The translations under genes and the position numbers were made by a program. This document shows positions 1 to 64,000 of a DNA stretch of 64,000 bases, in pieces. Location of the stretch: positions 1 to 64,000 of the forward strand of contig VCJN01000482.1 in NCBI GenBank assembly GCA_006384855.1, read 5' to 3'. This DNA comes from Tetraselmis striata (Eukaryota; Chlorophyta; Chlorodendrophyceae; Chlorodendrales; Chlorodendraceae). Under the pieces are notes generated by a model. The model was not told the DNA's origin, ran no database searches, and was given only the letters and a program-made list of their open reading frames with translations. How positions within the stretch are numbered: position 1 is the stretch's first letter; every line of letters starts with the position of its first letter.

Positions 1-649
1 GCGCTGCTTGATGTCCCATCAAAGGCGGATGGCGCGTCTCCGATAGTATAGTGCAAGTATGGGGATGTATGGGGAATAGCATGCCATGGGGATTGCATTA
101 TGCTGCCACAATAGACGCGCTGTCGTCCGACGAAATCGTCCGAACCGACGACGATCGCAGCGACAAAAACGTCGCAGTATGTACAGGTAGTAGCGACTCT
201 GGCGCTCGCTACCAGAAGATCTTTACGCGCGGCGGTACGGTCATGGTATGGGGATGCAGGTACCTGTACCAGGAATATACAACGCCTACCGCGGTACCAG
301 TACTGTCTTACGACAAGTGTCATAAATGACAGCATCACACATTTTCGGCATACTGTTATTCTACGGCTGCTCGTCGATGATAAGTAGGAATGCTTGTAGG
401 AAAACAGTAAATCCTCCGTAAACGTGAGAAAATGATGAAACCCGATGTTATATTTGTCATACTTTCGGCTCAAACTTGTATCGTTTCCGGAGGCGGGTCA
501 GCCGTACCGGAGCCGGACGGGCGGAAGCGTGCATCTTCCGCGCCGGGAGGGGAGACTGTACCCTTTTTGTAATTCACACCAGTACCTGTACGTATGGGCC
601 GTTCTGTGGTGCTGGCGCTAGCGCTGACAGCGAATCGACATTGATCACA
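1..649. other. Left-edge repeat-rich stretch, no gene seen
   Basis: No convincing coding frame is visible; the open frames are short and have no family resemblance. The stretch is rich in short GTAC-based words such as GGTACCTGTACC. Around 551-575 it contains the word CCCTTTTTGTAATTCACACC, which recurs at 5502-5522 and, inverted, near 3450, so at least one fragment of a dispersed repeat lies here. Confidence 0.4.
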
Positions 650-860
650 TGATCCATTTGTTTTTCTCCCCCGGGACAGGACTGGCACCAGTGAAACCCT
701 TGCAGCGTCTCTACGACGGCCGTTTAGGCAGCAATCCAGTTACGGAAAGCCCTGGGTAGGCGACGCTCCATTATAGTCATCAAGCACATGGCCGAAGCAT
801 TTCGCAAGAATAATTGAAGGCCAGTGACGGAATTTCCAACACTGTTGGATCACCGTCTAA
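650..860. repeat. Dispersed repeat, inverted copy at 38865-39070
   Basis: Read on the minus strand, this block follows 38865-39070 through a chain of shared words: GTGATCCAACAGTGTTGGAA, GTCACTGGCC, GGCGACGCT / GAGCGTCGCC, GGATTGCTGCC, GAGACGCTGCAAGGGTTTCA and CCAGTCCTGTCCCGGG. The two copies are diverged, with many substitutions and small gaps. The family is not recognised and neither copy has a coding frame. Confidence 0.7.
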
Positions 861-1411
861 AACACTGCCATCAAAATACCCGGCACTGACCACGAAAGGT
901 CCGCCCTACCCGTTTGGGCGTCGGCCCATTCGAGTAATGCGCATGATCATACACCCGATTATTTCGGATGATATTTGCATAGTGACTATGTTACGGTGAA
1001 TTTAGTGATCAATGTCGTAATTTAGTGTTACTACGAGTATAATCCGACAGATATATGAGACCGTAATTTTATGTTTTATACCCGCTTGCTGCCCTTGACG
1101 ACGCTAAAATAAATATCCGAAGAGTCTCGTACTGGTAGCGACCATGTTGTCCGCCTGATTTCCTGATATCGCCTTCTGCTGCCAGCTCATGTAATTATGT
1201 TGTCCGCCTGGCAAATACTCACTTGAAAATTAGTAACATAAAGTACACGCTGTTGACGGTAATTGTAGTAATGACAACTTAATACGGGATTGCCAACTCG
1301 CAAGTGATGTGGGACGTTTCCTATATTGCCTTTTCGGTCGATTTCCTGATCGCCTTTTGCAGCTAGCTTATCTAACTAAGCGGCGCTTCGCGCCGGGGAT
1401 TTGTGGAGGTG

Positions 1412-2302
1412 CCCCTACCTCTTGGGTTGAGCGTGGTGCGGCCGTGCGGGATACGGGCCGCTTTTAGCCGGCTTGTACAGTAGTGTTGATCCTGTAATAC
1501 TGTTGTTTCCGGGTAATAATGCTTTTAGCGTTAGATAGATTTGTCAGTAATTTATTTTGTAAAACAGATTAAATCTGCAAGCCGCGTAAAAGCGGGCCGC
1601 CGACCACTGGTGTGCATTACAAAAAGGCCGGTACCCAACCCACCGCTAAAAGTTGTATTACCCAAAAAAAAAAAAAAAAGGCAGCACTGCAAGCTCAGCA
1701 ATACAGTACAAGCCGCCTACAGGCGGCCCGCATCCCGCACGAGGCCGCGCAGGTCGGGCCGGTCGTCAGGTCTACGGGGCGGGCACGCCGCGAATCGCCA
1801 CGCCCGCCGCCTGTACCTGCACCGGACGCCGGACGCCGCCGCTCGACCGTCGCCCGTCCGTCGACGGACGCCGGGCCCCGGGTCGGCGGACTGCCCCCGC
1901 ACCGCGGCGACCCCTTTTTACAGCACCATACTTGGACTACCGTATAGGTAAGGAATAGTCGCTGAATAGCCTCGAATGCTGATTCAGCAATAAAAACGCG
2001 CTGCGGTACCGCGTTATTTTGGCGTTTCAGACGAATACATGACGTGCCTGAGCTAGAATACACGCGCATCCATTCAGAATCTTGCCGTCTTCGGAGGTGT
2101 GCCTAGAAATCAAACGAGCACAGATCGAACGTATGACGGTTCATACGCGAAGACGCAGCACAGGAGGACGGACGGACGGACGGAGGACGGACGCCTAAAA
2201 CTCCGTGATAAAACCGTATTGTAACCGGTATTGATTCTCTCGTATTCCAGGCGATTTCGGACGCGGCTCTCCTTTTCCTCCGCTCAACCCAAGAGGTAGG
2301 GG
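1412..2302. mobile_element. TIR element (MITE-like), copy 1
   Basis: A 22-base end starting CCCCTACCTCTTGGGTTGAG (1412-1433) is matched exactly by its reverse complement at 2281-2302, giving perfect terminal inverted repeats on an 891-bp element. Homology with copy 2 continues outward on the left to a GC hairpin (CGGCGC-TTC-GCGCCG near 1381-1395). The interior holds a subterminal GC-rich inverted repeat, an A15 run (1664-1678) and a block of GGAC repeats near 2170-2190. Open frames inside are low-complexity and look non-coding. No transposase is visible, so this would be a non-autonomous DNA element. A possible 4-bp target duplication (ACTA/ACTG) is weak. Confidence 0.75.
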
Positions 2303-2378
2303 AACTGGTAATCCGTAGGTAGATATTTACCCGACCAGTCATGTACTAAGCGGCGCTTCGCGCCGGGGATTTGTGGTG

Positions 2379-3410
2379 CCCCTACCTCTTGGGTTGAGCG
2401 TGGTGCGGGATGCGGGCCGCTTTTAGCCGGCTTGGACTGTTGATCTTGTACTACTGTTGTTTCCGGGTAATAATGCTTTTATTAGCGTTAGAGTTAGATT
2501 TGTCAGCATTTTTTTTTCGCCAGTAATTTATTTTTTTTCGTCAGTAAATTATTGTTTTTCAACAGAGACGTATTATTATTATTTTGTAACACAGATTAAA
2601 TCTGCAAGCCGCGTAAAAGCGGGCCGCCGACCACTGGTGTGCATTACAAAAAGGCCGGTACCCAACCCACCGCTAAAAGTGGTATTACCCAAAAAAAAAA
2701 AAAAAAAGGCAGCACTGCAAGATCAGCAATACAGTACAAGCCGCCTACAGGCGGCCCGCATCCCGCACGAGGCCGCGCAGGTCGGGCCGGTCGTCAGGTC
2801 TACGGGGCGGGCACGGCGCGAATCGCCACGCCCGCCGCCTGTACCGGCACCGGACGCCGGACGCCGCCGCTCGACCGTCGCCCGTCCGTCGACGGACGCC
2901 GGGCCCCGGGTCGGCGGACTGCCCCCGCACCGCGGCGACCCCTTTTTACACCATCATGTTACAGCATATCCTCGGACCACCGTGTATATTTTGGTGATTT
3001 CCGATATCGCCTTCTGCTGCTAGCTCATGTAATTATACCGTGTATATAGTCGCTGTATAAATATAGAGGGCGCGTCTCGCTTGCTGCTGATTCAGCAATA
3101 AAAACGCGCTGCGGTACCGCGTTATTTTGGCGTTTCAGACGAATACATGACGTGCCTGAGCTAGAATACACGCGCATCCATTCAGAATCTTGCCGTCTTC
3201 GGAGGTGTGCCTAGAAATCAAACGAGCACAGATCGAACGTATGACGGTTCATACGCGAAGACGCAGCACAGGAGGACGGACGGACGGACGGAGGACGGAC
3301 GCCTAAAAATCCGTGATAGAACCGTATTGTAACCGGTATCGATTCTCTCGTATTCCAGGCGATTTCGGACGCGACTCTCCTTTTCCTCCGCTCAACCCAA
3401 GAGGTAGGGG
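2379..3410. mobile_element. TIR element (MITE-like), copy 2
   Basis: Second copy, directly oriented and only 76 bp from copy 1. The same perfect 22-base inverted ends lie at 2379-2400 and 3389-3410. It is about 140 bp longer than copy 1, mainly from extra T-rich sequence near 2500-2590 and a different segment around 2955-3085. The GC core, A-run (2691-2707) and right 330 bp are nearly identical to copy 1. The flanks read ACTA on the left (2344-2347) and ACTA on the right (3412-3415), a possible 4-bp target duplication. The tandem layout suggests insertion into or beside an existing copy, or local duplication. Confidence 0.75.
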
Positions 3411-3449
3411 AACTAGCGACTACTGGTTGCGCGAGTGAGCGACCGCCGA

Positions 3450-5524
3450 CTGGTGTGAATTAAAAGGGCAGTTCCCCAGAATTAGAAAAACAGCACAGCA
3501 AGCCGCCTAACTGGTACCATCACGGCATCGCGGTCCTCAACGTGCGGCTCGGATCGCCAGAGTATGTGCAGACGTACATGCGCGGAAAGGCGGAGGAGCT
3601 ACGAGAGGAGGTGGACGCTAGCCTGAGCAAGCTCGCTCCTATCTGCCAAGCCCAGCCGTCGGTACACCCACGCCCTGCATCACCACGCATGCATGGGCCC
3701 TGCTCAAGCATTGCATGCATCACAAGGCGGGGTTTGTCTTCCGTCCGAGGTGGAGGCCTTTGCGGAGGCGGTGGATGCCACCGTCCTCGCGGCGGTCGAG
3801 CGGGTGCTAGGGGTCTCTTTTGATCCCTCCACGTACGGCACCGACACCAATCCGGTGGTTACCGATTTCCTGGCGAAGCTTTTGCACGACCCCGACCCCA
3901 TGGCAGCGGAGGTGGCTACCTTGAGCGAGGATGCAGTGGCCACGGCGTGCAGCAGGCTTCACCTCCCCACTCGGTTGTAGAGAGCTGGCATCCGCCGCAT
4001 GGCTACCGTTCGTGATGCCGCCTTTATCGGCTGCATGAATGCCATCCTCCCAAGGTTCTTGACTAGGAACTCCGGCACCAACACCCCCACCCCTGGTTTC
4101 TTTGACCCACAGCTCGGGTCCGTACTTGCCCGAGGCAGCTTCAACGCAACTTCTTCCCGCCGGTATGACCACTTCCTCAACGATGCTCATGGGTCGGACA
4201 GCTACGCCGCGGAGATGCGCGAGGCTTGGGGCCGCCTCCAAGCGGCTATCGCTGGCCATCTCGGCGAAGCAAATGCGCGCGTGATGGAGCGGGAAGTGGA
4301 GGCTGCGGCGGGCTCGCAAAAGGAGCTGACGGCATTTCTAGACCAGGCCAACAACTCTCGGCTTCGAAATGAGGTGTGCGCTCTCCCTGTCACATGTAGG
4401 GAACGGATCTTGTTCAACCAGCTCGACGCGGCGTCAGGCATGTGGACACTAGCCGTCCCCACCGCGCGGACGGTCATGACTCCGCATGAGCCGCGGGAGG
4501 TCGCTGCCAGGTACTTCTTTCTGCCTAGCCCGTGCTTGGCCCCAGTGGTTGGGAGCCATATCATTCTGCCCTCGACGGAGCACAACCCTGTCAATGTTGA
4601 CCTAATACGGCGACGCGCTCATGGACCTCCCGGCGCCTGGAGACGCTCATTGGCGTACGTGTACAGCACGACGCTATCGCAAATGCCTTCCGCGATCACT
4701 GTGTTCACGACCTAGGTATCGCTGTATGGCGGGAGTTGGATGACTTGTTCCAGCAGGCAGTGCCTCTCGGCAACACCGTACCCAGGGATGAACTCAAGGA
4801 CCTAGTGCCAGACGCAGAGCTCTCCCTTCCGGCGTTCAACGTCGTGACCGGAAGCTATGATCCCCGGAGCTAGAAGTCCACGGTGTTGGAGTTCAACACT
4901 ATGCGGTACGGGGTCCAGTACACTGCCGTGCCCCGGGCCACGGCTGTGGGTCGGTTTGAGCGCTCCATGTTGGGCGACTTACAACAGGGGGTGGCAGCGC
5001 GGGATGCGGCGTGGCATAACACGGAGCCCGGACAGAAGGGTCCTCTTCGAGACATCCTGGATATTAATGTCGGAGTACACGGGCATGGTCTTCGGCACAT
5101 TGGGTGAGGTGAGCAAGGGGGTGCGCCGCACGGTGCGCGGTATCGCATGCTTGACTGCGGATCGGGGTGCCCTCTCATCGCGGGGCACTCGGTGCACCAC
5201 CCGGGCTCACCAGGAGGCCTTGCTCGCAAGAGATTTCCTCGGGGTCCTGAGCTTGGTGGCCGCTCGAGAGCGCGCTCGTTGCCCCATCATACGGCGTAGA
5301 TTCGTCTGCCATCCCGTTGCTGAAGCTGCACAGCACGTCCGAGGATCACCCACACACACACGTGCACGCGTGGCCCGGACTCTGAACCGTGTGCGCATCA
5401 CTTATCCATCCCGCCTCATGCGGGATGCGGGCCGCTTTTAGGCGGCTTGCTGTGTTGCTGATTTTCTAGTACTACTTTTTGTAGTAGGTGGATTTGTTGC
5501 TGCCCTTTTTGTAATTCACACCAG
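3450..5524. mobile_element. Inverted-repeat-bounded block with a retroelement fragment inside
   Basis: The left end (CTGGTGTGAATTAAAAGGGC, 3450-3469) is the inverse of the right end (GCCCTTTTTGTAATTCACACC, near 5502-5522). The inverted homology runs inward: TTGCTGTG and AGGCGGC words occur in mirror positions near 3494-3510 and 5440-5455. The interior is the reverse-transcriptase-class fragment described separately. Either a TIR element acquired that fragment, or two insertions of a TIR family in opposite orientation flank an older retroelement. Confidence 0.55.
3520..5410 (+). mobile_element. Non-LTR-type retroelement fragment, region after the reverse transcriptase
   Basis: Two consecutive coding-like stretches read on the plus strand (about 3540-3980 and 3999-4715). 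A motif at about 3960-4010 reads as a leucine-proline-threonine-arginine stretch followed by G-A-G-I-R-R and an alanine/phenylalanine stretch, resembling the 'thumb' region that follows reverse transcriptase in several algal and fungal retroelements. No reverse transcriptase palm motif is present here. The coding frame is interrupted and the segment looks like an old, incomplete copy. It probably belongs to the same broad class as 31860-33565, whose 3' end is shared at 5725-6135; this grouping is inference. Confidence 0.45.
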
Positions 5525-5624
5525 CGCGTGCATAGTACTACTTCTAGTACTACTTTTTGTAGTAGGTGGATTTGTTACAGCCCTTTATGTAATGCACACC
5601 ACCAGCGCGTGCATATAGTCGCTA
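5465..5624. repeat. Tandem duplication of a repeat end (about 77-bp unit, two copies)
   Basis: The words TACTACTTTTTGTAGTAGGT, GGATTTGTT and GCCCTTT(TT)GTAATTCACACC occur once at about 5465-5530 and again at about 5542-5612, each followed by AGCGCGTGCATA. Inverted relatives occur at 39533-39565 and near 39404-39430. This is probably the terminal segment of the dispersed family that also forms the boundaries of 3450-5524. Confidence 0.65.
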
Positions 5625-5724
5625 CTGCCACGAACGGTACCCGGACTTCAAGACTGTTTACTTAAAATAAAAAACAATCTGTCACCATAATAAAAAACAA
5701 TCTGTCACCACACACACACTGGCC

Positions 5725-6135
5725 AAAAAATCGGCAAGCTCTTGTCTGCGTGGCGCCGCCGTTTCTCCTTGCTCATCAACATGGCACATGCAGACAACGT
5801 TCTTGGCGGGGTCGCGTCCGTGCGTGCGGCACGTGATGGTACTCCTGCGCCTGCGTCGCGTCGCTCGTCGGCATGTGTTGCTATGACCCGGGTCATTGGC
5901 TGCAAGCGTCCTCGCCGCGGCTGATAGCCTACCCCGGGGCGGGGGTCCCTTTGGTCCCTGTCTGCTAAGTGATTTCGTGGTTCCCTTGGCTCCTTCTTGG
6001 TTCTTGGCTCCCTGTCTTCCGGCTCGACCTTGGTTTCAGGCTTATGTCTCTCTTTTGCTGGCAACCTTTCACAGTTGAAGTTAGTTCTGTTTGTAGTGCG
6101 CTTTTGTGAAAGCCCTTATGTAAGAAACAAATCTG
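5725..6135 (+). mobile_element. 3'-terminal fragment of the endonuclease-bearing retroelement
   Basis: This segment matches 33157-33565 almost base for base. It holds the last codons of the open frame (a basic tail rich in R, A and S, ending K-R-P-R-R) and the 3' untranslated tail with TGGTTCTTGGCTCCCTGTC and TTGTAGTGCGCTTTTGTGAA. It begins abruptly inside the coding part, as 5'-truncated non-LTR copies do. The junction is preceded by a short duplicated word (CAATCTGTCACCA, near 5688 and 5699). Confidence 0.6.
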
Positions 6136-6269
6136 TCACCATATCCTGGTAAATACCGTTTATATATGCTGCTGCAGCTTCGGCTGCGGCTGCTTGTACA
6201 ATTTTCCTCCGTCGAAATAAAAACTCATAATGTACCCGTACGAACCGGACCGTCTGGACATCACGTCAT

Positions 6270-6345
6270 TCAGACCGCCTACGACTGCAGTCGGCGCAAG
6301 AGGGCGGCTTCGGCCGATGTCCCGGGGCGAACTTTGCTCTTGATC
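6270..6345. repeat. Dispersed repeat, inverted copy at 39135-39215
   Basis: Shared words on opposite strands include GCGGCTTCGGCCGATGTCCC, CGGGGCGAACTTT, GACTGCAGT and CAGACCGCCTACGACTGCAG. The 39-kb copy lies directly beside a tRNA-like promoter sequence, so the fragment here may be the body of the same short interspersed element without its head. Confidence 0.5.
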
Positions 6346-6419
6346 ATGTAATTTGTGGGCTGAACTGCTGACGCATCCCAAGCATTGGCGGTAATTGACC
6401 CAGCATACAATGTGCACGC

Positions 6420-7510
6420 TCGATTGCCATTGATGTATTGCCTAAGTTTCGATTCATTTTTTATTCAAATTAAGAAACACACATTATCATCTTTCATGCT
6501 ATGTTAACTGCGACGGCAGCATCATGTCGATACATCTGCTATTACTACGGTACGGTTGTCAGGAACAAAACGTATCATCGTACTCGCATAACTTGCTGAG
6601 TCATCTATCTCAAACTGCAACATGACCGCGGGATGGTGCCGCCCACACCGCCTGAGTCAATCTACAGAAATTTCTGCTGACACCCGCCACAACGCCAACA
6701 GTGTCATTACGTTTTTGCAACTTATGGCATGCCAGTCCTGGAGGCCGCCCCCATAATCAGACGTTCACAGCACGTTGTGAATACGACAAGCATAAGTGTA
6801 TTCCGAACTAGGCATACTCACACCAGCAAGGAAAATGTGCGAATTTTACTGACTTCGGAATGAGCATGGATGGACAGCAGTCTATACGTTCACAAGCGCT
6901 CTGCCATCGTGATGTGTTTCTTTATGGTAAATGTACGTCAGATGACTGGCGCGTGAGGCTGGCTTCCCTCACACGGATTGTCATTTGCTGCCCATCCAGA
7001 ACCAGAGCCCACACCTGTGGCATCTTCGCTGCATTCCTAGGCATCTCACTGCCCACCATCAGCTCAGGCGCCATCCATGCAATGCCATCGACACGACAGC
7101 AAGACCGCAGCAAACAGGTGCCGGCGATGCTGCGTTGGCAGTGATATTGAGGCGGAGTATAACCAAGAGGCAGGCAAATGCTTTTAAGGTTTGAGAGGTA
7201 ACTGGTCTAGCATCTGGACACAGCGCCATATCTAGGCAGGCTGATTCGCGCCAGCGAGGGCATGCAACAACCTCTCTGCCCCCATATGCCGTCATTGGTG
7301 CTCTCATATCTAGCAAGGCACACCGTGAAACGCGGCCACGAGTGATGTAAGGAGTGGAAGGTCGTGAACCGCATCATGACCATGCCACAAGGCGGTTCCT
7401 TCCACAACATGCCGATGCTGACACATACTTAATCTTAGTTACTTGCAGTTGCCCTCTCCCTAGCAGCAATGTGCCGCTGCAGGTGCTGAGTCAAAGCAGC
7501 GCTTGGAGCC
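6420..7510. other. Intergenic stretch downstream of the Psb27-like gene
   Basis: AT-richer than the coding parts, with no coding frame of any length or family resemblance. It is the 3' flank of the minus-strand gene at 7511-9426. No terminator-like structure or repeat stands out. Confidence 0.5.
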
Positions 7511-9426
7511 TCACTTGCCCTCGAGGATGAGGGTGCAACCCTTGTTCATATCCTCTAGGAGCTTGGGGATCTTTGTCTTGGGGTACGGCGCAAGTCCATT
7601 CTGCGCAAAGTGTCCCTGTATGTAGAGGAGGCGCGAATGGTAACTTTAAATTGAGTCCGCGGGCCAAAAAATGGATTTTCTAGCATCGAGTCTGAGATTT
7701 TGTGCTGTAGTTATGGTGTATACTGATATACTTATGGATAAGTTTCCTTTCACCTCTTTGCACCGGTGGGGGGGGGGGGGGGGACAAATAATATGTAGCA
7801 AACTCAACGCATGGTAACGATACAAACAGAAACGATCTGCGGATAAACAACGTTTTGCAACCCCCCGCGAAGAGAAAAACTATTAAAACGGCGAATTCAG
7901 CCAGACTACAGCCACGAATACAGAACCAATACTTCGACACAAAGGTGCAAAAAATTTTATTAGTTTGGCTCAACGGACCGTATTTAATTAATTCTAGGGT
8001 ACGGTACTCAGCCAATGACTAGCCCATTGAGAGGTTGAGGGTTGCCTGTATTGGAGAGGGGCATATTCACATGCTGCGCTGGGCGGGCATCTGTGAAGAG
8101 GGGCGGTGCTGCACCTGCAGAGAGTCGACGCCGACGTAGAAGGCGCGCGCGCTGACCTTGCGCACGTTGCCGCCGCGAGCGTAGCGGCTCACCCAAGTGT
8201 TGCCATCGTTGATAATCGACTTCTTGAGCACGGGCCGCTGCTTGTCATAGGGGTCCTGTTTAAGGAATATAACAGGCCAGGCCGTCAGGCGATTGACATG
8301 CTATCACCTGCAATACCCCCAGCCACTAGTCGCGTATTGCTGCGTAGTCACATGCACACGCCATCAAGCCACCGGGGACTCGCCAGCTCGACGTAGGTTG
8401 CGATCATCTTGGCCAGTGCAAAGGTGTCCTGCTGGTACTGATCCCCCATCTCGGACACAGGAGTCCCTGACACCGTGGCTGTGCGAGAGCGGGCAGACAT
8501 AAGCGTCGTGTTAGGCAGCTGTCAGGGCGCCGGTGCATGCGTAACAGGGCGTTTATTTGACGTGAGCAAAACCACATCAACATCAGCAAGCCGCATCACG
8601 GTGCAGGTTGTTGCGCCAGCAATGCCTTCCAGCCCCATCCAGTCTATCGCATTCAAGTCCCATGTAAGCCAGAGTTTGCCAAAGGTGCATAGAGAAAACT
8701 TTGCGCAGTACTGTGCACCATTCCCACGGGGTCCCAATAACACGGGGAATTGCAACGTTACTAGGAGGACAGGCAGCTCACTATAGTTGTTGGATGATTT
8801 GCTGGCCTCCCCGTAATCGGCCTTTTTGCTCTCATCGCCTCTGGGATGCACACCAGGGGTTCAGCGCCAGATATCGCATGTATCAAAAGTGCTCGAAAAA
8901 GAGGGGGGGCGGGGCAGCAGCCGTGTACGCAGCGAGGTCATTTCCCTGGCGGACAGTCGGGCCGGTAGGGGGGTAGCCCGGCAGCAGACTCACCGAATCA
9001 GCTTCATGCGGCAATCTACGCCGGCGTCTCCGAGGTCGCACATGCCGAGCCCCTTCTCTCCGTCCCAGGCGCCGATCGCCGCGCGTGCCGGCGAGCTCCC
9101 CGCCAGCAGGCCAGCGGCGGAGGCGAGCCCCATAAGCGCCGCACGGCGGGACTCGACGGCGGCGGACGCGTCACCGGGGGCCGCCCGGCAGACGGCCGTA
9201 CGGCGGGCCACCCTGATTAGCAAGAGGAGGGGAAAACACGGAAGCTCAACCTGTCGAACTCATCGATCGATGTTCATGCAGCGAATGGGTCGAGGGAGGG
9301 AAAGGAACCGGGGTGGGTAAGTGGCGAAGAACATCGTCGGCGGGAGGGGCACAGTTTCACGCACCTCTGCTGGCGGGCGGGTGCCGCCCGAGCCAGCAGC
9401 TGCGTTGTCGCGGCGGTCGCTGCCAT
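7511..9426 (-). CDS. psb27-like: Psb27-family thylakoid-lumen protein, precursor (six exons)
   Basis: Psb27 proteins bind photosystem II assembly intermediates in the thylakoid lumen during assembly and repair. Exons on the minus strand are 9426-9365, 9212-8994, 8840-8782, 8478-8393, 8255-8115 and 7615-7511; phases close exactly to 224 codons including stop (223 aa). Residues 1-45 are an Ala/Arg/Thr-rich plastid transit peptide. About residues 46-70 hold a twin-arginine (S-R-R-A-A-L) plus hydrophobic stretch ending A-R-A, typical of a lumen-targeting second signal. The C-terminal half carries the Psb27 pattern: N-T-W-V-S-R-Y-A-R-G-G, A-F-Y-V-G-V-D-S-L-Q, G-H-F, N-G-L-A-P-Y-P-K. The exon 4 donor (GTCGAG) is weak. 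Intron 5 carries C16 on the sense strand (7768-7783). A 3-kb tyrosine-recombinase element ends about 330 bp upstream of the start codon. The family call rests on the C-terminal pattern; the H1/H2 subtype is not resolved. Confidence 0.78.
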
Positions 9427-9759
9427 CCTATAGATGCACTACGTGCGGCGGGGGTGCTGCAAGACTACTGGTATTGAGGGGATACCGCTGGGTAGCGCTG
9501 TCGAGGTACAGGTATGTGAGGGGTGGGTACAGCGAGTGTAAAACGCAACAGGTTGTCGTCGCCCACCACCTCGCCCGCCCAACTGCGCTTGTATCGAGGA
9601 CGATCCCAGGCTACCCTAATGAAGGCACCGTCAAGTATGTAGCCACCCAGGGTGCCCTGTGCCATCTGGCGGATGGCCTGCAAGCGTGGCGTTCCAGAAT
9701 TCCTTCCTCGTATTGTTTTTTGCTTCGCTCGTGCCAGGTGGGCTGGTACCAGTACGCGA

Positions 9760-12700
9760 GGTTTCAAAGTTGTGTCTGGTTGTGCCAAAAAGGTCGCGCA
9801 GGCACTTTTACAAGGTCAAGATCCGAAATTGGCAGGAAGGTAAAGTGAAAAGCGTGGAGGGAAAACGGAGTCAGGGAGGGCGCTGCGTGTAACGCAGCGA
9901 AAACTGGAAGATGGCAGGCTCAGCTGTTATGGCTGCTTTTATGTCGACTTGTGCTTCACCCAAAAGGGCGCAACGACAGGTGCCTAGTTCCCGTACCACT
10001 GAGCAGCACTTGTAGCTGAAAAGCGGTTATGTCAAGGGAGGAAACCCCATAAACTAGTTTAGATCATTTCAAAGTTGAGTATGGTTTTGTCAATCATGAG
10101 CGAACGGAGAGAGCGGTGGATTGACGGAGAAGGGGTAGCGCCAGGTCATGAAGGAGGCACCGGGAAGGCCACCGCTGCGGAGTCCTGGTGGACTTGGAAG
10201 TGCCGTAGGGGGGCGATGTGGCCAAAGAAGAACCATGCGCCCGGTGAAGGCAGAACGTTGGGGTCGATGTAGTCCAGAACGACGTTGGAGTTAGTGGCCC
10301 AGCCGCCTTGGTAGCGAATGTCGGGCAATGGAACTCCGATGGCATTGGCAGCAGACGCTGCTCCCTTGCGAAGGCTGTGTGAGGTCCAGGAAGTGCCGGC
10401 GAGAGGGGCCGCAGCGACAAGACGGACGGATGTAGACAGCCAGTCCGACATGGTAGCGGCGGTCCAAGGTTTTGACTGCTCGCTTGGGGTGGCCGCCCAG
10501 AAGTTTGTTTCAGCCAAGGCAACAGTAACCAGGGGAACATATTGTACGTTGTCGATGAAATTATACAGGAGGCGTGCAACTCGGGGGTGTTCTGATACCG
10601 GAATAAGGAGAAGCACGCGCATGTCGTCGGGTCCCCGTCGGCCAGCGCAACGTTTCTCGCGGTACACCAGCAGGGTAATGTTATAATCGTCGACATGCAC
10701 ATCCCGCACTCGGCAGGAGACGCCAGTAAGTCCCCTGGCAAAGAACATGAAGTTGACAGCCGAGGCCATGAGGGCTCGGAAGTCGTGCTGGTACTCTGTG
10801 GTGTGAGCAGACATAATTAACTCGGCCTTCTCGACGAATATGTAAGCTACATCAGCAGGCAGAGGAACTCGCAAAGGGGCGGCCTCCAGACGGCGCTGCC
10901 GCAGCATCAGCCCACGTCTAGCTACAGTAAGGTGTAGGCTGTCCTTGGCGATTGGGTCGAGGTTGTGCAGCTCGAAGAACGTGTTGATTGCAGACAGGTA
11001 GGGTTGCAGTGACTTAGCTCCAATGTGTCCTCGCTCACCAATCCAGGCAACGTACCGGACGACAGTAGCAGTAGTCGCCTCGAGCGGGCTGATGTTCTCG
11101 GAGTCGTGGCAGAACTCCGCGAACTGAAACAATCTGCCGGCGTAGCTCTTGAGTGTCTGAGCGGTTATGGAGTTGGAGAGCAAGTCGAGCGTCCGTTGTC
11201 CTAACTCGTCTGAGCCGAAAGCAACATCATGCAGTCGAGATCGCAGTGAAGCAGCCCAGGGAGCGACAGCCTCGAGCTCGTCAATTACGTAAGTGCGTCG
11301 TCCTACCGATAGAGTATCAGGAGGGCGACTGCTGTTTGCAAAGTACTCGGCAGCAGCGGTAAGGTTTCCGGCGGTTGGCCGGTAGTTGCTGGACGGGTTT
11401 GCAGTAGCACCAGTGCGGGTATGCGGGGCTAGGTTCAGGTAAGAGGGCCACCCCGCGCGCCCTTCGCGCTCGTAGCGCCTATCACGCGCGTAACGTACAT
11501 GCGCGAAGCTTGGTCGTTGCGAACCGGTTGTAACACGCAGTGTGACAACCGACGGACGCAGTGAGGAAATGGTACGGCAGGCGGTTGATTGAGCCGCCAT
11601 GTGCAGGTGTGCTGATGGTTGAGCCGCACTCGGCTGTAGCTGTAAGAAGTGCCGCACCGAGGAAGGTCTAAATGAAGCCTGTAAGGTGGGGGGTCAGGTC
11701 CTGGCACAGACCGCTCATCCCGCCGTTGAGCTGCAACGGTGGGTGCGCTTTGCGGCGGTCACCGAAAGGTGGCCTCGCAAAGCTCCAGCATCTCCGACGA
11801 AAGGCGCCCCACACCTACCGTCACTCGTGCTCACCTTCGCGGCCACGCCCACGTCCACCGCCACGCCCTCGTCCACGCCCGCGTCCTGCAGCTCCTGCCG
11901 CTACCCGAGCAGTAGCGGTTGCTTTTGCGCTGCTGGCCACGGACGCCTCGAAGACGCGACGCTCGTAGTCCCTCATGAGGTCCCCAAAAATCGCGGAGCC
12001 CAGATGCTCAGATCCAGGCTGAAAGTGTTGGGCTCGCAGCACGTCTAGAACACCTTGGTGACCGTGCACACGCTTGACCTCATTAAGCCTCCGTAGGAAG
12101 GCCAAACGAAAGCGAAACGCCTTGTCGATGGCTTCGGCGTAGTTCCGAGCTCTCGCGAGGTAGGGGGTGAAGTCCTGATTGGCAGCAGGGACGTAGGGCA
12201 GCAGCTCGTCGAGAGCCACGAAAAGTGCGGCCATGTGGGCGCCGAAACACGACATTCATAGATACTCCTCATGGGCCGGCAGACGCCGGACATCCTGCTT
12301 GAGGTACTCTTTCGTTAGGTCGGTGCTCAGGGGGAAGAGTCCAGGCACTCGGCTGAACGGTCGAGCGGCCTCGTAACCAGACTTTGCTCGCTGCAGTAGC
12401 TCTGGCACCGCGAGGTAGTCATCCTCGTCACTCACGGATTTTGCTCCGACACGGCCGCTCTGGGCTAGCTCTAGCAAGTCGGGGCGCTCTGCGGCTCCCC
12501 CGCTGCCTATCGGATGTCCCGCAATGCGCTGCCCGGAACCAGAGCCATGCATGTGCCCCTTCTCCATCAACAACGCGCTCACGAGCCGTCAGCTGGGCCA
12601 ACGTTGTTGCAAGCTCGCGCAGTAATGTACGCTGGACCTTCACGTCTGCGTGTAGCGACTCGAGCGTCGGCTCAACGACGGGTTCTTCTCCATCTTACAT
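9760..12700 (-). mobile_element. Tyrosine-recombinase element (DIRS/Crypton-like), copy 1
   Basis: About 2.9 kb, defined by homology to 39935-42900. In coding order it holds an upstream protein region (about 12580-11821) ending in a Gly/Arg-rich tail, then a long tyrosine-recombinase frame (11657-10146), then a non-coding 3' end with the words GGAGGAAACCCCAT and TGGCTGCTTTTATGTC. No reverse transcriptase is seen, so it is either a Crypton-type DNA element or a DIRS-class element that lost that part. The recombinase frame looks whole; the upstream region appears to carry perhaps one or two breaks. It is clearly younger than the copy at 40 kb. Confidence 0.7.
10146..11657 (-). CDS. Tyrosine recombinase of a DIRS/Crypton-like element
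   Basis: A 503-residue frame. The C-terminal third has the tyrosine-recombinase layout: an arginine-containing helix region (A-R-G-L-T-G-V), then H-S-L-R-K-G, then G-G-W, then a tyrosine in L-D-Y-I-D. The middle (about residues 150-260) resembles a core-binding domain, with L-K-S-Y-A-G-R-L-F-Q-F-A-E-F-C. Such enzymes cut and rejoin DNA to integrate circular element intermediates. The N-terminal 100 residues are basic and unrecognised. The frame is the same length class as recombinases of Crypton and DIRS elements; the exact family is not settled. Confidence 0.72.
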   Translation of the reverse strand: MRHFLQLQPSAAQPSAHLHMAAQSTACRTISSLRPSVVTLRVTTGSQRPSFAHVRYARDRRYEREGRAGWPSYLNLAPHTRTGATANPSSNYRPTAGNLTAAAEYFANSSRPPDTLSVGRRTYVIDELEAVAPWAASLRSRLHDVAFGSDELGQRTLDLLSNSITAQTLKSYAGRLFQFAEFCHDSENISPLEATTATVVRYVAWIGERGHIGAKSLQPYLSAINTFFELHNLDPIAKDSLHLTVARRGLMLRQRRLEAAPLRVPLPADVAYIFVEKAELIMSAHTTEYQHDFRALMASAVNFMFFARGLTGVSCRVRDVHVDDYNITLLVYREKRCAGRRGPDDMRVLLLIPVSEHPRVARLLYNFIDNVQYVPLVTVALAETNFWAATPSEQSKPWTAATMSDWLSTSVRLVAAAPLAGTSWTSHSLRKGAASAANAIGVPLPDIRYQGGWATNSNVVLDYIDPNVLPSPGAWFFFGHIAPLRHFQVHQDSAAVAFPVPPS

Positions 12701-14249
12701 GGTAACACACGGATGTACGACACGGGTGGTGAGCCGGGTGTGGTCTTGAACAACCTGAGGTGACCTTGCTCGCAACAAGCTACGAGACAGTTTTAACATC
12801 GCTGCAATAATATGCAATTGGGCCGCAGTATCAATGTTGGTGATCTCCAGTTATTAGCAGTGCACATTGGCCATCAAGCTATTGCCACATGCCATACATG
12901 CATAAGAGAGGACAATTTTGAAGAAATAAAAACCACATTCTTACATTGTGAAAGTATTAAGCCCTTGCCCTGCCGGCCGAAGTAGCTCTACCATACTATG
13001 GAGGTGTACTTATGGATGAATGCTACGATGTCACGGTCGCATAATCTCCGCCACGCTGCGTTTGGATGTGTTGCGCCTGACGGGCCATAGCGCGCCGAGC
13101 ATGCTCGCATGTTGGCTGGTACTGAGTTGTTGGCTCTTTCGCCGAGTTGCTATTCTCTTTGCAAGCATGGCTCTCCTCCTTTGTTGCGCCTGTATTTTTG
13201 CTCCGATATTGTCACGCACCCGTAGTACGAGTGGCCGGCTTAGCTCCCCTGCATGTGCATGTGCGCATTGTGCGGACTCTAGGCATGAAAGTTCTCCACT
13301 GCATGGTCTAGGCCCCGTCTATAGATGCCATGCTTAGCTAGCTACTTTAGTCTATTATATCCTTACTTGAAGTAGTCTCTCTTCTTTCTCGACATACTAG
13401 CGGGTTCACTGGGGTGCTGCGTCGTGGGTAGGTGGCTGATGCCGTATGTGGATACCGGGCGGCATATCATGCGAAACATGGGCGGGTTTTCCGGCGCTGG
13501 ATGCGGGTAGCCCATGGGCGCGCCTCATCTACCGGATGGGCAACTGTAATAAAGTGGGTATAAGTCACCTCAGGCGTTTCCAACGAGTCGGAGAGGGTAT
13601 CGTCGATACACGCTTTGCAATCTTGCGCGGTGTCGACGGTGTTCTCTGGGACACTCATGGCGACAACAATGGCATCGTGAAGCGGCAAAGAAGCGGGGGC
13701 AAGACATCACATGGCTGTCAATATAAACTCTGAGCATGTCGCCTTTGGGCCAAGTCCGTCGCCTTCCTCCACGACTGTTGCTTGAATTGTTGGACGTTGT
13801 CAATGTTGACGCTGACGAATAAAGAAATGACGCCGCCAATCACTTTCACGGGCATTATGGTGGGGGTGGCCATTGTGAGGTGGCCATTGTGATGTCAAGC
13901 GCGGCCGCGGCCAGGGTTCTGCGGCGGGGGTGTCGACTGGAGCCAATAAACCGACATGGATAGCGAGCACGCAACCGTGAGGCCAGACGCGGCCGTATGC
14001 GTCGACACGGATTCTCTAGTGCATTACTAAGTATTTTTGGGATTCAACATCTTGTTTTGCGGATATCCGGTGACCCCCGTCCCCTTCTGAGGGTGAAATT
14101 GGCAGCTAAAACAACAGATGTTAGTAGTCATTATGACATAGAGATTTATGGTCCCTCGTCACCACGTGCGCACCTTCTGGCCGAACTCCCGACGAGAGTA
14201 CAATTCATCGAAATGGTTTCGTAACATATTATATTTGCCACTATAGACA
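12701..14249. other. No gene seen
   Basis: No open frame with family resemblance and no intron-exon pattern that closes. It contains scattered CGACG words. A 12950-13440 block is moderately AT-balanced and featureless to my reading. Confidence 0.4.
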
Positions 14250-14351
14250 ATCATCACAGCATTATCATCACGGCATTAGGCCATTCCGACAAAATGACCT
14301 GGTTTAGGCCAGTATTATCCGTGGAAACGGAGGGGGGGGGGGGGGGGGGGG
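14250..14351. repeat. Dispersed repeat ending in a G20 run; inverted copy at 24242-24335
   Basis: The words GGCCATTCCGACAAAATGAC and CTGGTTT (14278-14304) are found inverted at 24270-24296. In both places the sequence next to it, on the same relative side, is a long G/C homopolymer (G20 at 14332-14351; G23 at 24242-24264). The conserved relation suggests the homopolymer is part of the repeat or its tail. Confidence 0.6.
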
Positions 14352-14650
14352 TTGTTTTGTAAATTGCGAAAGTTTTGTAATTAGTACTGTAAGCAGCATA
14401 CAGCCTTCCAGCGCCCCATGTGCACCTCCCGTTTGTCCTTATCATGCGCCGCCGCCGCTGCTGCCACCGTGCTTGCCCGCATGCAAACCTAGCTACCATC
14501 CATCTACCTCCTACCGACTGGCGACCGCTCCTCGTTACACTTCCATCGCCCGCTAGCAACGTATGCTGGCCGCCAACGCTCACATACTAGTGCCGCGCGC
14601 CACCATGGCGTCGTCGTCAGGACCGGTTCCTATGCACAAGCTCCACGCCC

Positions 14651-15057
14651 TTGCCAGAGGATCACCCCTTCCGCGACACCTTTGTTTGTGATCATACCTT
14701 GACATGCGAATCCAGGGTGGAGTGGGAGTGCTACACCCACCAAAATAAGTCGGTGGCGTGGTTAAACCCGGACCTGTGCGTGCGCTATGCTGGAAAACTT
14801 GGAGCCGGACGGCGCCACAAAGACATGCATGACGTTTATCACGTCGTGCTGCCTATCTGCGAGGTTAATCCCGCCGTTTTCGTTACTGGTGGCTGCAACT
14901 GTATTGCGTGTCACTTGCAAATGTTTTTTACATCGCGCAGGCATGCGAGACAGATGGGCTGAAGCACATCGTGCGCAGGTTCAAGCTCAACGGCCAGCAG
15001 AAGCTCAAGAACATGGACAAGCAGCTAGCCAGGCAAGCACGACGGGAGCGCATGTGA
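14651..15057 (+). CDS. Two coding-like exons of an unrecognised Cys/His-containing protein, 5' end unresolved
   Basis: Exon a runs to 14863 (ending ...L-P-I-C-E) and exon b is 14941-15057, joined by a 77-bp GT-AG intron with matching phase. Together they give a Cys/His-bearing segment (C-D-H-T-L-T-C, W-E-C) followed by a Lys/Arg-rich tail ending R-R-E-R-M-stop. No ATG opens this frame upstream. A well-placed ATG in GCCACCATGG context (14605) is in another frame, so either a further intron or decay separates them. It may be the C-terminal part of a transposase or a host protein; I do not recognise the family. Confidence 0.35.
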
Positions 15058-16192
15058 GGCAGGCACCCGCAACAGGGAGCGACAGCCCCAACGGCGTCAG
15101 CGTCAGCGTCGGCGGCATCAGCCGCCACCGCGGCTTTGCCTGCGGAGTCGGCCACTGGAGGCGCTTCGTACTATATTGTATCGTTTGCCAATGCCAGCTG
15201 TAGACATTGTAGCACATGTAAAGGGGAGGGACGGGGGTGGGGACCATGCACACTGGCGCAAACAAGTGTGCACTATTTTCACACAAGGCTGACCTATGCT
15301 AGACTTTTAACATTTTCAGGAACATCACCATCATTGTCTGTCTACTGCATTACGCACACAGATGCATCTTTATCATGTTGTGGTCTCTCAATCTCCGCGC
15401 CACCGCCGCCGCGCTACCGGATTCACTTGCTAATGCGGTTTGTGGAAAGAACGGCCCGGATTTACTGGCGACCTACTATACATGTAAGAGTAGTAGGCAT
15501 GTCTTGATGTCCTGCCGCCGGGCTGCTGCTGCTCCGAAACCACTTATAGCACTGAAATCGCACAACAACGCCCGGACGCTGCACTGTGAGATTCAGATGT
15601 GACGTAAATGTGCCCTACTGATGACGAACGACGACATACGGGGACGATACGGGACGGACGAGGGACGTGGATTTCATACCCAGTAGCGACGACTATCGCG
15701 CGCGACCTGTAAAGTACTATATGAATTTCTCGTTTCCATAATTTCATCAAATTGATATGCGCACGCGGGCTCGCGTGTCGCCCGCCGACGCGGAGCACCC
15801 GGGCTAAGTACATGCGGATGTACGCACTCATTGCACATCGCCGCACATCGCTGACCGCACATCGCTGACCGCTGACCCCGCGGTGTGCCGCGATGTGCGG
15901 CACGACGGGCGGAGGTGTGGGCGGATGTAGGTGGTACGGTAGGTGGTAGGCGGTAGGTGGTGTTCGTAGGTGCGCGTTTTAATGCAGCCGCCCTAACTGC
16001 TGATGATTGTGTAACGCCTCAGCACGCGCATGAAGTACGGGGTCGCCTCACGGTCACCGCCGCTCACCGTTGAATCAAGCGCGGACAGCCGCGCACTCGC
16101 ATCTGTGTTGCCTGCCGGTGGTGGGTTACATCCACCCCAACTCTCAACCCCCCCCCCCCCCCCCCCCCCGCCCCCCGCGCGCGGCAGCAGGC
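15058..16192. other. Intergenic, repeat fragments only
   Basis: No gene is seen. 15580-15602 (CACTGTGAGATTCAGATGTG) is the inverse of 22965-22986, next to AACGCCCGGACGC, a word that recurs at 23362-23374. Short direct repeats of CGCACATCGCTGACC occur at about 15840-15880. A C22 run ends at 16169, just before the next coding-like segment. Confidence 0.45.
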
Positions 16193-16830
16193 ATGCCGGC
16201 AAAGGGATGGATAGCGAGTGTGTCGAAGGATGGCGTGTACACATGCAAGCACTGCCACGGCATCGTGACGGGTAGTAGTGAAAGGACGGCGCGAGAGCGG
16301 CACTTCCGGAAATACCCGAACTGTAGCCACTCGTTGAAGCGTGCGGCTAAGTTGCGCCGCAAGGCCGCCTTATCACAAGCAGCAGCAGCAGGGGCGGCAG
16401 CAGCAGCAACAGCAACAGCAGCAACAAGCGCGGCAGCAGGAGTAGCTGCAGCCGTCGGAAACGGCCCGCCGGCGCCGGTCTCGGACGACGGCGGCTCGAA
16501 GGTGGACGATGTGATGGGCGTGGGGGAGGACCCCGTTGGCGAAGACGGTATGGACGGTTGCGCCCTTCGTTTGCAGTGTCCAAGAATCGAAAGGTAACCC
16601 CCCCCCCCCCCCCCCCCCGGGCGTGGGCGTGGGCGTGGGCGTGGGCGTGGGCGTGACGGCATTCCCCTCCATGACTGCAGGGTCAGGCAAGGTGACGGTG
16701 CAGTTCGGCTGGGTCATGGAGGACTGCTTGCACCACATGGAAACGTTTTCCATTCTTAACGCCGGTCCGCTGCTCGAGGAGGCCCGGGTGAAGGCGATCA
16801 TGACCGAGAAGGAGCTTCGCGTCCCCAGGC
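16193..16830 (+). CDS. BED-like zinc-finger protein, two coding-like exons
   Basis: Exon 1 starts at ATG 16193. Near residues 16-45 it has C-x2-C followed by R-E-R-H and N-C, a CCHC arrangement like a degenerate BED-type finger; then a basic stretch and an Ala-rich tract (residues 60-85). Ending exon 1 at 16547 (GAC-G | GTATGG) and resuming at 16681 closes in phase 1 and continues into a convincing frame (V-Q-F-G-W-V-M-E-D-C-L). The intron holds a C21 run and a GGGCGT tandem repeat. After about 16828 the best coding frame shifts, so another small intron or a frameshift is likely. BED fingers occur in hAT-type transposases and host regulators; which one applies is not clear. Confidence 0.4.
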
Positions 16831-16980
16831 GGTGCTTGGGCACATGTACAAGCGCATGCAAGGAGCTGCGTGGTTCGTCACGCGGTGGGGGTTGCAGAAT
16901 GTGGTGACGGAGGAGGACGGCCCCGAGCGCAAGGCGCAGGTGGACGCGCTCACTAGGGAGGGGAGGACTCAATACCCCGC

Positions 16981-17651
16981 GCGGCGCCAAGGCGCGGCGG
17001 CCGGGGCAGCGCGGCGCCAAGGCGCGGCGGCCGGGGCAGCGCGGCGCCAAGGCGCGGCGGCCGGGGCAGCGCGGCGCCAAGGCGCGGCGGCCGGGGCAGC
17101 GCGGCGCCAAGGCGCGGCGGCCGGGGCAGCGCGGCGCCAAGGCGCGGCGGCCGGGGCAGCGCGGCGCCAAGGCGCGGCGGCCGGGGCAGCGCGGCGCCAA
17201 GGCGCGGCGGCCGGGGCAGCGCGGCGCCAAGGCGCGGCGGCCGGGGCAGCGCGGCGCCAAGGCGCGGCGGCCGGGGCAGCGCGGCGCCAAGGCGCGGCGG
17301 CCGGGGCAGCGCGGCGCCAAGGCGCGGCGGCCGGGGCAGCGCGGCGCCAAGGCGCGGCGGCCGGGGCAGCGCGGCGCCAAGGCGCGGCGGCCGGGGCAGC
17401 GCGGCGCCAAGGCGCGGCGGCCGGGGCAGCGCGGCGCCAAGGCGCGGCGGCCGGGGCAGCGCGGCGCCAAGGCGCGGCGGCCGGGGCAGCGCGGCGCCAA
17501 GGCGCGGCGGCCGGGGCAGCGCGGCGCCAAGGCGCGGCGGCCGGGGCAGCGCGGCGCCAAGGCGCGGCGGCCGGGGCAGCGCGGCGCCAAGGCGCGGCGG
17601 CCGGGGCAGCGCGGCGCCAAGGCGCGGCGGCCGGGGCAGCGCGGCGCCAAG
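16981..17651. repeat. Minisatellite: 22 perfect 30-bp units
   Basis: Unit GCGGCGCCAAGGCGCGGCGG + CCGGGGCAGC, repeated 22 times without a visible change and followed by an 11-base partial unit. Because 30 is divisible by three and the unit lacks stops, several frames stay open throughout. On the plus strand one frame gives a 10-residue repeat R-R-Q-G-A-A-A-G-A-A, continuous with coding-like sequence upstream (V-D-A-L-T-R-E-G-R-T-Q-Y). Perfect identity means very recent amplification or an assembly artefact. Confidence 0.95.
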
Positions 17652-17881
17652 ACAGCGCATACAGCGGAATCGGCGGAAAGGGATGCATTACAAGCTGTGG
17701 ACGGCAGCCGCTGAAAACTATGCGGTCATGCCGCAACAACCCCAGCACTGGCTTCTGGATACCTCTGATCTGGCTGACGGCGGCGGGCTGCGGGATGCAG
17801 GGCCGCATGACTGAGGTGGCGGTGCTGGTGAGCCCGCAGAGTCTGCATGCGGCGGAGGCGGCGCAGCCGCATAGGCACTAG
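17652..17881 (+). pseudogene. Coding-like tail after the minisatellite
   Basis: Two short frames look coding by third-position GC: about 17645-17710 (A-E-S-A-E-R-D-A-L-Q-A-V-D-G-S-R) and about 17706-17815 (A-A-E-N-Y-A-V-M-P-Q-Q-P-Q-H-W). They are not in the same frame, although a GGCAG acceptor-like site lies between them. This may be the C-terminal part of the gene begun at 16193, disrupted by repeat expansion. Confidence 0.25.
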
Positions 17882-18232
17882 ACAATGCTCTGAAGCGAGC
17901 CCCAATTGTCTGCCCAGCGCCTGCCCCAATGTAACGCACCAGCTTGGCAGCAATTGGCAGCTCTTTTGCCCCCCCCCCCCTCCACCCCACAGACACACTA
18001 CCAATACCAGTTTCTCATCCCGGCGGGCAGTTGATGCGTATACCCAGGCTTGTGCGTACGCGGTGCGGGGGGGGGGGGGGGGGGGGGGGGAATCACTATA
18101 GCTAAGCTAGTGATGTGAGATATGAGTGCAGCAACAGATATTGTGCAAGATATAATACGATGGCATGCAAGCGGGTCCCCGCTCTTCCACAATCATTGGC
18201 TCTGCTCCCTCTTGCCCCGCCCCCGGTGCCCT

Positions 18233-18565
18233 TTAGCTGCTCTCAGCATCCCGAGTGGGATGGGCGGGGCAGCGGTTGCTACCGAGTGAGGCGTAGCATC
18301 GTTTGCAGTAGCAACGCAGCCTTTCCGGTGTGACGCCGCCTGGATGTAACCCAGCAGTACGCGCAAAGTGCAAGTGCAAGCTGCTGATGGCGGGGATCCC
18401 GCGCGGGGGGGGGGGGGGGGGGGGGGCAGCGGCTGTGGGATAGGCGCGGCAGCGGTTGCTACAGAGTGAGGCGTCGCATTGTTTGCAGTAGCAACGCAGC
18501 CTTTCCGGTTGCATAGTGTGACGCAGCCTGGATGTAACCCAGCAGTACGCGCAAAGTGCAAGTGT
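18233..18565. repeat. Two tandem units of about 181 bp
   Basis: The words GCGGTTGCTAC, GTTTGCAGTAGCAACGCAGC, CTTTCCGGT, CTGGATGTAACCCAGCAGTA and CGCGCAAAGTGCAAGTG recur at a spacing of about 181 bp. A G22 run (18405-18426) lies between the units. Non-coding. Confidence 0.8.
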
Positions 18566-18606
18566 TACACGTCCGTGTGCCCCACCCAATGACATTGCGC
18601 CCGACC

Positions 18607-19239
18607 TCACTGACGGCATGTCTCGCTCTCCTTCAGCTCCTGGGCCGTCCGCCGCCTCACCCTGCGCACCCTACCAGCCGCGCGTGCCTTCTCGGAAGCC
18701 TCACACACGGCGGCGCGAGTCGCGTCGTGGAACGCGTCCCTGACATGGCGGAACTCCGCCCTCTTCGTGGCCGTGGTCGGGCAGGGGACTGCCCGCTGAT
18801 GGGTCGCCATGCATGGGTACTTGGGGCCGCACAAAGCCGGGGTGCCGTCGCAGCAACACTCCCAGTCCGTCCGTTGGCCGCAGTCCACGCATGACGGGCG
18901 TCCGGCCAGGACACGCACATGATAGTGCATGTGGCCGCCTCCCGCCACTGCTCGTAGTGCTCCGGTCAACATGGCGACGAGCAAGTCGGCATGTCCCGCA
19001 GGTGGCTGCGGGGCGGGTGGCGCGAGCGCAGCCTCGCTCGCCTCGACAACCCCCTCAGCCCGATCAGTCGCCTCGACCACGGCCTCCTCCGCCTCCTGAC
19101 GCGGCGCACCAGGCGCATCATCGTCGCCTGGCAGGGCGTCCCCCCCCGCAACGGCGCCGTCGGCGGTGGCCGACGCCGTCGTGGCGGGGTGTTGTGAGGA
19201 GGTGGCCCTAGACATAGGTGGGGCCGGCACCGCCATGTG
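18607..19239 (-). CDS. Cys-rich C-terminal exon, piggyBac-like
   Basis: A frame of about 210 residues from the ATG at 19239. The N-terminal half is Ala/acidic low complexity. Then comes a Cys/His cluster (C-V-D-C-G, E-C-C-C-D, L-C-G, Y-P-C-M-A-T-H) with the spacing seen in the C-terminal zinc-binding domain of piggyBac-family transposases, followed by an Arg-rich helix. No DDD catalytic core is found next to it, so this is either a lone C-terminal exon, a domesticated fragment, or another zinc-binding family. Confidence 0.35.
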   Translation of the reverse strand, partial: HMAVPAPPMSRATSSQHPATTASATADGAVAGGDALPGDDDAPGAPRQEAEEAVVEATDRAEGVVEASEAALAPPAPQPPAGHADLLVAMLTGALRAVAGGGHMHYHVRVLAGRPSCVDCGQRTDWECCCDGTPALCGPKYPCMATHQRAVPCPTTATKRAEFRHVRDAFHDATRAAVCEASEKARAAGRVRRVRRRTAQELKESETCRQ

Positions 19240-20269
19240 TTGCTCCACATGCGGTGCGGTTCCTGACGCGACAGCTCCGTCGCACCAGTACCGGCGCCGG
19301 CACCCCACACACGCCTGCTGGGCTTACCACCAACCGGCATGTTTCCTTTGGGAGGCGGTTCATCCGCGTCGGAGGTGAGCGGCGGTGCCTGTGTGGGTGT
19401 GGATACTGCCCGGCCATTAGGGCTCCCGCCGCCTGTCGCTCCGCCGACCCACGCCGCGGCGTGTGCTGCGCCCCGCATAGTCGCCTCGAATATAATATAC
19501 ATGACGCGGGGACGGGGGGGGATTCGTGCGTTTCGTATGTCGGCGGAAAGGCGTGCGAAGCTGCGGCTGGCGAAGGTGGTGGAAGTAAGCGTGGCGGCGT
19601 CGGCGGCGTATTACCGTGCGTGCATGCGTGCGCAACCCCGCGGCAGCAAGCGCCGGACTCGGCGTGTGCCGGCGGCAGAGCTGCGAAGCCATGGACACGG
19701 TACGGGATGCCAAGTTTGGCTAAGCAACTGCCGAGGCTGGCGGCTTAACCCCCATGTCCGGCGGTTAAGGGACGGAAAGTGCGTAGAAGTTGATCGGCAA
19801 AGCGGGCATATAAGCCTGGCTGTGCTAGGTTCCTATTAAGTAATGGCGGTTTGTGCTAAGTAATTCGTAGGGGTGGACCATGAAGCGCAGGTAGGGGGCG
19901 GTATAAATGAGGCCGGGCACATATACTGCTCCACGAAACGACACTGTCGCACGTGTAGTTGAATAGACGCCCCCCCCCCCCCCCCCCCGCCGGGTCGGCC
20001 CGCCGGGTCGGCCCGCCGACCCGCCACGGCATGTAATATCTGTCATGCATCGCCGGGGTATGTGTGAGTGGATGCCCCGCCGCCACACACCCCCCCCCCA
20101 CCCCCCCCCCCCCCCCCATTTACACTTGTGCACTCATTAAGTTTGGGCTGGTTTCGGAGCAGTACATGTACGTATGTATATACATACAATGGAACGTAGG
20201 ACCTGCGCGGAAAGAGGGGGGGCTGGCGGAATGCGTTGGGGGTGCGTAGAGTAGCGTGTTGGTGAGATT
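19240..20269. other. No gene seen; homopolymers and GC-rich low complexity
   Basis: Open frames on both strands are products of GC bias. C19 lies at 19970-19988, and interrupted C-runs of about 29 bases lie at 20089-20117. Short CGGGTCGGCC direct repeats flank the first run. No promoter or RNA gene is recognised. Confidence 0.4.
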
Positions 20270-21370
20270 CGGGGTGCATCGGACGCCGGATGCCCATCCA
20301 CCCAGCGTAAAAGACGCGTACGTAATATTCACACTATATATATTCACACGCAAATGTGTGAAAACCGGACATTCCGTGCCGGATGGGTGGGAATACGGCG
20401 TCCGATGCAGCCAAAACCCCAGGGACACGCTATTCTATGCACCGCCAATGCACTCCGCCAGCACCGCCTCATTCTCTGTCGATTTCGAAAACGCCTTCAC
20501 ATTATCCACCGCTAATTGCAATTGCCACCGTGTAATGTTGTCACGATGTGCGCACACAACAACACTTACTACCGGTTCCGACGCGGATGGAGGCGAGGCT
20601 TGCGGAGTGCGTTGGGGGTGCGTAGAGTAGCGTGCTGCAAATAATTGGGGTGCATCGGACGCCGGATGCCCATCCACCCGGCGTAAAAGACGCGTAATAT
20701 TCACACTTTATTAACACACAAATGTGTGAAAACCGGACATTCCGTGCCGGATGGGTGGGAATACGGCGTCCGATGCAGCCAAAACCCCAGCAACACGCTA
20801 TTCTGTGCACCGCCAATGCACTCCGCCAGCACCGCCACATTCTCTGTCGATTTCGAAAACGCCTTCACATTGTCCACCGCTAATTGCAATTGCCACCGTG
20901 TAATATGTTGTCACGATGTGCGCACACAACAACACTTACTACCGGTTCCGACGCGGATGGAGGCGAGGCTTGCGGAGTGCGTTGGGGGTGCGTAGAGTAG
21001 CGTGCTGCAAATAATTGGGGTGCATCGGACGCCGGATGCCCATCCACCCGGCGTAAAAGACGCGTAATATTCACACTTTATTAACACACAAATGTGTAAA
21101 AACCGGACATTCCGTGCCGGATGGGTGGGAATACGGCGTCCGATGCAGCCAAAACCCCAGGGACACGCTATTCTATGCACCGCCAATGCACTCCGCCAGC
21201 ACCGCCTCATTCTTTGTCGATTTCGAAAACGCCTTCACATTATCCACCGCTAATAATTGCAATTGCCACCGTGTAATGTTGTCACGATGTGCGCACACAA
21301 CAACACTTACTACCGGTTCCGACGCGGATGGAGGCGAGGCTTGCGGAGTGCACTGGCGGTGCACAGACTA
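20270..21370. repeat. Satellite: three units of about 370 bp, each an imperfect palindrome
   Basis: TGCATCGGACGCCGGATGCC recurs at 20275, 20651 and 21021. Within each unit the left arm (TGCATCGGACGCCGGATGCC-CATCCACCC) pairs with a right arm (GGGTGGGAATACGGCGTCCG-ATGCA) around an AT-rich centre holding ACACAAATGTGTG. A second pair (GCGTTGGGGGTGC / GCACCGCCAATGC) brackets it. Units differ by a few substitutions and small insertions. Confidence 0.85.
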
Positions 21371-22157
21371 GCGGGAGACTAGATCCATTGTCGCTTATTT
21401 ACAAGCACGGGCGGTGCTGCCAGACCTGATCGTCTACGGCCGATATAATATTCACACTAAATTAACATCGGTGCACACCGCCGCACACCGCCGCACACCG
21501 CCGCACACCGCTGCGCGCGCACATTCGTCGCACACATTATCCCGGATTCACTCGCCGTATCCATTACGCCGTGCTACTTCAACAATAAACATTGCGAAAT
21601 TACACCGACACAATGCCGCACCGACTAGCTCTTGACAATACGTGCATATAAATAGTAGTGGCGCGCTGCTCCTCGCCTCCGATGTGTCGTTGACTGCTGC
21701 GGAAGGCGGTCGTCGACTGGGTGTTAGTTTCTCCACCTCGGCCGCCCCCCCCCCACCCCCCCCGCCCCCCCCCCCCCTTCACCGCTCACAGCGCCATGGC
21801 CGACCTCGCCCCCCCGGGCAAACGTGGGCGGCGAGCCTTGTTGTCTCGCGTGTCCGCGCCGCCGGCATCGAGGAGGACGAGAAAGACATGAGGAAACGCG
21901 TGACAAGGTGGGCGCGCAACAAAACACTCCATCCTCCGCATTAGCACGCACCCACTCGTGGCTAACTTGTGCCGCGCGCAGGTTCGTCCGGGAGCGCCGT
22001 TAAGGCCCACCTCAACGCCAAGGCTTCCACAGTGCCAGCGGCGCAACTCGTGGTGGCCGAGGAGGCCGCATCCTCAGCCGCTTAAAGGCGAAACGATTGT
22101 GGCTTGTTGTGGGTGTCTGGGCACAGGGGGCGTCCCGACGCGAAGGTAAGGAAGCTC

Positions 22158-22373
22158 ATGGCGGCGTCGTCGACGGCACAGCCTCCCGGGGTGGTGAAGA
22201 CACTGACGGATGACAAGAAGCGGAAGAGGCCAGTGAAGAAACGCCGAGGTAAGAAACTGACGGTCGCGGAGTCGGAGGCGGAGTCGGAGGCGCAGGCGGA
22301 GGCGGAGGCGGAGGCAGCGAGATCGTCGAAGCGGAGGGTCCCGCGGGCACGCAAGAACAAGAACAAGCAGTAG
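22158..22373 (+). CDS. Small basic protein or last exon, Lys/Ala/Glu-rich
   Basis: A frame of 71 residues with a strong nuclear-localisation-like stretch (K-K-R-K-R-P-V-K-K-R-R-G-K-K) followed by a Glu/Ala/Ser heptad-like tract and a basic end (K-N-K-N-K-Q-stop). A putative acceptor lies upstream (GGCACAG, 22127-22133), and coding-like sequence occurs at 21796-22085, so this could be the last exon of a small nuclear or nucleolar protein. The low complexity also allows chance. A C23 run begins 15 bp after the stop. Confidence 0.3.
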   Translation: MAASSTAQPPGVVKTLTDDKKRKRPVKKRRGKKLTVAESEAESEAQAEAEAEAARSSKRRVPRARKNKNKQ

Positions 22374-22964
22374 CCCCCGCCCCCTTACCCCCCCCCCCCC
22401 CCCCCCCCCCGGGCCACATCCCCCGATGGCAGCTGTCGCGAATATTGTAATTCAAACATTCTTCGGCAAACCGCTGCCTGCCCCCGCCCTCCCCCTCGCG
22501 AATATTTATGTAACGTGAGCACTCTTTGGCAAAACATGGCAGCCAAACCGCCCATCTGATGACCTTTGATCGGACGGCTGGCAGGCCCGTTCAGCAGTAC
22601 TAGCTATAATGTACACAAATTCCCCAGTGTTACCAAATACGTACGGCTGCGATTTGCGCTCCCATGTACTAATAGTCGTAGTTATCCACAGGACGACTAG
22701 GGTTCGTACTCGATACCCGGTACCGGCGTAATAAATATATCGCGTACTACCCGGTACTACACGGACAACCTTGTACCTTGTACGTCAGTGCCATGTACGC
22801 TTCACCGGGCTGGTACGACTACCAGAATGATGACAAAAAGGATTTATCGCCCGCCGGCAATAACGCCGGATGTACTCGCACGTAACTGGATGGACGTGCC
22901 GCCACCAGTAGCAGCCTTCACGGATAAATAATAGTCGCTAGTAGTAGTGCTTCGTCACCTGTAT

Positions 22965-23770
22965 GTCACATCTGAATCTCACAGTGCTGCCCAATATGGT
23001 GGCTGCTATTCTAGCTCAAATCATGATGGCATAGTGGACCATACATAGCCAGCACATGGTAACTATGATTTGCAGCTCGAAACGTGGCGATTGCTGTCCG
23101 AGTATATGTTTGCTGCCGCTCCGTAGTGTACACCGCAGTGTTTACCACACAATATGGCAATGCATGTATACCACCGCCCCAAAAGTGCGCAGAATATTTT
23201 CTTGCGCTGGGGATCGCGAGACTATATATATGACTACATATCAGCACATACAAACAGTTGGCAGGGGGGGGGGGGGGGGGCTAGGCCCCACACACGGAAT
23301 GCTGGCCGGGAACGACGCAGCTCCAAATAATGCTCCGAAACCATTGCTGAAACCGTCGCCGCAACGCCCGGACGCTTCCCAATATGGTGGCTATTCCAGC
23401 TCAAACCATGGTGGCAAAGTGGACTATATACAGCCAGCACAGGGTATGATTTGCAGCTCAAAACGTGGCAATTGCTATCCGAGTATATATTTGTTGCCGC
23501 TCCGTAGTGTACACCGCAGTGTTTACCGCCGCACAATATGGCAGTGCATAGTATACCTCCAACCCAAAGTACGCAGAATCTGTTATCGAGCTGGGGGTCG
23601 CTAGACTATATAAATGACTACATATCAGCACATACAAATTGGGGGGGGGGGGGGGGGCTAGGGCCCACACACACGGATTGCTCGCTGGGAACAATGCAGC
23701 TCCAAATAATGCTCCGAAACCAGTGTTGAAACCGTCGCCGCAGAGCACCGCACGGCCGCTGCGTCGCCGG
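22965..23770. repeat. Two tandem units of about 388 bp plus a partial third
   Basis: CCCAATATGGTGGCT recurs at 22990 and 23378. Each unit contains CCGCTCCGTAGTGTACACCG, ACTACATATCAGCACATACA, a G17 run (23264-23280; 23641-23657), and GCTCCAAATAATGCTCCGAA. The A-T-A-T-G-A-C-T-A-C-A-T stretch is conserved. Partial copies follow near 23720 and 23905. Non-coding. Confidence 0.8.
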
Positions 23771-25209
23771 GACATCACCCAATGGGTATGCTGTTAGCAT
23801 GTGCAAAGGGCTGGCGGGGCAACAGCTCGGCGGCAGGAAGCGGTGATGCGTGTTGGTGCACGTTGAATATGCTGTGAAATCAAGAATTCAATACATGGAA
23901 TAATGATGGAACCGCCACCGCAGCGCACCGCACGACCGCTCATGCGTTGCCGGGACGACTCTCAACGGAGCTAGTATCCAAAACCAACACTACGACAGCC
24001 ACACCAAGCCCGCAGCACAGCCATGTGCCTTCAGTCTGCTGGGTCGCCGGGGCATTACTCAACGCTTGTTCTCTCAAATTTTTCCCACCCCCTCCGCATG
24101 TTATTAGTGGCTTACCATAGGCAATTGGGGTAGGGGAGAGGCATGGTGCATCGCGTTGTTGTTGGAAGTGCATGCCACATGTCCAATTACATAGAATTAC
24201 ATAATGTGCCGCAGTGCTAGAAAGTCATTTAAAAAAAAAGAGGGGGGGGGGGGGGGGGGGGGGGTGACCCAAACCAGGTCATTTTATCGGAATGGCCTTA
24301 TTACAGCACGCATGAAATTATGCAGCAAAGGTCGATATTTTTATTGTAGCGATTTTTGCATCCTACGGATTCATGTCATCCTGATAGATAGGTAATCCTT
24401 TCTTCTAAACAACCCAACCCGCCCGCGGGTGTGGGCGTGACTGCCTGTACAGGAGTTCCGACTACTGTGTACCTGAACGGCGATCATCTGCACCGCACGA
24501 TCCCGTTCCGGTACCGTTACGTGGCTCTGCTCCGAGCAACCTTGCTCCACTTGGTGGCTAGTGACGAAGCTTCTGTGCCGCCGGTACATCGGAAGCTCGG
24601 TGGTTAACCTTCGGGATGTACAACTTGGCTGCCGCAGCACAGAGTGGCGCGAGCCGTACCCGCTGCGTTTCGCCCTCCACTTCGGCACTGGTGGCGCGCC
24701 GACTTGTTTGCCGCCGGTGCGTCCACTCAATGGGCGAGGCCACTGCCTCCCATGCAGCCGCTGTTGCCGTACCGCTTCACCTTGCCTCCTTGCACGCACC
24801 CAGGCCTAAACCGGCAGCTTGATGGCGTGGGAAACACCCCGGGATGACGGCGAGGGATAGCGACTGCCGCTCGTGCCACTGTCAGGACGTCTGGAAGGGG
24901 CGGTTGCTTATTAGTTATTGTTGGCGGTGAGCTGGGCGTGTAGTCCTGCCTGTAGAATACCGCCGGCACAACTGCGGACTAGGAGATTGCCTGGTGTGGT
25001 ATTTGTTTCTCGGTTTATCAATACACGTTTCAGACGAAAAATAGCGACTAGTCGTATGCTAGCTTACCCTCGGCCGCGGTGCTGACGGTCGGCCACTCGG
25101 CCCGCCGATGCTGCGCAGAGGCGAGCGAGGATCCAGTAGTCACTGCCGAGCGGAAAGCGGCACGCAGGCCTTTGACGTTCCAGCCGGCGGCGCAGAGCGT
25201 GGAGACACA
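23771..25209. other. Upstream region of the quinone-oxidoreductase gene; weak coding-like islands
   Basis: 24242-24335 is the inverted partner of the 14.3-kb repeat. 24427-24610 on the plus strand reads as a plausible peptide (T-V-Y-L-N-G-D-H-L-H-R-T-I-P-F-R-Y-R-Y) and stops, without start or family, so it could be a decayed exon. The last 150 bp upstream of 25210 is GC-rich, with no TATA-like box that I trust. Confidence 0.35.
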
Positions 25210-27534
25210 ATGGCGGCGCGCCGTGCCTGGAGGTGAGCACAGCAAGAAGCCCCCCCGAGCCCCCCCCCCCCCCCCCCCCATCCCCCCCCGCTTCCATTGG
25301 TCTAAAACCAACCTACAAATTAATTATTACCGGTATTCAAGGTTATACTATTTTATAGTTTTATTGCAACTACATCTGAACGCATTTCTCATCGCGAATA
25401 TTCAGATGTAAAGATCACTGTCGCTGCCGCTGAGCTCTGCGCTGGCGCTGGAAGGTACACGGGGAAGAAGGCGGGAAAGATCAGCGACCTCACCCTCCAG
25501 GACGACACCTTGGAGCCGCTGTGCCGCGGGGACGTGCGCATTGCGGTCAAGGCGGTGCGTGGCCCTGGCGCTGCCGACGCCGCGTGGATGCAGCTGTCCT
25601 CTTCTCGTTATTAGCCCTGCCCCGTAGAAAATTGCCATCCAGGCCGCCATCCAACCACTCCACCCGCCTGCATCCTCCAAAGACCCGCCCTTGCTGGGTT
25701 GGCTTCCAAATTATGCAGCGGATCAGAGACTGCTCTAAATCCCTATGACTCGTTAGTCCTCTGTTTGTGTATATAGACAGATGCACTAGCTAGAGACAGA
25801 TGCTCTTGGGGATGCAAGAGGTACATATATTGTATAAATGTATGCCTCTTCCGATTAAGAATATAAATAACTTATTTGGGCAAACGACAAAGGTGGACCC
25901 AAGCGGGTTTTAATCGAACTTTTTTGGCCTATAGTACCTTCCCAGTGTGTCAGGATTGAGCACGTCCGCTGAGCCGGCGTCCCCGCCCTCCATGCCGGCA
26001 GATTGGCCTCAACTTTGCGGACGTCTTCACCTGCCTCGGCCTCTACAACGCCTTCCCCGGTGTCGGCGTGCCCGGGCTGGAGGTGCGCCGCCTGTCCGCG
26101 ACCCCCAACCCCGCCCGGCTGCCCAAACTGTTGCTTTGGTTTCTCCAACTGGGAGCCCTTCCCTGCTTGCGGCGGCGATCCGGCAGTTCTCTGGCGTGGT
26201 GGAGGAGATCGCGGGCGACGGCGCCCCGGACCGCGCCGGCCAGAAGGATGCGGTGACGGAGACAGCGCTGGCGGCGCTGCCCGGCCTCAAGGTGGGCGAC
26301 CGGGTGATGGGCGTCACGCGCTTCGGCGCCTTTGCGGACCAGGTCGTGCTGCCGGCGCACCAGGCCAAGCCGCTGCCGGAGGGGTGGGACTTCGCCCAGG
26401 GCGCGGCGTTCCTCGTGCAGGGCCTCACCGCCATCTACGGCCTCAAGTCGCTGGGCGACATCCGCAAGGGGCAGCGCGTGCTGGTGCACAGTGCCGCGGG
26501 CGGCGTGGGCATGTTTGCGCTTGGCATCTGCGAGGCGGTGGGCGCCACGCCCGTCGCCACTGTGGGCAGCGACGCCAAGGCATGCGCAGCCGCCTCCGCC
26601 CCATCAATTGATGCCAACTATTATGAGGCTGAGCAAGGCCGGCTCACATGCCAATGCCCATGCCCATACTGATCATACTGATGCTCAAGCTCGTACTGAT
26701 GATGAGGCTGAGGCGAAGCAATGCTGAGCAAGCTCGCGCTCACGCCAATGCCGATCACAATGTCAATGCTCGTGCTGATTCCAATGCCCATGCCCATGCC
26801 CATGCTCCAAGCTTCAAGACTGATGCCGATTATGGTGTTGATGGTGGTGCTAATGTTTGGGCGCTCTGTCCTCCCTGCCCTCCTTGATGCTCCTGCAGGT
26901 GGACTTCCTCATCAGCCGCTTCCCATCCCTCACCAAGGTGACTCCCCAAGGCCGTTGTCCACCGTTACTCGTGTCACTTTGCGGCGAGTTTTTCCTCTGT
27001 TGACGGAACACCTTCACACATAGCAGCGCAGTCGGCGGCCGGCATGCGCTGGCCGTAAAGCAACACCGCGAAAGGTTGGCGCCGCCTGCGCTGATGATGA
27101 TAATGCTGCCGCATGCCACACCCCGGCTGCAGGAGACAGTTATTGTCCGCAATGCGTCCACCTTTGGGACGCAGCTGGAGGAGGCGCTGGCGGCAACGGG
27201 TGCGGGCCAGTATCCTGAACACAGTAGATGGCGTGCCTGAATACCGGCTGTCAATCATCAACATATGTGAGACAATGGCGCAAATATACAATGCCACAAA
27301 ACATGTGTTTTATTAAATCAGGGCCGTCGACTAGGACCTGCTAAGCGGGCAGGTCAGTAGCATAAACCATGGTGCACAATTATACTAGTTCAGCACAAAG
27401 GAGCAAGAAAGAGGGCGAGAGGGGGGGGGGGGGCGAGAGAGAGAGTGAGTGAGAGAGGGGCGGGGGGGGGGGGGGGGGGGGGGGGGGGGGAGAGGGAGGG
27501 AGTGAGAGAGAGAGAGAGAGGGGGGGGGGGGGGG

Positions 27535-27569
<35 letters not shown>

Positions 27570-29571
27570 CGAGAGAGGGGGGGAGAGAGAGCTGGTGTCT
27601 AATGAGCATACATCGACAAACAGCCAGACGTCAGCAGTTATTACATCGGTGAATGGCGACGCATCCCTTGCAGGATTGGCCGTTGTGCGACATTGACTCT
27701 GCGCACATGCACGGTTGTCGGAGCACAAGCAGATGGCTTGACCCAGCCGCCGTGGTTAATGTGCAGGTGGCAGCGCATTTGACATCGTCCTGGATGCGGT
27801 ATGCGGGAGGTGAGGCTGGACGCGCGATTTTGCGGGATCGCGCGCCTGGAGGTCCAGTGGCAGGATGCGTTGCGGTGTCTTTGAACCTGCTGCCTCGGTG
27901 TCAGTGCACAGTGTGTTGACAGAGTTGGCAAGGCTGTCACAGAGCGGTTCATTTGTATATGTATATGTATGTGTATATGCTTTCGGTTTGACGTATGCTA
28001 TTAAACAATCTCATTGTTTTCGATGGTCTCTCTCCCGCGCGCTGTTTTAATTTGCATGTTCGCCATCGCAACAGGCTCAGCATACAATGACAGAAAGCCA
28101 GGTGACAGTTGAAGGTTTGCCTACGAGTGCATGCCCTGTATAACCCTACAACCTTAAAATCTCTCCAGGTTCTTCCAGCCTGCGTACGACCGGCTGGAGC
28201 GCGGCGGGCGCTACGTGGTCTTTGGCGCCTCTGACTTCACTCCGCCAGGTACGCGCCCCTTTTAGGGTTGCCGCCCCTGCGCCGCCCGCCGCTGCGCCAC
28301 CGGCCGGGGGCCTATCCATTCGTACCGCGCTGGGGTGCCTGTCTGTTCCGTTGCTGCGCATGCCGCATTCCTGAGTCATGCCACCCAAAAGTATCTCATG
28401 CCGGCCGCCGTGGCAATTTCATGGGAACGTCTGCAACTGTCCGTAAAGTCGCACCCTGAATGGTGGCGCCACATCATCATGGGCGCTGCTGGCCCGCTGT
28501 GCTGGGTGCCGCAGGCGACGGCGTGGGCTGGCTGTCGTTGGCGTGGAAGTGGCTGTGGCGGCCTCGCCTGGACCCCATGACGATGATCGGTGTGCCACGC
28601 CAATGTCGTGCCGCTAACGGGGCACATGGCCTTCGTTGCATCCGGCTCTGACCCACCGGCCTGCGGCTGCCCGCGCAGGCGAGAACCGTGCCGTCTTTGG
28701 CTTCAACCTGATATGGATGTTTGACCGGGTGGAGGTACTGATGGAGCTGGCGGACACGCTGCTCGTGCTCGGGCTGCCGGCGCCCTACGTTGGCGAGCGT
28801 TTTCACTTTGAGGAGGTGCGTTGGCGCATGCGGCCCCGGCCTGGCGGCAGGATGCGGATGACGGGTGCCAATGCGGAAATAGAAAACAGTGTGAATAAGA
28901 GCCTGCCCTGCCTGTCAGAAGTGAAATGTAGACGAAGCTAGGGCCGAAATATACAGAATTTTCGTAATGGTTCAAAGCCCAAAGCCGAATTATAGTTTTA
29001 TCATATTACAATATCAATGTTATATAAAATATATAATACATATATGGATGATATTGATGTATAATCTATATACACGGTATATATGACATTATGTTATATT
29101 ACATTCCAAGCAGAATTACATCCCATTTCGAGGCGTATGGTACGGGTTCCTACAGTTGCATCGGCAACCATATAAGGACCTTTACTTCCTGCGAGCCTCG
29201 AATTGGGCTTGCATGCAGTCTACAGGGGCATCGCGGTATTTCCGCTGTGGTGTTGTCTACATTTGAAACCCGGCAGGCAGGGCAGGGTGCTGTTCACAGT
29301 GTTCTTGTTTCCGAATCGGCACCCGCAGTGTCCTTCGCCGAACTTGTATCGCAACGACTCCAGCACGTTATTTGCCTTAGCCCTGACAGGCAACGCCTCC
29401 AGCTTTTTCCGCCTTTGATTGCTGAGTGTCGCTGGACATTTGGTGGGTGGGTGCATGCAGCCTGTGGGCGGGGCTGAGGCGGCGGCGGTGGTGGTGCAGG
29501 CGCAGGAGGCAATCCGCAAGCTGCAGAGCGGCACCACCAAGGGCAAGGTGGTGTTGTACCTGGACGACTGA
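25210..29571 (+). CDS. MDR-superfamily quinone oxidoreductase, VAT-1-like (eleven exons)
   Basis: A zinc-free medium-chain dehydrogenase/reductase that would reduce quinone-like or enone substrates with NADPH, probably in the cytosol (no clear targeting leader). Exons are 25210-25232, 25455-25554, 26002-26082, 26187-26579, 26899-26937, 27133-27199, 27767-27809, 28169-28248, 28515-28589, 28679-28815 and 29500-29571; phases close exactly to 370 codons including stop (369 aa). Family marks in order: G-L-N-F-A-D-V-F, P-G-L-E-F-S-G-V-V, G-D-R-V-M-G, the nucleotide loop A-A-G-G-V-G-M-F-A-L, S-R-F-P-S-L, V-L-D-A-V-C-G, G-G-R-Y-V-V-F-G-A-S-D, and a C-terminal G-K-V-V-L. Intron 4 (26580-26898) is GC-AG. 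Intron 1 holds a C20 run, intron 6 the AG microsatellite, and intron 10 a small TIR element. The substrate is not predictable from sequence. Confidence 0.92.
26620..26830. repeat. Degenerate CCCATG/CCAATG tandem repeat in intron 4
   Basis: Hexamer-like runs (CCCATGCCCATGCCCATGCC near 26785-26804) and GCTGATGCTCA variants fill most of the GC-AG intron. This gives long open frames of Met-Pro repeats that are not coding. Confidence 0.7.
27414..27595. repeat. GA microsatellite with G runs in intron 6
   Basis: GAGAGA tracts alternate with pure G runs, including one of about 27-29 G at 27462-27490, over 180 bp on the sense strand. It gives spurious open frames of Arg/Glu/Gly or Ser/Leu/Pro. Confidence 0.9.
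28862..29325. mobile_element. Small TIR element (MITE-like) inside intron 10
   Basis: The left end CGGGTGCCAATGCGGAAATA (28862-28881) and the right end (TTTCCGAATCGGCACCCG, ending 29325) are inverted relatives. The pairing continues inward for about 75 bp (CAGTGTGAATAAGAGCCTGC against GTGCTGTTCACAGTG, and TGCCTGTC / GGCAGGCAGG). The centre is AT-rich, with ATAT runs. At 464 bp with no coding content it fits a non-autonomous DNA element. Confidence 0.65.
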
Positions 29572-31859
29572 GCTGGGGGGACTTGGAGGCATACACTGCT
29601 TGAAGCGCCATGCGTTGATGGATGGAGACGCAGGTGGTAAGATCTTGAAGGTGGATGAAGAGTGACTGTGATACAAGACCCTGAAGGTCTTCGGCATACA
29701 CAGGCGAACGTATGGATTCGAAAGGGTGGTGGGCGGCATTTAAAGACAGTGGGTGTCTGCTACCATCCTCACCGCTGTGGACAGCCATCTCGCTGGTTTG
29801 TGGTTTTCCCGATAAGATCTGCAGTGTACATCACAGGCGCGTCCGCACAACACACTGAACCACTTGCGTAGCTTGTCTGGCCATCGTCAGCCATTAGACA
29901 GAGTGAGTAGAGATGCAGCATCCAGGGACGGGCCCCGTGTTCCACCTTAACAGCAACCAGGTATGTGCATCGGCGCAACTGCGGCATCGTGTGCTGCACA
30001 GTAGTATGGTAAATCGTGTAGATTGCGGTGCGAGAAAAGTACTCGCGTAGATAGATATTCGATGTATCGCTCATATAAAGGATCAAGAGGTGAAAGGGGT
30101 ATTCGAGGAAATTACTCGCCATAGATAGATATTCGATATATCGCTCATATTAAGTATCATAAAGGCCCAGGGGGGGGGGGGTATTCGAGGAAAGCACTCG
30201 TACAAATGGATACTTTCGATATGTATCCTAAAAAGTATCAGAAAGGGATGTAAGTAAGGGGCCAAACTCCCTGCGATTGTGCTGATGTACATGGCAGAGG
30301 AAGGTTTCCTAGACTCTCGCGGTGTATGGGATAATAGAAGAACAGCAGCGACTACACACGGGCCGCGGAGGCAACCCGCCCTCACCCTACTTTCACCAGA
30401 AACGCTCACGCGGATTTGATAAATGCAGCGGCGGTAGCAGTTGCTTTTGCCTCAACATGAATGGCTTCCTTGCTGCTGCTGCTGCCTGTAGCTCTGTGTC
30501 ATGTGTGGACAGCTTATTGGGAGTGATGTTGCAAGGGGGCAGATGTTGTAAGGCAGTGCGTTCCAGGAAGGGGGCAAACTGCATACAGCGACAGGGTCCG
30601 AGCTTGGTATTTATGTACCAGGTGCCGTGGGGCGCAGTCGACTTGCAGTGATGACATGCGACAAGCGCCTGCCAGTCGCCAGCCGTCAGGGAGAGAGAGG
30701 GAGAGAGATAGAGATAGAGTAGTGCGTCGATGAGGGGTCGTTTAGGCAAGCATGCCTTGAGAGCAACGCGACAGTGCCGCCATCAGGCAGCTAGCTTATT
30801 ATGGTGTGGGGCACGGCGAGCGGTTTCTGCAGCGGTGCGTGGCACCGCCTGTCGTCGTCGCGTAGTTCCTAACGGACGATCTCTTTGTTTTTGCTCCGAA
30901 ACCACAAGCGAGTAGCAGCTCCGAAACCATTGATGCGACGACCTTCGCGGTAATTTACATCGCGTCCGCGTAGCACAGTAAGATTGAGTCGGCACCCGGC
31001 GGGTGAGCCGGCGACGACGACGAGGTAAGGTGTTGTGATACGATGGTGACGCAACCCCCCCCCCCCCCCCCCCTCCCCCCCTCCTCCGCCCCCATTTGCG
31101 CCTGCGCCAGCACCCCGCCGAACTTGTGGCGAAGAGTCGTCCTCTACTCATCACTGCGCAACAGGCAGCGCCGCACGGCATAGCACGACTTGTTATCAGC
31201 GGGGGAAGCAAGCAAAGCAGTTAATTTGGGTGGGACTGGCGGTCGCTACATAGCGCCGATTTGGGGCGATGACACAGCTTCGATAATGTCGACGTTTATA
31301 CGTCTCGTTATGTAAGCAAGATGATTAATTCGTCGGTGACGAGCCGGCAGGTGGCGCAATCGCATAGTCTGTATATGTCAACTGAGCGGAAACGCATGAT
31401 GTGCATCGACGGCATTTACGGCCGTACGGGTGATTGATAGCTGCGAGTAGAGCGTGGGGGCGCAAGCGGCGCTGCTGCTGTCATGGATGAGAGGCGGGAT
31501 TTGGCGAACTCGGCATTGGAATTGGGCCACCCGAATAATCCGGGGACGGCAGGCACTCCTTAATACCGCGGTACCGCGTGTACTTTTATAGTGTGTGTAT
31601 ATCGGGGCATTGGGCATGCGGGCGGCGGGCTGCTTGCCGCCCTGGCGCTGCTGTTGATGGGCGGCTGCTGTGCGCTCGCGCCGCCTGCTTTATAACCAAT
31701 TTTTCGCGCCGCGGCCGCGTGATGTATATGTACGGCAGCGCATGCACGCCCCATATCACGACCATATATCAACAGCGCGCCAATACTGTATATCTTTGTT
31801 TCCTAAATAAGCAAGCCCTTGTACAACATGTGATTGATATGTCTAAGGATTGGTATTAC
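29572..31859. other. Intergenic; one small tandem repeat
   Basis: No gene recognised. 30036-30250 holds three units of about 72 bp sharing TAGATAGATATTCGATATAT and GGGGTATTCGAGGAAA. A GAGA tract lies at 30690-30718 and C19 at 31055-31073. The other open frames lack family features. Confidence 0.5.
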
Positions 31860-33565
31860 TTAGCACTAAGGACTTCCTTTCTACTTCCGCGCTGCCGCTC
31901 TCGTGGTTGGCCAAGCTGTGACTTTCCTCCGTGCTCAACACGCCACCCTGAGCGACGCCGGGGCGTTCTTTTCCGACCCGTCCGGCGTATCCAGCCCGCA
32001 TAGCCTCTACCTTGTTGGGGCGTCCTCGATCCACCAGGCTTTGACCACCCCAACGTTGGAGCTCGATGCTGGCGCCAACGCCTCGGCGCCGATGTGGGCA
32101 GTCGAGCTTCGCGCCGCTCATACCCGTGTCGTTGACGAGTGTGGAGACGCGGTGCTCGAAGATCTAGCGGGGCCGTTGGCCTCTGCCCTAAAGTTGCCCC
32201 CCTCCAAGCGCTCCCACGTTGCCCGTGCCAGTTGTTCGGCCGCCGGGGCTGAGCCGGCGTCTGCAATGCGCTCGGCGGCCGACCTCCAAGCTATCCCGCA
32301 TTTCTCGGACTTCCCCTTGCACTCCATGCGGAAAGTACAGGAAACCCTGAGCCACCGCATTCACACGGTCCGTTTCGCAAAGCTTGCTGCACGTATGCCT
32401 ACAAGCGGCCCTGACAGCAACCGCTTCCGAGGCCGCCTCTTACGCGCTGCGACGGCGCGTTCCTGGTGACTGATCCTCCAAGTGAGGGTCGCCTTGGTGA
32501 AGTCCGTGAGCGTTCCCCTGAGTACTATGATTCCATGTTCTGTGTTGCCGCTTGCCGCCCATTTGGCCGTCCGGCGGCTCCTGTCTTCTCCCTTGGCGAG
32601 CCATGCTCTTGTGCTTCTTGCTCCTTCTCGGTACAAGGTATGCTTGCCCTTTTTGAGGATGCTGGCGTGGAGTTCACTCCTTCAACTTGGGCGGTCGCAT
32701 ACGCTGACCACGTGGCACGTTGCTCTGGTGGCGACTCCAATCACGCCGCAAACGAGTGGGCGGCACATGGCCTTTCCGACATTTGCCACGACGTGAAGTC
32801 CGCGCTGGGTGTGGGTGTCCAGATCCTCACGGACCCGTCGGTGCTTGTTTCTCTCCCGAAGGGCAGCGACGGGCGGCCTGCCGACGTTGGGCTTTTTGGG
32901 TATGGCGGCATCCGCGGAAACACGGTTGCTGTCGATACCACCATTGCCCCTATCCTCGGCGTGTCAACCTCGGATCCAACGACTGCTTTGCGGGCTGCAG
33001 AGCGCCGCAAAATCCAGAAGTATGACGAGGGTGTCCGAAACGCTGCCGGTATGCTTCGCTTTGTTCCTTTCGCCGTTTCCGAGTTTGGCTCGCTGGCCCC
33101 GCACGCCGAGGCTTTCTTGGTGGAGGTCGCGAAAGCTAGCCAAGCACACACTGGCACAAAAATCGGCCAGCTCTTGTCTGCGTGGCGCCGCCGTTTCTCC
33201 TTTTTCTCCTTGCTCATCAACATGGCACATCCAGACAACGTTCTTGGCGGGGTTGCGGCCGCGCGTGCGGCACGTGATGGTGCTACTGCGCCTGCGTCGC
33301 GTCGCTCGTCGGCATGTGTTGCTATGACCCGGGTCATTGGCTGCAAGCGTCCTCGCCGCGCCTAATAGCCTACCCCGGGGCGGGGGTTCCTTAAGTTCCT
33401 GGCAGCTAAGTGACTTCGTGGTTCCCTTGGCTCCTTCTTGGTTCTTGGCTCCCTGTCCTCCTGCTCGACCTTGGTTTCAGGCTTATGTCTCTCTTTTGCT
33501 GGCAACCTTTCATAGTTGCTGCTAGTTCTGTTGTAGTGCGCTTTTGTGAACGCCCTGATGTAATA
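31860..33565 (+). mobile_element. Retroelement C-terminal fragment with restriction-like endonuclease domain
   Basis: Two long plus-strand frames (31903-32469 and 32466-33365). The second has a zinc-binding cluster (P-C-S-C-A-S-C, then D-H-V-A-R-C), then H-A-A-N-E, then R-P-A-D-V, then V-A-V-D-T-T-I and A-A-E-R-R-K-I-Q-K-Y. This C-x-C / H-x3-C finger plus R-P-x-D...D-x-T-hydrophobic...K-x-x-K-Y layout is typical of the restriction-like (PD-(D/E)XK) endonuclease at the C-terminus of some non-LTR retroelements. The reverse transcriptase itself is absent, so this is a 5'-truncated copy, with at least one frame change relative to a single protein. Its 3' 400 bp equals 5725-6135. Confidence 0.55.
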
Positions 33566-35394
33566 TAAAAAAATTTCTACTTCCGTGCGTGCAACTTGCT
33601 TGCCGGTTCACAGTGCTGCTGCCTGCTGCTGACCTGGGGACTGTTCCGACAACTACAGCCACGCGAGTGCTGCTGCGCGCTGCTATATGGTTTCGGAGCT
33701 ATCAAATACCCGCAACACCGTACAGGCAGTAGCGCGTTATAGCGCTTATTCAGTAATAATTGTTCTCAATAATACTCTGACTCTATGCATCTTTCTTGCT
33801 CCGCGCTATCATATACTGTGACCAATAATAATAAGGGCACGACCGTTTATATTCGCTGATGACTCCCGAGGTAGTCAGCAGCAGCAAAGCAACACACAAG
33901 CAATGCTGCGTGCGTCGCTGTAGCACCCTGTTGCTCACATGCTGTACATTGTTTGCGGCGCGAGCTTTAACTTACCGATACGATGCGTTATTATTTGTTA
34001 TATTATTATTTGTTATATTCCATGGAACGAGCCGGTGCGCCCGCCCCGCTGATTAGTTGTATATCTCAGCAATAACGCACTAAGTATACATCTCGTCTGC
34101 ACGCATATTACACACATACATATACATATGTATATATATGTGTTGCTATCATGCTACTGATGTGAGATGATTTGTTGCCATCATGATGACACCGTCTGTG
34201 ATGGATACTTATTTACGTTATAACTAATGACAGAAATTGATGGCGACAATACGTATGTATAGGACGAGATGTAGCCGCGCGGGCGCGGGTCACATTCGTA
34301 TTACGACTGCCTGGACGCTGCTACACACACATACATATGGTTTTATTTGTCCAGCATGAAGATCACTTCTGATGCTGATGTGTATACCGCCGCGTATAAT
34401 ATCTAGCACAGTACTTATTATTACTCTACAACTGTCGGTAAAATATTTATCCAATCATCAAATAAAAGTGATTTTATTCATGATTTTGCAATCAATCAAT
34501 CATGCAAAGGACATGACGAGGCAGCATATATTGACGGTGGACATATGTTGATGCGAGCCGTGATGATGAGCAGCATCATTTATTAACCCAGCGCAGGGGT
34601 ATTAAATATGTTGCCTTCACATCCCTAATCAGCGCCAGCATGACCATGAGCAAAGTCATCCGTACCCAGTTGTATTCGCAATGATATCACACCCCTCCCA
34701 CCACTGATCTTCTCCATCATGATTCGGTCAACACTCGGGAAGAAAACACACAGACTTGCTGCTCATGCATGCTATCTCAGCAACAGCCGTCTGTTCAAAA
34801 CAGGTAATACGCCCACGGTCCTACCATCAGCTGCGACCATGTCTGTAAAATACAGCCTGCTGGAAATACGCCGCGTCATCGCCAAGTGATTGGGCACATA
34901 ACAGTTTCCCAACGGCAGACCATGCAACAGACTGCTGCTTACTGAGAAACTCCTCCAGCAGCTGATCGCATCACTTCCAGCACCAGTCAGCCACGACCGT
35001 TTTACGGAGTCCGTGTTCTCACTGATACATGTAATCACACTGTGCTTGTGCAGTCCCACTGGAGCTTTGGCGAAGCTGCTTGGTGACCTTCCCAGCCAGC
35101 ACCTGCACCAGCACCGCGGATCGTCCAGAGAAGACGCTCCAACCTTTTACCTGCCGTCATTGCTGCTCAAGCTCCAGTTGTGAGAGGCGCGCACCGCATG
35201 AGCTGTTGGTTAGCCATACCCACCGACACACGATTAGGACAAACATATATATGGCTATTGTATATTAAAAACGCTGTGCTGGATAAGGATCAGGAAGAAG
35301 AATGCGAAGGGGCCAGTGGGGATGGAAGGGGGGAGCTGTCCTGCCGATGAGCACGGGTGCCGGCCATCGGGTCTACCACTACGTGTGAGCTAGT
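33566..35394. other. AT-rich intergenic stretch 3' of paralogue A, no gene seen
   Basis: Contains ATATGTATATATATGTG (34123-34141) and several TATTATT runs, with no frame that resembles a protein. The last 150 bp is the 3' flank of the minus-strand gene. Sequence similarity to the flank of paralogue B stops at the stop codon. Confidence 0.45.
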
Positions 35395-38123
35395 CTAGGC
35401 CTTCTCCAGCAGGTGGCGTGTCTGCTTGCCCAGCCTCAGCTTGGACCGCATGCGCAGCGAGCCCTCCTCGTGGCAGCTGTGGCGCCAAGTGAGGAAGGGG
35501 TCCATGTTGTACACGTCCCACAGCTCCTCCTCATCCTCCTGCTCTAGAAGCACCTTGACCTTGGCGCACACCAGCTTCCAGCCCTTGTCGCCCACCTCCA
35601 TGACGGCAGGGTCGCGGATGAGGGGCTTGTCGGCCGAAAGCATGCGCGAGAAGTAGCCGCACATCGGCTTCTCGCCATCATCAGGCATGTCCACGATGCG
35701 GGACATGTCGGCCAGGATGGACTCCACCTCCGCCTCGTTGTCGGTCTGCAGCTGCTTCAGCAGCACCAGGCGCACGGTGTTCTCCGCCTCGGTGATGGTG
35801 CCCTCAAAGTACATGCGGTCCATGCGGCACAGCAGCCCCACGCCGCGGCCAAGCACGGTGGCCTGCGCCGCGTTGCGGAGGCCCAGGATGATGGGCAGGT
35901 TCTCTTCCTGGTAGGGGCCGTGCATGCCGCTGTTGTGGTCCATGAAGCGCAGCACCTGTGGCGATGTGTATGAGGGGGGGTCAGCGGCACGCTCTCCCAG
36001 TCCTCCGGCAAGCAGCACGCCAGCCTTCCCATGCCAGCACCAGTTGCGCTGCAACCCCCCAGATTCTAGTATCCACATGTGAATGAGCAGGATATGCCTG
36101 ACTGCCGTAAGCCTCCACCCCACCCCAAACCCCTTTCCCCGTAATGGCGCATAGAGCCTGTACCGGCTACTACAGCAGGCGCCAGTGGCAACGGTGAGCT
36201 GCAAAGCAAAAATAACAAGACGGGGTTGCTGGAGGCTGGCTGTACCTGCGCGCCGCCGATGCCGACGCCGTCGGTGCCGGTGAGCACGGCCTTGGCGATG
36301 CTGTCGTCCTTGATCTTGAAGCCGGCGCTGTAGTAGGTCATCAGGCCGCGCTCGTGCGCCAGGTGCACCAGGTCCACCGCCTCTGCGCGGCCCAGCTGCT
36401 CCAGCACATTCACAGACGGGTATACGTCGCCGGCGCCGTCAAAGGTGACCTTGTCAAAGCCGCCCATCGCGGCCAGGATCACGCCCGTCTTGCCGATCTC
36501 GTACTTGTCGGTGATGACCTTGGGCTGGCCCCCGTTGGCGGCCATCGTCTCAGGGCGGTCGTCGGTGAGAGGCGTGTTGAGAGGGAAGGCGGCACTCAGG
36601 TACTGGCGCGCGCGGTTGCGGCTGGTCTGCGCCGCCATGTGGTGCATGTACTCCAGCATCTGCACCGCGGTCAGGCCCTCCATGACGAGCTTGCACTCCG
36701 CGGCGCCGTGGATGAAGGCGCTGGACAGCGACGCGGCGGTGGTGTGCACCACCTTGAGGAAGTCCACGTTGAAGTTGCCGCTGTCCTTGAGAGGGCGGCC
36801 CACAAACCAGGTGGTTGGCGCGGCGTTGCCCACGTGCGTGCGGACCTTCATGAAGTCCACAAAGCTGCTCACGCGGTAGCTCTCAATCTGGGAGCGGTCC
36901 TCCGCGCTCTTGGGGCGCTCCAGCCACTCCACGTGCACGATGGCGCCCTTCATCCACTCCGTCACCCAGGTGCCGTCCATGCAGTGGCCATCGCCGGGGT
37001 CGGTGAGGCTCATGTATGTCTGCGCGTCCTTGCGGAAGCCGATGGTGCCGTGGAAGCGGTAGTCGGGGTAGCTGGGGATCACGCCATTCGCCACCTTGCG
37101 GGGAAGATAGGACAGGGGCACAAGAGATGATTCGTTCAGGGGTCGTTGGAACAGGATCCCAATTCATGTTGGGCATACAGATAGGTAAGACGACAAGGAG
37201 GGGGAAGGACAGGGAGGAGTTGTCTGTAGATGGAGTAGAGCATGGCTGACATCCTCCCTATGTGGACAAGGGGGGTGATGGATCGGGAGACATCAATGCC
37301 TAGGACGCTGTGGTCTGTCAGCATACAACATGATAGGAGGAAGTCGGACGAGAAGTAGGGATGCACGGCGAAAAAGGGCGGCACTGGTGAATTGGGACAG
37401 CTGTATGAGTGGCTGCTTCGTGGCAAATCAGGAGGTAGACAATGTGTTGAGCTGTAAGAGTGCCAGTGTCGAAATGTGCGCTGTACGGCCCCCCTCTGAA
37501 CCAGGGGGTGGACGAAAGATAAAAGGGGTTGACAGGCGGGGGGTCGACAAGGAGTTATGGCGCTGCGCCCCCACCTGGACGTAGCCGAAGTAGATGACCA
37601 GGTACTCGGCGGGCGTGGGCACGCGCTTAGCATCGCGCAGCAGCGCGTTCAGAGCGACGCTGGGCACGGGCTGCTTGTTGAAGGCCTTGCCCTCGCAGGT
37701 GAGCACGCACTTGCCGGAGTTGGGGAACACGGAGACCTGCACCACGCCCGTCTCGCGCTTGTTCACCTTGCCGACCGTACCGTGCTGCACCTCCGTCAGC
37801 TGCATGAACATCTCGAGGATCTCCGCGCTCTCGTGCGCCGCGTCCAGCTTCTCCGCGACAGTGCGCAGCGTCGAGTAGTGCGACACCATGTAGCGGCTAC
37901 CGACCAGGCGGCTGATCATCTCGTTCACAAACTCCAGCGTCGTGTCGGTGTCGGTCCCGGCGAACATCGGCAGCTCCGTCTGGCTAGCGAACTCGACGCC
38001 GTTGGCGTACTGCTGCTTGACGTGCTTGTTCCACATGCGTGTCACCACATCGCAGAGGTATAGCTGCGTGGCCTGGCGCAGGTCCACACGCGAGATGCGG
38101 TGGGTGGACACGGACTGGACCAT
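35395..38123 (-). CDS. Unrecognised 652-residue protein, paralogue A (three exons)
   Basis: Exons on the minus strand are 38123-37575, 37094-36246 and 35955-35395 (549, 849 and 561 bp), all joined in phase 0, giving 652 aa. Introns are 480 and 290 bp. I do not recognise the family. The protein is soluble-looking, with no signal peptide or membrane segment. About residues 395-470 read like the end of an alpha/beta barrel: L-V-H-L-A-H-E-R-G-L-M, Y-S-A-G-F, then T-G-T-D-G-V-G-I-G-G-A, which resembles phosphate-binding loops of TIM-barrel enzymes; this is inference only. The C-terminal 180 residues are helical and acidic (E-Q-E-D-E-E-E-L-W-D-V-Y). The start is chosen because 5' leaders of A and B align up to this ATG. 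It is arranged head-to-head with paralogue B, starts 11.3 kb apart. Confidence 0.9.
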
Positions 38124-38846
38124 CGAGGCGGGTCTGTTGTTGCTTCCGGGTGGTCGGAGGCTCTCGGCGCCTCTATCGAGCGCGGAAGGTTTGTTTGTTG
38201 TAGCAGTGGGTCGCGGAAGAAAGTACCTGCGTGAGCAGCGGCAGTAACATGGTGTTGCTCAGCGTGCGCCGAGGGAAGGTAGGGACGAGGGGCGGAACGT
38301 TGGATGAAACTACAGGCATGCTGAGGTGCAAGGTGTTAGTAGGCGGGGGATGATCCGCGGGGGAACGTCTCCGAGGCGAAGGCGACGAGCGGGCTAGCGG
38401 GTTCCCTAGCTGACTAGCTGGCGTGCGATCGCGACGATCGGGCGCGATCTCTGTAAGCGCGATGACACCAAGAGCGATCTCCGGGAGCGACCAGATGGCC
38501 CGACCAACCGGTACTACCTCTGGAATGCGTATTACGCCGCCTACGACGACAGCGGGCGGGGGTCATTTCATTCCGCCGTCATGTGTTCGAAAAGGAAGCT
38601 TGTCTCACCTGGGCTGCTGACAGGGACGTCGCGGAGGACGGCGGTGACGGGGCAAGGATTGTCGCGGAGGACGGCGGGAGTGATGGGTTTGGTGTGGGCG
38701 CGCGTCCAGCGGCCTACTCGTCTCGACACTCGGATACCAGCGATACCCGTGGTTAATACTTTTTGGTTATAGGGAGAGCGTCAAGAGAATGCACGCAAAG
38801 TACTGGGGAAGGAAAAAGCCTACATTTAAGCAGAACCCGTGGTCGC
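38124..38846. other. Upstream region of paralogue A
   Basis: The first 45-60 bp upstream of the ATG share GCGCCGAGAGCCTCCGACCA and CCCGGAAGC with the leader of paralogue B. Beyond that the two flanks differ. CGATCGCGACGATCGG words occur near 38425. No TATA box is evident; a GC-rich initiator-type promoter is likely. Confidence 0.4.
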
Positions 38847-38864
38847 TAGCGACTATGTATGCGG

Positions 38865-39070
38865 TGATCCAACAGTGTTGGAAGTTTTGTCACTGGCCTT
38901 TAATTAGTCTTGCAGAATGCTTCGGCAATTTGCTTGATGACTATAACGGAGCGTCGCCTACCCAGGGCTTTTCGTAACTGGATTGCTGCCGAAACGGCCG
39001 TAGTAGAGACGCTGCAAGGGTTTCACTGGTGCGGTGGTCCCAGTCCTGTCCCGGGGTGGAAAAAACAGAA
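38865..39070. repeat. Dispersed repeat, inverted copy at 650-860
   Basis: Opposite-strand partner of the block at 650-860, with the same chain of words from GTGATCCAACAGTGTTGGAA to CCAGTCCTGTCCCGGG. A TAGCGACTA motif lies just outside its left end (38847-38855). Confidence 0.7.
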
Positions 39071-39134
39071 ACTCTATATACCTTGTACCCTACCCTTGTA
39101 CCCTTGTGCCACTACCCGTACAGGGTACTGGTAA

Positions 39135-39385
39135 AAGTAAAGTTCGCCCCGGGACATCGGCCGAAGCCGCCCCAGCACTTGACCCCTTGCGCCAACTGCA
39201 GTCGTAGGTCTGGCATAACCCGTAGACCATTGCCCCATTTGAACCCCGAAGGGCTAATGCATCAACCGGGGAAACCCAGGACACGCCGGGACGATATTGC
39301 CGAAAATACATCGGCCAGGAATCGAACCCGGTAGCGCTGCCTCTCGCGTACGTGACGACCGCTCAACCGAGCGGACAAGGGATGT
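39135..39385 (-). mobile_element. SINE-like element with tRNA-derived head
   Basis: On the minus strand, about 39385-39300 reads as a damaged tRNA: a D-arm-like hairpin (CCGCTC-GGTT-GAGCGG), no proper anticodon arm, then a T-arm CCGGG-TTCGATT-CCTGG containing a perfect RNA polymerase III B box (GGTTCGATTCC). Five base pairs of an acceptor-like stem (ACATC / GATGT) can form. The following 80 bp (39215-39135) is the inverted relative of 6270-6345. A tRNA-derived SINE fits; a functional tRNA does not. Confidence 0.55.
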
Positions 39386-39403
39386 ACCTGGACAAGGGTA
39401 CTG

Positions 39404-39565
39404 GTGTGAGTTAATACAAGAAGGGCATAATGTCCGAATGTCATAACGTCCTGCTTACTACTTTATTACTCGCCTAATGTCCGAACGACACAACGTGAAC
39501 TATCGTCACGTTGGTTCGCCACATCCGCGAAAGATACAAGAAGGGCAGTAACAAATCCACCTACC
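39404..39565. repeat. Inverted fragments of the 5.5-kb repeat end
   Basis: GATACAAGAAGGGCAGTAAC and AAATCCACCTAC (39533-39565) are the reverse complement of GTAGGTGGATTTGTTRC... at 5484-5505 and 5562-5580. ACTGGTGTGAGTTAATACAA (39402-39421) resembles the 3450-3465 end. GGGCATAATGTCCGAA recurs within the interval. Confidence 0.55.
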
Positions 39566-39934
39566 GGTACTGCTAAAAGCAGGACAAGGGTACCTGTACT
39601 GTCGTCGGCGCGGCACTCCGATATCGTCATCGCCCTCATCGCGCGACAAGGTTTGGATTTGGTTCGTTTCGTCGCTATTATTCGGTTTCATCGCCTCACC
39701 AGTCCCTACTATCTATAGAGATTAGCGACTACCTGTAGCTGCCGCCAGTACACAATTGCGCCGGTACACAATTGCGCTGCCAGTCGTCGACAATGGCTCA
39801 ATTGCCAGTACACAATTGCTGCACACAAGCAGCTGTAAACCCTAAAGGCGACCGAGGATAAGCGACCAGCAGTATTAAGTAATCCTTGCCCGTAGTCATC
39901 GCTGTAAGTAGTACAGGGTAGTCACTATACAAGT

Positions 39935-42900
39935 TATGTTTCAAGTCTGGCTGCCAGAAACGTCGCGCAGGCATGCATCACGGACCATAAGAGCCGGAAT
40001 TGGCAGAAAGGTGTAGTATTAAGTGAAAGCGTGGAGGGAGAACGGAGTCAGGGGGGGGCCGTGTGTAACACATCGGAACTTGAAGATTGCAGGCTCATAT
40101 ATATGTATGTTACGGCTGCTTTTATGTCTACTCGTGTTGCACACAAAAGGGCATAGCGACAGGTGAACTAGTACCCCGTGCCACTTGGCAGCAACGGTAG
40201 CCGGAAAAGCGGCTAGGAAAGGAGGAAACCCCATATCCTACTTTAGATCAATTCAATTTGAGCATGGTTTTGCGAGTGACGAGCGAACGGAGAGAGGGGT
40301 AATAAAGTTGACAAGTAAGGGGTACGTAGCGCCATGTCACGACGAAGGGGGCACCAGGAAGGCCGCCGCTGCGGATAATTGTTGAACTTGGAAGTGGCGA
40401 AGGGCGCGATGTGACCGAAGAAGAACCACACGCCAAGTGAAGGGAGGACGTTATGGTCGATGTAGTCTAGAACGCGACGTCGGAGTTCGTGGCCCAGCCG
40501 CCCTGATGGCGAATGTTGAACAAGCCGACAAGGGAACTCCGATGGCGTTAGCAAGGGAGAGTGCACCCTTGCGAAGGCTGTGAGAGGTCCAAGAATATAA
40601 GTGATGGCAGTAGCAGGGGGATCCATGACAATAAGACGAACGGCCGTAGAGAGCCAGTCCGACATGGTAGCGGCAGTCCATGATTTGGACAACTCGCTTG
40701 GGGTGACCTCCCAAAAGTTAGTCTCGTCGGCCAAGGCAGCATGGGCCAGGGGCAGACCGGACGTTGTCGATGAAGGGGTACATGATGACTCACACGGGCG
40801 ACGCGGGGGTGCTCCGACTTGTGAAGGAGCAACACACGTACGTCGTTGGGGGCGCGCCGTCCGGCACGGCCCTTCTCACGGTACACACGTGGGGTGCTGA
40901 TGTTGTAGGAGTCCACATGCACGTCCCGCACTCGGCCGGACACGCGAGCAAGTCCCATGGCAAAGAACATGAAGTTGACAACCGGGACCACGAGGGCCGG
41001 ACGTCGTACTTGTACTCGGGGCGGGGGCGGGGGGGGGGGGGGTAGGTGGTTGGGGGGGGGGGGGGGGGGGGAGACACGATCAATTCGGCATGCTCGACGA
41101 AAGCGTAAGCGACATCAGCATGCAACGGGATTCGTAAGGGCGCAGCCTCCATATGCGGCGTTGAGGTGCAACCTGTCCTTAGCGATGGGGTTGATGTTAT
41201 GTACTAGCTCGAAGAACGTGTTGAATGATTGCTGACAGGGAGGGCTGCGACGACTTTGCCTCAATGTGCCCCCGATCACCAATCCAAGCGACGTACCGGA
41301 CGACAATGGCAGTGGTCGCCTCCACCACGGGTTGATGTTCTCGGACTTGTGGCAGAACTCCGCAAATTGAGACAGCTTGCCGGCGTAGCTCTTGAGCGTT
41401 TGGGCGGTGAGGGAACTTGAGAGTAGGTCGAGGGCCCGCTGCCCCAACTCGTCCGAGCCGAACGCCTCATGTAGATGGGACCATAGTGAAGCAACCCATG
41501 GGGCGACAGTTTCGGGCTCGTCAATCACGCAAGTACGACGCTTGGCCGAGGGAATAACATGGGGCCGGTTCATTTCAGCAAAGTAATCAGCGACGGCGGT
41601 TATTTAGATTGCCCGCGGTTGGCTGGCAATTGTTGGACGGGTTAATATGGACACCAATACGGGTTTGCGGGGGAAAAGTCGTTTAGGTAGGAGGGCCGCG
41701 CTGATGCGCGACCGTTGCGCTCGTAGCGCATGTCTCGCGCGTAACGTACACTCGCGATCTAATCGTAACACGTAGGTAGTGTAACGACCCACGGACGCAA
41801 TGATGAGATAGTGCGGGAGGCGGTGTGTTCAGTCGCCATGTGTAGGTGTGCGTATAATTGAGCCGCACTGCTGGGCTGTGGCTGTAACAAGCGCCGCGCT
41901 GAAGAAGGTCTACATAGAGTCTGTACGGTGGGGGGTCCAGTCCGGAAACGGGGCGCTCATTAACCCGCCGTTGAGCTGCCAAAGGTGATCGTGCGTAGGC
42001 GTGGTGCGGCGATTGCCGAAGGTGATCTCGCAAAATGCCGGCAGCTCCGACGGAGGCGCTCCGCAGCGTCGCTCGTACTCACCTTCGCGGCCACGCCCTC
42101 GACCGCCGCCACGTCCACGTCCACGCCCGCGTCCTGCGAGCGATGCCGCCACCCGAGCAGTGGCAATAGCTTTCGCGCTGCTGGCGACAGTCGCCGCGAA
42201 GATATGACGCTCATAGTCTTCATCATGTCTCCGAATATCGCAAGGCGCAAATGCTCGGCCGGGGGCTAAAAATGCCGAGCCCGCAGTACGTCCAACACGC
42301 CTTGATCACCGTGCACGCGCTTGATCTCGTTAAGCCTGCTCCGCAGGAAGGCTAGACGAAAGCGAAACGCCTTGTCGATGGCCTCGGCGTGATTCCGGGC
42401 GAGCGCGAGGTAGGTGTTGAAGTCGTGATTGGCAACATGGACGTAAGGTAGCCACTCATGAAGGGCCACGAAACGAGTAGCTGTGTGGGCCCCAAAACAT
42501 GTCATGCAATTGTACTCCTCATGGGCCGGTAAACGCCGGTCATCCTGCTTGAGGTTGTAGTCGTTCGTCAGTTTGGTACGCAAGGGGAAAACACAGATAC
42601 TAGGCTGATCGGTCGAACGTCCTCGTAACTAGACTTTGCTCATTGTAGCAGCTCTAGCATCGCGAGTTCGTCGTCCTCGTCACACGCGGATTTTGTTCCG
42701 AAACGGGCGCTCAAGGCTAGCTCTAGCATGTCGGGGCGCACTGCGGCTCCGTCCAACGCTGCATATGTTGGCTATCCCGCGACGCGTGGCCCGGGTCCAA
42801 AGCCATGTGCTCCGTCTCCATCAACATCACGCACTCGAGCCGTCGTCAATTGGGCCAACGACGATGTGAGCTCGAGCAGCAATGTAGAGTGGGTGCACCG
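39935..42900 (-). mobile_element. Tyrosine-recombinase element, copy 2, decayed
   Basis: Homologous along its length to 9760-12700, in the same orientation: upstream protein region (about 42580-41910), recombinase region (about 41580-40250) and 3' non-coding end (about 40250-39935). It is broken in many places (roughly ten or more) and carries G runs around 41030-41070. The divergence from copy 1 indicates an older insertion. Age cannot be dated from one pair. Confidence 0.7.
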
Positions 42901-43249
42901 GCCGGCCAACCCGGTAGCCGGGCCTCGCGGTTTCGGTATCCGCCTCCTCTTACTCGCCCATCTCCGGCTGGCGACGGGATGGGGTGGGGTGCGGTGGACC
43001 TCCATCTCCGAAGTGGACATGGTGCACAAAGTCGGCGGAGATGTCGATTGAGACAATGGTCCTTATCCACTTCCAACAAGCGTGGGCGGAGGCACAACGC
43101 TGCGTGAATGAGCGGGTGGTGGTCCTGATGGTGGAGGTCGATGATCATGTGGTGTTGGATAGGGCGTTCAAGTGAAAGTACCCGCTGCCGCGGTTGTTGC
43201 TTAGGGCCCCGGGCCAAGGCGCGAGCCGGCGGCGGCGGCAAGCCTTAAT

Positions 43250-43890
43250 TGGCGTGGCGCTTCCGCGCATTCGCCGAGCGGCGCATGCTGACCGAGCTCG
43301 TGCGCTCATGGGATGACGCCTGCACCGAGGCGCTTTATGCCGGACATGTCCACAAGCGTCTGGCGGACGACGACCTCTTTGCGGCGCTGCTCGTGTGCGC
43401 CGCGTGGGCGCCGCGGACACCGTGATGGCGTTGCTAGTGGAGGACGGATAGTAGCTCTCCTGAGCGGCGGGCCGGCTATCATCTTCTAAGGGTAGTATGG
43501 GCGACCTATCCGATTCTGCTATCCTCGCCCAGCTGCGCGACAAGCACCCGTCCCATGGCCATCCATCCCATACGCCGCGAATGATGTTTTGGTCGACGAG
43601 GCCGCCCTGACTGTGGATACGCGTGTGCGCCGTACCAACGGCTAAAGCAGCACGCGGCGGCGGGGGCCTCATGCATGTGTAACGATTAGTATCTCCGCTG
43701 CTTAGTGGACGAATACGCCTCGGCGTCGGGGCCTACGGCGGTCCGCGCCACGTCGGAGGTCGCCTTAATGTACCTCCACGGTCGTCCGCCCGGTTGGTTC
43801 AACCGGCTCTTCGCCTCTTCTAGGATTGTGGCCTCTATCAATAAGCTAGCCGCAGGCGAGGGAGGGCCCCCACGAACTAGTAACCCGCAC
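43250..43890 (+). mobile_element. Retroelement fragment, region at and before the reverse transcriptase start
   Basis: Coding-like pieces on the plus strand read A-D-D-D-L-F-A-A-L-L (about 43370), then I-L-A-Q-L-R-D-K-H-P-S (about 43520-43555), then a stretch ending W-F-N-R-L-F-A-S-S-R-I-V (about 43795-43840). The order and motifs resemble the N-terminal part of the same retroelement class as 31860-33565, where an L-x-x-L-H-P motif and an L-hydrophobic-S-x-L stretch precede the palm domain. The fragment is broken and incomplete; assignment is tentative. Confidence 0.35.
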
Positions 43891-43955
43891 CGCTCAGGAG
43901 CACATACATGTAGCCAGAAAGCGTTTGGGAAAGGAGGAAACCCCATTAGCGACTA
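43880..43955. repeat. Third, partial copy of the tyrosine-recombinase element end
   Basis: GGGAAAGGAGGAAACCCCAT here (43927-43946) matches the 3' ends of the two larger copies (about 10035-10050 and 40215-40232). A TAGCGACTA motif follows immediately (43947-43955). Confidence 0.5.
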
Positions 43956-44288
43956 ACTGCCCGTTGTTTAGGTCATAACGGCCGTCGTTCGTAGGGAGAC
44001 GGTGAAATGGTTTCAGTGGTGTTGCCAATCATGTCACGGGAGGGCGGAAAACCAAAAACGTACAATACTAGTACCGTGAAAACAGTACATGCACACTACC
44101 TACTGTTCACAATTCCATAGCAGTAACGTACAATACTCCGGTATAACATCTGCAGCGCGCGCAAATGAATTTCTTTTCCGTCCCCGCGCGTTTCTGTTCC
44201 CCTCCGCCCCCCGCACACCCGCCCGGGCCGGGACGTCACGGGCAAGTAGCATCAGTGAAACCCTGCTTTAACCCGTATAAATGTTAAT

Positions 44289-44535
44289 ATCCATGTGGAC
44301 ACGCACGCGGCCCATGTGTACATAGAGCGGTCCATGTGGACATGGAGCCTCCATTGACCCATGTCCACATGGTCCGTACTATGTACACATGGGGTTAGCT
44401 AAAAACGGTCCATGTGCACACGGGTCGTTGGCTGACCCATGTACACATGGACTGCCCTTGACAAATGTCCATGTACACACGGATCGGCCCATGTACACAT
44501 GAAGCGCGGCAATTGGACCATTCACACATGGATCC
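44289..44535. repeat. Array of imperfect CCATGTGTACACATGG palindromes
   Basis: About ten variants of CCATGTGBACACATGG (for example CCATGTGGACATGG, CCATGTCCACATGG, CCCATGTACACATGGA, CCATGTGCACACGGG) occur in 250 bp, spaced 15-35 bp apart with CGGNCC/CGGTCC words between. The unit is self-complementary, so the region reads alike on both strands and could form many small hairpins. No coding sense. Confidence 0.8.
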
Positions 44536-44697
44536 ATGCTATCCAGCTCATGTGTGATACGGTGAGTTTTCGTCCGTATTTAAAGGCAAGATTAATTCGA
44601 TTTCAATTAAGTTCAAACTAAGCAGCTGATGCAATTTACTTGAAATTATAGTGTAATTAAAGAGAGACTTCGGTTATATTTTATTTTATTCTAGAAT

Positions 44698-47600
44698 TTA
44701 GTTCATTACACGGGCTGGGGTGGCAGCTCGTTGAGCGCTAGTGCCAGCACCATGGTCCTCAATGTTCTGACAGCAGTTGTTAGCAGGGCGACACCTAGAG
44801 TTGCATTTCCTACCGATTTTGCGGCAACTGCAAATGTTGGTGGCACATGGCCCTTTACATGTGCATTTGATCATTCGCCCTTGGCCCCAAATAGTGACAC
44901 AGATCTTACACCTTCTCTGAGGGAGATCTTCTTCCGTGATCCTTGGTCGCTCCACTTCTCTACCACACCCGCCAAGCCCACCCGCGCAGGTGCAATGTCG
45001 CGCAACTGATCCAGATCTTGCTGCCCATATGTGGCCTTGATAACACCCACGTCCACAGACGCTCTGTAAGAATTGCATTCTGTGACCAGCAAAACATGGG
45101 GTTTGGGGAGGGCATTTGAGAAAGATGTGTGCGTCATCACTGGGACACATCAAGCATTGCATGCAACTGGCATCAGTGTACAACAAGAGGAGCATAACAT
45201 AACTCACCTCAATCACCACGCATGTCAAGAATCTAGGGTCCACCTTGCCGCGGTCCTCCTTTGCCAACGGCACTCTGACCACATCACCCACCACTGGTGA
45301 TGGGTCGGCCTTGGCAGCGACCCGGGCACGGATCACCCTAGCCAGCTTAGCCTGTGCAACACTGCACTGAGCCCTGATTGCGCGCCGCCCGGGACTGTTG
45401 GCCAGTTGGGAGGGAGATACTGGACTACCATCACCAACGGCCGCGGGTGCTTGCATGAGGACTTGTGGAGTAGCCTCCGCCGCTGCAGCCGGAAGCACCG
45501 GTGGCTCCTCAGGCGACCTTCGCCCCTTACGGCCCACTGACTCACAGGACGAGGCAGCTGCATTGGTGGCTGCACTTGTGCTTTCAAGAGAGCGAGGGAC
45601 CATATCCACTGTATCAGCCGCCATGCAATCATCGCTGCGGTGGCCATCAGCCGTGCCACCTACGTGCGAGACACATGAGTGTCACAGTCACACCCATGCC
45701 ATCACGGGCATGCTGACAAGATTGGCAGCGACAACATGTTATCTGTACATATGACAAGTTAGAAGGCTTTGCAGCGCACACACTGATGATCCTTGACAAG
45801 GCCGGCTGTAGGGATAAGCATCCCAATCTTGCAATGCCCACCATCGCACCAAGCCTTGCATGGGGCGCAATATGTCTCCGGGTCCCATGGCAAGTTGGGT
45901 CTGGGACTTAGGGGCATAGTGTCTGCTGGTCCTCGTTGCGAGAGAGCATCTGCTCATCGTGTTGCGCGTTCACACTAATCTCAGGGGTGATGGGCAGATG
46001 TTTTTGTGTGCACGGAGGAGTGGGGAGCAGGGAAATATGAGTTAGCACTTGTGTGTTCATGATATATGCTGTGGAATACGAGCTAGCACTGCTACATAAT
46101 TATAGTATTCAAAATATAAATATATAAAACCCAACATATATAATATCAATAGACGTTAACAAGAGTAGTTATAATTACTTCTGTTGCTTGTTATATTAGT
46201 TAGTTAAAGAGTTTAGTATAATCACATTAATATAACCATTACTTAGCACTTCATGCTATGGCTCAGTACATGCGCAGCATGGAAGGCCAACAATATTGCA
46301 ACAGCTTTGCGGGCACTCACCGATTGGGAGGGGCGCTGGCGTTCTGAAGGCATCCATGTCTTCCTCCTCCTGTGGCTGCTGCTCTTGTCGCGCCTGCTCC
46401 TCTGCATGCTGCTCCTCTTCGTCCTCCTTGGCTTGCTTCTCCGGCGCCAACACATCTTCACGGAGGTTCTCAATCATGTCATCCTCCTCCAAACCTAAGG
46501 CCATGTTCAGATCTGCCTCTGTGACGTGGGAATCCATGAGCTCTGCCGAGATAGGAAGGTTGCTGATACCCACGCGAGGGGGTTGTCCAGGGAGGGCGTT
46601 GTATGGTACCTACAACATGCATTAAGTGTTCCGCTTAGTCATCAGCAAGTAAAAATCCAGGATTATGTGGGGAAGAGGGGGGTAACCTGCTGAATGGCAG
46701 TGTGGAATGTTGTGTTGTGGGCTCACATCCCCCGAGATGATGCCAAAGGCCAATTACGGGACTTGTTTTCATCACACCAATGTGCGATGTACTCCTCAAT
46801 AATGGTGCGGTTGAATCTTTCAATGCTACTGGGGCTATGCCTAGCTCTCCTTGTTACAATTTGGCAGCCAGGCCAGAGCTTCTTGGTGCTTTCAATCACC
46901 TGCAATCACAACACATACACACACACACATCTCAGACTTGCACTTGTACGCAAGCTCAGCAGCATGCTATTTATTACACAACGGCCCACACACCTCCTTC
47001 ACCTCCTCCTCCGAGAGACCGATTCTCCTGCTCGGTTGCTTGTCGGCAACACGGAGAGCGCTCTACCGTTGTCAGCTTGAAGGATGGCAGGCGGCCCAAG
47101 GAGGGAGAAGAGTAAGAACATTTTCCCTGCTATGGTATCCTTCTGCAAGGATGTACGCGTGGTTATAAGATACGTAAATAAAGAAAGGGGGAAGGGGGAA
47201 GCAAGGGGGTTGGATAGGAGCGCAAATATCAAACTAGCCCGCTACTGTGGCATACAAACCTCCTTGTTGGGGATCGGAGTGCAGAATATAAGCAGCACTT
47301 GATGCCGTGATGTAGGTGAGCAGGAAGCAGTAGCCCTTGTATTCTCATGATTGCTTCAGATGGACATTTATGTCCTCCTTCTGGATGAGCATGTCGGAGT
47401 CTCCACAGGTGAGGACATCGAAGCGGCGCTTTGTAGCCCAGGCCCGCGCTCTTTCCTGCTCGACCATCCAACAAGAAGAGCACTTTGCACCTCAGTACAT
47501 GGTAGAGGCGCGGCGCCAGTTTATTTCGGCTCGGCGCTGCAGTACAGGCGGCGCCAGCAAGTGCCCCATTTACATGCCGTGCCTTAGAGTCGGCGCCGGA

Positions 47601-48000
47601 GCTACAGGCACAAACAACGCGGCAAAAGATTTGACTGTCGAGAACTGTACTATGTAGAGGATTAGCGGGAACTTCGTCGGGCGGTGCGCGATCGGGTCGG
47701 CTAAAACGTCAGACTATAAAGCGTAAAAACACGCGAACTCCATACGCGAGGCCTGTGACCCATATCGGGGGCAACCTGCGAACAAGGCTTGTCGGCGGGC
47801 CTCACCTCTCTCGTCGAAGGTACGAAGCGTTTGCATGGCTTCGTTGTACTCTGCCTCTGTCAGCAACGTCTGTTTATCTCGACATTGCGCCATATACTCA
47901 CGATGTCTCTTGTTGAAGGCGTCGCGATGCGCCATTGCGCCTGCACCACGGATGGTGCCTAAACCTCCGGTCGATCTTCGGCCGGCCCATCCTCCGGTGC
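44698..48000 (-). mobile_element. Integrase-bearing retroelement-like fossil
   Basis: On the minus strand, in coding order: a Glu/Gln/Arg-rich leader (about 47935-47714), integrase core pieces (about 47200-46700) with I-L-Q-A-D-N-G and W-P-G-C-Q-I-V...R-H-S-P-S-S-I-E-R-F-N, an acidic low-complexity stretch (46573-46256), and a C-terminal region (45624-44698) with G-D-V-V-R-V-P-L, D-R-G-K, and a cysteine array C-T-C-K...C-S-C...C. This is the layout of LTR-type (Gypsy-like) or Ginger-type integrases with a C-terminal zinc-binding tail. No reverse transcriptase or long terminal repeats are recognised. It is broken, with several breaks, and looks old. Confidence 0.55.
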
Positions 48001-49409
48001 GGCAGCGCCTGCGGTAGCATCAGCATTGCCTGATGCCATAGTACCGACCAGGGCCGGCCAGAGCCGACCAGGGGCGGTCTTGGAAAGGGGGATTGCCACA
48101 GCTGCGATCGTTGCGTTATTGCGGGGACGAGTGAGCACGGCCTGTCCGCAGGGGGTTTTATTAGTGACTGTACCTGGCGCCCGATCGCAGCTCCCGCGCC
48201 GGCACGGCACTCGTCCGCAAAATGGCGCGGGCGCCGCAGCGCCAACCAGCACCTGCCCGTACGAAGGCCGAGTTGACTTCATCTTAACTCAGCAATATTT
48301 TCTTAATCGTGCGAACTAGGCCACCCCACCGCCACCCCGCCACGAGCTCGTATAGCTAGCAGTACAGGCGGTACGAGACCCACCGAGAGGGCTGATGTTT
48401 GAGTTCTCGGGTCTAGGCTGTGCTGTAACACCCCCCGTGCACTGAGCTGTATGGCACATGGACCGGACGCGGGTCGAAGTGGGCTCGCGGGTGGGCGGGC
48501 ACCATCGGGTCGCCCAGCAGAGACGTGCGAGAGCGCCTTGCAGTACTTTCAGGAAGTTCTCGTAATGTCGCGCATACTGTACCGTATTACCAAGGGTAGT
48601 CGCTAATACGCCTGGCATTACCCCTGGTATTACGAACTATATATATATATATAAATAAAAGTGATTTATGTACATCCGACGCAGCATTTTCAACCCCACA
48701 ATCTTACTGACTTGCGGGTGAAAACCGCCGGGACGACCACCTGTAGACCGAAGTTGAGAGCCAAATGTGCCCCTCAAAGGTAAAGCACGGGTGTCGCGTC
48801 GACCTCGTGCTCAAGCTGATTGGTGCTGGATCGTTGCATGGCCCGTACGATTACTAACTTTACTTGGTATCTCCATGCCCGTACGGGTAGGTAGGTCCAT
48901 CGATGTCGACCTACAGGTATCTGTACCAGGGGTAACCCTGCCTGTACTGCCGCGGGCATCGGATCTCGGACACCAAACAGACCTGGCTGCCAAGCCGCTT
49001 CCATCTTCCGCCCTCCTCACCTTGGCTCTTTCAGCAACCCAGGTGAGACTAGCGCCCCCCACTGTATCGATCGAATAATGTTTCCCAGCGGGCTAGATAC
49101 TGCACCCGCGCGCCGGTCTCGGCGGTAGCGGCGGCGCATATATGCCAGCGGTGCCACCTTTGCCGCCTATGCAGCGGGTTTGATCTTGTCGCCATCTCCG
49201 CGGGGCCGATCTATATTGCCCGGAGCCCTTTTACCTCGAACCCCCGCCCACCCCCCCGCGCCGCGCCCCCAACTTGAGACCGTTTATAATTCTTCATCAT
49301 TCCTAGCTTCCCGTCACTGCCGATGAGATAAGTTTGCTGCGTGTGTTCCTCGGCCAACAGCGGCGCCGAGAGCCTCCGACCACCCGGAAGCGACGTAAGA
49401 CCCACCGCG
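48001..49409. other. Upstream region of paralogue B; fossil debris and an AT microsatellite
   Basis: No gene recognised. (TA)n lies at 48638-48652. The leader 49365-49409 matches that of paralogue A. GGTAGGTAGGT and GTACGGGTAG words occur near 48875-48895. No clear TATA box; the promoter is unassigned. Confidence 0.4.
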
Positions 49410-52180
49410 ATGGTTCAGTCCGTGACCACCCACCGCATCTCGCGCGTGGACCTGCGCCAGGCCACGCAGCTCTACCTTGGGGATGTTGTGACTCGCATGT
49501 GGAACAAGCACGTTAAACACCAGTACTCCCGCGGCATCGAGTTCGCTAGCCAGACGGAGCTGCCGATGTTCGCCGGGACCGACACCGAGACGACACTGGA
49601 GTTTGTGAACGAGATGATCAGCCGCCTGGCCGGTAGCCGCTACCTGGAGTGGCACTACTCGACGTTGCGCGGCGCGGCCGAGAAGCTCGACAATGCTCAC
49701 GAGAGCCCGGAGATCCTGGACGTGTTCATGCAGCTGGCGGATGTTCAGCACAGCGCGGTCGGCAAGGTGAACAAGCGCGAGGCGGGCCTGGCGCAGGTCG
49801 CCGTGTTCCCCACCACCGGCAAGTGCGTGCTCACCTGCGAGGGCGAGGAGTTCGAGGGGCAGCCAGTGCCCAGCGTCGCGCTCAACGGGCTGCTGCGCAA
49901 GATCAAGCGCGTGCCCACGCCCGCCGAATATCTGGCCATCTACTTTGGCTACGTGCAGGTGTGGGCGCTGAGCCCCCCCCCCCCCCCCCGGGGCTTTCTC
50001 TCGTGAACAACCCTATCATCACCCCCATCGCTCTCCAGGTTTCATCCCCGCTCAGCAGACTCTGCCAATGAACTTGTCGATACTCCACACACGGGAACAC
50101 AAACAGCCCTTCACTGCTCTCGCTGCCGCTGCGCCTGCAAGCAGCACTCGTCCTATCTGCACCCCACCAGTGCCATCCCCTTTCCAGTCTGTCGGCCGCC
50201 CCTGCACAGCTTCACCCACTTTGGTAACTGTCAGGGTGCTCTCGCGCCCATGGCAAACCCTTTGCCTGCCTGGCCGCTGGCCCGTGACCCTTACTGTCTC
50301 TCCCTTCCTCTGTCATGACTGGAGGAACAGCACCCTACTCACCCCCCTCCAATGTACTCCACAATGCCATCTCCCATGGTCTATTCACACCTCATTGCAA
50401 GCCCGTTCTGGACCTCCACTCAACTCCCCGCCGTGTGCTGCTGCCCCACAAGGTGGTCAATGGCGTGATCCCCAGCTACCCCGACTACCGCTTCCACGGC
50501 ACCATCGGCTTCCGCAAGGACGCGCAGACGTACATGAGCCTCACCGACCCCGGCGATGGCCACTGCATGGATGGCACCTGGGTGACGGAGTGGATGAAGG
50601 GCGCCATCGTGCATGTGGAGTGGCTGGAGCGCCCCAAGAGCGCGGAGGACCGCTCCCAGATTGAGAGCTACCGCGTGAGCAGCTTTGTGGACTTCATGAA
50701 GGTCCGCACGCACGTGGGCAACGCCGCGCCAACCACCTGGTTTGTGGGCCGCCCTCTCAAGGACAGCGGCAACTTCAACGTGGACTTCCTCAAGGTGGTG
50801 CACACCACCGCCGCGTCGCTGTCCAGCGCCTTCATCCACGGCGCCGCGGAGTGCAAGCTCGTCATGGAGGGCCTGACCGCGGTGCAGATGCTGGAGTACA
50901 TGCACCACATGGCGGCGCAGACCAGCCGCAACCGCGCGCGCCAGTACCTGAGTGCCGCCTTCCCGCTCAACACGCCTCTCACCGACGACCGCCCTGAGAC
51001 GATGGCCGCCAACGGGGGCCAGCCCAAGATCATCACCGACAAGTACGAGATCGGCAAGACGGGCGTGATCCTGGCCGCGATGGGCGGCTTTGACAAGGTC
51101 ACCTTTGACGGCGCCGGCGACGTGTACCCGTCTGTGAATGTGCTGGAGCAGCTGGGCCGCGCAGAGGCGGTGGACCTGGTGCACCTGGCGCACGAGCGCG
51201 GCCTGATGACCTACTACAGCGCCGGCTTCAAGATCAAGGACGACAGCATCGCCAAGGCCGTGCTCACCGGCACCGACGGCGTCGGCATCGGCGGCGCGCA
51301 GGTACAGCCAGCCTCCAGCAACCCTGTCTCCGTATTTCCCTTGCAGCTCACCGTTGCCACTGGCGCCTGCTGTAGTGACCGGTACAGGCTCTATGCGCCA
51401 TGGTTTTCTTTGTACGGGGAAAGGGTTTTGGGGTGGGGGTGGAGGCTTGACAGATGGCATTGGCATACAGCTGTCAGGCATATCGTGCTCATTCACATGT
51501 GGATACTACAATCTGGGGAGTTGCAGCGCAACTGGTGCTGGCATGGGAAGGCTGGCGTGCTGCTTGCCGGAGGACTGGGAGAGCGTGCCGCTGACCCCCC
51601 CTCATACACATCGCCACAGGTGCTGCGCTTCATGGACCACAACAGCGGCATGCACGGCCCCTACCAGGAAGAGAACCTGCCCATCATCCTGGGCCTCCGC
51701 AACGCGGCGCAGGCCACCGTGCTTGGCCGCGGCGTGGGGCTGCTGTGCCGCATGGACCGCATGTACTTTGAGGGCACCATCACCGAGGCGGAGAACACCG
51801 TGCGCCTGGTGCTGCTGAAGCAGCTGCAGACCGACAACGAGGCAGAGGTGGAGTCCATCCTGGCCGACATGTCCCGCATCGTGGACATGCCTGATGATGG
51901 CGAGAAGCCGATGTGCGGCTACTTCTCGCGCATGCTTTCGGCCGACAAGCCCCTCATCCGCGACCCTGCCGTCATGGAGGTGGGCGACAAGGGCTGGAAG
52001 CTGCTGTGCGCCAAAGTAAAGGCCCTGTTGGATGAGGAGGACGAGGAAGAGCTGTGGGACGTGTACAACATGGACCCCTTCCTCACTTGGCGCCACAGCT
52101 GCCACGAGGAGGGCTCGCTGCGCATGCGGTCCAAGCTGAGGCTGGGCAAGCAGACGCGCCACCTGCTGGAGAAGGCCTAG
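49410..52180 (+). CDS. Unrecognised 652-residue protein, paralogue B (three exons)
   Basis: Exons 49410-49958, 50453-51301 and 51620-52180, with exactly the same lengths and phases as paralogue A (549, 849 and 561 bp; 652 aa). Introns are 494 and 318 bp. Compared with A, exon 1 differs at about 35 of 183 residues, but exon 2 at about 2 of 283 and exon 3 at about 4 of 186; intron 2 also aligns closely while intron 1 does not. Intron 1 here has a C17 run (49973-49989) starting 15 bases after the donor, absent from A. Both copies are open throughout, so both may be active. An in-frame upstream ATG exists at 49341, but the shared leader supports 49410. Family unknown. Confidence 0.9.
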
Positions 52181-54705
52181 GCCGGCCAGCACTTTCAGCA
52201 GGAGAGCTCAGCCCCCCCCCCCCCCCCCCTCCCCCTCCTGTTTCTACGTGCAACCCTAGCCTAGCCTCTGGCAGAAATACTTATAAGAAATGGCCGTTTC
52301 ATTTGTGCACAGGATAAGGCAGCGGGGGTACAGGGCGGGGTGGAGGCCCGCCATTGTATGGGCATGCGTGTGCGCATGTACAGTTTAACGCTCTTGCAGC
52401 TTTCTTTGTATTGACACATGCATGGGTAGCGGCGTGTAGCGACCGGGGCATATGCACGGCCAGGGGAAGCAGCATTGGCACAGCCAGCGTAAGAATCAGA
52501 CACGGCATCGGTGTGGGAATGGATACTAGAATGGATGCCAGTGAGTAAACCGCATGGGGAGAGGTATGGGCAATAGGATGAGCACGCGCATGTGCCTGAG
52601 GACAGCACTTCGCCGCGCCATTCGTGTTTCACCCTCCCGGCATTAGGGGATGGCAGGCAAAGTAGCTCCCTCGGTAGCTGGGGTGTTACCGCCTGCTAAA
52701 ATGCCAATTATTTTCTTCGCTAAGCTGATGTCAGAGTCACGTGTGCTGCACTTACTTCTCGCTTGTCCAGCAACTGCCGCGATGGTTATCCATAGTCCAC
52801 GATAATGAATGAAGGTGAGCCCAAATTGATACTGAAGTGAAACACTTCCCAGCAAGCAAGTGGTGCTACTACAAGCACGATGTAGCCCACCCACAGTATG
52901 CTGCTGTTCTCGGGCAGCCCATGAAAGGGCGCAATTCAGTCCACAAGTGACTGGATGGCACTGATATTGACGACATGTTTACATGTTGCCAAAACTAGTC
53001 ACATTGGCAGCCGCTGCGCAGTCTTCAAACTTTTTGTTGAGCATTCACGTAGTTAAGTGGCTACCGGAAGGTAGGGGGTGGGGGGGGGGGGGGGGGGGGC
53101 ATCCTGGGCGCTATTCCCTTAAGATCCGGCATATTGGGGATCGATGCTCGAAATGCTGCCTGCCGCCTCAGCCTGCAATATCAGATATCATTAGGCTACA
53201 AATGGAAGAACCTGCAGCAGAGAAAGGGGAGGATACTGGCTATGACTGCTACTTACAGGATCTAAGTCTAGCCTGCTAGGGCCTAGCGCTGTGGTACCCT
53301 TAGGCCAGCCAGCATGCATGGTTGGGAGGCTGCGGCATTGTGACTTTGGGTACCTAAGAGGTGCGTACTCCGCCAGACACGGTGCAAAGGAGAGCCCACC
53401 CTGCAAGGTCACGATAATAGGCCATGTGCACAGTACAGCACAGCATGCACTGATAACACAAAGGAACGCATGGCTCTATATATCGCGCACTGCGCACAAA
53501 TATGGTGATATCCGCGCAGGGTACAGGGCAGAACCACTCTGTTGATTGATACGTATCTGGCGGGATATAGCCAGCCGTACTGGCACTGGGGCCAGTCTGC
53601 TGTGGCATGAGCAGGCATGCCAGTAGGAACTAGTGTGTCCTGTAGGGATACGAGGGATCCTATGGTAGTGGTAGTGGTATTACGACTTGCGCTGTTTATC
53701 AAAAAACATATAAGTATAATATGTGTCCTCCCCGTAGTAGTATTATAAAAACTAGTAGTAGCACTCTACGATGACCACTTAATCATGTTAATTACAGACA
53801 GGAGAGGAAAATAAAGTCGTTAAAGTGTACTCTTTTCTAGTTTATTATGGCTTTGTGCTCCAAGAAAAAAGTGAAGCGCATATTGGAATAAGCTAGACCA
53901 GAAGGGGTACTTCGTAGCAGAAATAGCTAGAGCTAACTAATCAAATGCTATAGACTACCGTACGAGTAGGAAATTGCGATGCTGGAAAGCTGCGAAACAA
54001 GGCCTGGTTTACCCCAGTAGAGGCAAGGCAGAAATACCTATACATATTTTTTTCAATTCCAGAGTAGTCTTCGAGAAGTCCCAATCTCTTTACGAGCGGC
54101 TCCGAAACAATGCTGATGGAAATCGGCTTTACACCGAAAAGGAATTGTGCCACCATGACAAGGATGGGAATTGAAGAGCTTGCGTATTCCATTTTCGTAT
54201 TCCAGGAATAATAGTCGCTTTTCAGGGGAGCTCAACTCAGTGTGTGTTTCTGAAACTCCATGTATATCTGGTACTGTGGGAACATTTACAACCATACCCC
54301 CTTCAAAAAGTTCTGACAAGCCCAATAATTAGCAACTGATGGTACAATCTAATATGTCGCTGAGGCGATTCTCAATTAATGTAACGAATACGGTGCAGGC
54401 TGGTGCAGGTGAACTGTCCTGGCCGGTTTGTCTTGATGGATTTTAGGGGTTCTCATCGACTAACAAACCCCAGTCTCTTTTGGTTGACTCTGATGGACTC
54501 TGATGGTTGAAGTTGAAGCAAGAGAAGGCGCGCGGTTGCGGGCAGACAGTGGCACATGCTTGCACACAGCTTCCATCGCGCCCCGGATGATCAACTCCCA
54601 TAGGCCCATGTGAGTAATTCAGCGCGCTGTCTAGGCTTCTAATGGCCGACAGAACGGGCCCGCCATTTTTGGTGCACCCTTATCGGGATGAGCCAAAGCT
54701 AGGTG

Positions 54706-54706
<1 letters not shown>
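52181..54706. other. Intergenic between paralogue B and the right-hand genes
   Basis: No gene recognised. C18 lies 32 bp after the paralogue B stop (52212-52229) and a G20 run at 53080-53099. The rest has no open frame with family features; 53700-54400 is AT-richer and may be repeat debris. Confidence 0.45.
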
Positions 54707-54750
<44 letters not shown>

Positions 54751-54756
54751 ACATAC
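54707..54756. repeat. C30 run joined to a CA microsatellite
   Basis: C30 (54707-54736) followed by (AC)n to 54752 on the plus strand. On the minus strand this is preceded by GGGGAG|GTATGT, a good splice-donor context, so it may lie just inside an intron of a minus-strand transcript. Confidence 0.9.
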
Positions 54757-54835
54757 CTCCCCCAAGTATAGGTCACGCTTAGAAGGTCCTCCATCCGTCG
54801 CTCCAGCGGCTCTGGGCCGTTCCAAGCCTACATTG
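54757..54835 (-). other. Possible minus-strand exon ending at a strong donor
   Basis: A short open frame reads L-E-R-P-R-A-A-G-A-T-D-G-G...K-R-D-L-Y-L-G-E and ends at GAG|GTATGTGTG. A plausible acceptor (TGTAG) precedes it. No adjoining exon could be linked, so this remains a suggestion. Confidence 0.2.
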
Positions 54836-55520
54836 CCTTAACTAAGGCGGTATAGTGATTGGCGCAGTTGCAGCCCGCAGTCGTGGTGCACTCCGGGCAG
54901 GGAGCGAACTGGCCATCTCAAATAAAAGCGCCGGAGGCGGGGGTGGATCCATCGGAGGGGGGCGGGTGACTCGAAGACGGCCTGGCGGCAGATGCCTGGC
55001 GCAGTGTGGCGACGATGACACCGCCGGTTTCTTCTGCTGCTTGAACTGAATGTCGGTTGCCATTTGAGCGCCGATTTCGCCGCGGGAGCCTGGTCTGGGC
55101 GGGTGGATAGCACCGTCCTCCTCCGCAGACCCCGTACGGTATGAGTGGCCCTGTGATGTGCAATATTTATCGGAAAATGATATTGTATTCTCACCTTGCT
55201 TTCACGGTCATTTACAGACCATCCGCAACTCTGTAATTATTGAAATATCTGTCCGACGTACTGTGAAAGTCTCACGGTGTAAACTGCCGTGTACCCGGTA
55301 CGTACCGGGAGTGGTATTAAATTGACGAATATTGCTCTATCATTTTGACGGTTTATTGAGGATTTCCCACAAGACTATACGTACCCGCGCGGATTATTAA
55401 GATTAATACCCACACAAGTAAGGATTAATAGCCGCTACGCACCGGGCGGGTGATTCAGGGTACTGGTACTGTTACAATCAAGTAGCCACTACTACGGGTA
55501 CTGGTCCCTAGTGGGCGCAG

Positions 55521-58500
55521 GAACCGGGACAAGAAGATCCTTAACCGGGACAAGAGCATCGGCGTCCCGGGCCGACGCGGCGGTTCGCGAGCTAGCTATC
55601 CAACGCCAGCAGACGGCGCCCCACCGCGGCGCCAGCAGTCTGGTAGCGGCGCTGAGCTGCCGCTCAACAGGGCAACGGGCCGCCGTGGCGGCGCTAGTCC
55701 CGTAGCAGAGCGCTGCCGCGAGCGACGGCGGGAAGTGGAGTACGACACGCGCTCCGCCGAGACGCGTGCCCGCATGGCGGCCGAGGGCGGTGGCGTTGCG
55801 CTGCCCAGCGACCCGTTCAACGCGCGCCACGTGCGTGAGGCTGGGAACGAGCAGGTGGGGCAGATGCGCAGGCAGAGCACTTCGTGCGGGCCGGGCGCCT
55901 TGGGGGCCCGGGGACCGGGGGCCGGGGTGGCAAGGGAACGACAGACCGCTGGCTAGGCTGGGGCGAACGGCCGGGGGCTGACAGGCTTTGCCCGCAGGTA
56001 GAGCTTTTCCTGTTTGGGGCGACGCCCACCAGGGTATCGGCGAGCCCGCAAGAGGAGGCTGACCGCCGCGAGCGGGCTGCCCGGGCCACGGAGCGTGCGG
56101 CGCGTGCAGGTGGGAGCACCCCTGCGCTTGCGCCCTCCTGCGCACCCGACGGGCTGGCAGCATCCATCCACGCAGTGCTCATAGCAGCAGCGGTGGCGGC
56201 CAGCGCACAACCCCTTACACGCCGAATGACCTGTCCTGTCCTGCCCCCGCAGAGTGGGAGCGGTCCTCTAAGACCAGGCCGCCGCCACCAGACCGCGCGC
56301 AGTCTGGCCTGGGGACAAGCTGCTCGATCAGTGACCGGGGTTTACCTGCAAGGAGGTGCGCCATGGCGTTTCAGCCCAATCCCTTCCATCTCATACCATC
56401 CCGAGCCCACGCCACGCCGCCAGCTGTGCATGACCCACCTTGGCGGATTGTGCCTGCTCCTCCTACAGGCCGAAGAGTGCCGCCTCCAGCAGGCTGAGGG
56501 GCGCGTTGCACAGCTCCCGTGCGCCTGGCGTGAAGCAGATGGCGGTGATGGCCGACTTGGACATGCGCGTGTACGTGGCCCACAGCTCCCGCCGCCCTTG
56601 CAGCCCATTCCGCTGTACTGCTGACACAATTGCTGTATCACCTCTGAGGGCTAGGGCTGCCTGCATGCTGAAGGGGCAGACTATACCCATGGGTACTGGC
56701 GCGGCAATACAAACACGGCAAAAAAATCCCCCTACCTCTCATAGGTCAAATATATACCAAAAGTCCTATGGGTAGAAGACTTATATTTTGTGATGTTACA
56801 GGTGCGCCGGCACCTGTAGTTACATAGTTCCACTTTCAACAACAACAGCACGGCAATGCACACGTAACAATGCACTGCCTGCCTGCGCGCAATCGTACTT
56901 AAATACTCCCTCTCTTTGCCGCACCATCGTGTAGTGTGTCACACCAGGAGACGTTCCACGTGCGGTTCGCCCAACAGGAGGCAACACGCCCGGGGTCAGC
57001 GCGCTGCGGCGCCCCGCTGCGGCCGCAATCCGCGGCGCGCAGCAAGTCGGTGGGGCGTGCCGGGATGGAGAAGAGCATCTTTGGGGGCAGCTTTGTGCAC
57101 CCGGTGGAGCTCGGCAGCGACGCGTTTGACCGCCTGCCCCGCAGGTGCGCGTGGCAACCTGTCCAAACATCCCTACTTCCACACCTGACTACATAGGCGA
57201 AGGGGGGAGGGGGAGCGGCAGGAGGTGCTAGTTTCGCGCTGGTCTGCATAGGAGGGCTCACTGTCCTGGTCGGTCACCACATCCTCGGTCATGGTTAGCT
57301 ACGTCTTGATGTTTCTGATCCCCTCGCAAAGAACGAAACACACTGGCTATCTTGATGTCTGTCAGGATCACACCACACAGATATCGCGCGGAGTTTCCGG
57401 CGCGGCAATTCATCATTTTTGGCGACCCGCGCACCCCCAATGACATGATGCCCCCGCCCATGCCCCCGCAGGCCGCAGCACCCGCCGTCCCCCTGGGTGA
57501 TGGACAACGGGCACGGGCGCCTGGGGCACCACTACTACATGACCAACAGCGTGCGGGCGATGCCGCGAAGCCGCTCCGTGCCAAAGCAGCAGGCAAGACC
57601 CCCCCCCCCCCCCCCCCCCCCCACCCTAGCTCTTTTGTCTTTAAGCAATGCATATGAGAGGAGGAAAACCATCAAATCTCTCTTTTCGTATACTTACTTC
57701 TTAATATATGCATATATATCCAATGTGAATATATATATAATTTTAAAATATTCAAACAGTGAATGTTATGGAATTTTGATATTACATATCACACATTTTT
57801 CATTTCTTAGTTGTAGCAAGGTTATCCTCCACTTTTAGATTTGTTGTAGCAGGCGTGCGCCCCATCCCTCCCTCCTTGCTTGCTTGCGAGCTCCCAATCT
57901 CCCCTCGCAAAGCTTCCTCCGCAGCCTTACCAGACCAAGTGGCTGGCGCGCACCTGCAGGAGGCCCTCAGGCAGGATAGCGTTAGGAGGGGCGGCTCGGA
58001 GGACGTGCAGGCGCAGCGCTGTGCCAGGTCGGTGCCCTCTCACCACCTTCACCCCACCTCATCCCACCCTATCCCATCCCATCTCAGCCCATCAGCAAAG
58101 GACACAGCCACTCCCCCCCCTCCCCCCCCTCCCCCCCCCCCCCCCCGGGGGGGGGAGGCCCGCCTTCTCATCACACATGCCATGCTGTTAGTGTAAGCCG
58201 CATACCGCTGGACACGCGGCCCCATGCGGACGTGCAAACGTGGACACAATAATTGTAGCTATTGTTGCATGGTGTTACAGGTCCGGGGTGGCTGTCGGGC
58301 GGGGGTGATTGGGCCTGCGATTGCCGTATCCGCGGTTGCCCTTACGCGCGGGGCCTCGCACATGGCACTCACTATCAATACCTCCATCCACCTTAGCCCC
58401 GCCTGCCCGCGTGCGCCGACCTGATGCAGCCCGCAGATGGGAGTGAGCAGCAGCCGGGGATGGCGTCCGCTGCCCACAGGCTCCCCGTGAGTGGCCCCCT

Positions 58501-59932
58501 CTCCCCCCTCTCCCCCCTCGTCTTTAACCACCACATTCTTCCACCTCATTCCAGCAGGTCCGTATCCGCGCTGCTTACCAATCCCCCTTTTGCTTCCACC
58601 CCGCAGGGTGCCCGGATCCTCCTATGATGGCGTAGGCCACGGTAGGGCGGGGCTGGCGGCGGTCGCGGCGGCGGCTGCGCAGCAGGTGGGCCAATTCCGC
58701 CCACCCCTGCTCCCATGTTGCCGTGCCGGCAATCGCTCGGCGGCCAGCTGAGGCTGTGCTGTGCGGGCCGTGCGGTGACGACAGAGCCATGCCAGGGAGA
58801 GCGGCGTAGCGCGGTACAACAGTGGCGCGGTTAGTGCCCCCCCCCCCCCCCCCCCCCAACAAGGAGTCCCTTGCATCCTAGTTGTCTGCCAGCCCTTGTG
58901 CTGCTCATGCCTGTCTACCTGCTGCTGCTACGTGTGCGTCTCCGCGTGTAGTCTGTCTGGGCTAGCGCCCTCTGTTTAACGTATGCGTCATTCAGTGCTG
59001 ATCAGTCTGCCGGTCCGAGTTACGCCCGTCCTATCAAAGCATTCATCACGTACGATGGGCCACATAGGCAGATGCGGATTCCCTGCGCACTGACGCACTG
59101 GGATAAATACCCTAATTTTGATTTGATTTGATTTGAAGAGCTTATCTGTGTACATATACATGTCTCTTCAAATTTCAAGTGTTTCACTCCCTACCTTGAC
59201 CTCTTAATACATGGCATGGCATGGTGTGTGGATGTGGGCGTGGATGTGTATATGTTGCGGCTTGTTCCTTAATTTCCTGTCACGACTCCCATCAGGTCTC
59301 TGGGTGCTTGGCCGTTTGACTCACGGTTGCTGCCCATGAGTGCAGGTGCCGCGGGTGCAGCGGCGCGCGCCATCCAGCTTCACGTCGCTGCTCCACAGCC
59401 AGCCTAGCCCCAGCAGCAGGTACGCCCCCCTTGCACGGCCTCCCGGGCGGCCCGGCAGCAAGGGGAGTGAGAGACCCAGACACACTCACCACACTGTATC
59501 CGCGCTTTGGGTTCACTGTGCACACTGATATGTGACACCGTCGCAAAGAAGGGGTGATTGTGTTTTTGGAAGTATACCAGAATGCGTCACGAATATAGAT
59601 TAAACTCTCTGTGGAAATGATGAAAAACAGTTCATTATTATTTTTGCGACCTGCGATCCCGGTACGGTACCTGTAGCTTGGCGCCAGGGCCCTGAAGCCC
59701 GCGCTCTCACTCTCTCCTTCCCGCCTGCCTCCCTGGCGGCCGCTGCGGCACCCGACCTTCCAGGAGGCCGGCAGCTATCGCGGACAAGTACAACGACTCC
59801 GGGGGCGGCGGGTACTACGGCGGCAATCGCGAGCTGCAGGAGTCGAAACCCCACCCCGGGGTCGCGCGCAGCCGGTCAGCCTACTGGCGGCAGGGGGGCA
59901 GCGCACGAGCTACCCGCACCCCGCTCAGCTGA
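55521..59932 (+). CDS. Multi-exon gene of unknown function (5' end not found)
   Basis: Eleven exons join with consistent phases: 55521-55854, 55998-56109, 56253-56355, 56469-56634, 56948-57144, 57472-57592, 57960-58031, 58437-58486, 58607-58685, 59346-59419 and 59764-59932. They give about 491 residues up to the stop, with the first exon opening in mid-codon. The end of exon 4 and the junctions around 58031-58437 are the least sure; an extra exon near 58281 is possible. No known domain is recognised. Visible features are Arg/Glu-rich helical stretches that could coil (around V-E-Y-D-T-R-S-A-E-T and E-E-A-D-R-R-E-R-A-A), a conserved-looking W-V-M-D-N-G-H-G-R-L-G-H-H-Y-Y-M-T-N segment, and a basic Ser/Gly/Tyr-rich C-terminus. 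The intron after 57592 starts GCAAG (GC-AG type), followed by C24. Long C runs also occur in the introns at 58110-58147 and 58837. Confidence 0.65.
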
Positions 59933-61152
59933 CCCCGGCGGTCACTCGGCGGGCGCAGGATCTCGCTGCCGCTTTTGCGCTAACTTCAACACTCGCAGCA
60001 CAAGTTACTTCCTCCCCGAGCGTCGACTCGGAAGGCGCCGAGCAATTTGCTTAGGCTGGATCGATTATTGAGTCGACAAGCGTCCACCAAGACGCGGCAC
60101 CAGCAGGCAACGCACAACACCTCTGGATGCAGTGAATCCGCCAGAGCGCGGCCCCACATTCGGGGTGCATCACGAATAAAAAGCTCGGCGGTAGATGGGG
60201 CTGTACGAGTAAGAACTACCAAGCCCCAGGAGCAGCAGGCGCGCGAGTTGCCCCAGCACGCCCGCTCAATGTAGTAATGCACGCTGCCAAGCTTGATTAT
60301 GGCCAAAGCTGAATATATTATGCATATGTGCCAAGAATGGGTCGACTTGCCCTCTCGTCATCTGTACGCGTGTCTACTGCGGAATGACGCAACCCCTCCC
60401 CACAACCCAGAGAAAATTCGTGCCATTCGGTGCCCAGCAGCAGCAAGACCAGTTTGACGAAGCAGCGCGTTGCATTTCCAATACAGACACGCCTGGCTCA
60501 CCCGACAACTCGTGCAGAAGCCGGCACAGCTCCCCCGCCCCCTTGAGCCCAACTGGAGAAGGGCACGGCACTTGCACCGAAGGCTGTATTCGCATGTAGG
60601 GATAGTTGGCTGGGCTTCCGTGGAATGCCTCGACCTCCCTACACGGTCCCACGGTGCGGCGACCGTGCTCGCCTCGCGATGCGGCGATGGCACAGCGACG
60701 CCCGGCGCAGCAGAAACGGGACGAGGGAGGCGAAAGGGTTGATAACGCGCGGTGGGGCGGTGCTGAGTAACGGGGTCTCGAAACCCTACTCGTCGAGACG
60801 GGGCGGAGCACGTCCGTCGTACCATCGTATGATTTCGTATCTTATTTCCAATACGGATGCAACAATATATTCGTATGGTTTTGCAGTATCACGAGATTCC
60901 CGGAGAACTGCCAGGTCAGCGCGCCACGCAGCCTTTCGGTGCGCTTTCAGGCTGTATTGATGGCGGCGGCGCCCTTCCCGTGCTGTTGCGAGACGGCAAT
61001 AAAGCGCTGCTCCGCGGAGCTCCGCCGATGGCACATTGAACTTCATCTCCGTCACCCACCACCCGTGCCGGCACCAAGAGACTCCCTTATCGCAACCAGC
61101 GCCGACCCTCCCGCGAAATTTTCCCTTGACGTACTCCGGGAACCCGTGCGCG
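59933..61152. promoter_or_regulatory. Intergenic and upstream region of ilvD
   Basis: No supported gene. One plus-strand frame at 60384-60599 looks mildly protein-like (A-Q-Q-Q-Q-D-Q-F-D-E-A) but lacks relatives and a splice context. The last 120 bp before 61153 is GC-moderate; an in-frame upstream ATG at 61036 would add 39 residues, but the Ala-rich leader after 61153 fits a plastid transit peptide better. No defined promoter box is seen. Confidence 0.35.
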
Positions 61153-64000
61153 ATGGCACCAGCGATGACTGCGGCCGCGTCGGCGGCGGCAACGGGCGTG
61201 GCGCCACTCCGCTTTGTCGGCGGCCGTCGCCACGCGGCGCGCTCTCCCGCTCGCCTGGCCGTCCGCGCCACCGCTGCGCCCGAGTCGCCCACCGACGCCC
61301 CCGCCTCCACAGCGGGCCTTAACAAGTTCAGCTCCCGCATCACGCAGCCAAAGTCGCAGGGCGCATCGCAGGCGATGCTGTACGCGACGGGCCTGACGGA
61401 GGCGGACATGAACAAGCCGCAGGTGAGTGGCCGGGAGTCGAGGACCTGGAGGGGGGGGTGTGTGTGTGGGGGGGGGGGGGGGCTTTCGTATCGTACCCGA
61501 GAAGCGGGCACACACAGCCATGCCGCATCCAATTCCGGGCTCGAGGTGACATGGGACGCCAGGGCTGGGCGCGCCTCCCCCCTCTCCCCCTCGGCTTTGA
61601 CTCTGGTGTGCGCTGGCTGGCTGGTGTCGTCGCGCAGATTGGCATCTCCTCCGTGTGGTACGAGGGCAACCCCTGCAACATGCACCTCATGGACCTCGCG
61701 CTGGTGCGTGGACCCCCCCTTTCCCCCCTCCCCCTTTTTCGCCTCCCCACCTGTAAAAATATGAATACTTACCAGGTCGTACCCATGTTTAACAACTCAG
61801 AACTACTGAGATCTGCAGCCAGAGCAGTGGACATCTCCAGTATGTATAGATTCCCTCATCAAAATAAACCAAAAAGCCCCGGCTAGAGCCACGGCTCGCA
61901 CTTAAATCCACCTGATCCTTACACCAGCTCACCATGCCCGCGCGCCACCGGCACCACCGCCAATGCAATCCCCGCAGGACGTGAAGATGGGCGTGCAGGA
62001 TGCGGGCATGGTGGCGTACCGCTTCAACACCATTGGCGTCTCGGACGGCATCTCCATGGGCACCGACGGCATGAGCTACTCGCTGCAGTCGCGCGAGATC
62101 ATCGCGGACAGCATCGAGACCGTGCGCCCCCTTCCCCAGTTGGATGACCCCATCAGCGCCCTCCTCCAAGCGATGCCCCCCGTGCGAGGGATGGCGTGAG
62201 CACCGCCCCCTCCCCGTCCCCCCCCTCCGTACATAACCGCAAACGGGGCGCGCTGCAGGTGATGGGCGCCCAGTGGTACGACGGCAACATCTCGCTGCCG
62301 GGGTGCGACAAGAACATGCCCGGCACGCTCATCGCCATGGCGCGCCTCAACCGCCCCGCAATCATGATCTACGGCGGGACCATCAAGCCCGGCGTCGCCA
62401 CCGCCAACGGCGAGCCGCTCGACATTGTCTCGGCGTTCCAGAGCTTTGGTACCCCCCCTCTTTTAACCCAATCAACCCAACCCATTAGGCCTAACCTGAA
62501 GGAAGTTTACTGATCACAGAAGTCACAAGTTGCTGTCTCCAGCATCTGTGTGTAGGAGCTTCATTGGAATCTTTGCTGGTTCACTATATGTCACTCTGCG
62601 GCGCCCCTCTCCGCGCCCCCCCTCTACCCCTCATGGGCGACCCGCCCCAGCATCCCAACCTGTCAGACCTGCGGTTGCGCATCTGAGCTCCCCCACGCCT
62701 CCCCTGGTGGCCGCAGGTGCCTACAGCGCGGGGCTGATCGACGAGAAGGAGCGCTTTGACATTGTTCGTAACTCGTGCCCTGGCGCGGGCGCCTGCGGCG
62801 GCATGTACACCGCCAACACCATGGCCTCCGCCATTGAGGTACGCCCCGCCTCGACCCGCATGCACGCGGTAGCCGCTAATCTGCAGGGTACAGTACAACC
62901 ATAGACATCAACCGCGGGCCGGCTTACAGAACCATTTATTGCGGATCGCGGGTCTACTGAATACATATTTGTTTTGCACCATCCGGTCCGAACACCCGTG
63001 CCATTTTCGTGGTATTCCCCCTTTCCCTGACACATCCCAAGATCCACCGAGTCTTTTTCTGTTCACGGCAATGTAAGGAGGGGGTCACACACAACCAGAT
63101 TCACACAGCAAACCCAAAGTGCGGCGCTGATGACACAGTGCGATGGCCATCACCGGTGCTGTAGTATCCCTGAGCATGTATGTATGCCTGTTGTTGTATG
63201 TATGCCTGAACAGCCCGGCACAGCCATGTTACGGTAACCTCCTTGTCGCACAAAGGGCGCCGTGTGATGACAGTAGCCAACATGCGCATAGCATCAGCAG
63301 ACCCTGGCATCCATTGACCCCCTCTTTCCCCCCGGCGGTCCCTCCTTTGCCCCGTTGCGACCCCTTCTCCGCGGGCCCAGGCGATGGGCATGACGTTGCC
63401 GTACTCCTCCTCCATCCCGGCGGAGGACCCCCTGAAGCGCGACGAGTGCCGTATGGCGGGCGCGGCGCTGCTCAACCTCATGAAGATGGACCTCAAGCCG
63501 CGCGACATCATGGTGCCCCCCCCCCCCCCCCCCCAATGACTGGATTTTATCTTGAGACAGCGCCAGCATTGCACTTCTGTGCATAACAGCGTGGCGGCGC
63601 TGCCTGGACGGGTGGCAAATGAGCGACTGAGTGGGTGATCGTTCTGCTTTGCCCCCCCCCCCTTTTCTCCTCCCCCCGTTGCATCAGACGCGCGCCGCGT
63701 TTGAGAACGCGATGGTGCTCATCATGGCCACCGGCGGCTCCACCAACGCGGTGCTGCACCTGCTGGCTATGGCCAGGGCCTGCAACGTGCCGCTCAGCAT
63801 CGACGACTTCCAGAAGGTGCCCCCCCCCCCCCCCTTCTCTTTTCTTTCGCTGACAGTGTCTCAGGCCATGCCTTCTTCAACCTCACCCCCATTCTCACCC
63901 CCCTCCCCACACCGCCACAGGTCTCCGACCGTGTGCCTTTCATCGCGGACCTGAAGCCCTCCGGCAAGTACGTCATGGAGGATCTGCACAAGGTGAGGCT
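61153..64000 (+). CDS. ilvD: Dihydroxy-acid dehydratase, plastid precursor (partial, eight exons seen)
   Basis: Catalyses dehydration of 2,3-dihydroxy-isovalerate and 2,3-dihydroxy-3-methylvalerate in valine and isoleucine synthesis in the plastid. Exons are 61153-61422, 61638-61703, 61978-62121, 62259-62448, 62717-62838, 63381-63512, 63688-63816 and 63921-63992, then a donor; the gene continues past the window. The 375 codons seen are roughly 60% of a plant-type precursor. Residues 1-45 are an Ala/Arg/Ser transit peptide. The family core then begins [14 protein letters not shown], with the Fe-S cluster cysteines in [16 protein letters not shown] and [11 protein letters not shown], and later [11 protein letters not shown] and M-A-T-G-G-S-T-N. 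The D-K pair of the second motif is expected to serve Mg binding. Introns 2, 4, 6 and 7 have C runs just after the donor, and intron 1 has a G15 run. Confidence 0.96.

Follow-up and report, generated by a model that had tools for sequence, protein, structure and literature searches.

An inverted pair of paralogous genes

The analysed stretch of DNA, positions 1 to 64,000 of contig VCJN01000482.1 of the green alga Tetraselmis striata (hereafter the window), carries two paralogous genes, A and B, in inverted, head-to-head orientation with approximately 11.3 kb between their start codons (Table 1). As the preliminary description of the locus had stated, the two 652-residue genes share exon lengths and phases (549/849/561 bp, phase 0, the last exon including the stop codon). 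Introns 1 and 2 measure 480 and 290 bp in A and 494 and 318 bp in B. Both reading frames are intact, the window contains zero N, and tblastn (E up to 1) detects no copy in it besides these two.

Database comparisons did not assign the proteins to a family. Neither protein A nor protein B, the latter searched by exon, matched any Pfam family (E up to 10), protein A matched no PDB sequence (E up to 10), and the best scores of B by exon in NCBIfam (E 0.052) and PHROGs (E 0.9) are at chance level. By eye, a portion of exon 2 had seemed to resemble TIM-barrel enzymes, a suspicion dropped as Pfam gave no support, and structure prediction with the two sequences as input returned an unusable model (mean pLDDT 34.1). 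Pattern matches to B exon 2 were confirmed as relatives in 0 of 51 cases in prokaryote genome contigs and 0 of 11 in viral contigs. Among the literature matches listed, where searching by sequence was not possible, no published report of the pair was recognised.

Table 1 Genes, exons, introns and compared segments, in window positions
Feature	Position	Strand	Partner in A	Remarks
Gene A	38123-35395	minus		652 aa
Gene A exon 1	37575..38123	-		183 codons; diverged from B (71/549 bases)
Gene A intron 1	37095..37574	-		likeness to B inside shuffle range
Gene A exon 2	36246..37094	-		283 codons; near-identical (8/849 bases unlike B)
Gene A intron 2	35956..36245	-		alignable to B; middle diverged
Gene A exon 3 and stop codon	35395..35955	-
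Gene B	49410-52180	plus		652 aa
Residual weak homology	48909..49152	+	38767-38516
Conserved 5' leader	49362..49409	+	~38171-38124	immediately 5' of ATG; 6 differences/48 columns
Gene B exon 1	49410..49958	+		diverged
Gene B intron 1	49959..50452	+		likeness to A inside shuffle range
Gene B exon 2	50453..51301	+
Gene B intron 2	51302..51619	+
Gene B exon 3 and stop codon	51620..52180	+
Low-divergence tract T1	50459..51324	+	37088-36223	6 differences/866 columns; HMM
Diverged island, intron 2	51325..51519	+	36222-36056	HMM and alignment
Low-divergence tract T2	51520..52003	+	36055-35572	1 difference/484; HMM
Diverged island, exon 3	52004..52048	+	35571-35527	HMM
Low-divergence tract T3	52049..52180	+	35526-35395	1 difference/132; ends at stop codon; HMM

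Divergence along the two genes

Amino-acid differences between A and B number 35 of 183 residues in exon 1, 2 of 283 in exon 2 and 4 of 186 in exon 3, exactly the counts that the preliminary description had given as approximate. Synonymous divergence, whose uniformity across exons that description had named as the point to check, is not uniform: dS (NG86) is 0.250, 0.031 and 0.083 in exons 1, 2 and 3, with dN of 0.112, 0.003 and 0.009. The resulting dN/dS is ~0.1 in exons 2 and 3 and ~0.45 in exon 1, an overall value on which positive selection on exon 1 was rejected. In exon 1, 22 of 142 codons carry silent differences, as against 5 of 266 for exon 2 (Fisher p = 1.2e-7); the corresponding contrast with tracts T1, T2 and T3 together (7 of 422; Fisher p = 5.3e-9) is flattered, because the hidden Markov model (HMM) itself picked those tracts.

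A change-point search blind to exon borders put the best silent break at codon 182-183, where intron 1 lies, and 0 of 2,000 shuffles were as strong. The step previously proposed at the intron 1/exon 2 border is found where it was expected but is less sharp than had been claimed: codons 179-248, with gaps, lie no more than 2 log-likelihood units from the best point, and codons 184-237 are intermediate in silent differences (3 of 48; p = 0.14 vs exon 1, p = 0.042 vs codons 238-466). After splicing, the coding sequences of A and B are identical over at most 401 bp in a row, a run that spans the exon 2/exon 3 junction and is reached in 0 of 10,000 shuffles. GC3 is 0.90-0.94 in all exons of both genes, and the silent saturation expected with shared codon usage is alike throughout (0.38-0.41), so codon bias cannot produce the silent step; the step in turn rules out plain protein constraint. 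Within exon 1, signs of older conversion patches are suggestive at most, as a 52-bp identical run, the longest there, arises in 357 of 10,000 shuffles, a variance test is equalled in 2,445 of 10,000 and a silent-run test gives p = 0.14. Codons 121-150 of this exon hold 12.5 replacement against 0.5 silent differences, a run chosen post hoc on which we base no claim.

The non-coding sequence behaves as the preliminary description had read it. Intron 2 is alignable end to end (274 of 288 aligned bases identical; score 472 vs a shuffle maximum of 39, n = 200), intron 1 does not align above shuffles (51% divergence; score 48; shuffles mean 35.0, sd 5.2, maximum 56, n = 200), and likeness ends at the stop codon, past which 121 events fall in 224 columns and the 3' flank scores 40 (shuffles mean 27.4, maximum 44, n = 200). 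A functional RNA that would keep intron 2 conserved was rejected, given no Rfam match anywhere in the window at gathering thresholds and no excess folding of B intron 2 (z = 0.65). The 5' flank retains weak residual homology (score 62 vs a shuffle maximum of 44, n = 200), a point missed earlier. Both upstream regions share a donor-like site, CAG|GTGAGAC (GT at B 49043 and A 38608), and the upstream edge of the conserved 5' leader is a possible acceptor of an untranslated-leader intron, as predicted by eye. The diverged intron 1 and 3' flank, together with a 5' flank that aligns only weakly, set the pair apart from a young duplication.

A three-state HMM run on the A-B alignment called three low-divergence tracts, which total 8 differences in 1,482 columns; the first begins 6 bp into exon 2 and the last ends with the stop codon. 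Both outer edges agree with the conversion tract proposed in the preliminary description, from the exon 2 acceptor to the stop codon, but the single tract does not stand, for two diverged islands that had escaped notice break the near-identical stretch. The intron-2 island contains 21 events in 168 columns (18 substitutions and 3 indels; 12.5%); outside it, intron 2 has 0 differences in 123 columns (291 minus 168), with 0 in the last 99 bp, and T2 spans the intron 2/exon 3 border. The exon 3 island holds 12 of the 14 exon 3 differences within 45 bp (clustering in 0 of 20,000 shuffles).

Candidate histories of the pair

Judged from the sequences of the two copies, the probable history of A and B is an old inverted duplication followed by gene conversion that was patchy or repeated and bounded by homology loss. 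An old inverted (head-to-head) duplication would have given rise to the pair, and since then unselected DNA (intron 1 and both flanks) would have decayed nearly to saturation. Later, the DNA of one copy would have overwritten that of the other via the homology surviving in exon 2, intron 2 and exon 3, with homology loss at intron 1 and beyond the stop codon setting the outer limits of the converted region; edges at the exon 2 start and the stop codon fit conversion because homology would limit it. The two islands would have retained older differences, through either several separate events, at least one of them older, or a single event in which mismatches were repaired patchily. The intron-2 island, far below intron 1 in divergence, points to an older conversion layer or patchy repair. 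We infer the non-reciprocal A-B transfer, the order of events and the mechanism.

As a class, gene conversion does not require tract continuity. The pair displays features of interlocus (ectopic) gene conversion, namely an abrupt local silent drop, homogenised non-coding DNA and old diverged flanks. Several observations sit less easily with conversion. The islands within the tract demand an additional assumption, the one in intron 2 is not saturated, unlike intron 1, and the intermediate codons 184-237 leave the 5' edge short of razor sharp. The pair is also inverted and ~11 kb apart, whereas the excerpted text of PMC3966223 reports that converted pairs in Caenorhabditis elegans tend to share an orientation and to lie close together, at 1-8 kb.

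Purifying selection alone, constraining exons 2-3 at the protein, codon and intron level with exon 1 relaxed, is barely credible. The contrast in dN/dS between exons and the strong codon bias would suit it; however, the step occurs at silent sites despite equal codon bias across exons, intron 2 is kept with neither excess folding of the B copy nor an Rfam match in the window, and identity crosses the intron/exon border. The earlier judgement that selection alone is insufficient is upheld by the silent step, the equal GC3 and the retained intron 2. We likewise consider very unlikely a recent duplication of the whole gene after which a diverged relative supplied one copy with a new 5' region, exon 1 and intron 1. 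Such a history would also yield a diverged front and a near-identical back, and the exon 3 island could stem from the same relative, but recent duplication is disfavoured because its breaks should be unrelated to gene structure: the near-identical block should pass the stop codon to a random break, and instead it stops there, with the 121 events beyond. Weak old homology is still present upstream, moreover, and the intron-2 island is not recent.

That two alleles or loci were partly collapsed or misjoined in the assembly is a remote prospect. Near-identical inverted segments of ~1.7 kb can mislead assembly, and B has poly-C runs of 17 in intron 1 and 18 just downstream, yet neither intron 1 nor the 3' flank of one copy is related to that of the other, the tracts carry their own differences, and the intact frames and gap-free window speak against such an error. 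Family-wide exchange, with A, B or both overwritten by a third paralogue from another part of the genome in place of direct A-B conversion, strikes us as improbable. Nothing in the data fixes the donor, but two nearby copies are the simplest partners, and the tblastn search, confined to the window, finds only these two.

There is a further reading that we hold tentatively and consider rather doubtful: conversion may have recurred, in two or more time layers, and so keep homogenising the part of an undescribed, strongly codon-biased protein family that exons 2-3 encode, with exon 1 left to become a copy-specific N-terminal module. Intron decay would then decide which protein module can diverge between duplicates, because the decayed intron 1 would act as a recombination firewall.

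Comparison with reported cases

The process itself is already known from other organisms, as the excerpted text of PMC3966223 describes. The C. elegans collagen paralogues col-12 and col-13 have ORFs 99.5% alike, including the intron, and flanks of very low similarity, from which an old duplication and gene conversion were inferred there; like A and B, they set a near-identical stretch including an intron beside dissimilar flanks. That pair, however, is tandem, 1.8 kb apart and homogenised over the ORF, whereas A and B are inverted and ~11 kb apart, with exon 1 spared and the tract interrupted. Conversion between inverted neighbours is described in the same excerpt for the hsp16-48 modules and an adjacent inverted hsp70 pair, although the hsp16-48 modules are other genes and lie just 416 bp apart (PMC3966223). 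In mammalian stress-inducible Hsp70 genes, purifying selection and conversion jointly keep copies alike, according to the title of PMC5865164; in A and B, by contrast, exon 1 escapes, leaving a two-speed gene. Conversion has also been raised for the same-species clustering of rbcS paralogues in the green alga Chloromonas, where the portion of PMC7853309 available suggests it from a tree, whereas in A and B tract edges are visible in the sequence.

The pair would be a clear-cut case in nature of a gene being split, through conversion combined with intron homology loss, into shared and copy-specific parts. The pair-average dS of 0.10 would misdate the duplication, as exon 1 stands at 0.25 and exon 2 at 0.03.

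Inverted gene copies with unequal silent divergence

Self-comparison of the window resolves genes A (minus strand, 38123-35395) and B (plus strand, 49410-52180) into an inverted pair of two blocks, 35395-37106 against 52180-50441 at 96.1% identity and 37565-38174 against 49968-49359 at 87.3%; the stretch that separates them shows no match. In the gene models, each copy encodes one intact 652-residue protein from exons of 549, 849 and 561 bp, separated by GT-AG introns that are all in phase 0, and the two proteins differ at 35/183, 2/283 and 4/186 residues in exons 1, 2 and 3. The preliminary description had noted these equal exon lengths and phases, and its approximate counts of 35, 2 and 4 differences prove exact. 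A tblastn search (E up to 1) found no third copy within the window. The protein has no match in Pfam or among PDB sequences and only chance-level scores against NCBIfam and PHROGs; an AlphaFold model built from two sequences is unusable (pLDDT 34.1). Codon-usage scores of the A and B exons rank top among the candidate coding segments of the window, a partly circular result with A and B as the reference, and high expression of the pair is only a guess.

The NG86 method puts silent divergence between the copies at 0.250 for exon 1, 0.031 for exon 2 and 0.083 for exon 3, and among degenerate codons with the same residue in both, 22/142, 5/266 and 8/168 differ silently. Placed without reference to exon borders, the best single change point falls at codon 182-183, exon 1 being 183 codons long, with a log-likelihood gain of 12.4 that was equalled in 0 of 2000 shuffles. 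The step proposed at the intron 1/exon 2 border is thus recovered in place but not in sharpness, as positions from codon 179 to 248, with gaps, lie within 2 log-likelihood units; codons 184-237 show an intermediate silent difference (3/48).

Tracts, islands and non-coding DNA

The same description had envisaged one continuous conversion tract from the exon 2 acceptor to the stop codon. A three-state hidden Markov model (HMM) of the A/B alignment, whose states differ at 0.6%, 14% and 51% of columns, instead yields three near-identical tracts, T1 to T3, separated by two diverged islands. The anticipated step at the stop codon is borne out by the HMM, the difference rate being 0.54 over the 224 columns beyond it.

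Near-identical tracts and diverged islands between genes A and B (gene B coordinates)
Feature	Position	Strand	Differences	Method
T1	50459-51324	+	6/866	HMM
Intron 2 island	51325-51519	+	21 events/168 columns, 3 of them indels	HMM
T2	51520-52003	+	1/484	HMM
Exon 3 island	52004-52048	+	12/45	HMM
T3	52049-52180	+	1/132	HMM

All events in intron 2 lie inside its island (21/168 against 0/121 columns at the intron ends, p = 9e-6, for a split picked after the HMM, which itself counts 123 end columns). Clustering of the exon 3 differences was equalled in 0 of 20000 shuffles. The silent level of the exon 3 island (6/11), itself selected as diverged, exceeds that of exon 1 (p = 0.005), where 4% of 45-bp windows carry 12 or more differences. 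Part of this island lies in a GAG-rich stretch that encodes acidic residues, so mutability of the local sequence may be a contributing factor.

As previously described, intron 2 aligns between the copies, over its whole length (score 472 against a maximum of 39 in 200 shuffles), whereas intron 1 does not: its score of 48 is above the mean of 200 shuffles (35.0, sd 5.2) but does not exceed their maximum of 56. The same is true of the 3' flank (score 40; 200 shuffles, mean 27.4, sd 3.6, maximum 44). Weak similarity is left in the 5' flank (62 against a shuffle maximum of 44), where a donor-like site common to both copies, identified by eye, suggests a predicted intron in the untranslated leader. 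Were codons redrawn according to the biased usage of the two genes, a silent level of 0.40 would be expected, and exon 1 (pS 0.21) reaches about half of it. It is therefore no contradiction that exon 1 can be aligned while the adjoining intron 1 cannot.

Probable gene conversion and its alternatives

Selection alone could be proposed to maintain the similarity of the back half, from exon 2 to exon 3, but three observations speak against it: GC3 is equal in all exons (0.90-0.94), intron 2 is retained, as the preliminary description argued, and identity runs over an intron/exon border. Both outer limits of the near-identical region coincide with the points where A/B homology ends. Such limits would be expected if an old pair had been homogenised later, while under a recent duplication of the gene they would be a coincidence. 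The pair is probably another case of an already described kind of event, gene conversion between paralogues. The islands reflect either several conversion events or patchy repair, and the lower divergence of the intron 2 island (12.5%) relative to intron 1 (51%) favours a putative older conversion layer under the recent one.

Among C. elegans paralogues, conversion is described as taking in introns and as acting between inverted neighbours, and open reading frames that are near-identical despite very dissimilar flanks are described as well (PMC3966223). One survey reported there finds conversion more frequent in the same orientation, and it is also more frequent at short distances of 1-8 kb; A and B, inverted and 11 kb apart, differ from this commonest setting. 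For yeast, the experimental tract lengths quoted in PMC3924818 are about 500 bp, given as minimum lengths, and mostly 200-300 bp; those for hamster are 287-296 bp. T2 reaches the upper end of this range and T3 falls short of it; T1, with 866 bp, is longer and could represent more than one event.

Other features of the window

Direct diverged copies of one element, about 76% identical, occupy 9843-12629 and 40021-42886, the latter between genes A and B. One copy carries a 515-codon open frame (10146-11693, minus strand) that matches Pfam PF02899, the phage-integrase SAM-like domain, at E 7.5e-6, and the element is probably a tyrosine-recombinase transposable element. Poly-C/poly-G runs of at least 12 bases number 32 in 64 kb, the longest being 30 (54707-54736); gene B has two, in intron 1 and just downstream, where A has none. 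A perfect tandem array of about 22 units of a 30-bp repeat spans 16979-17651. A dihydroxy-acid dehydratase gene is represented by two pieces at 61975-62447 (Pfam PF00920, E 1.4e-17); one piece of 67 residues has 14 PDB sequence matches, of which 8, but not the best, carry a chloroplastic label. Together with the GT-AG introns, this gene suggests that the DNA comes from a photosynthetic eukaryote, probably a green alga. Matches to PDB sequences, the best at E 3.5e-16, identify 26193-26579 as a piece of a quinone oxidoreductase-like gene, with 0 Pfam families at E up to 0.01. Two further repeat pairs of 91-92% identity, one direct (5713-6123 and 33145-33563) and one inverted (685-855 and 38862-39032), are perhaps mobile-element remnants.
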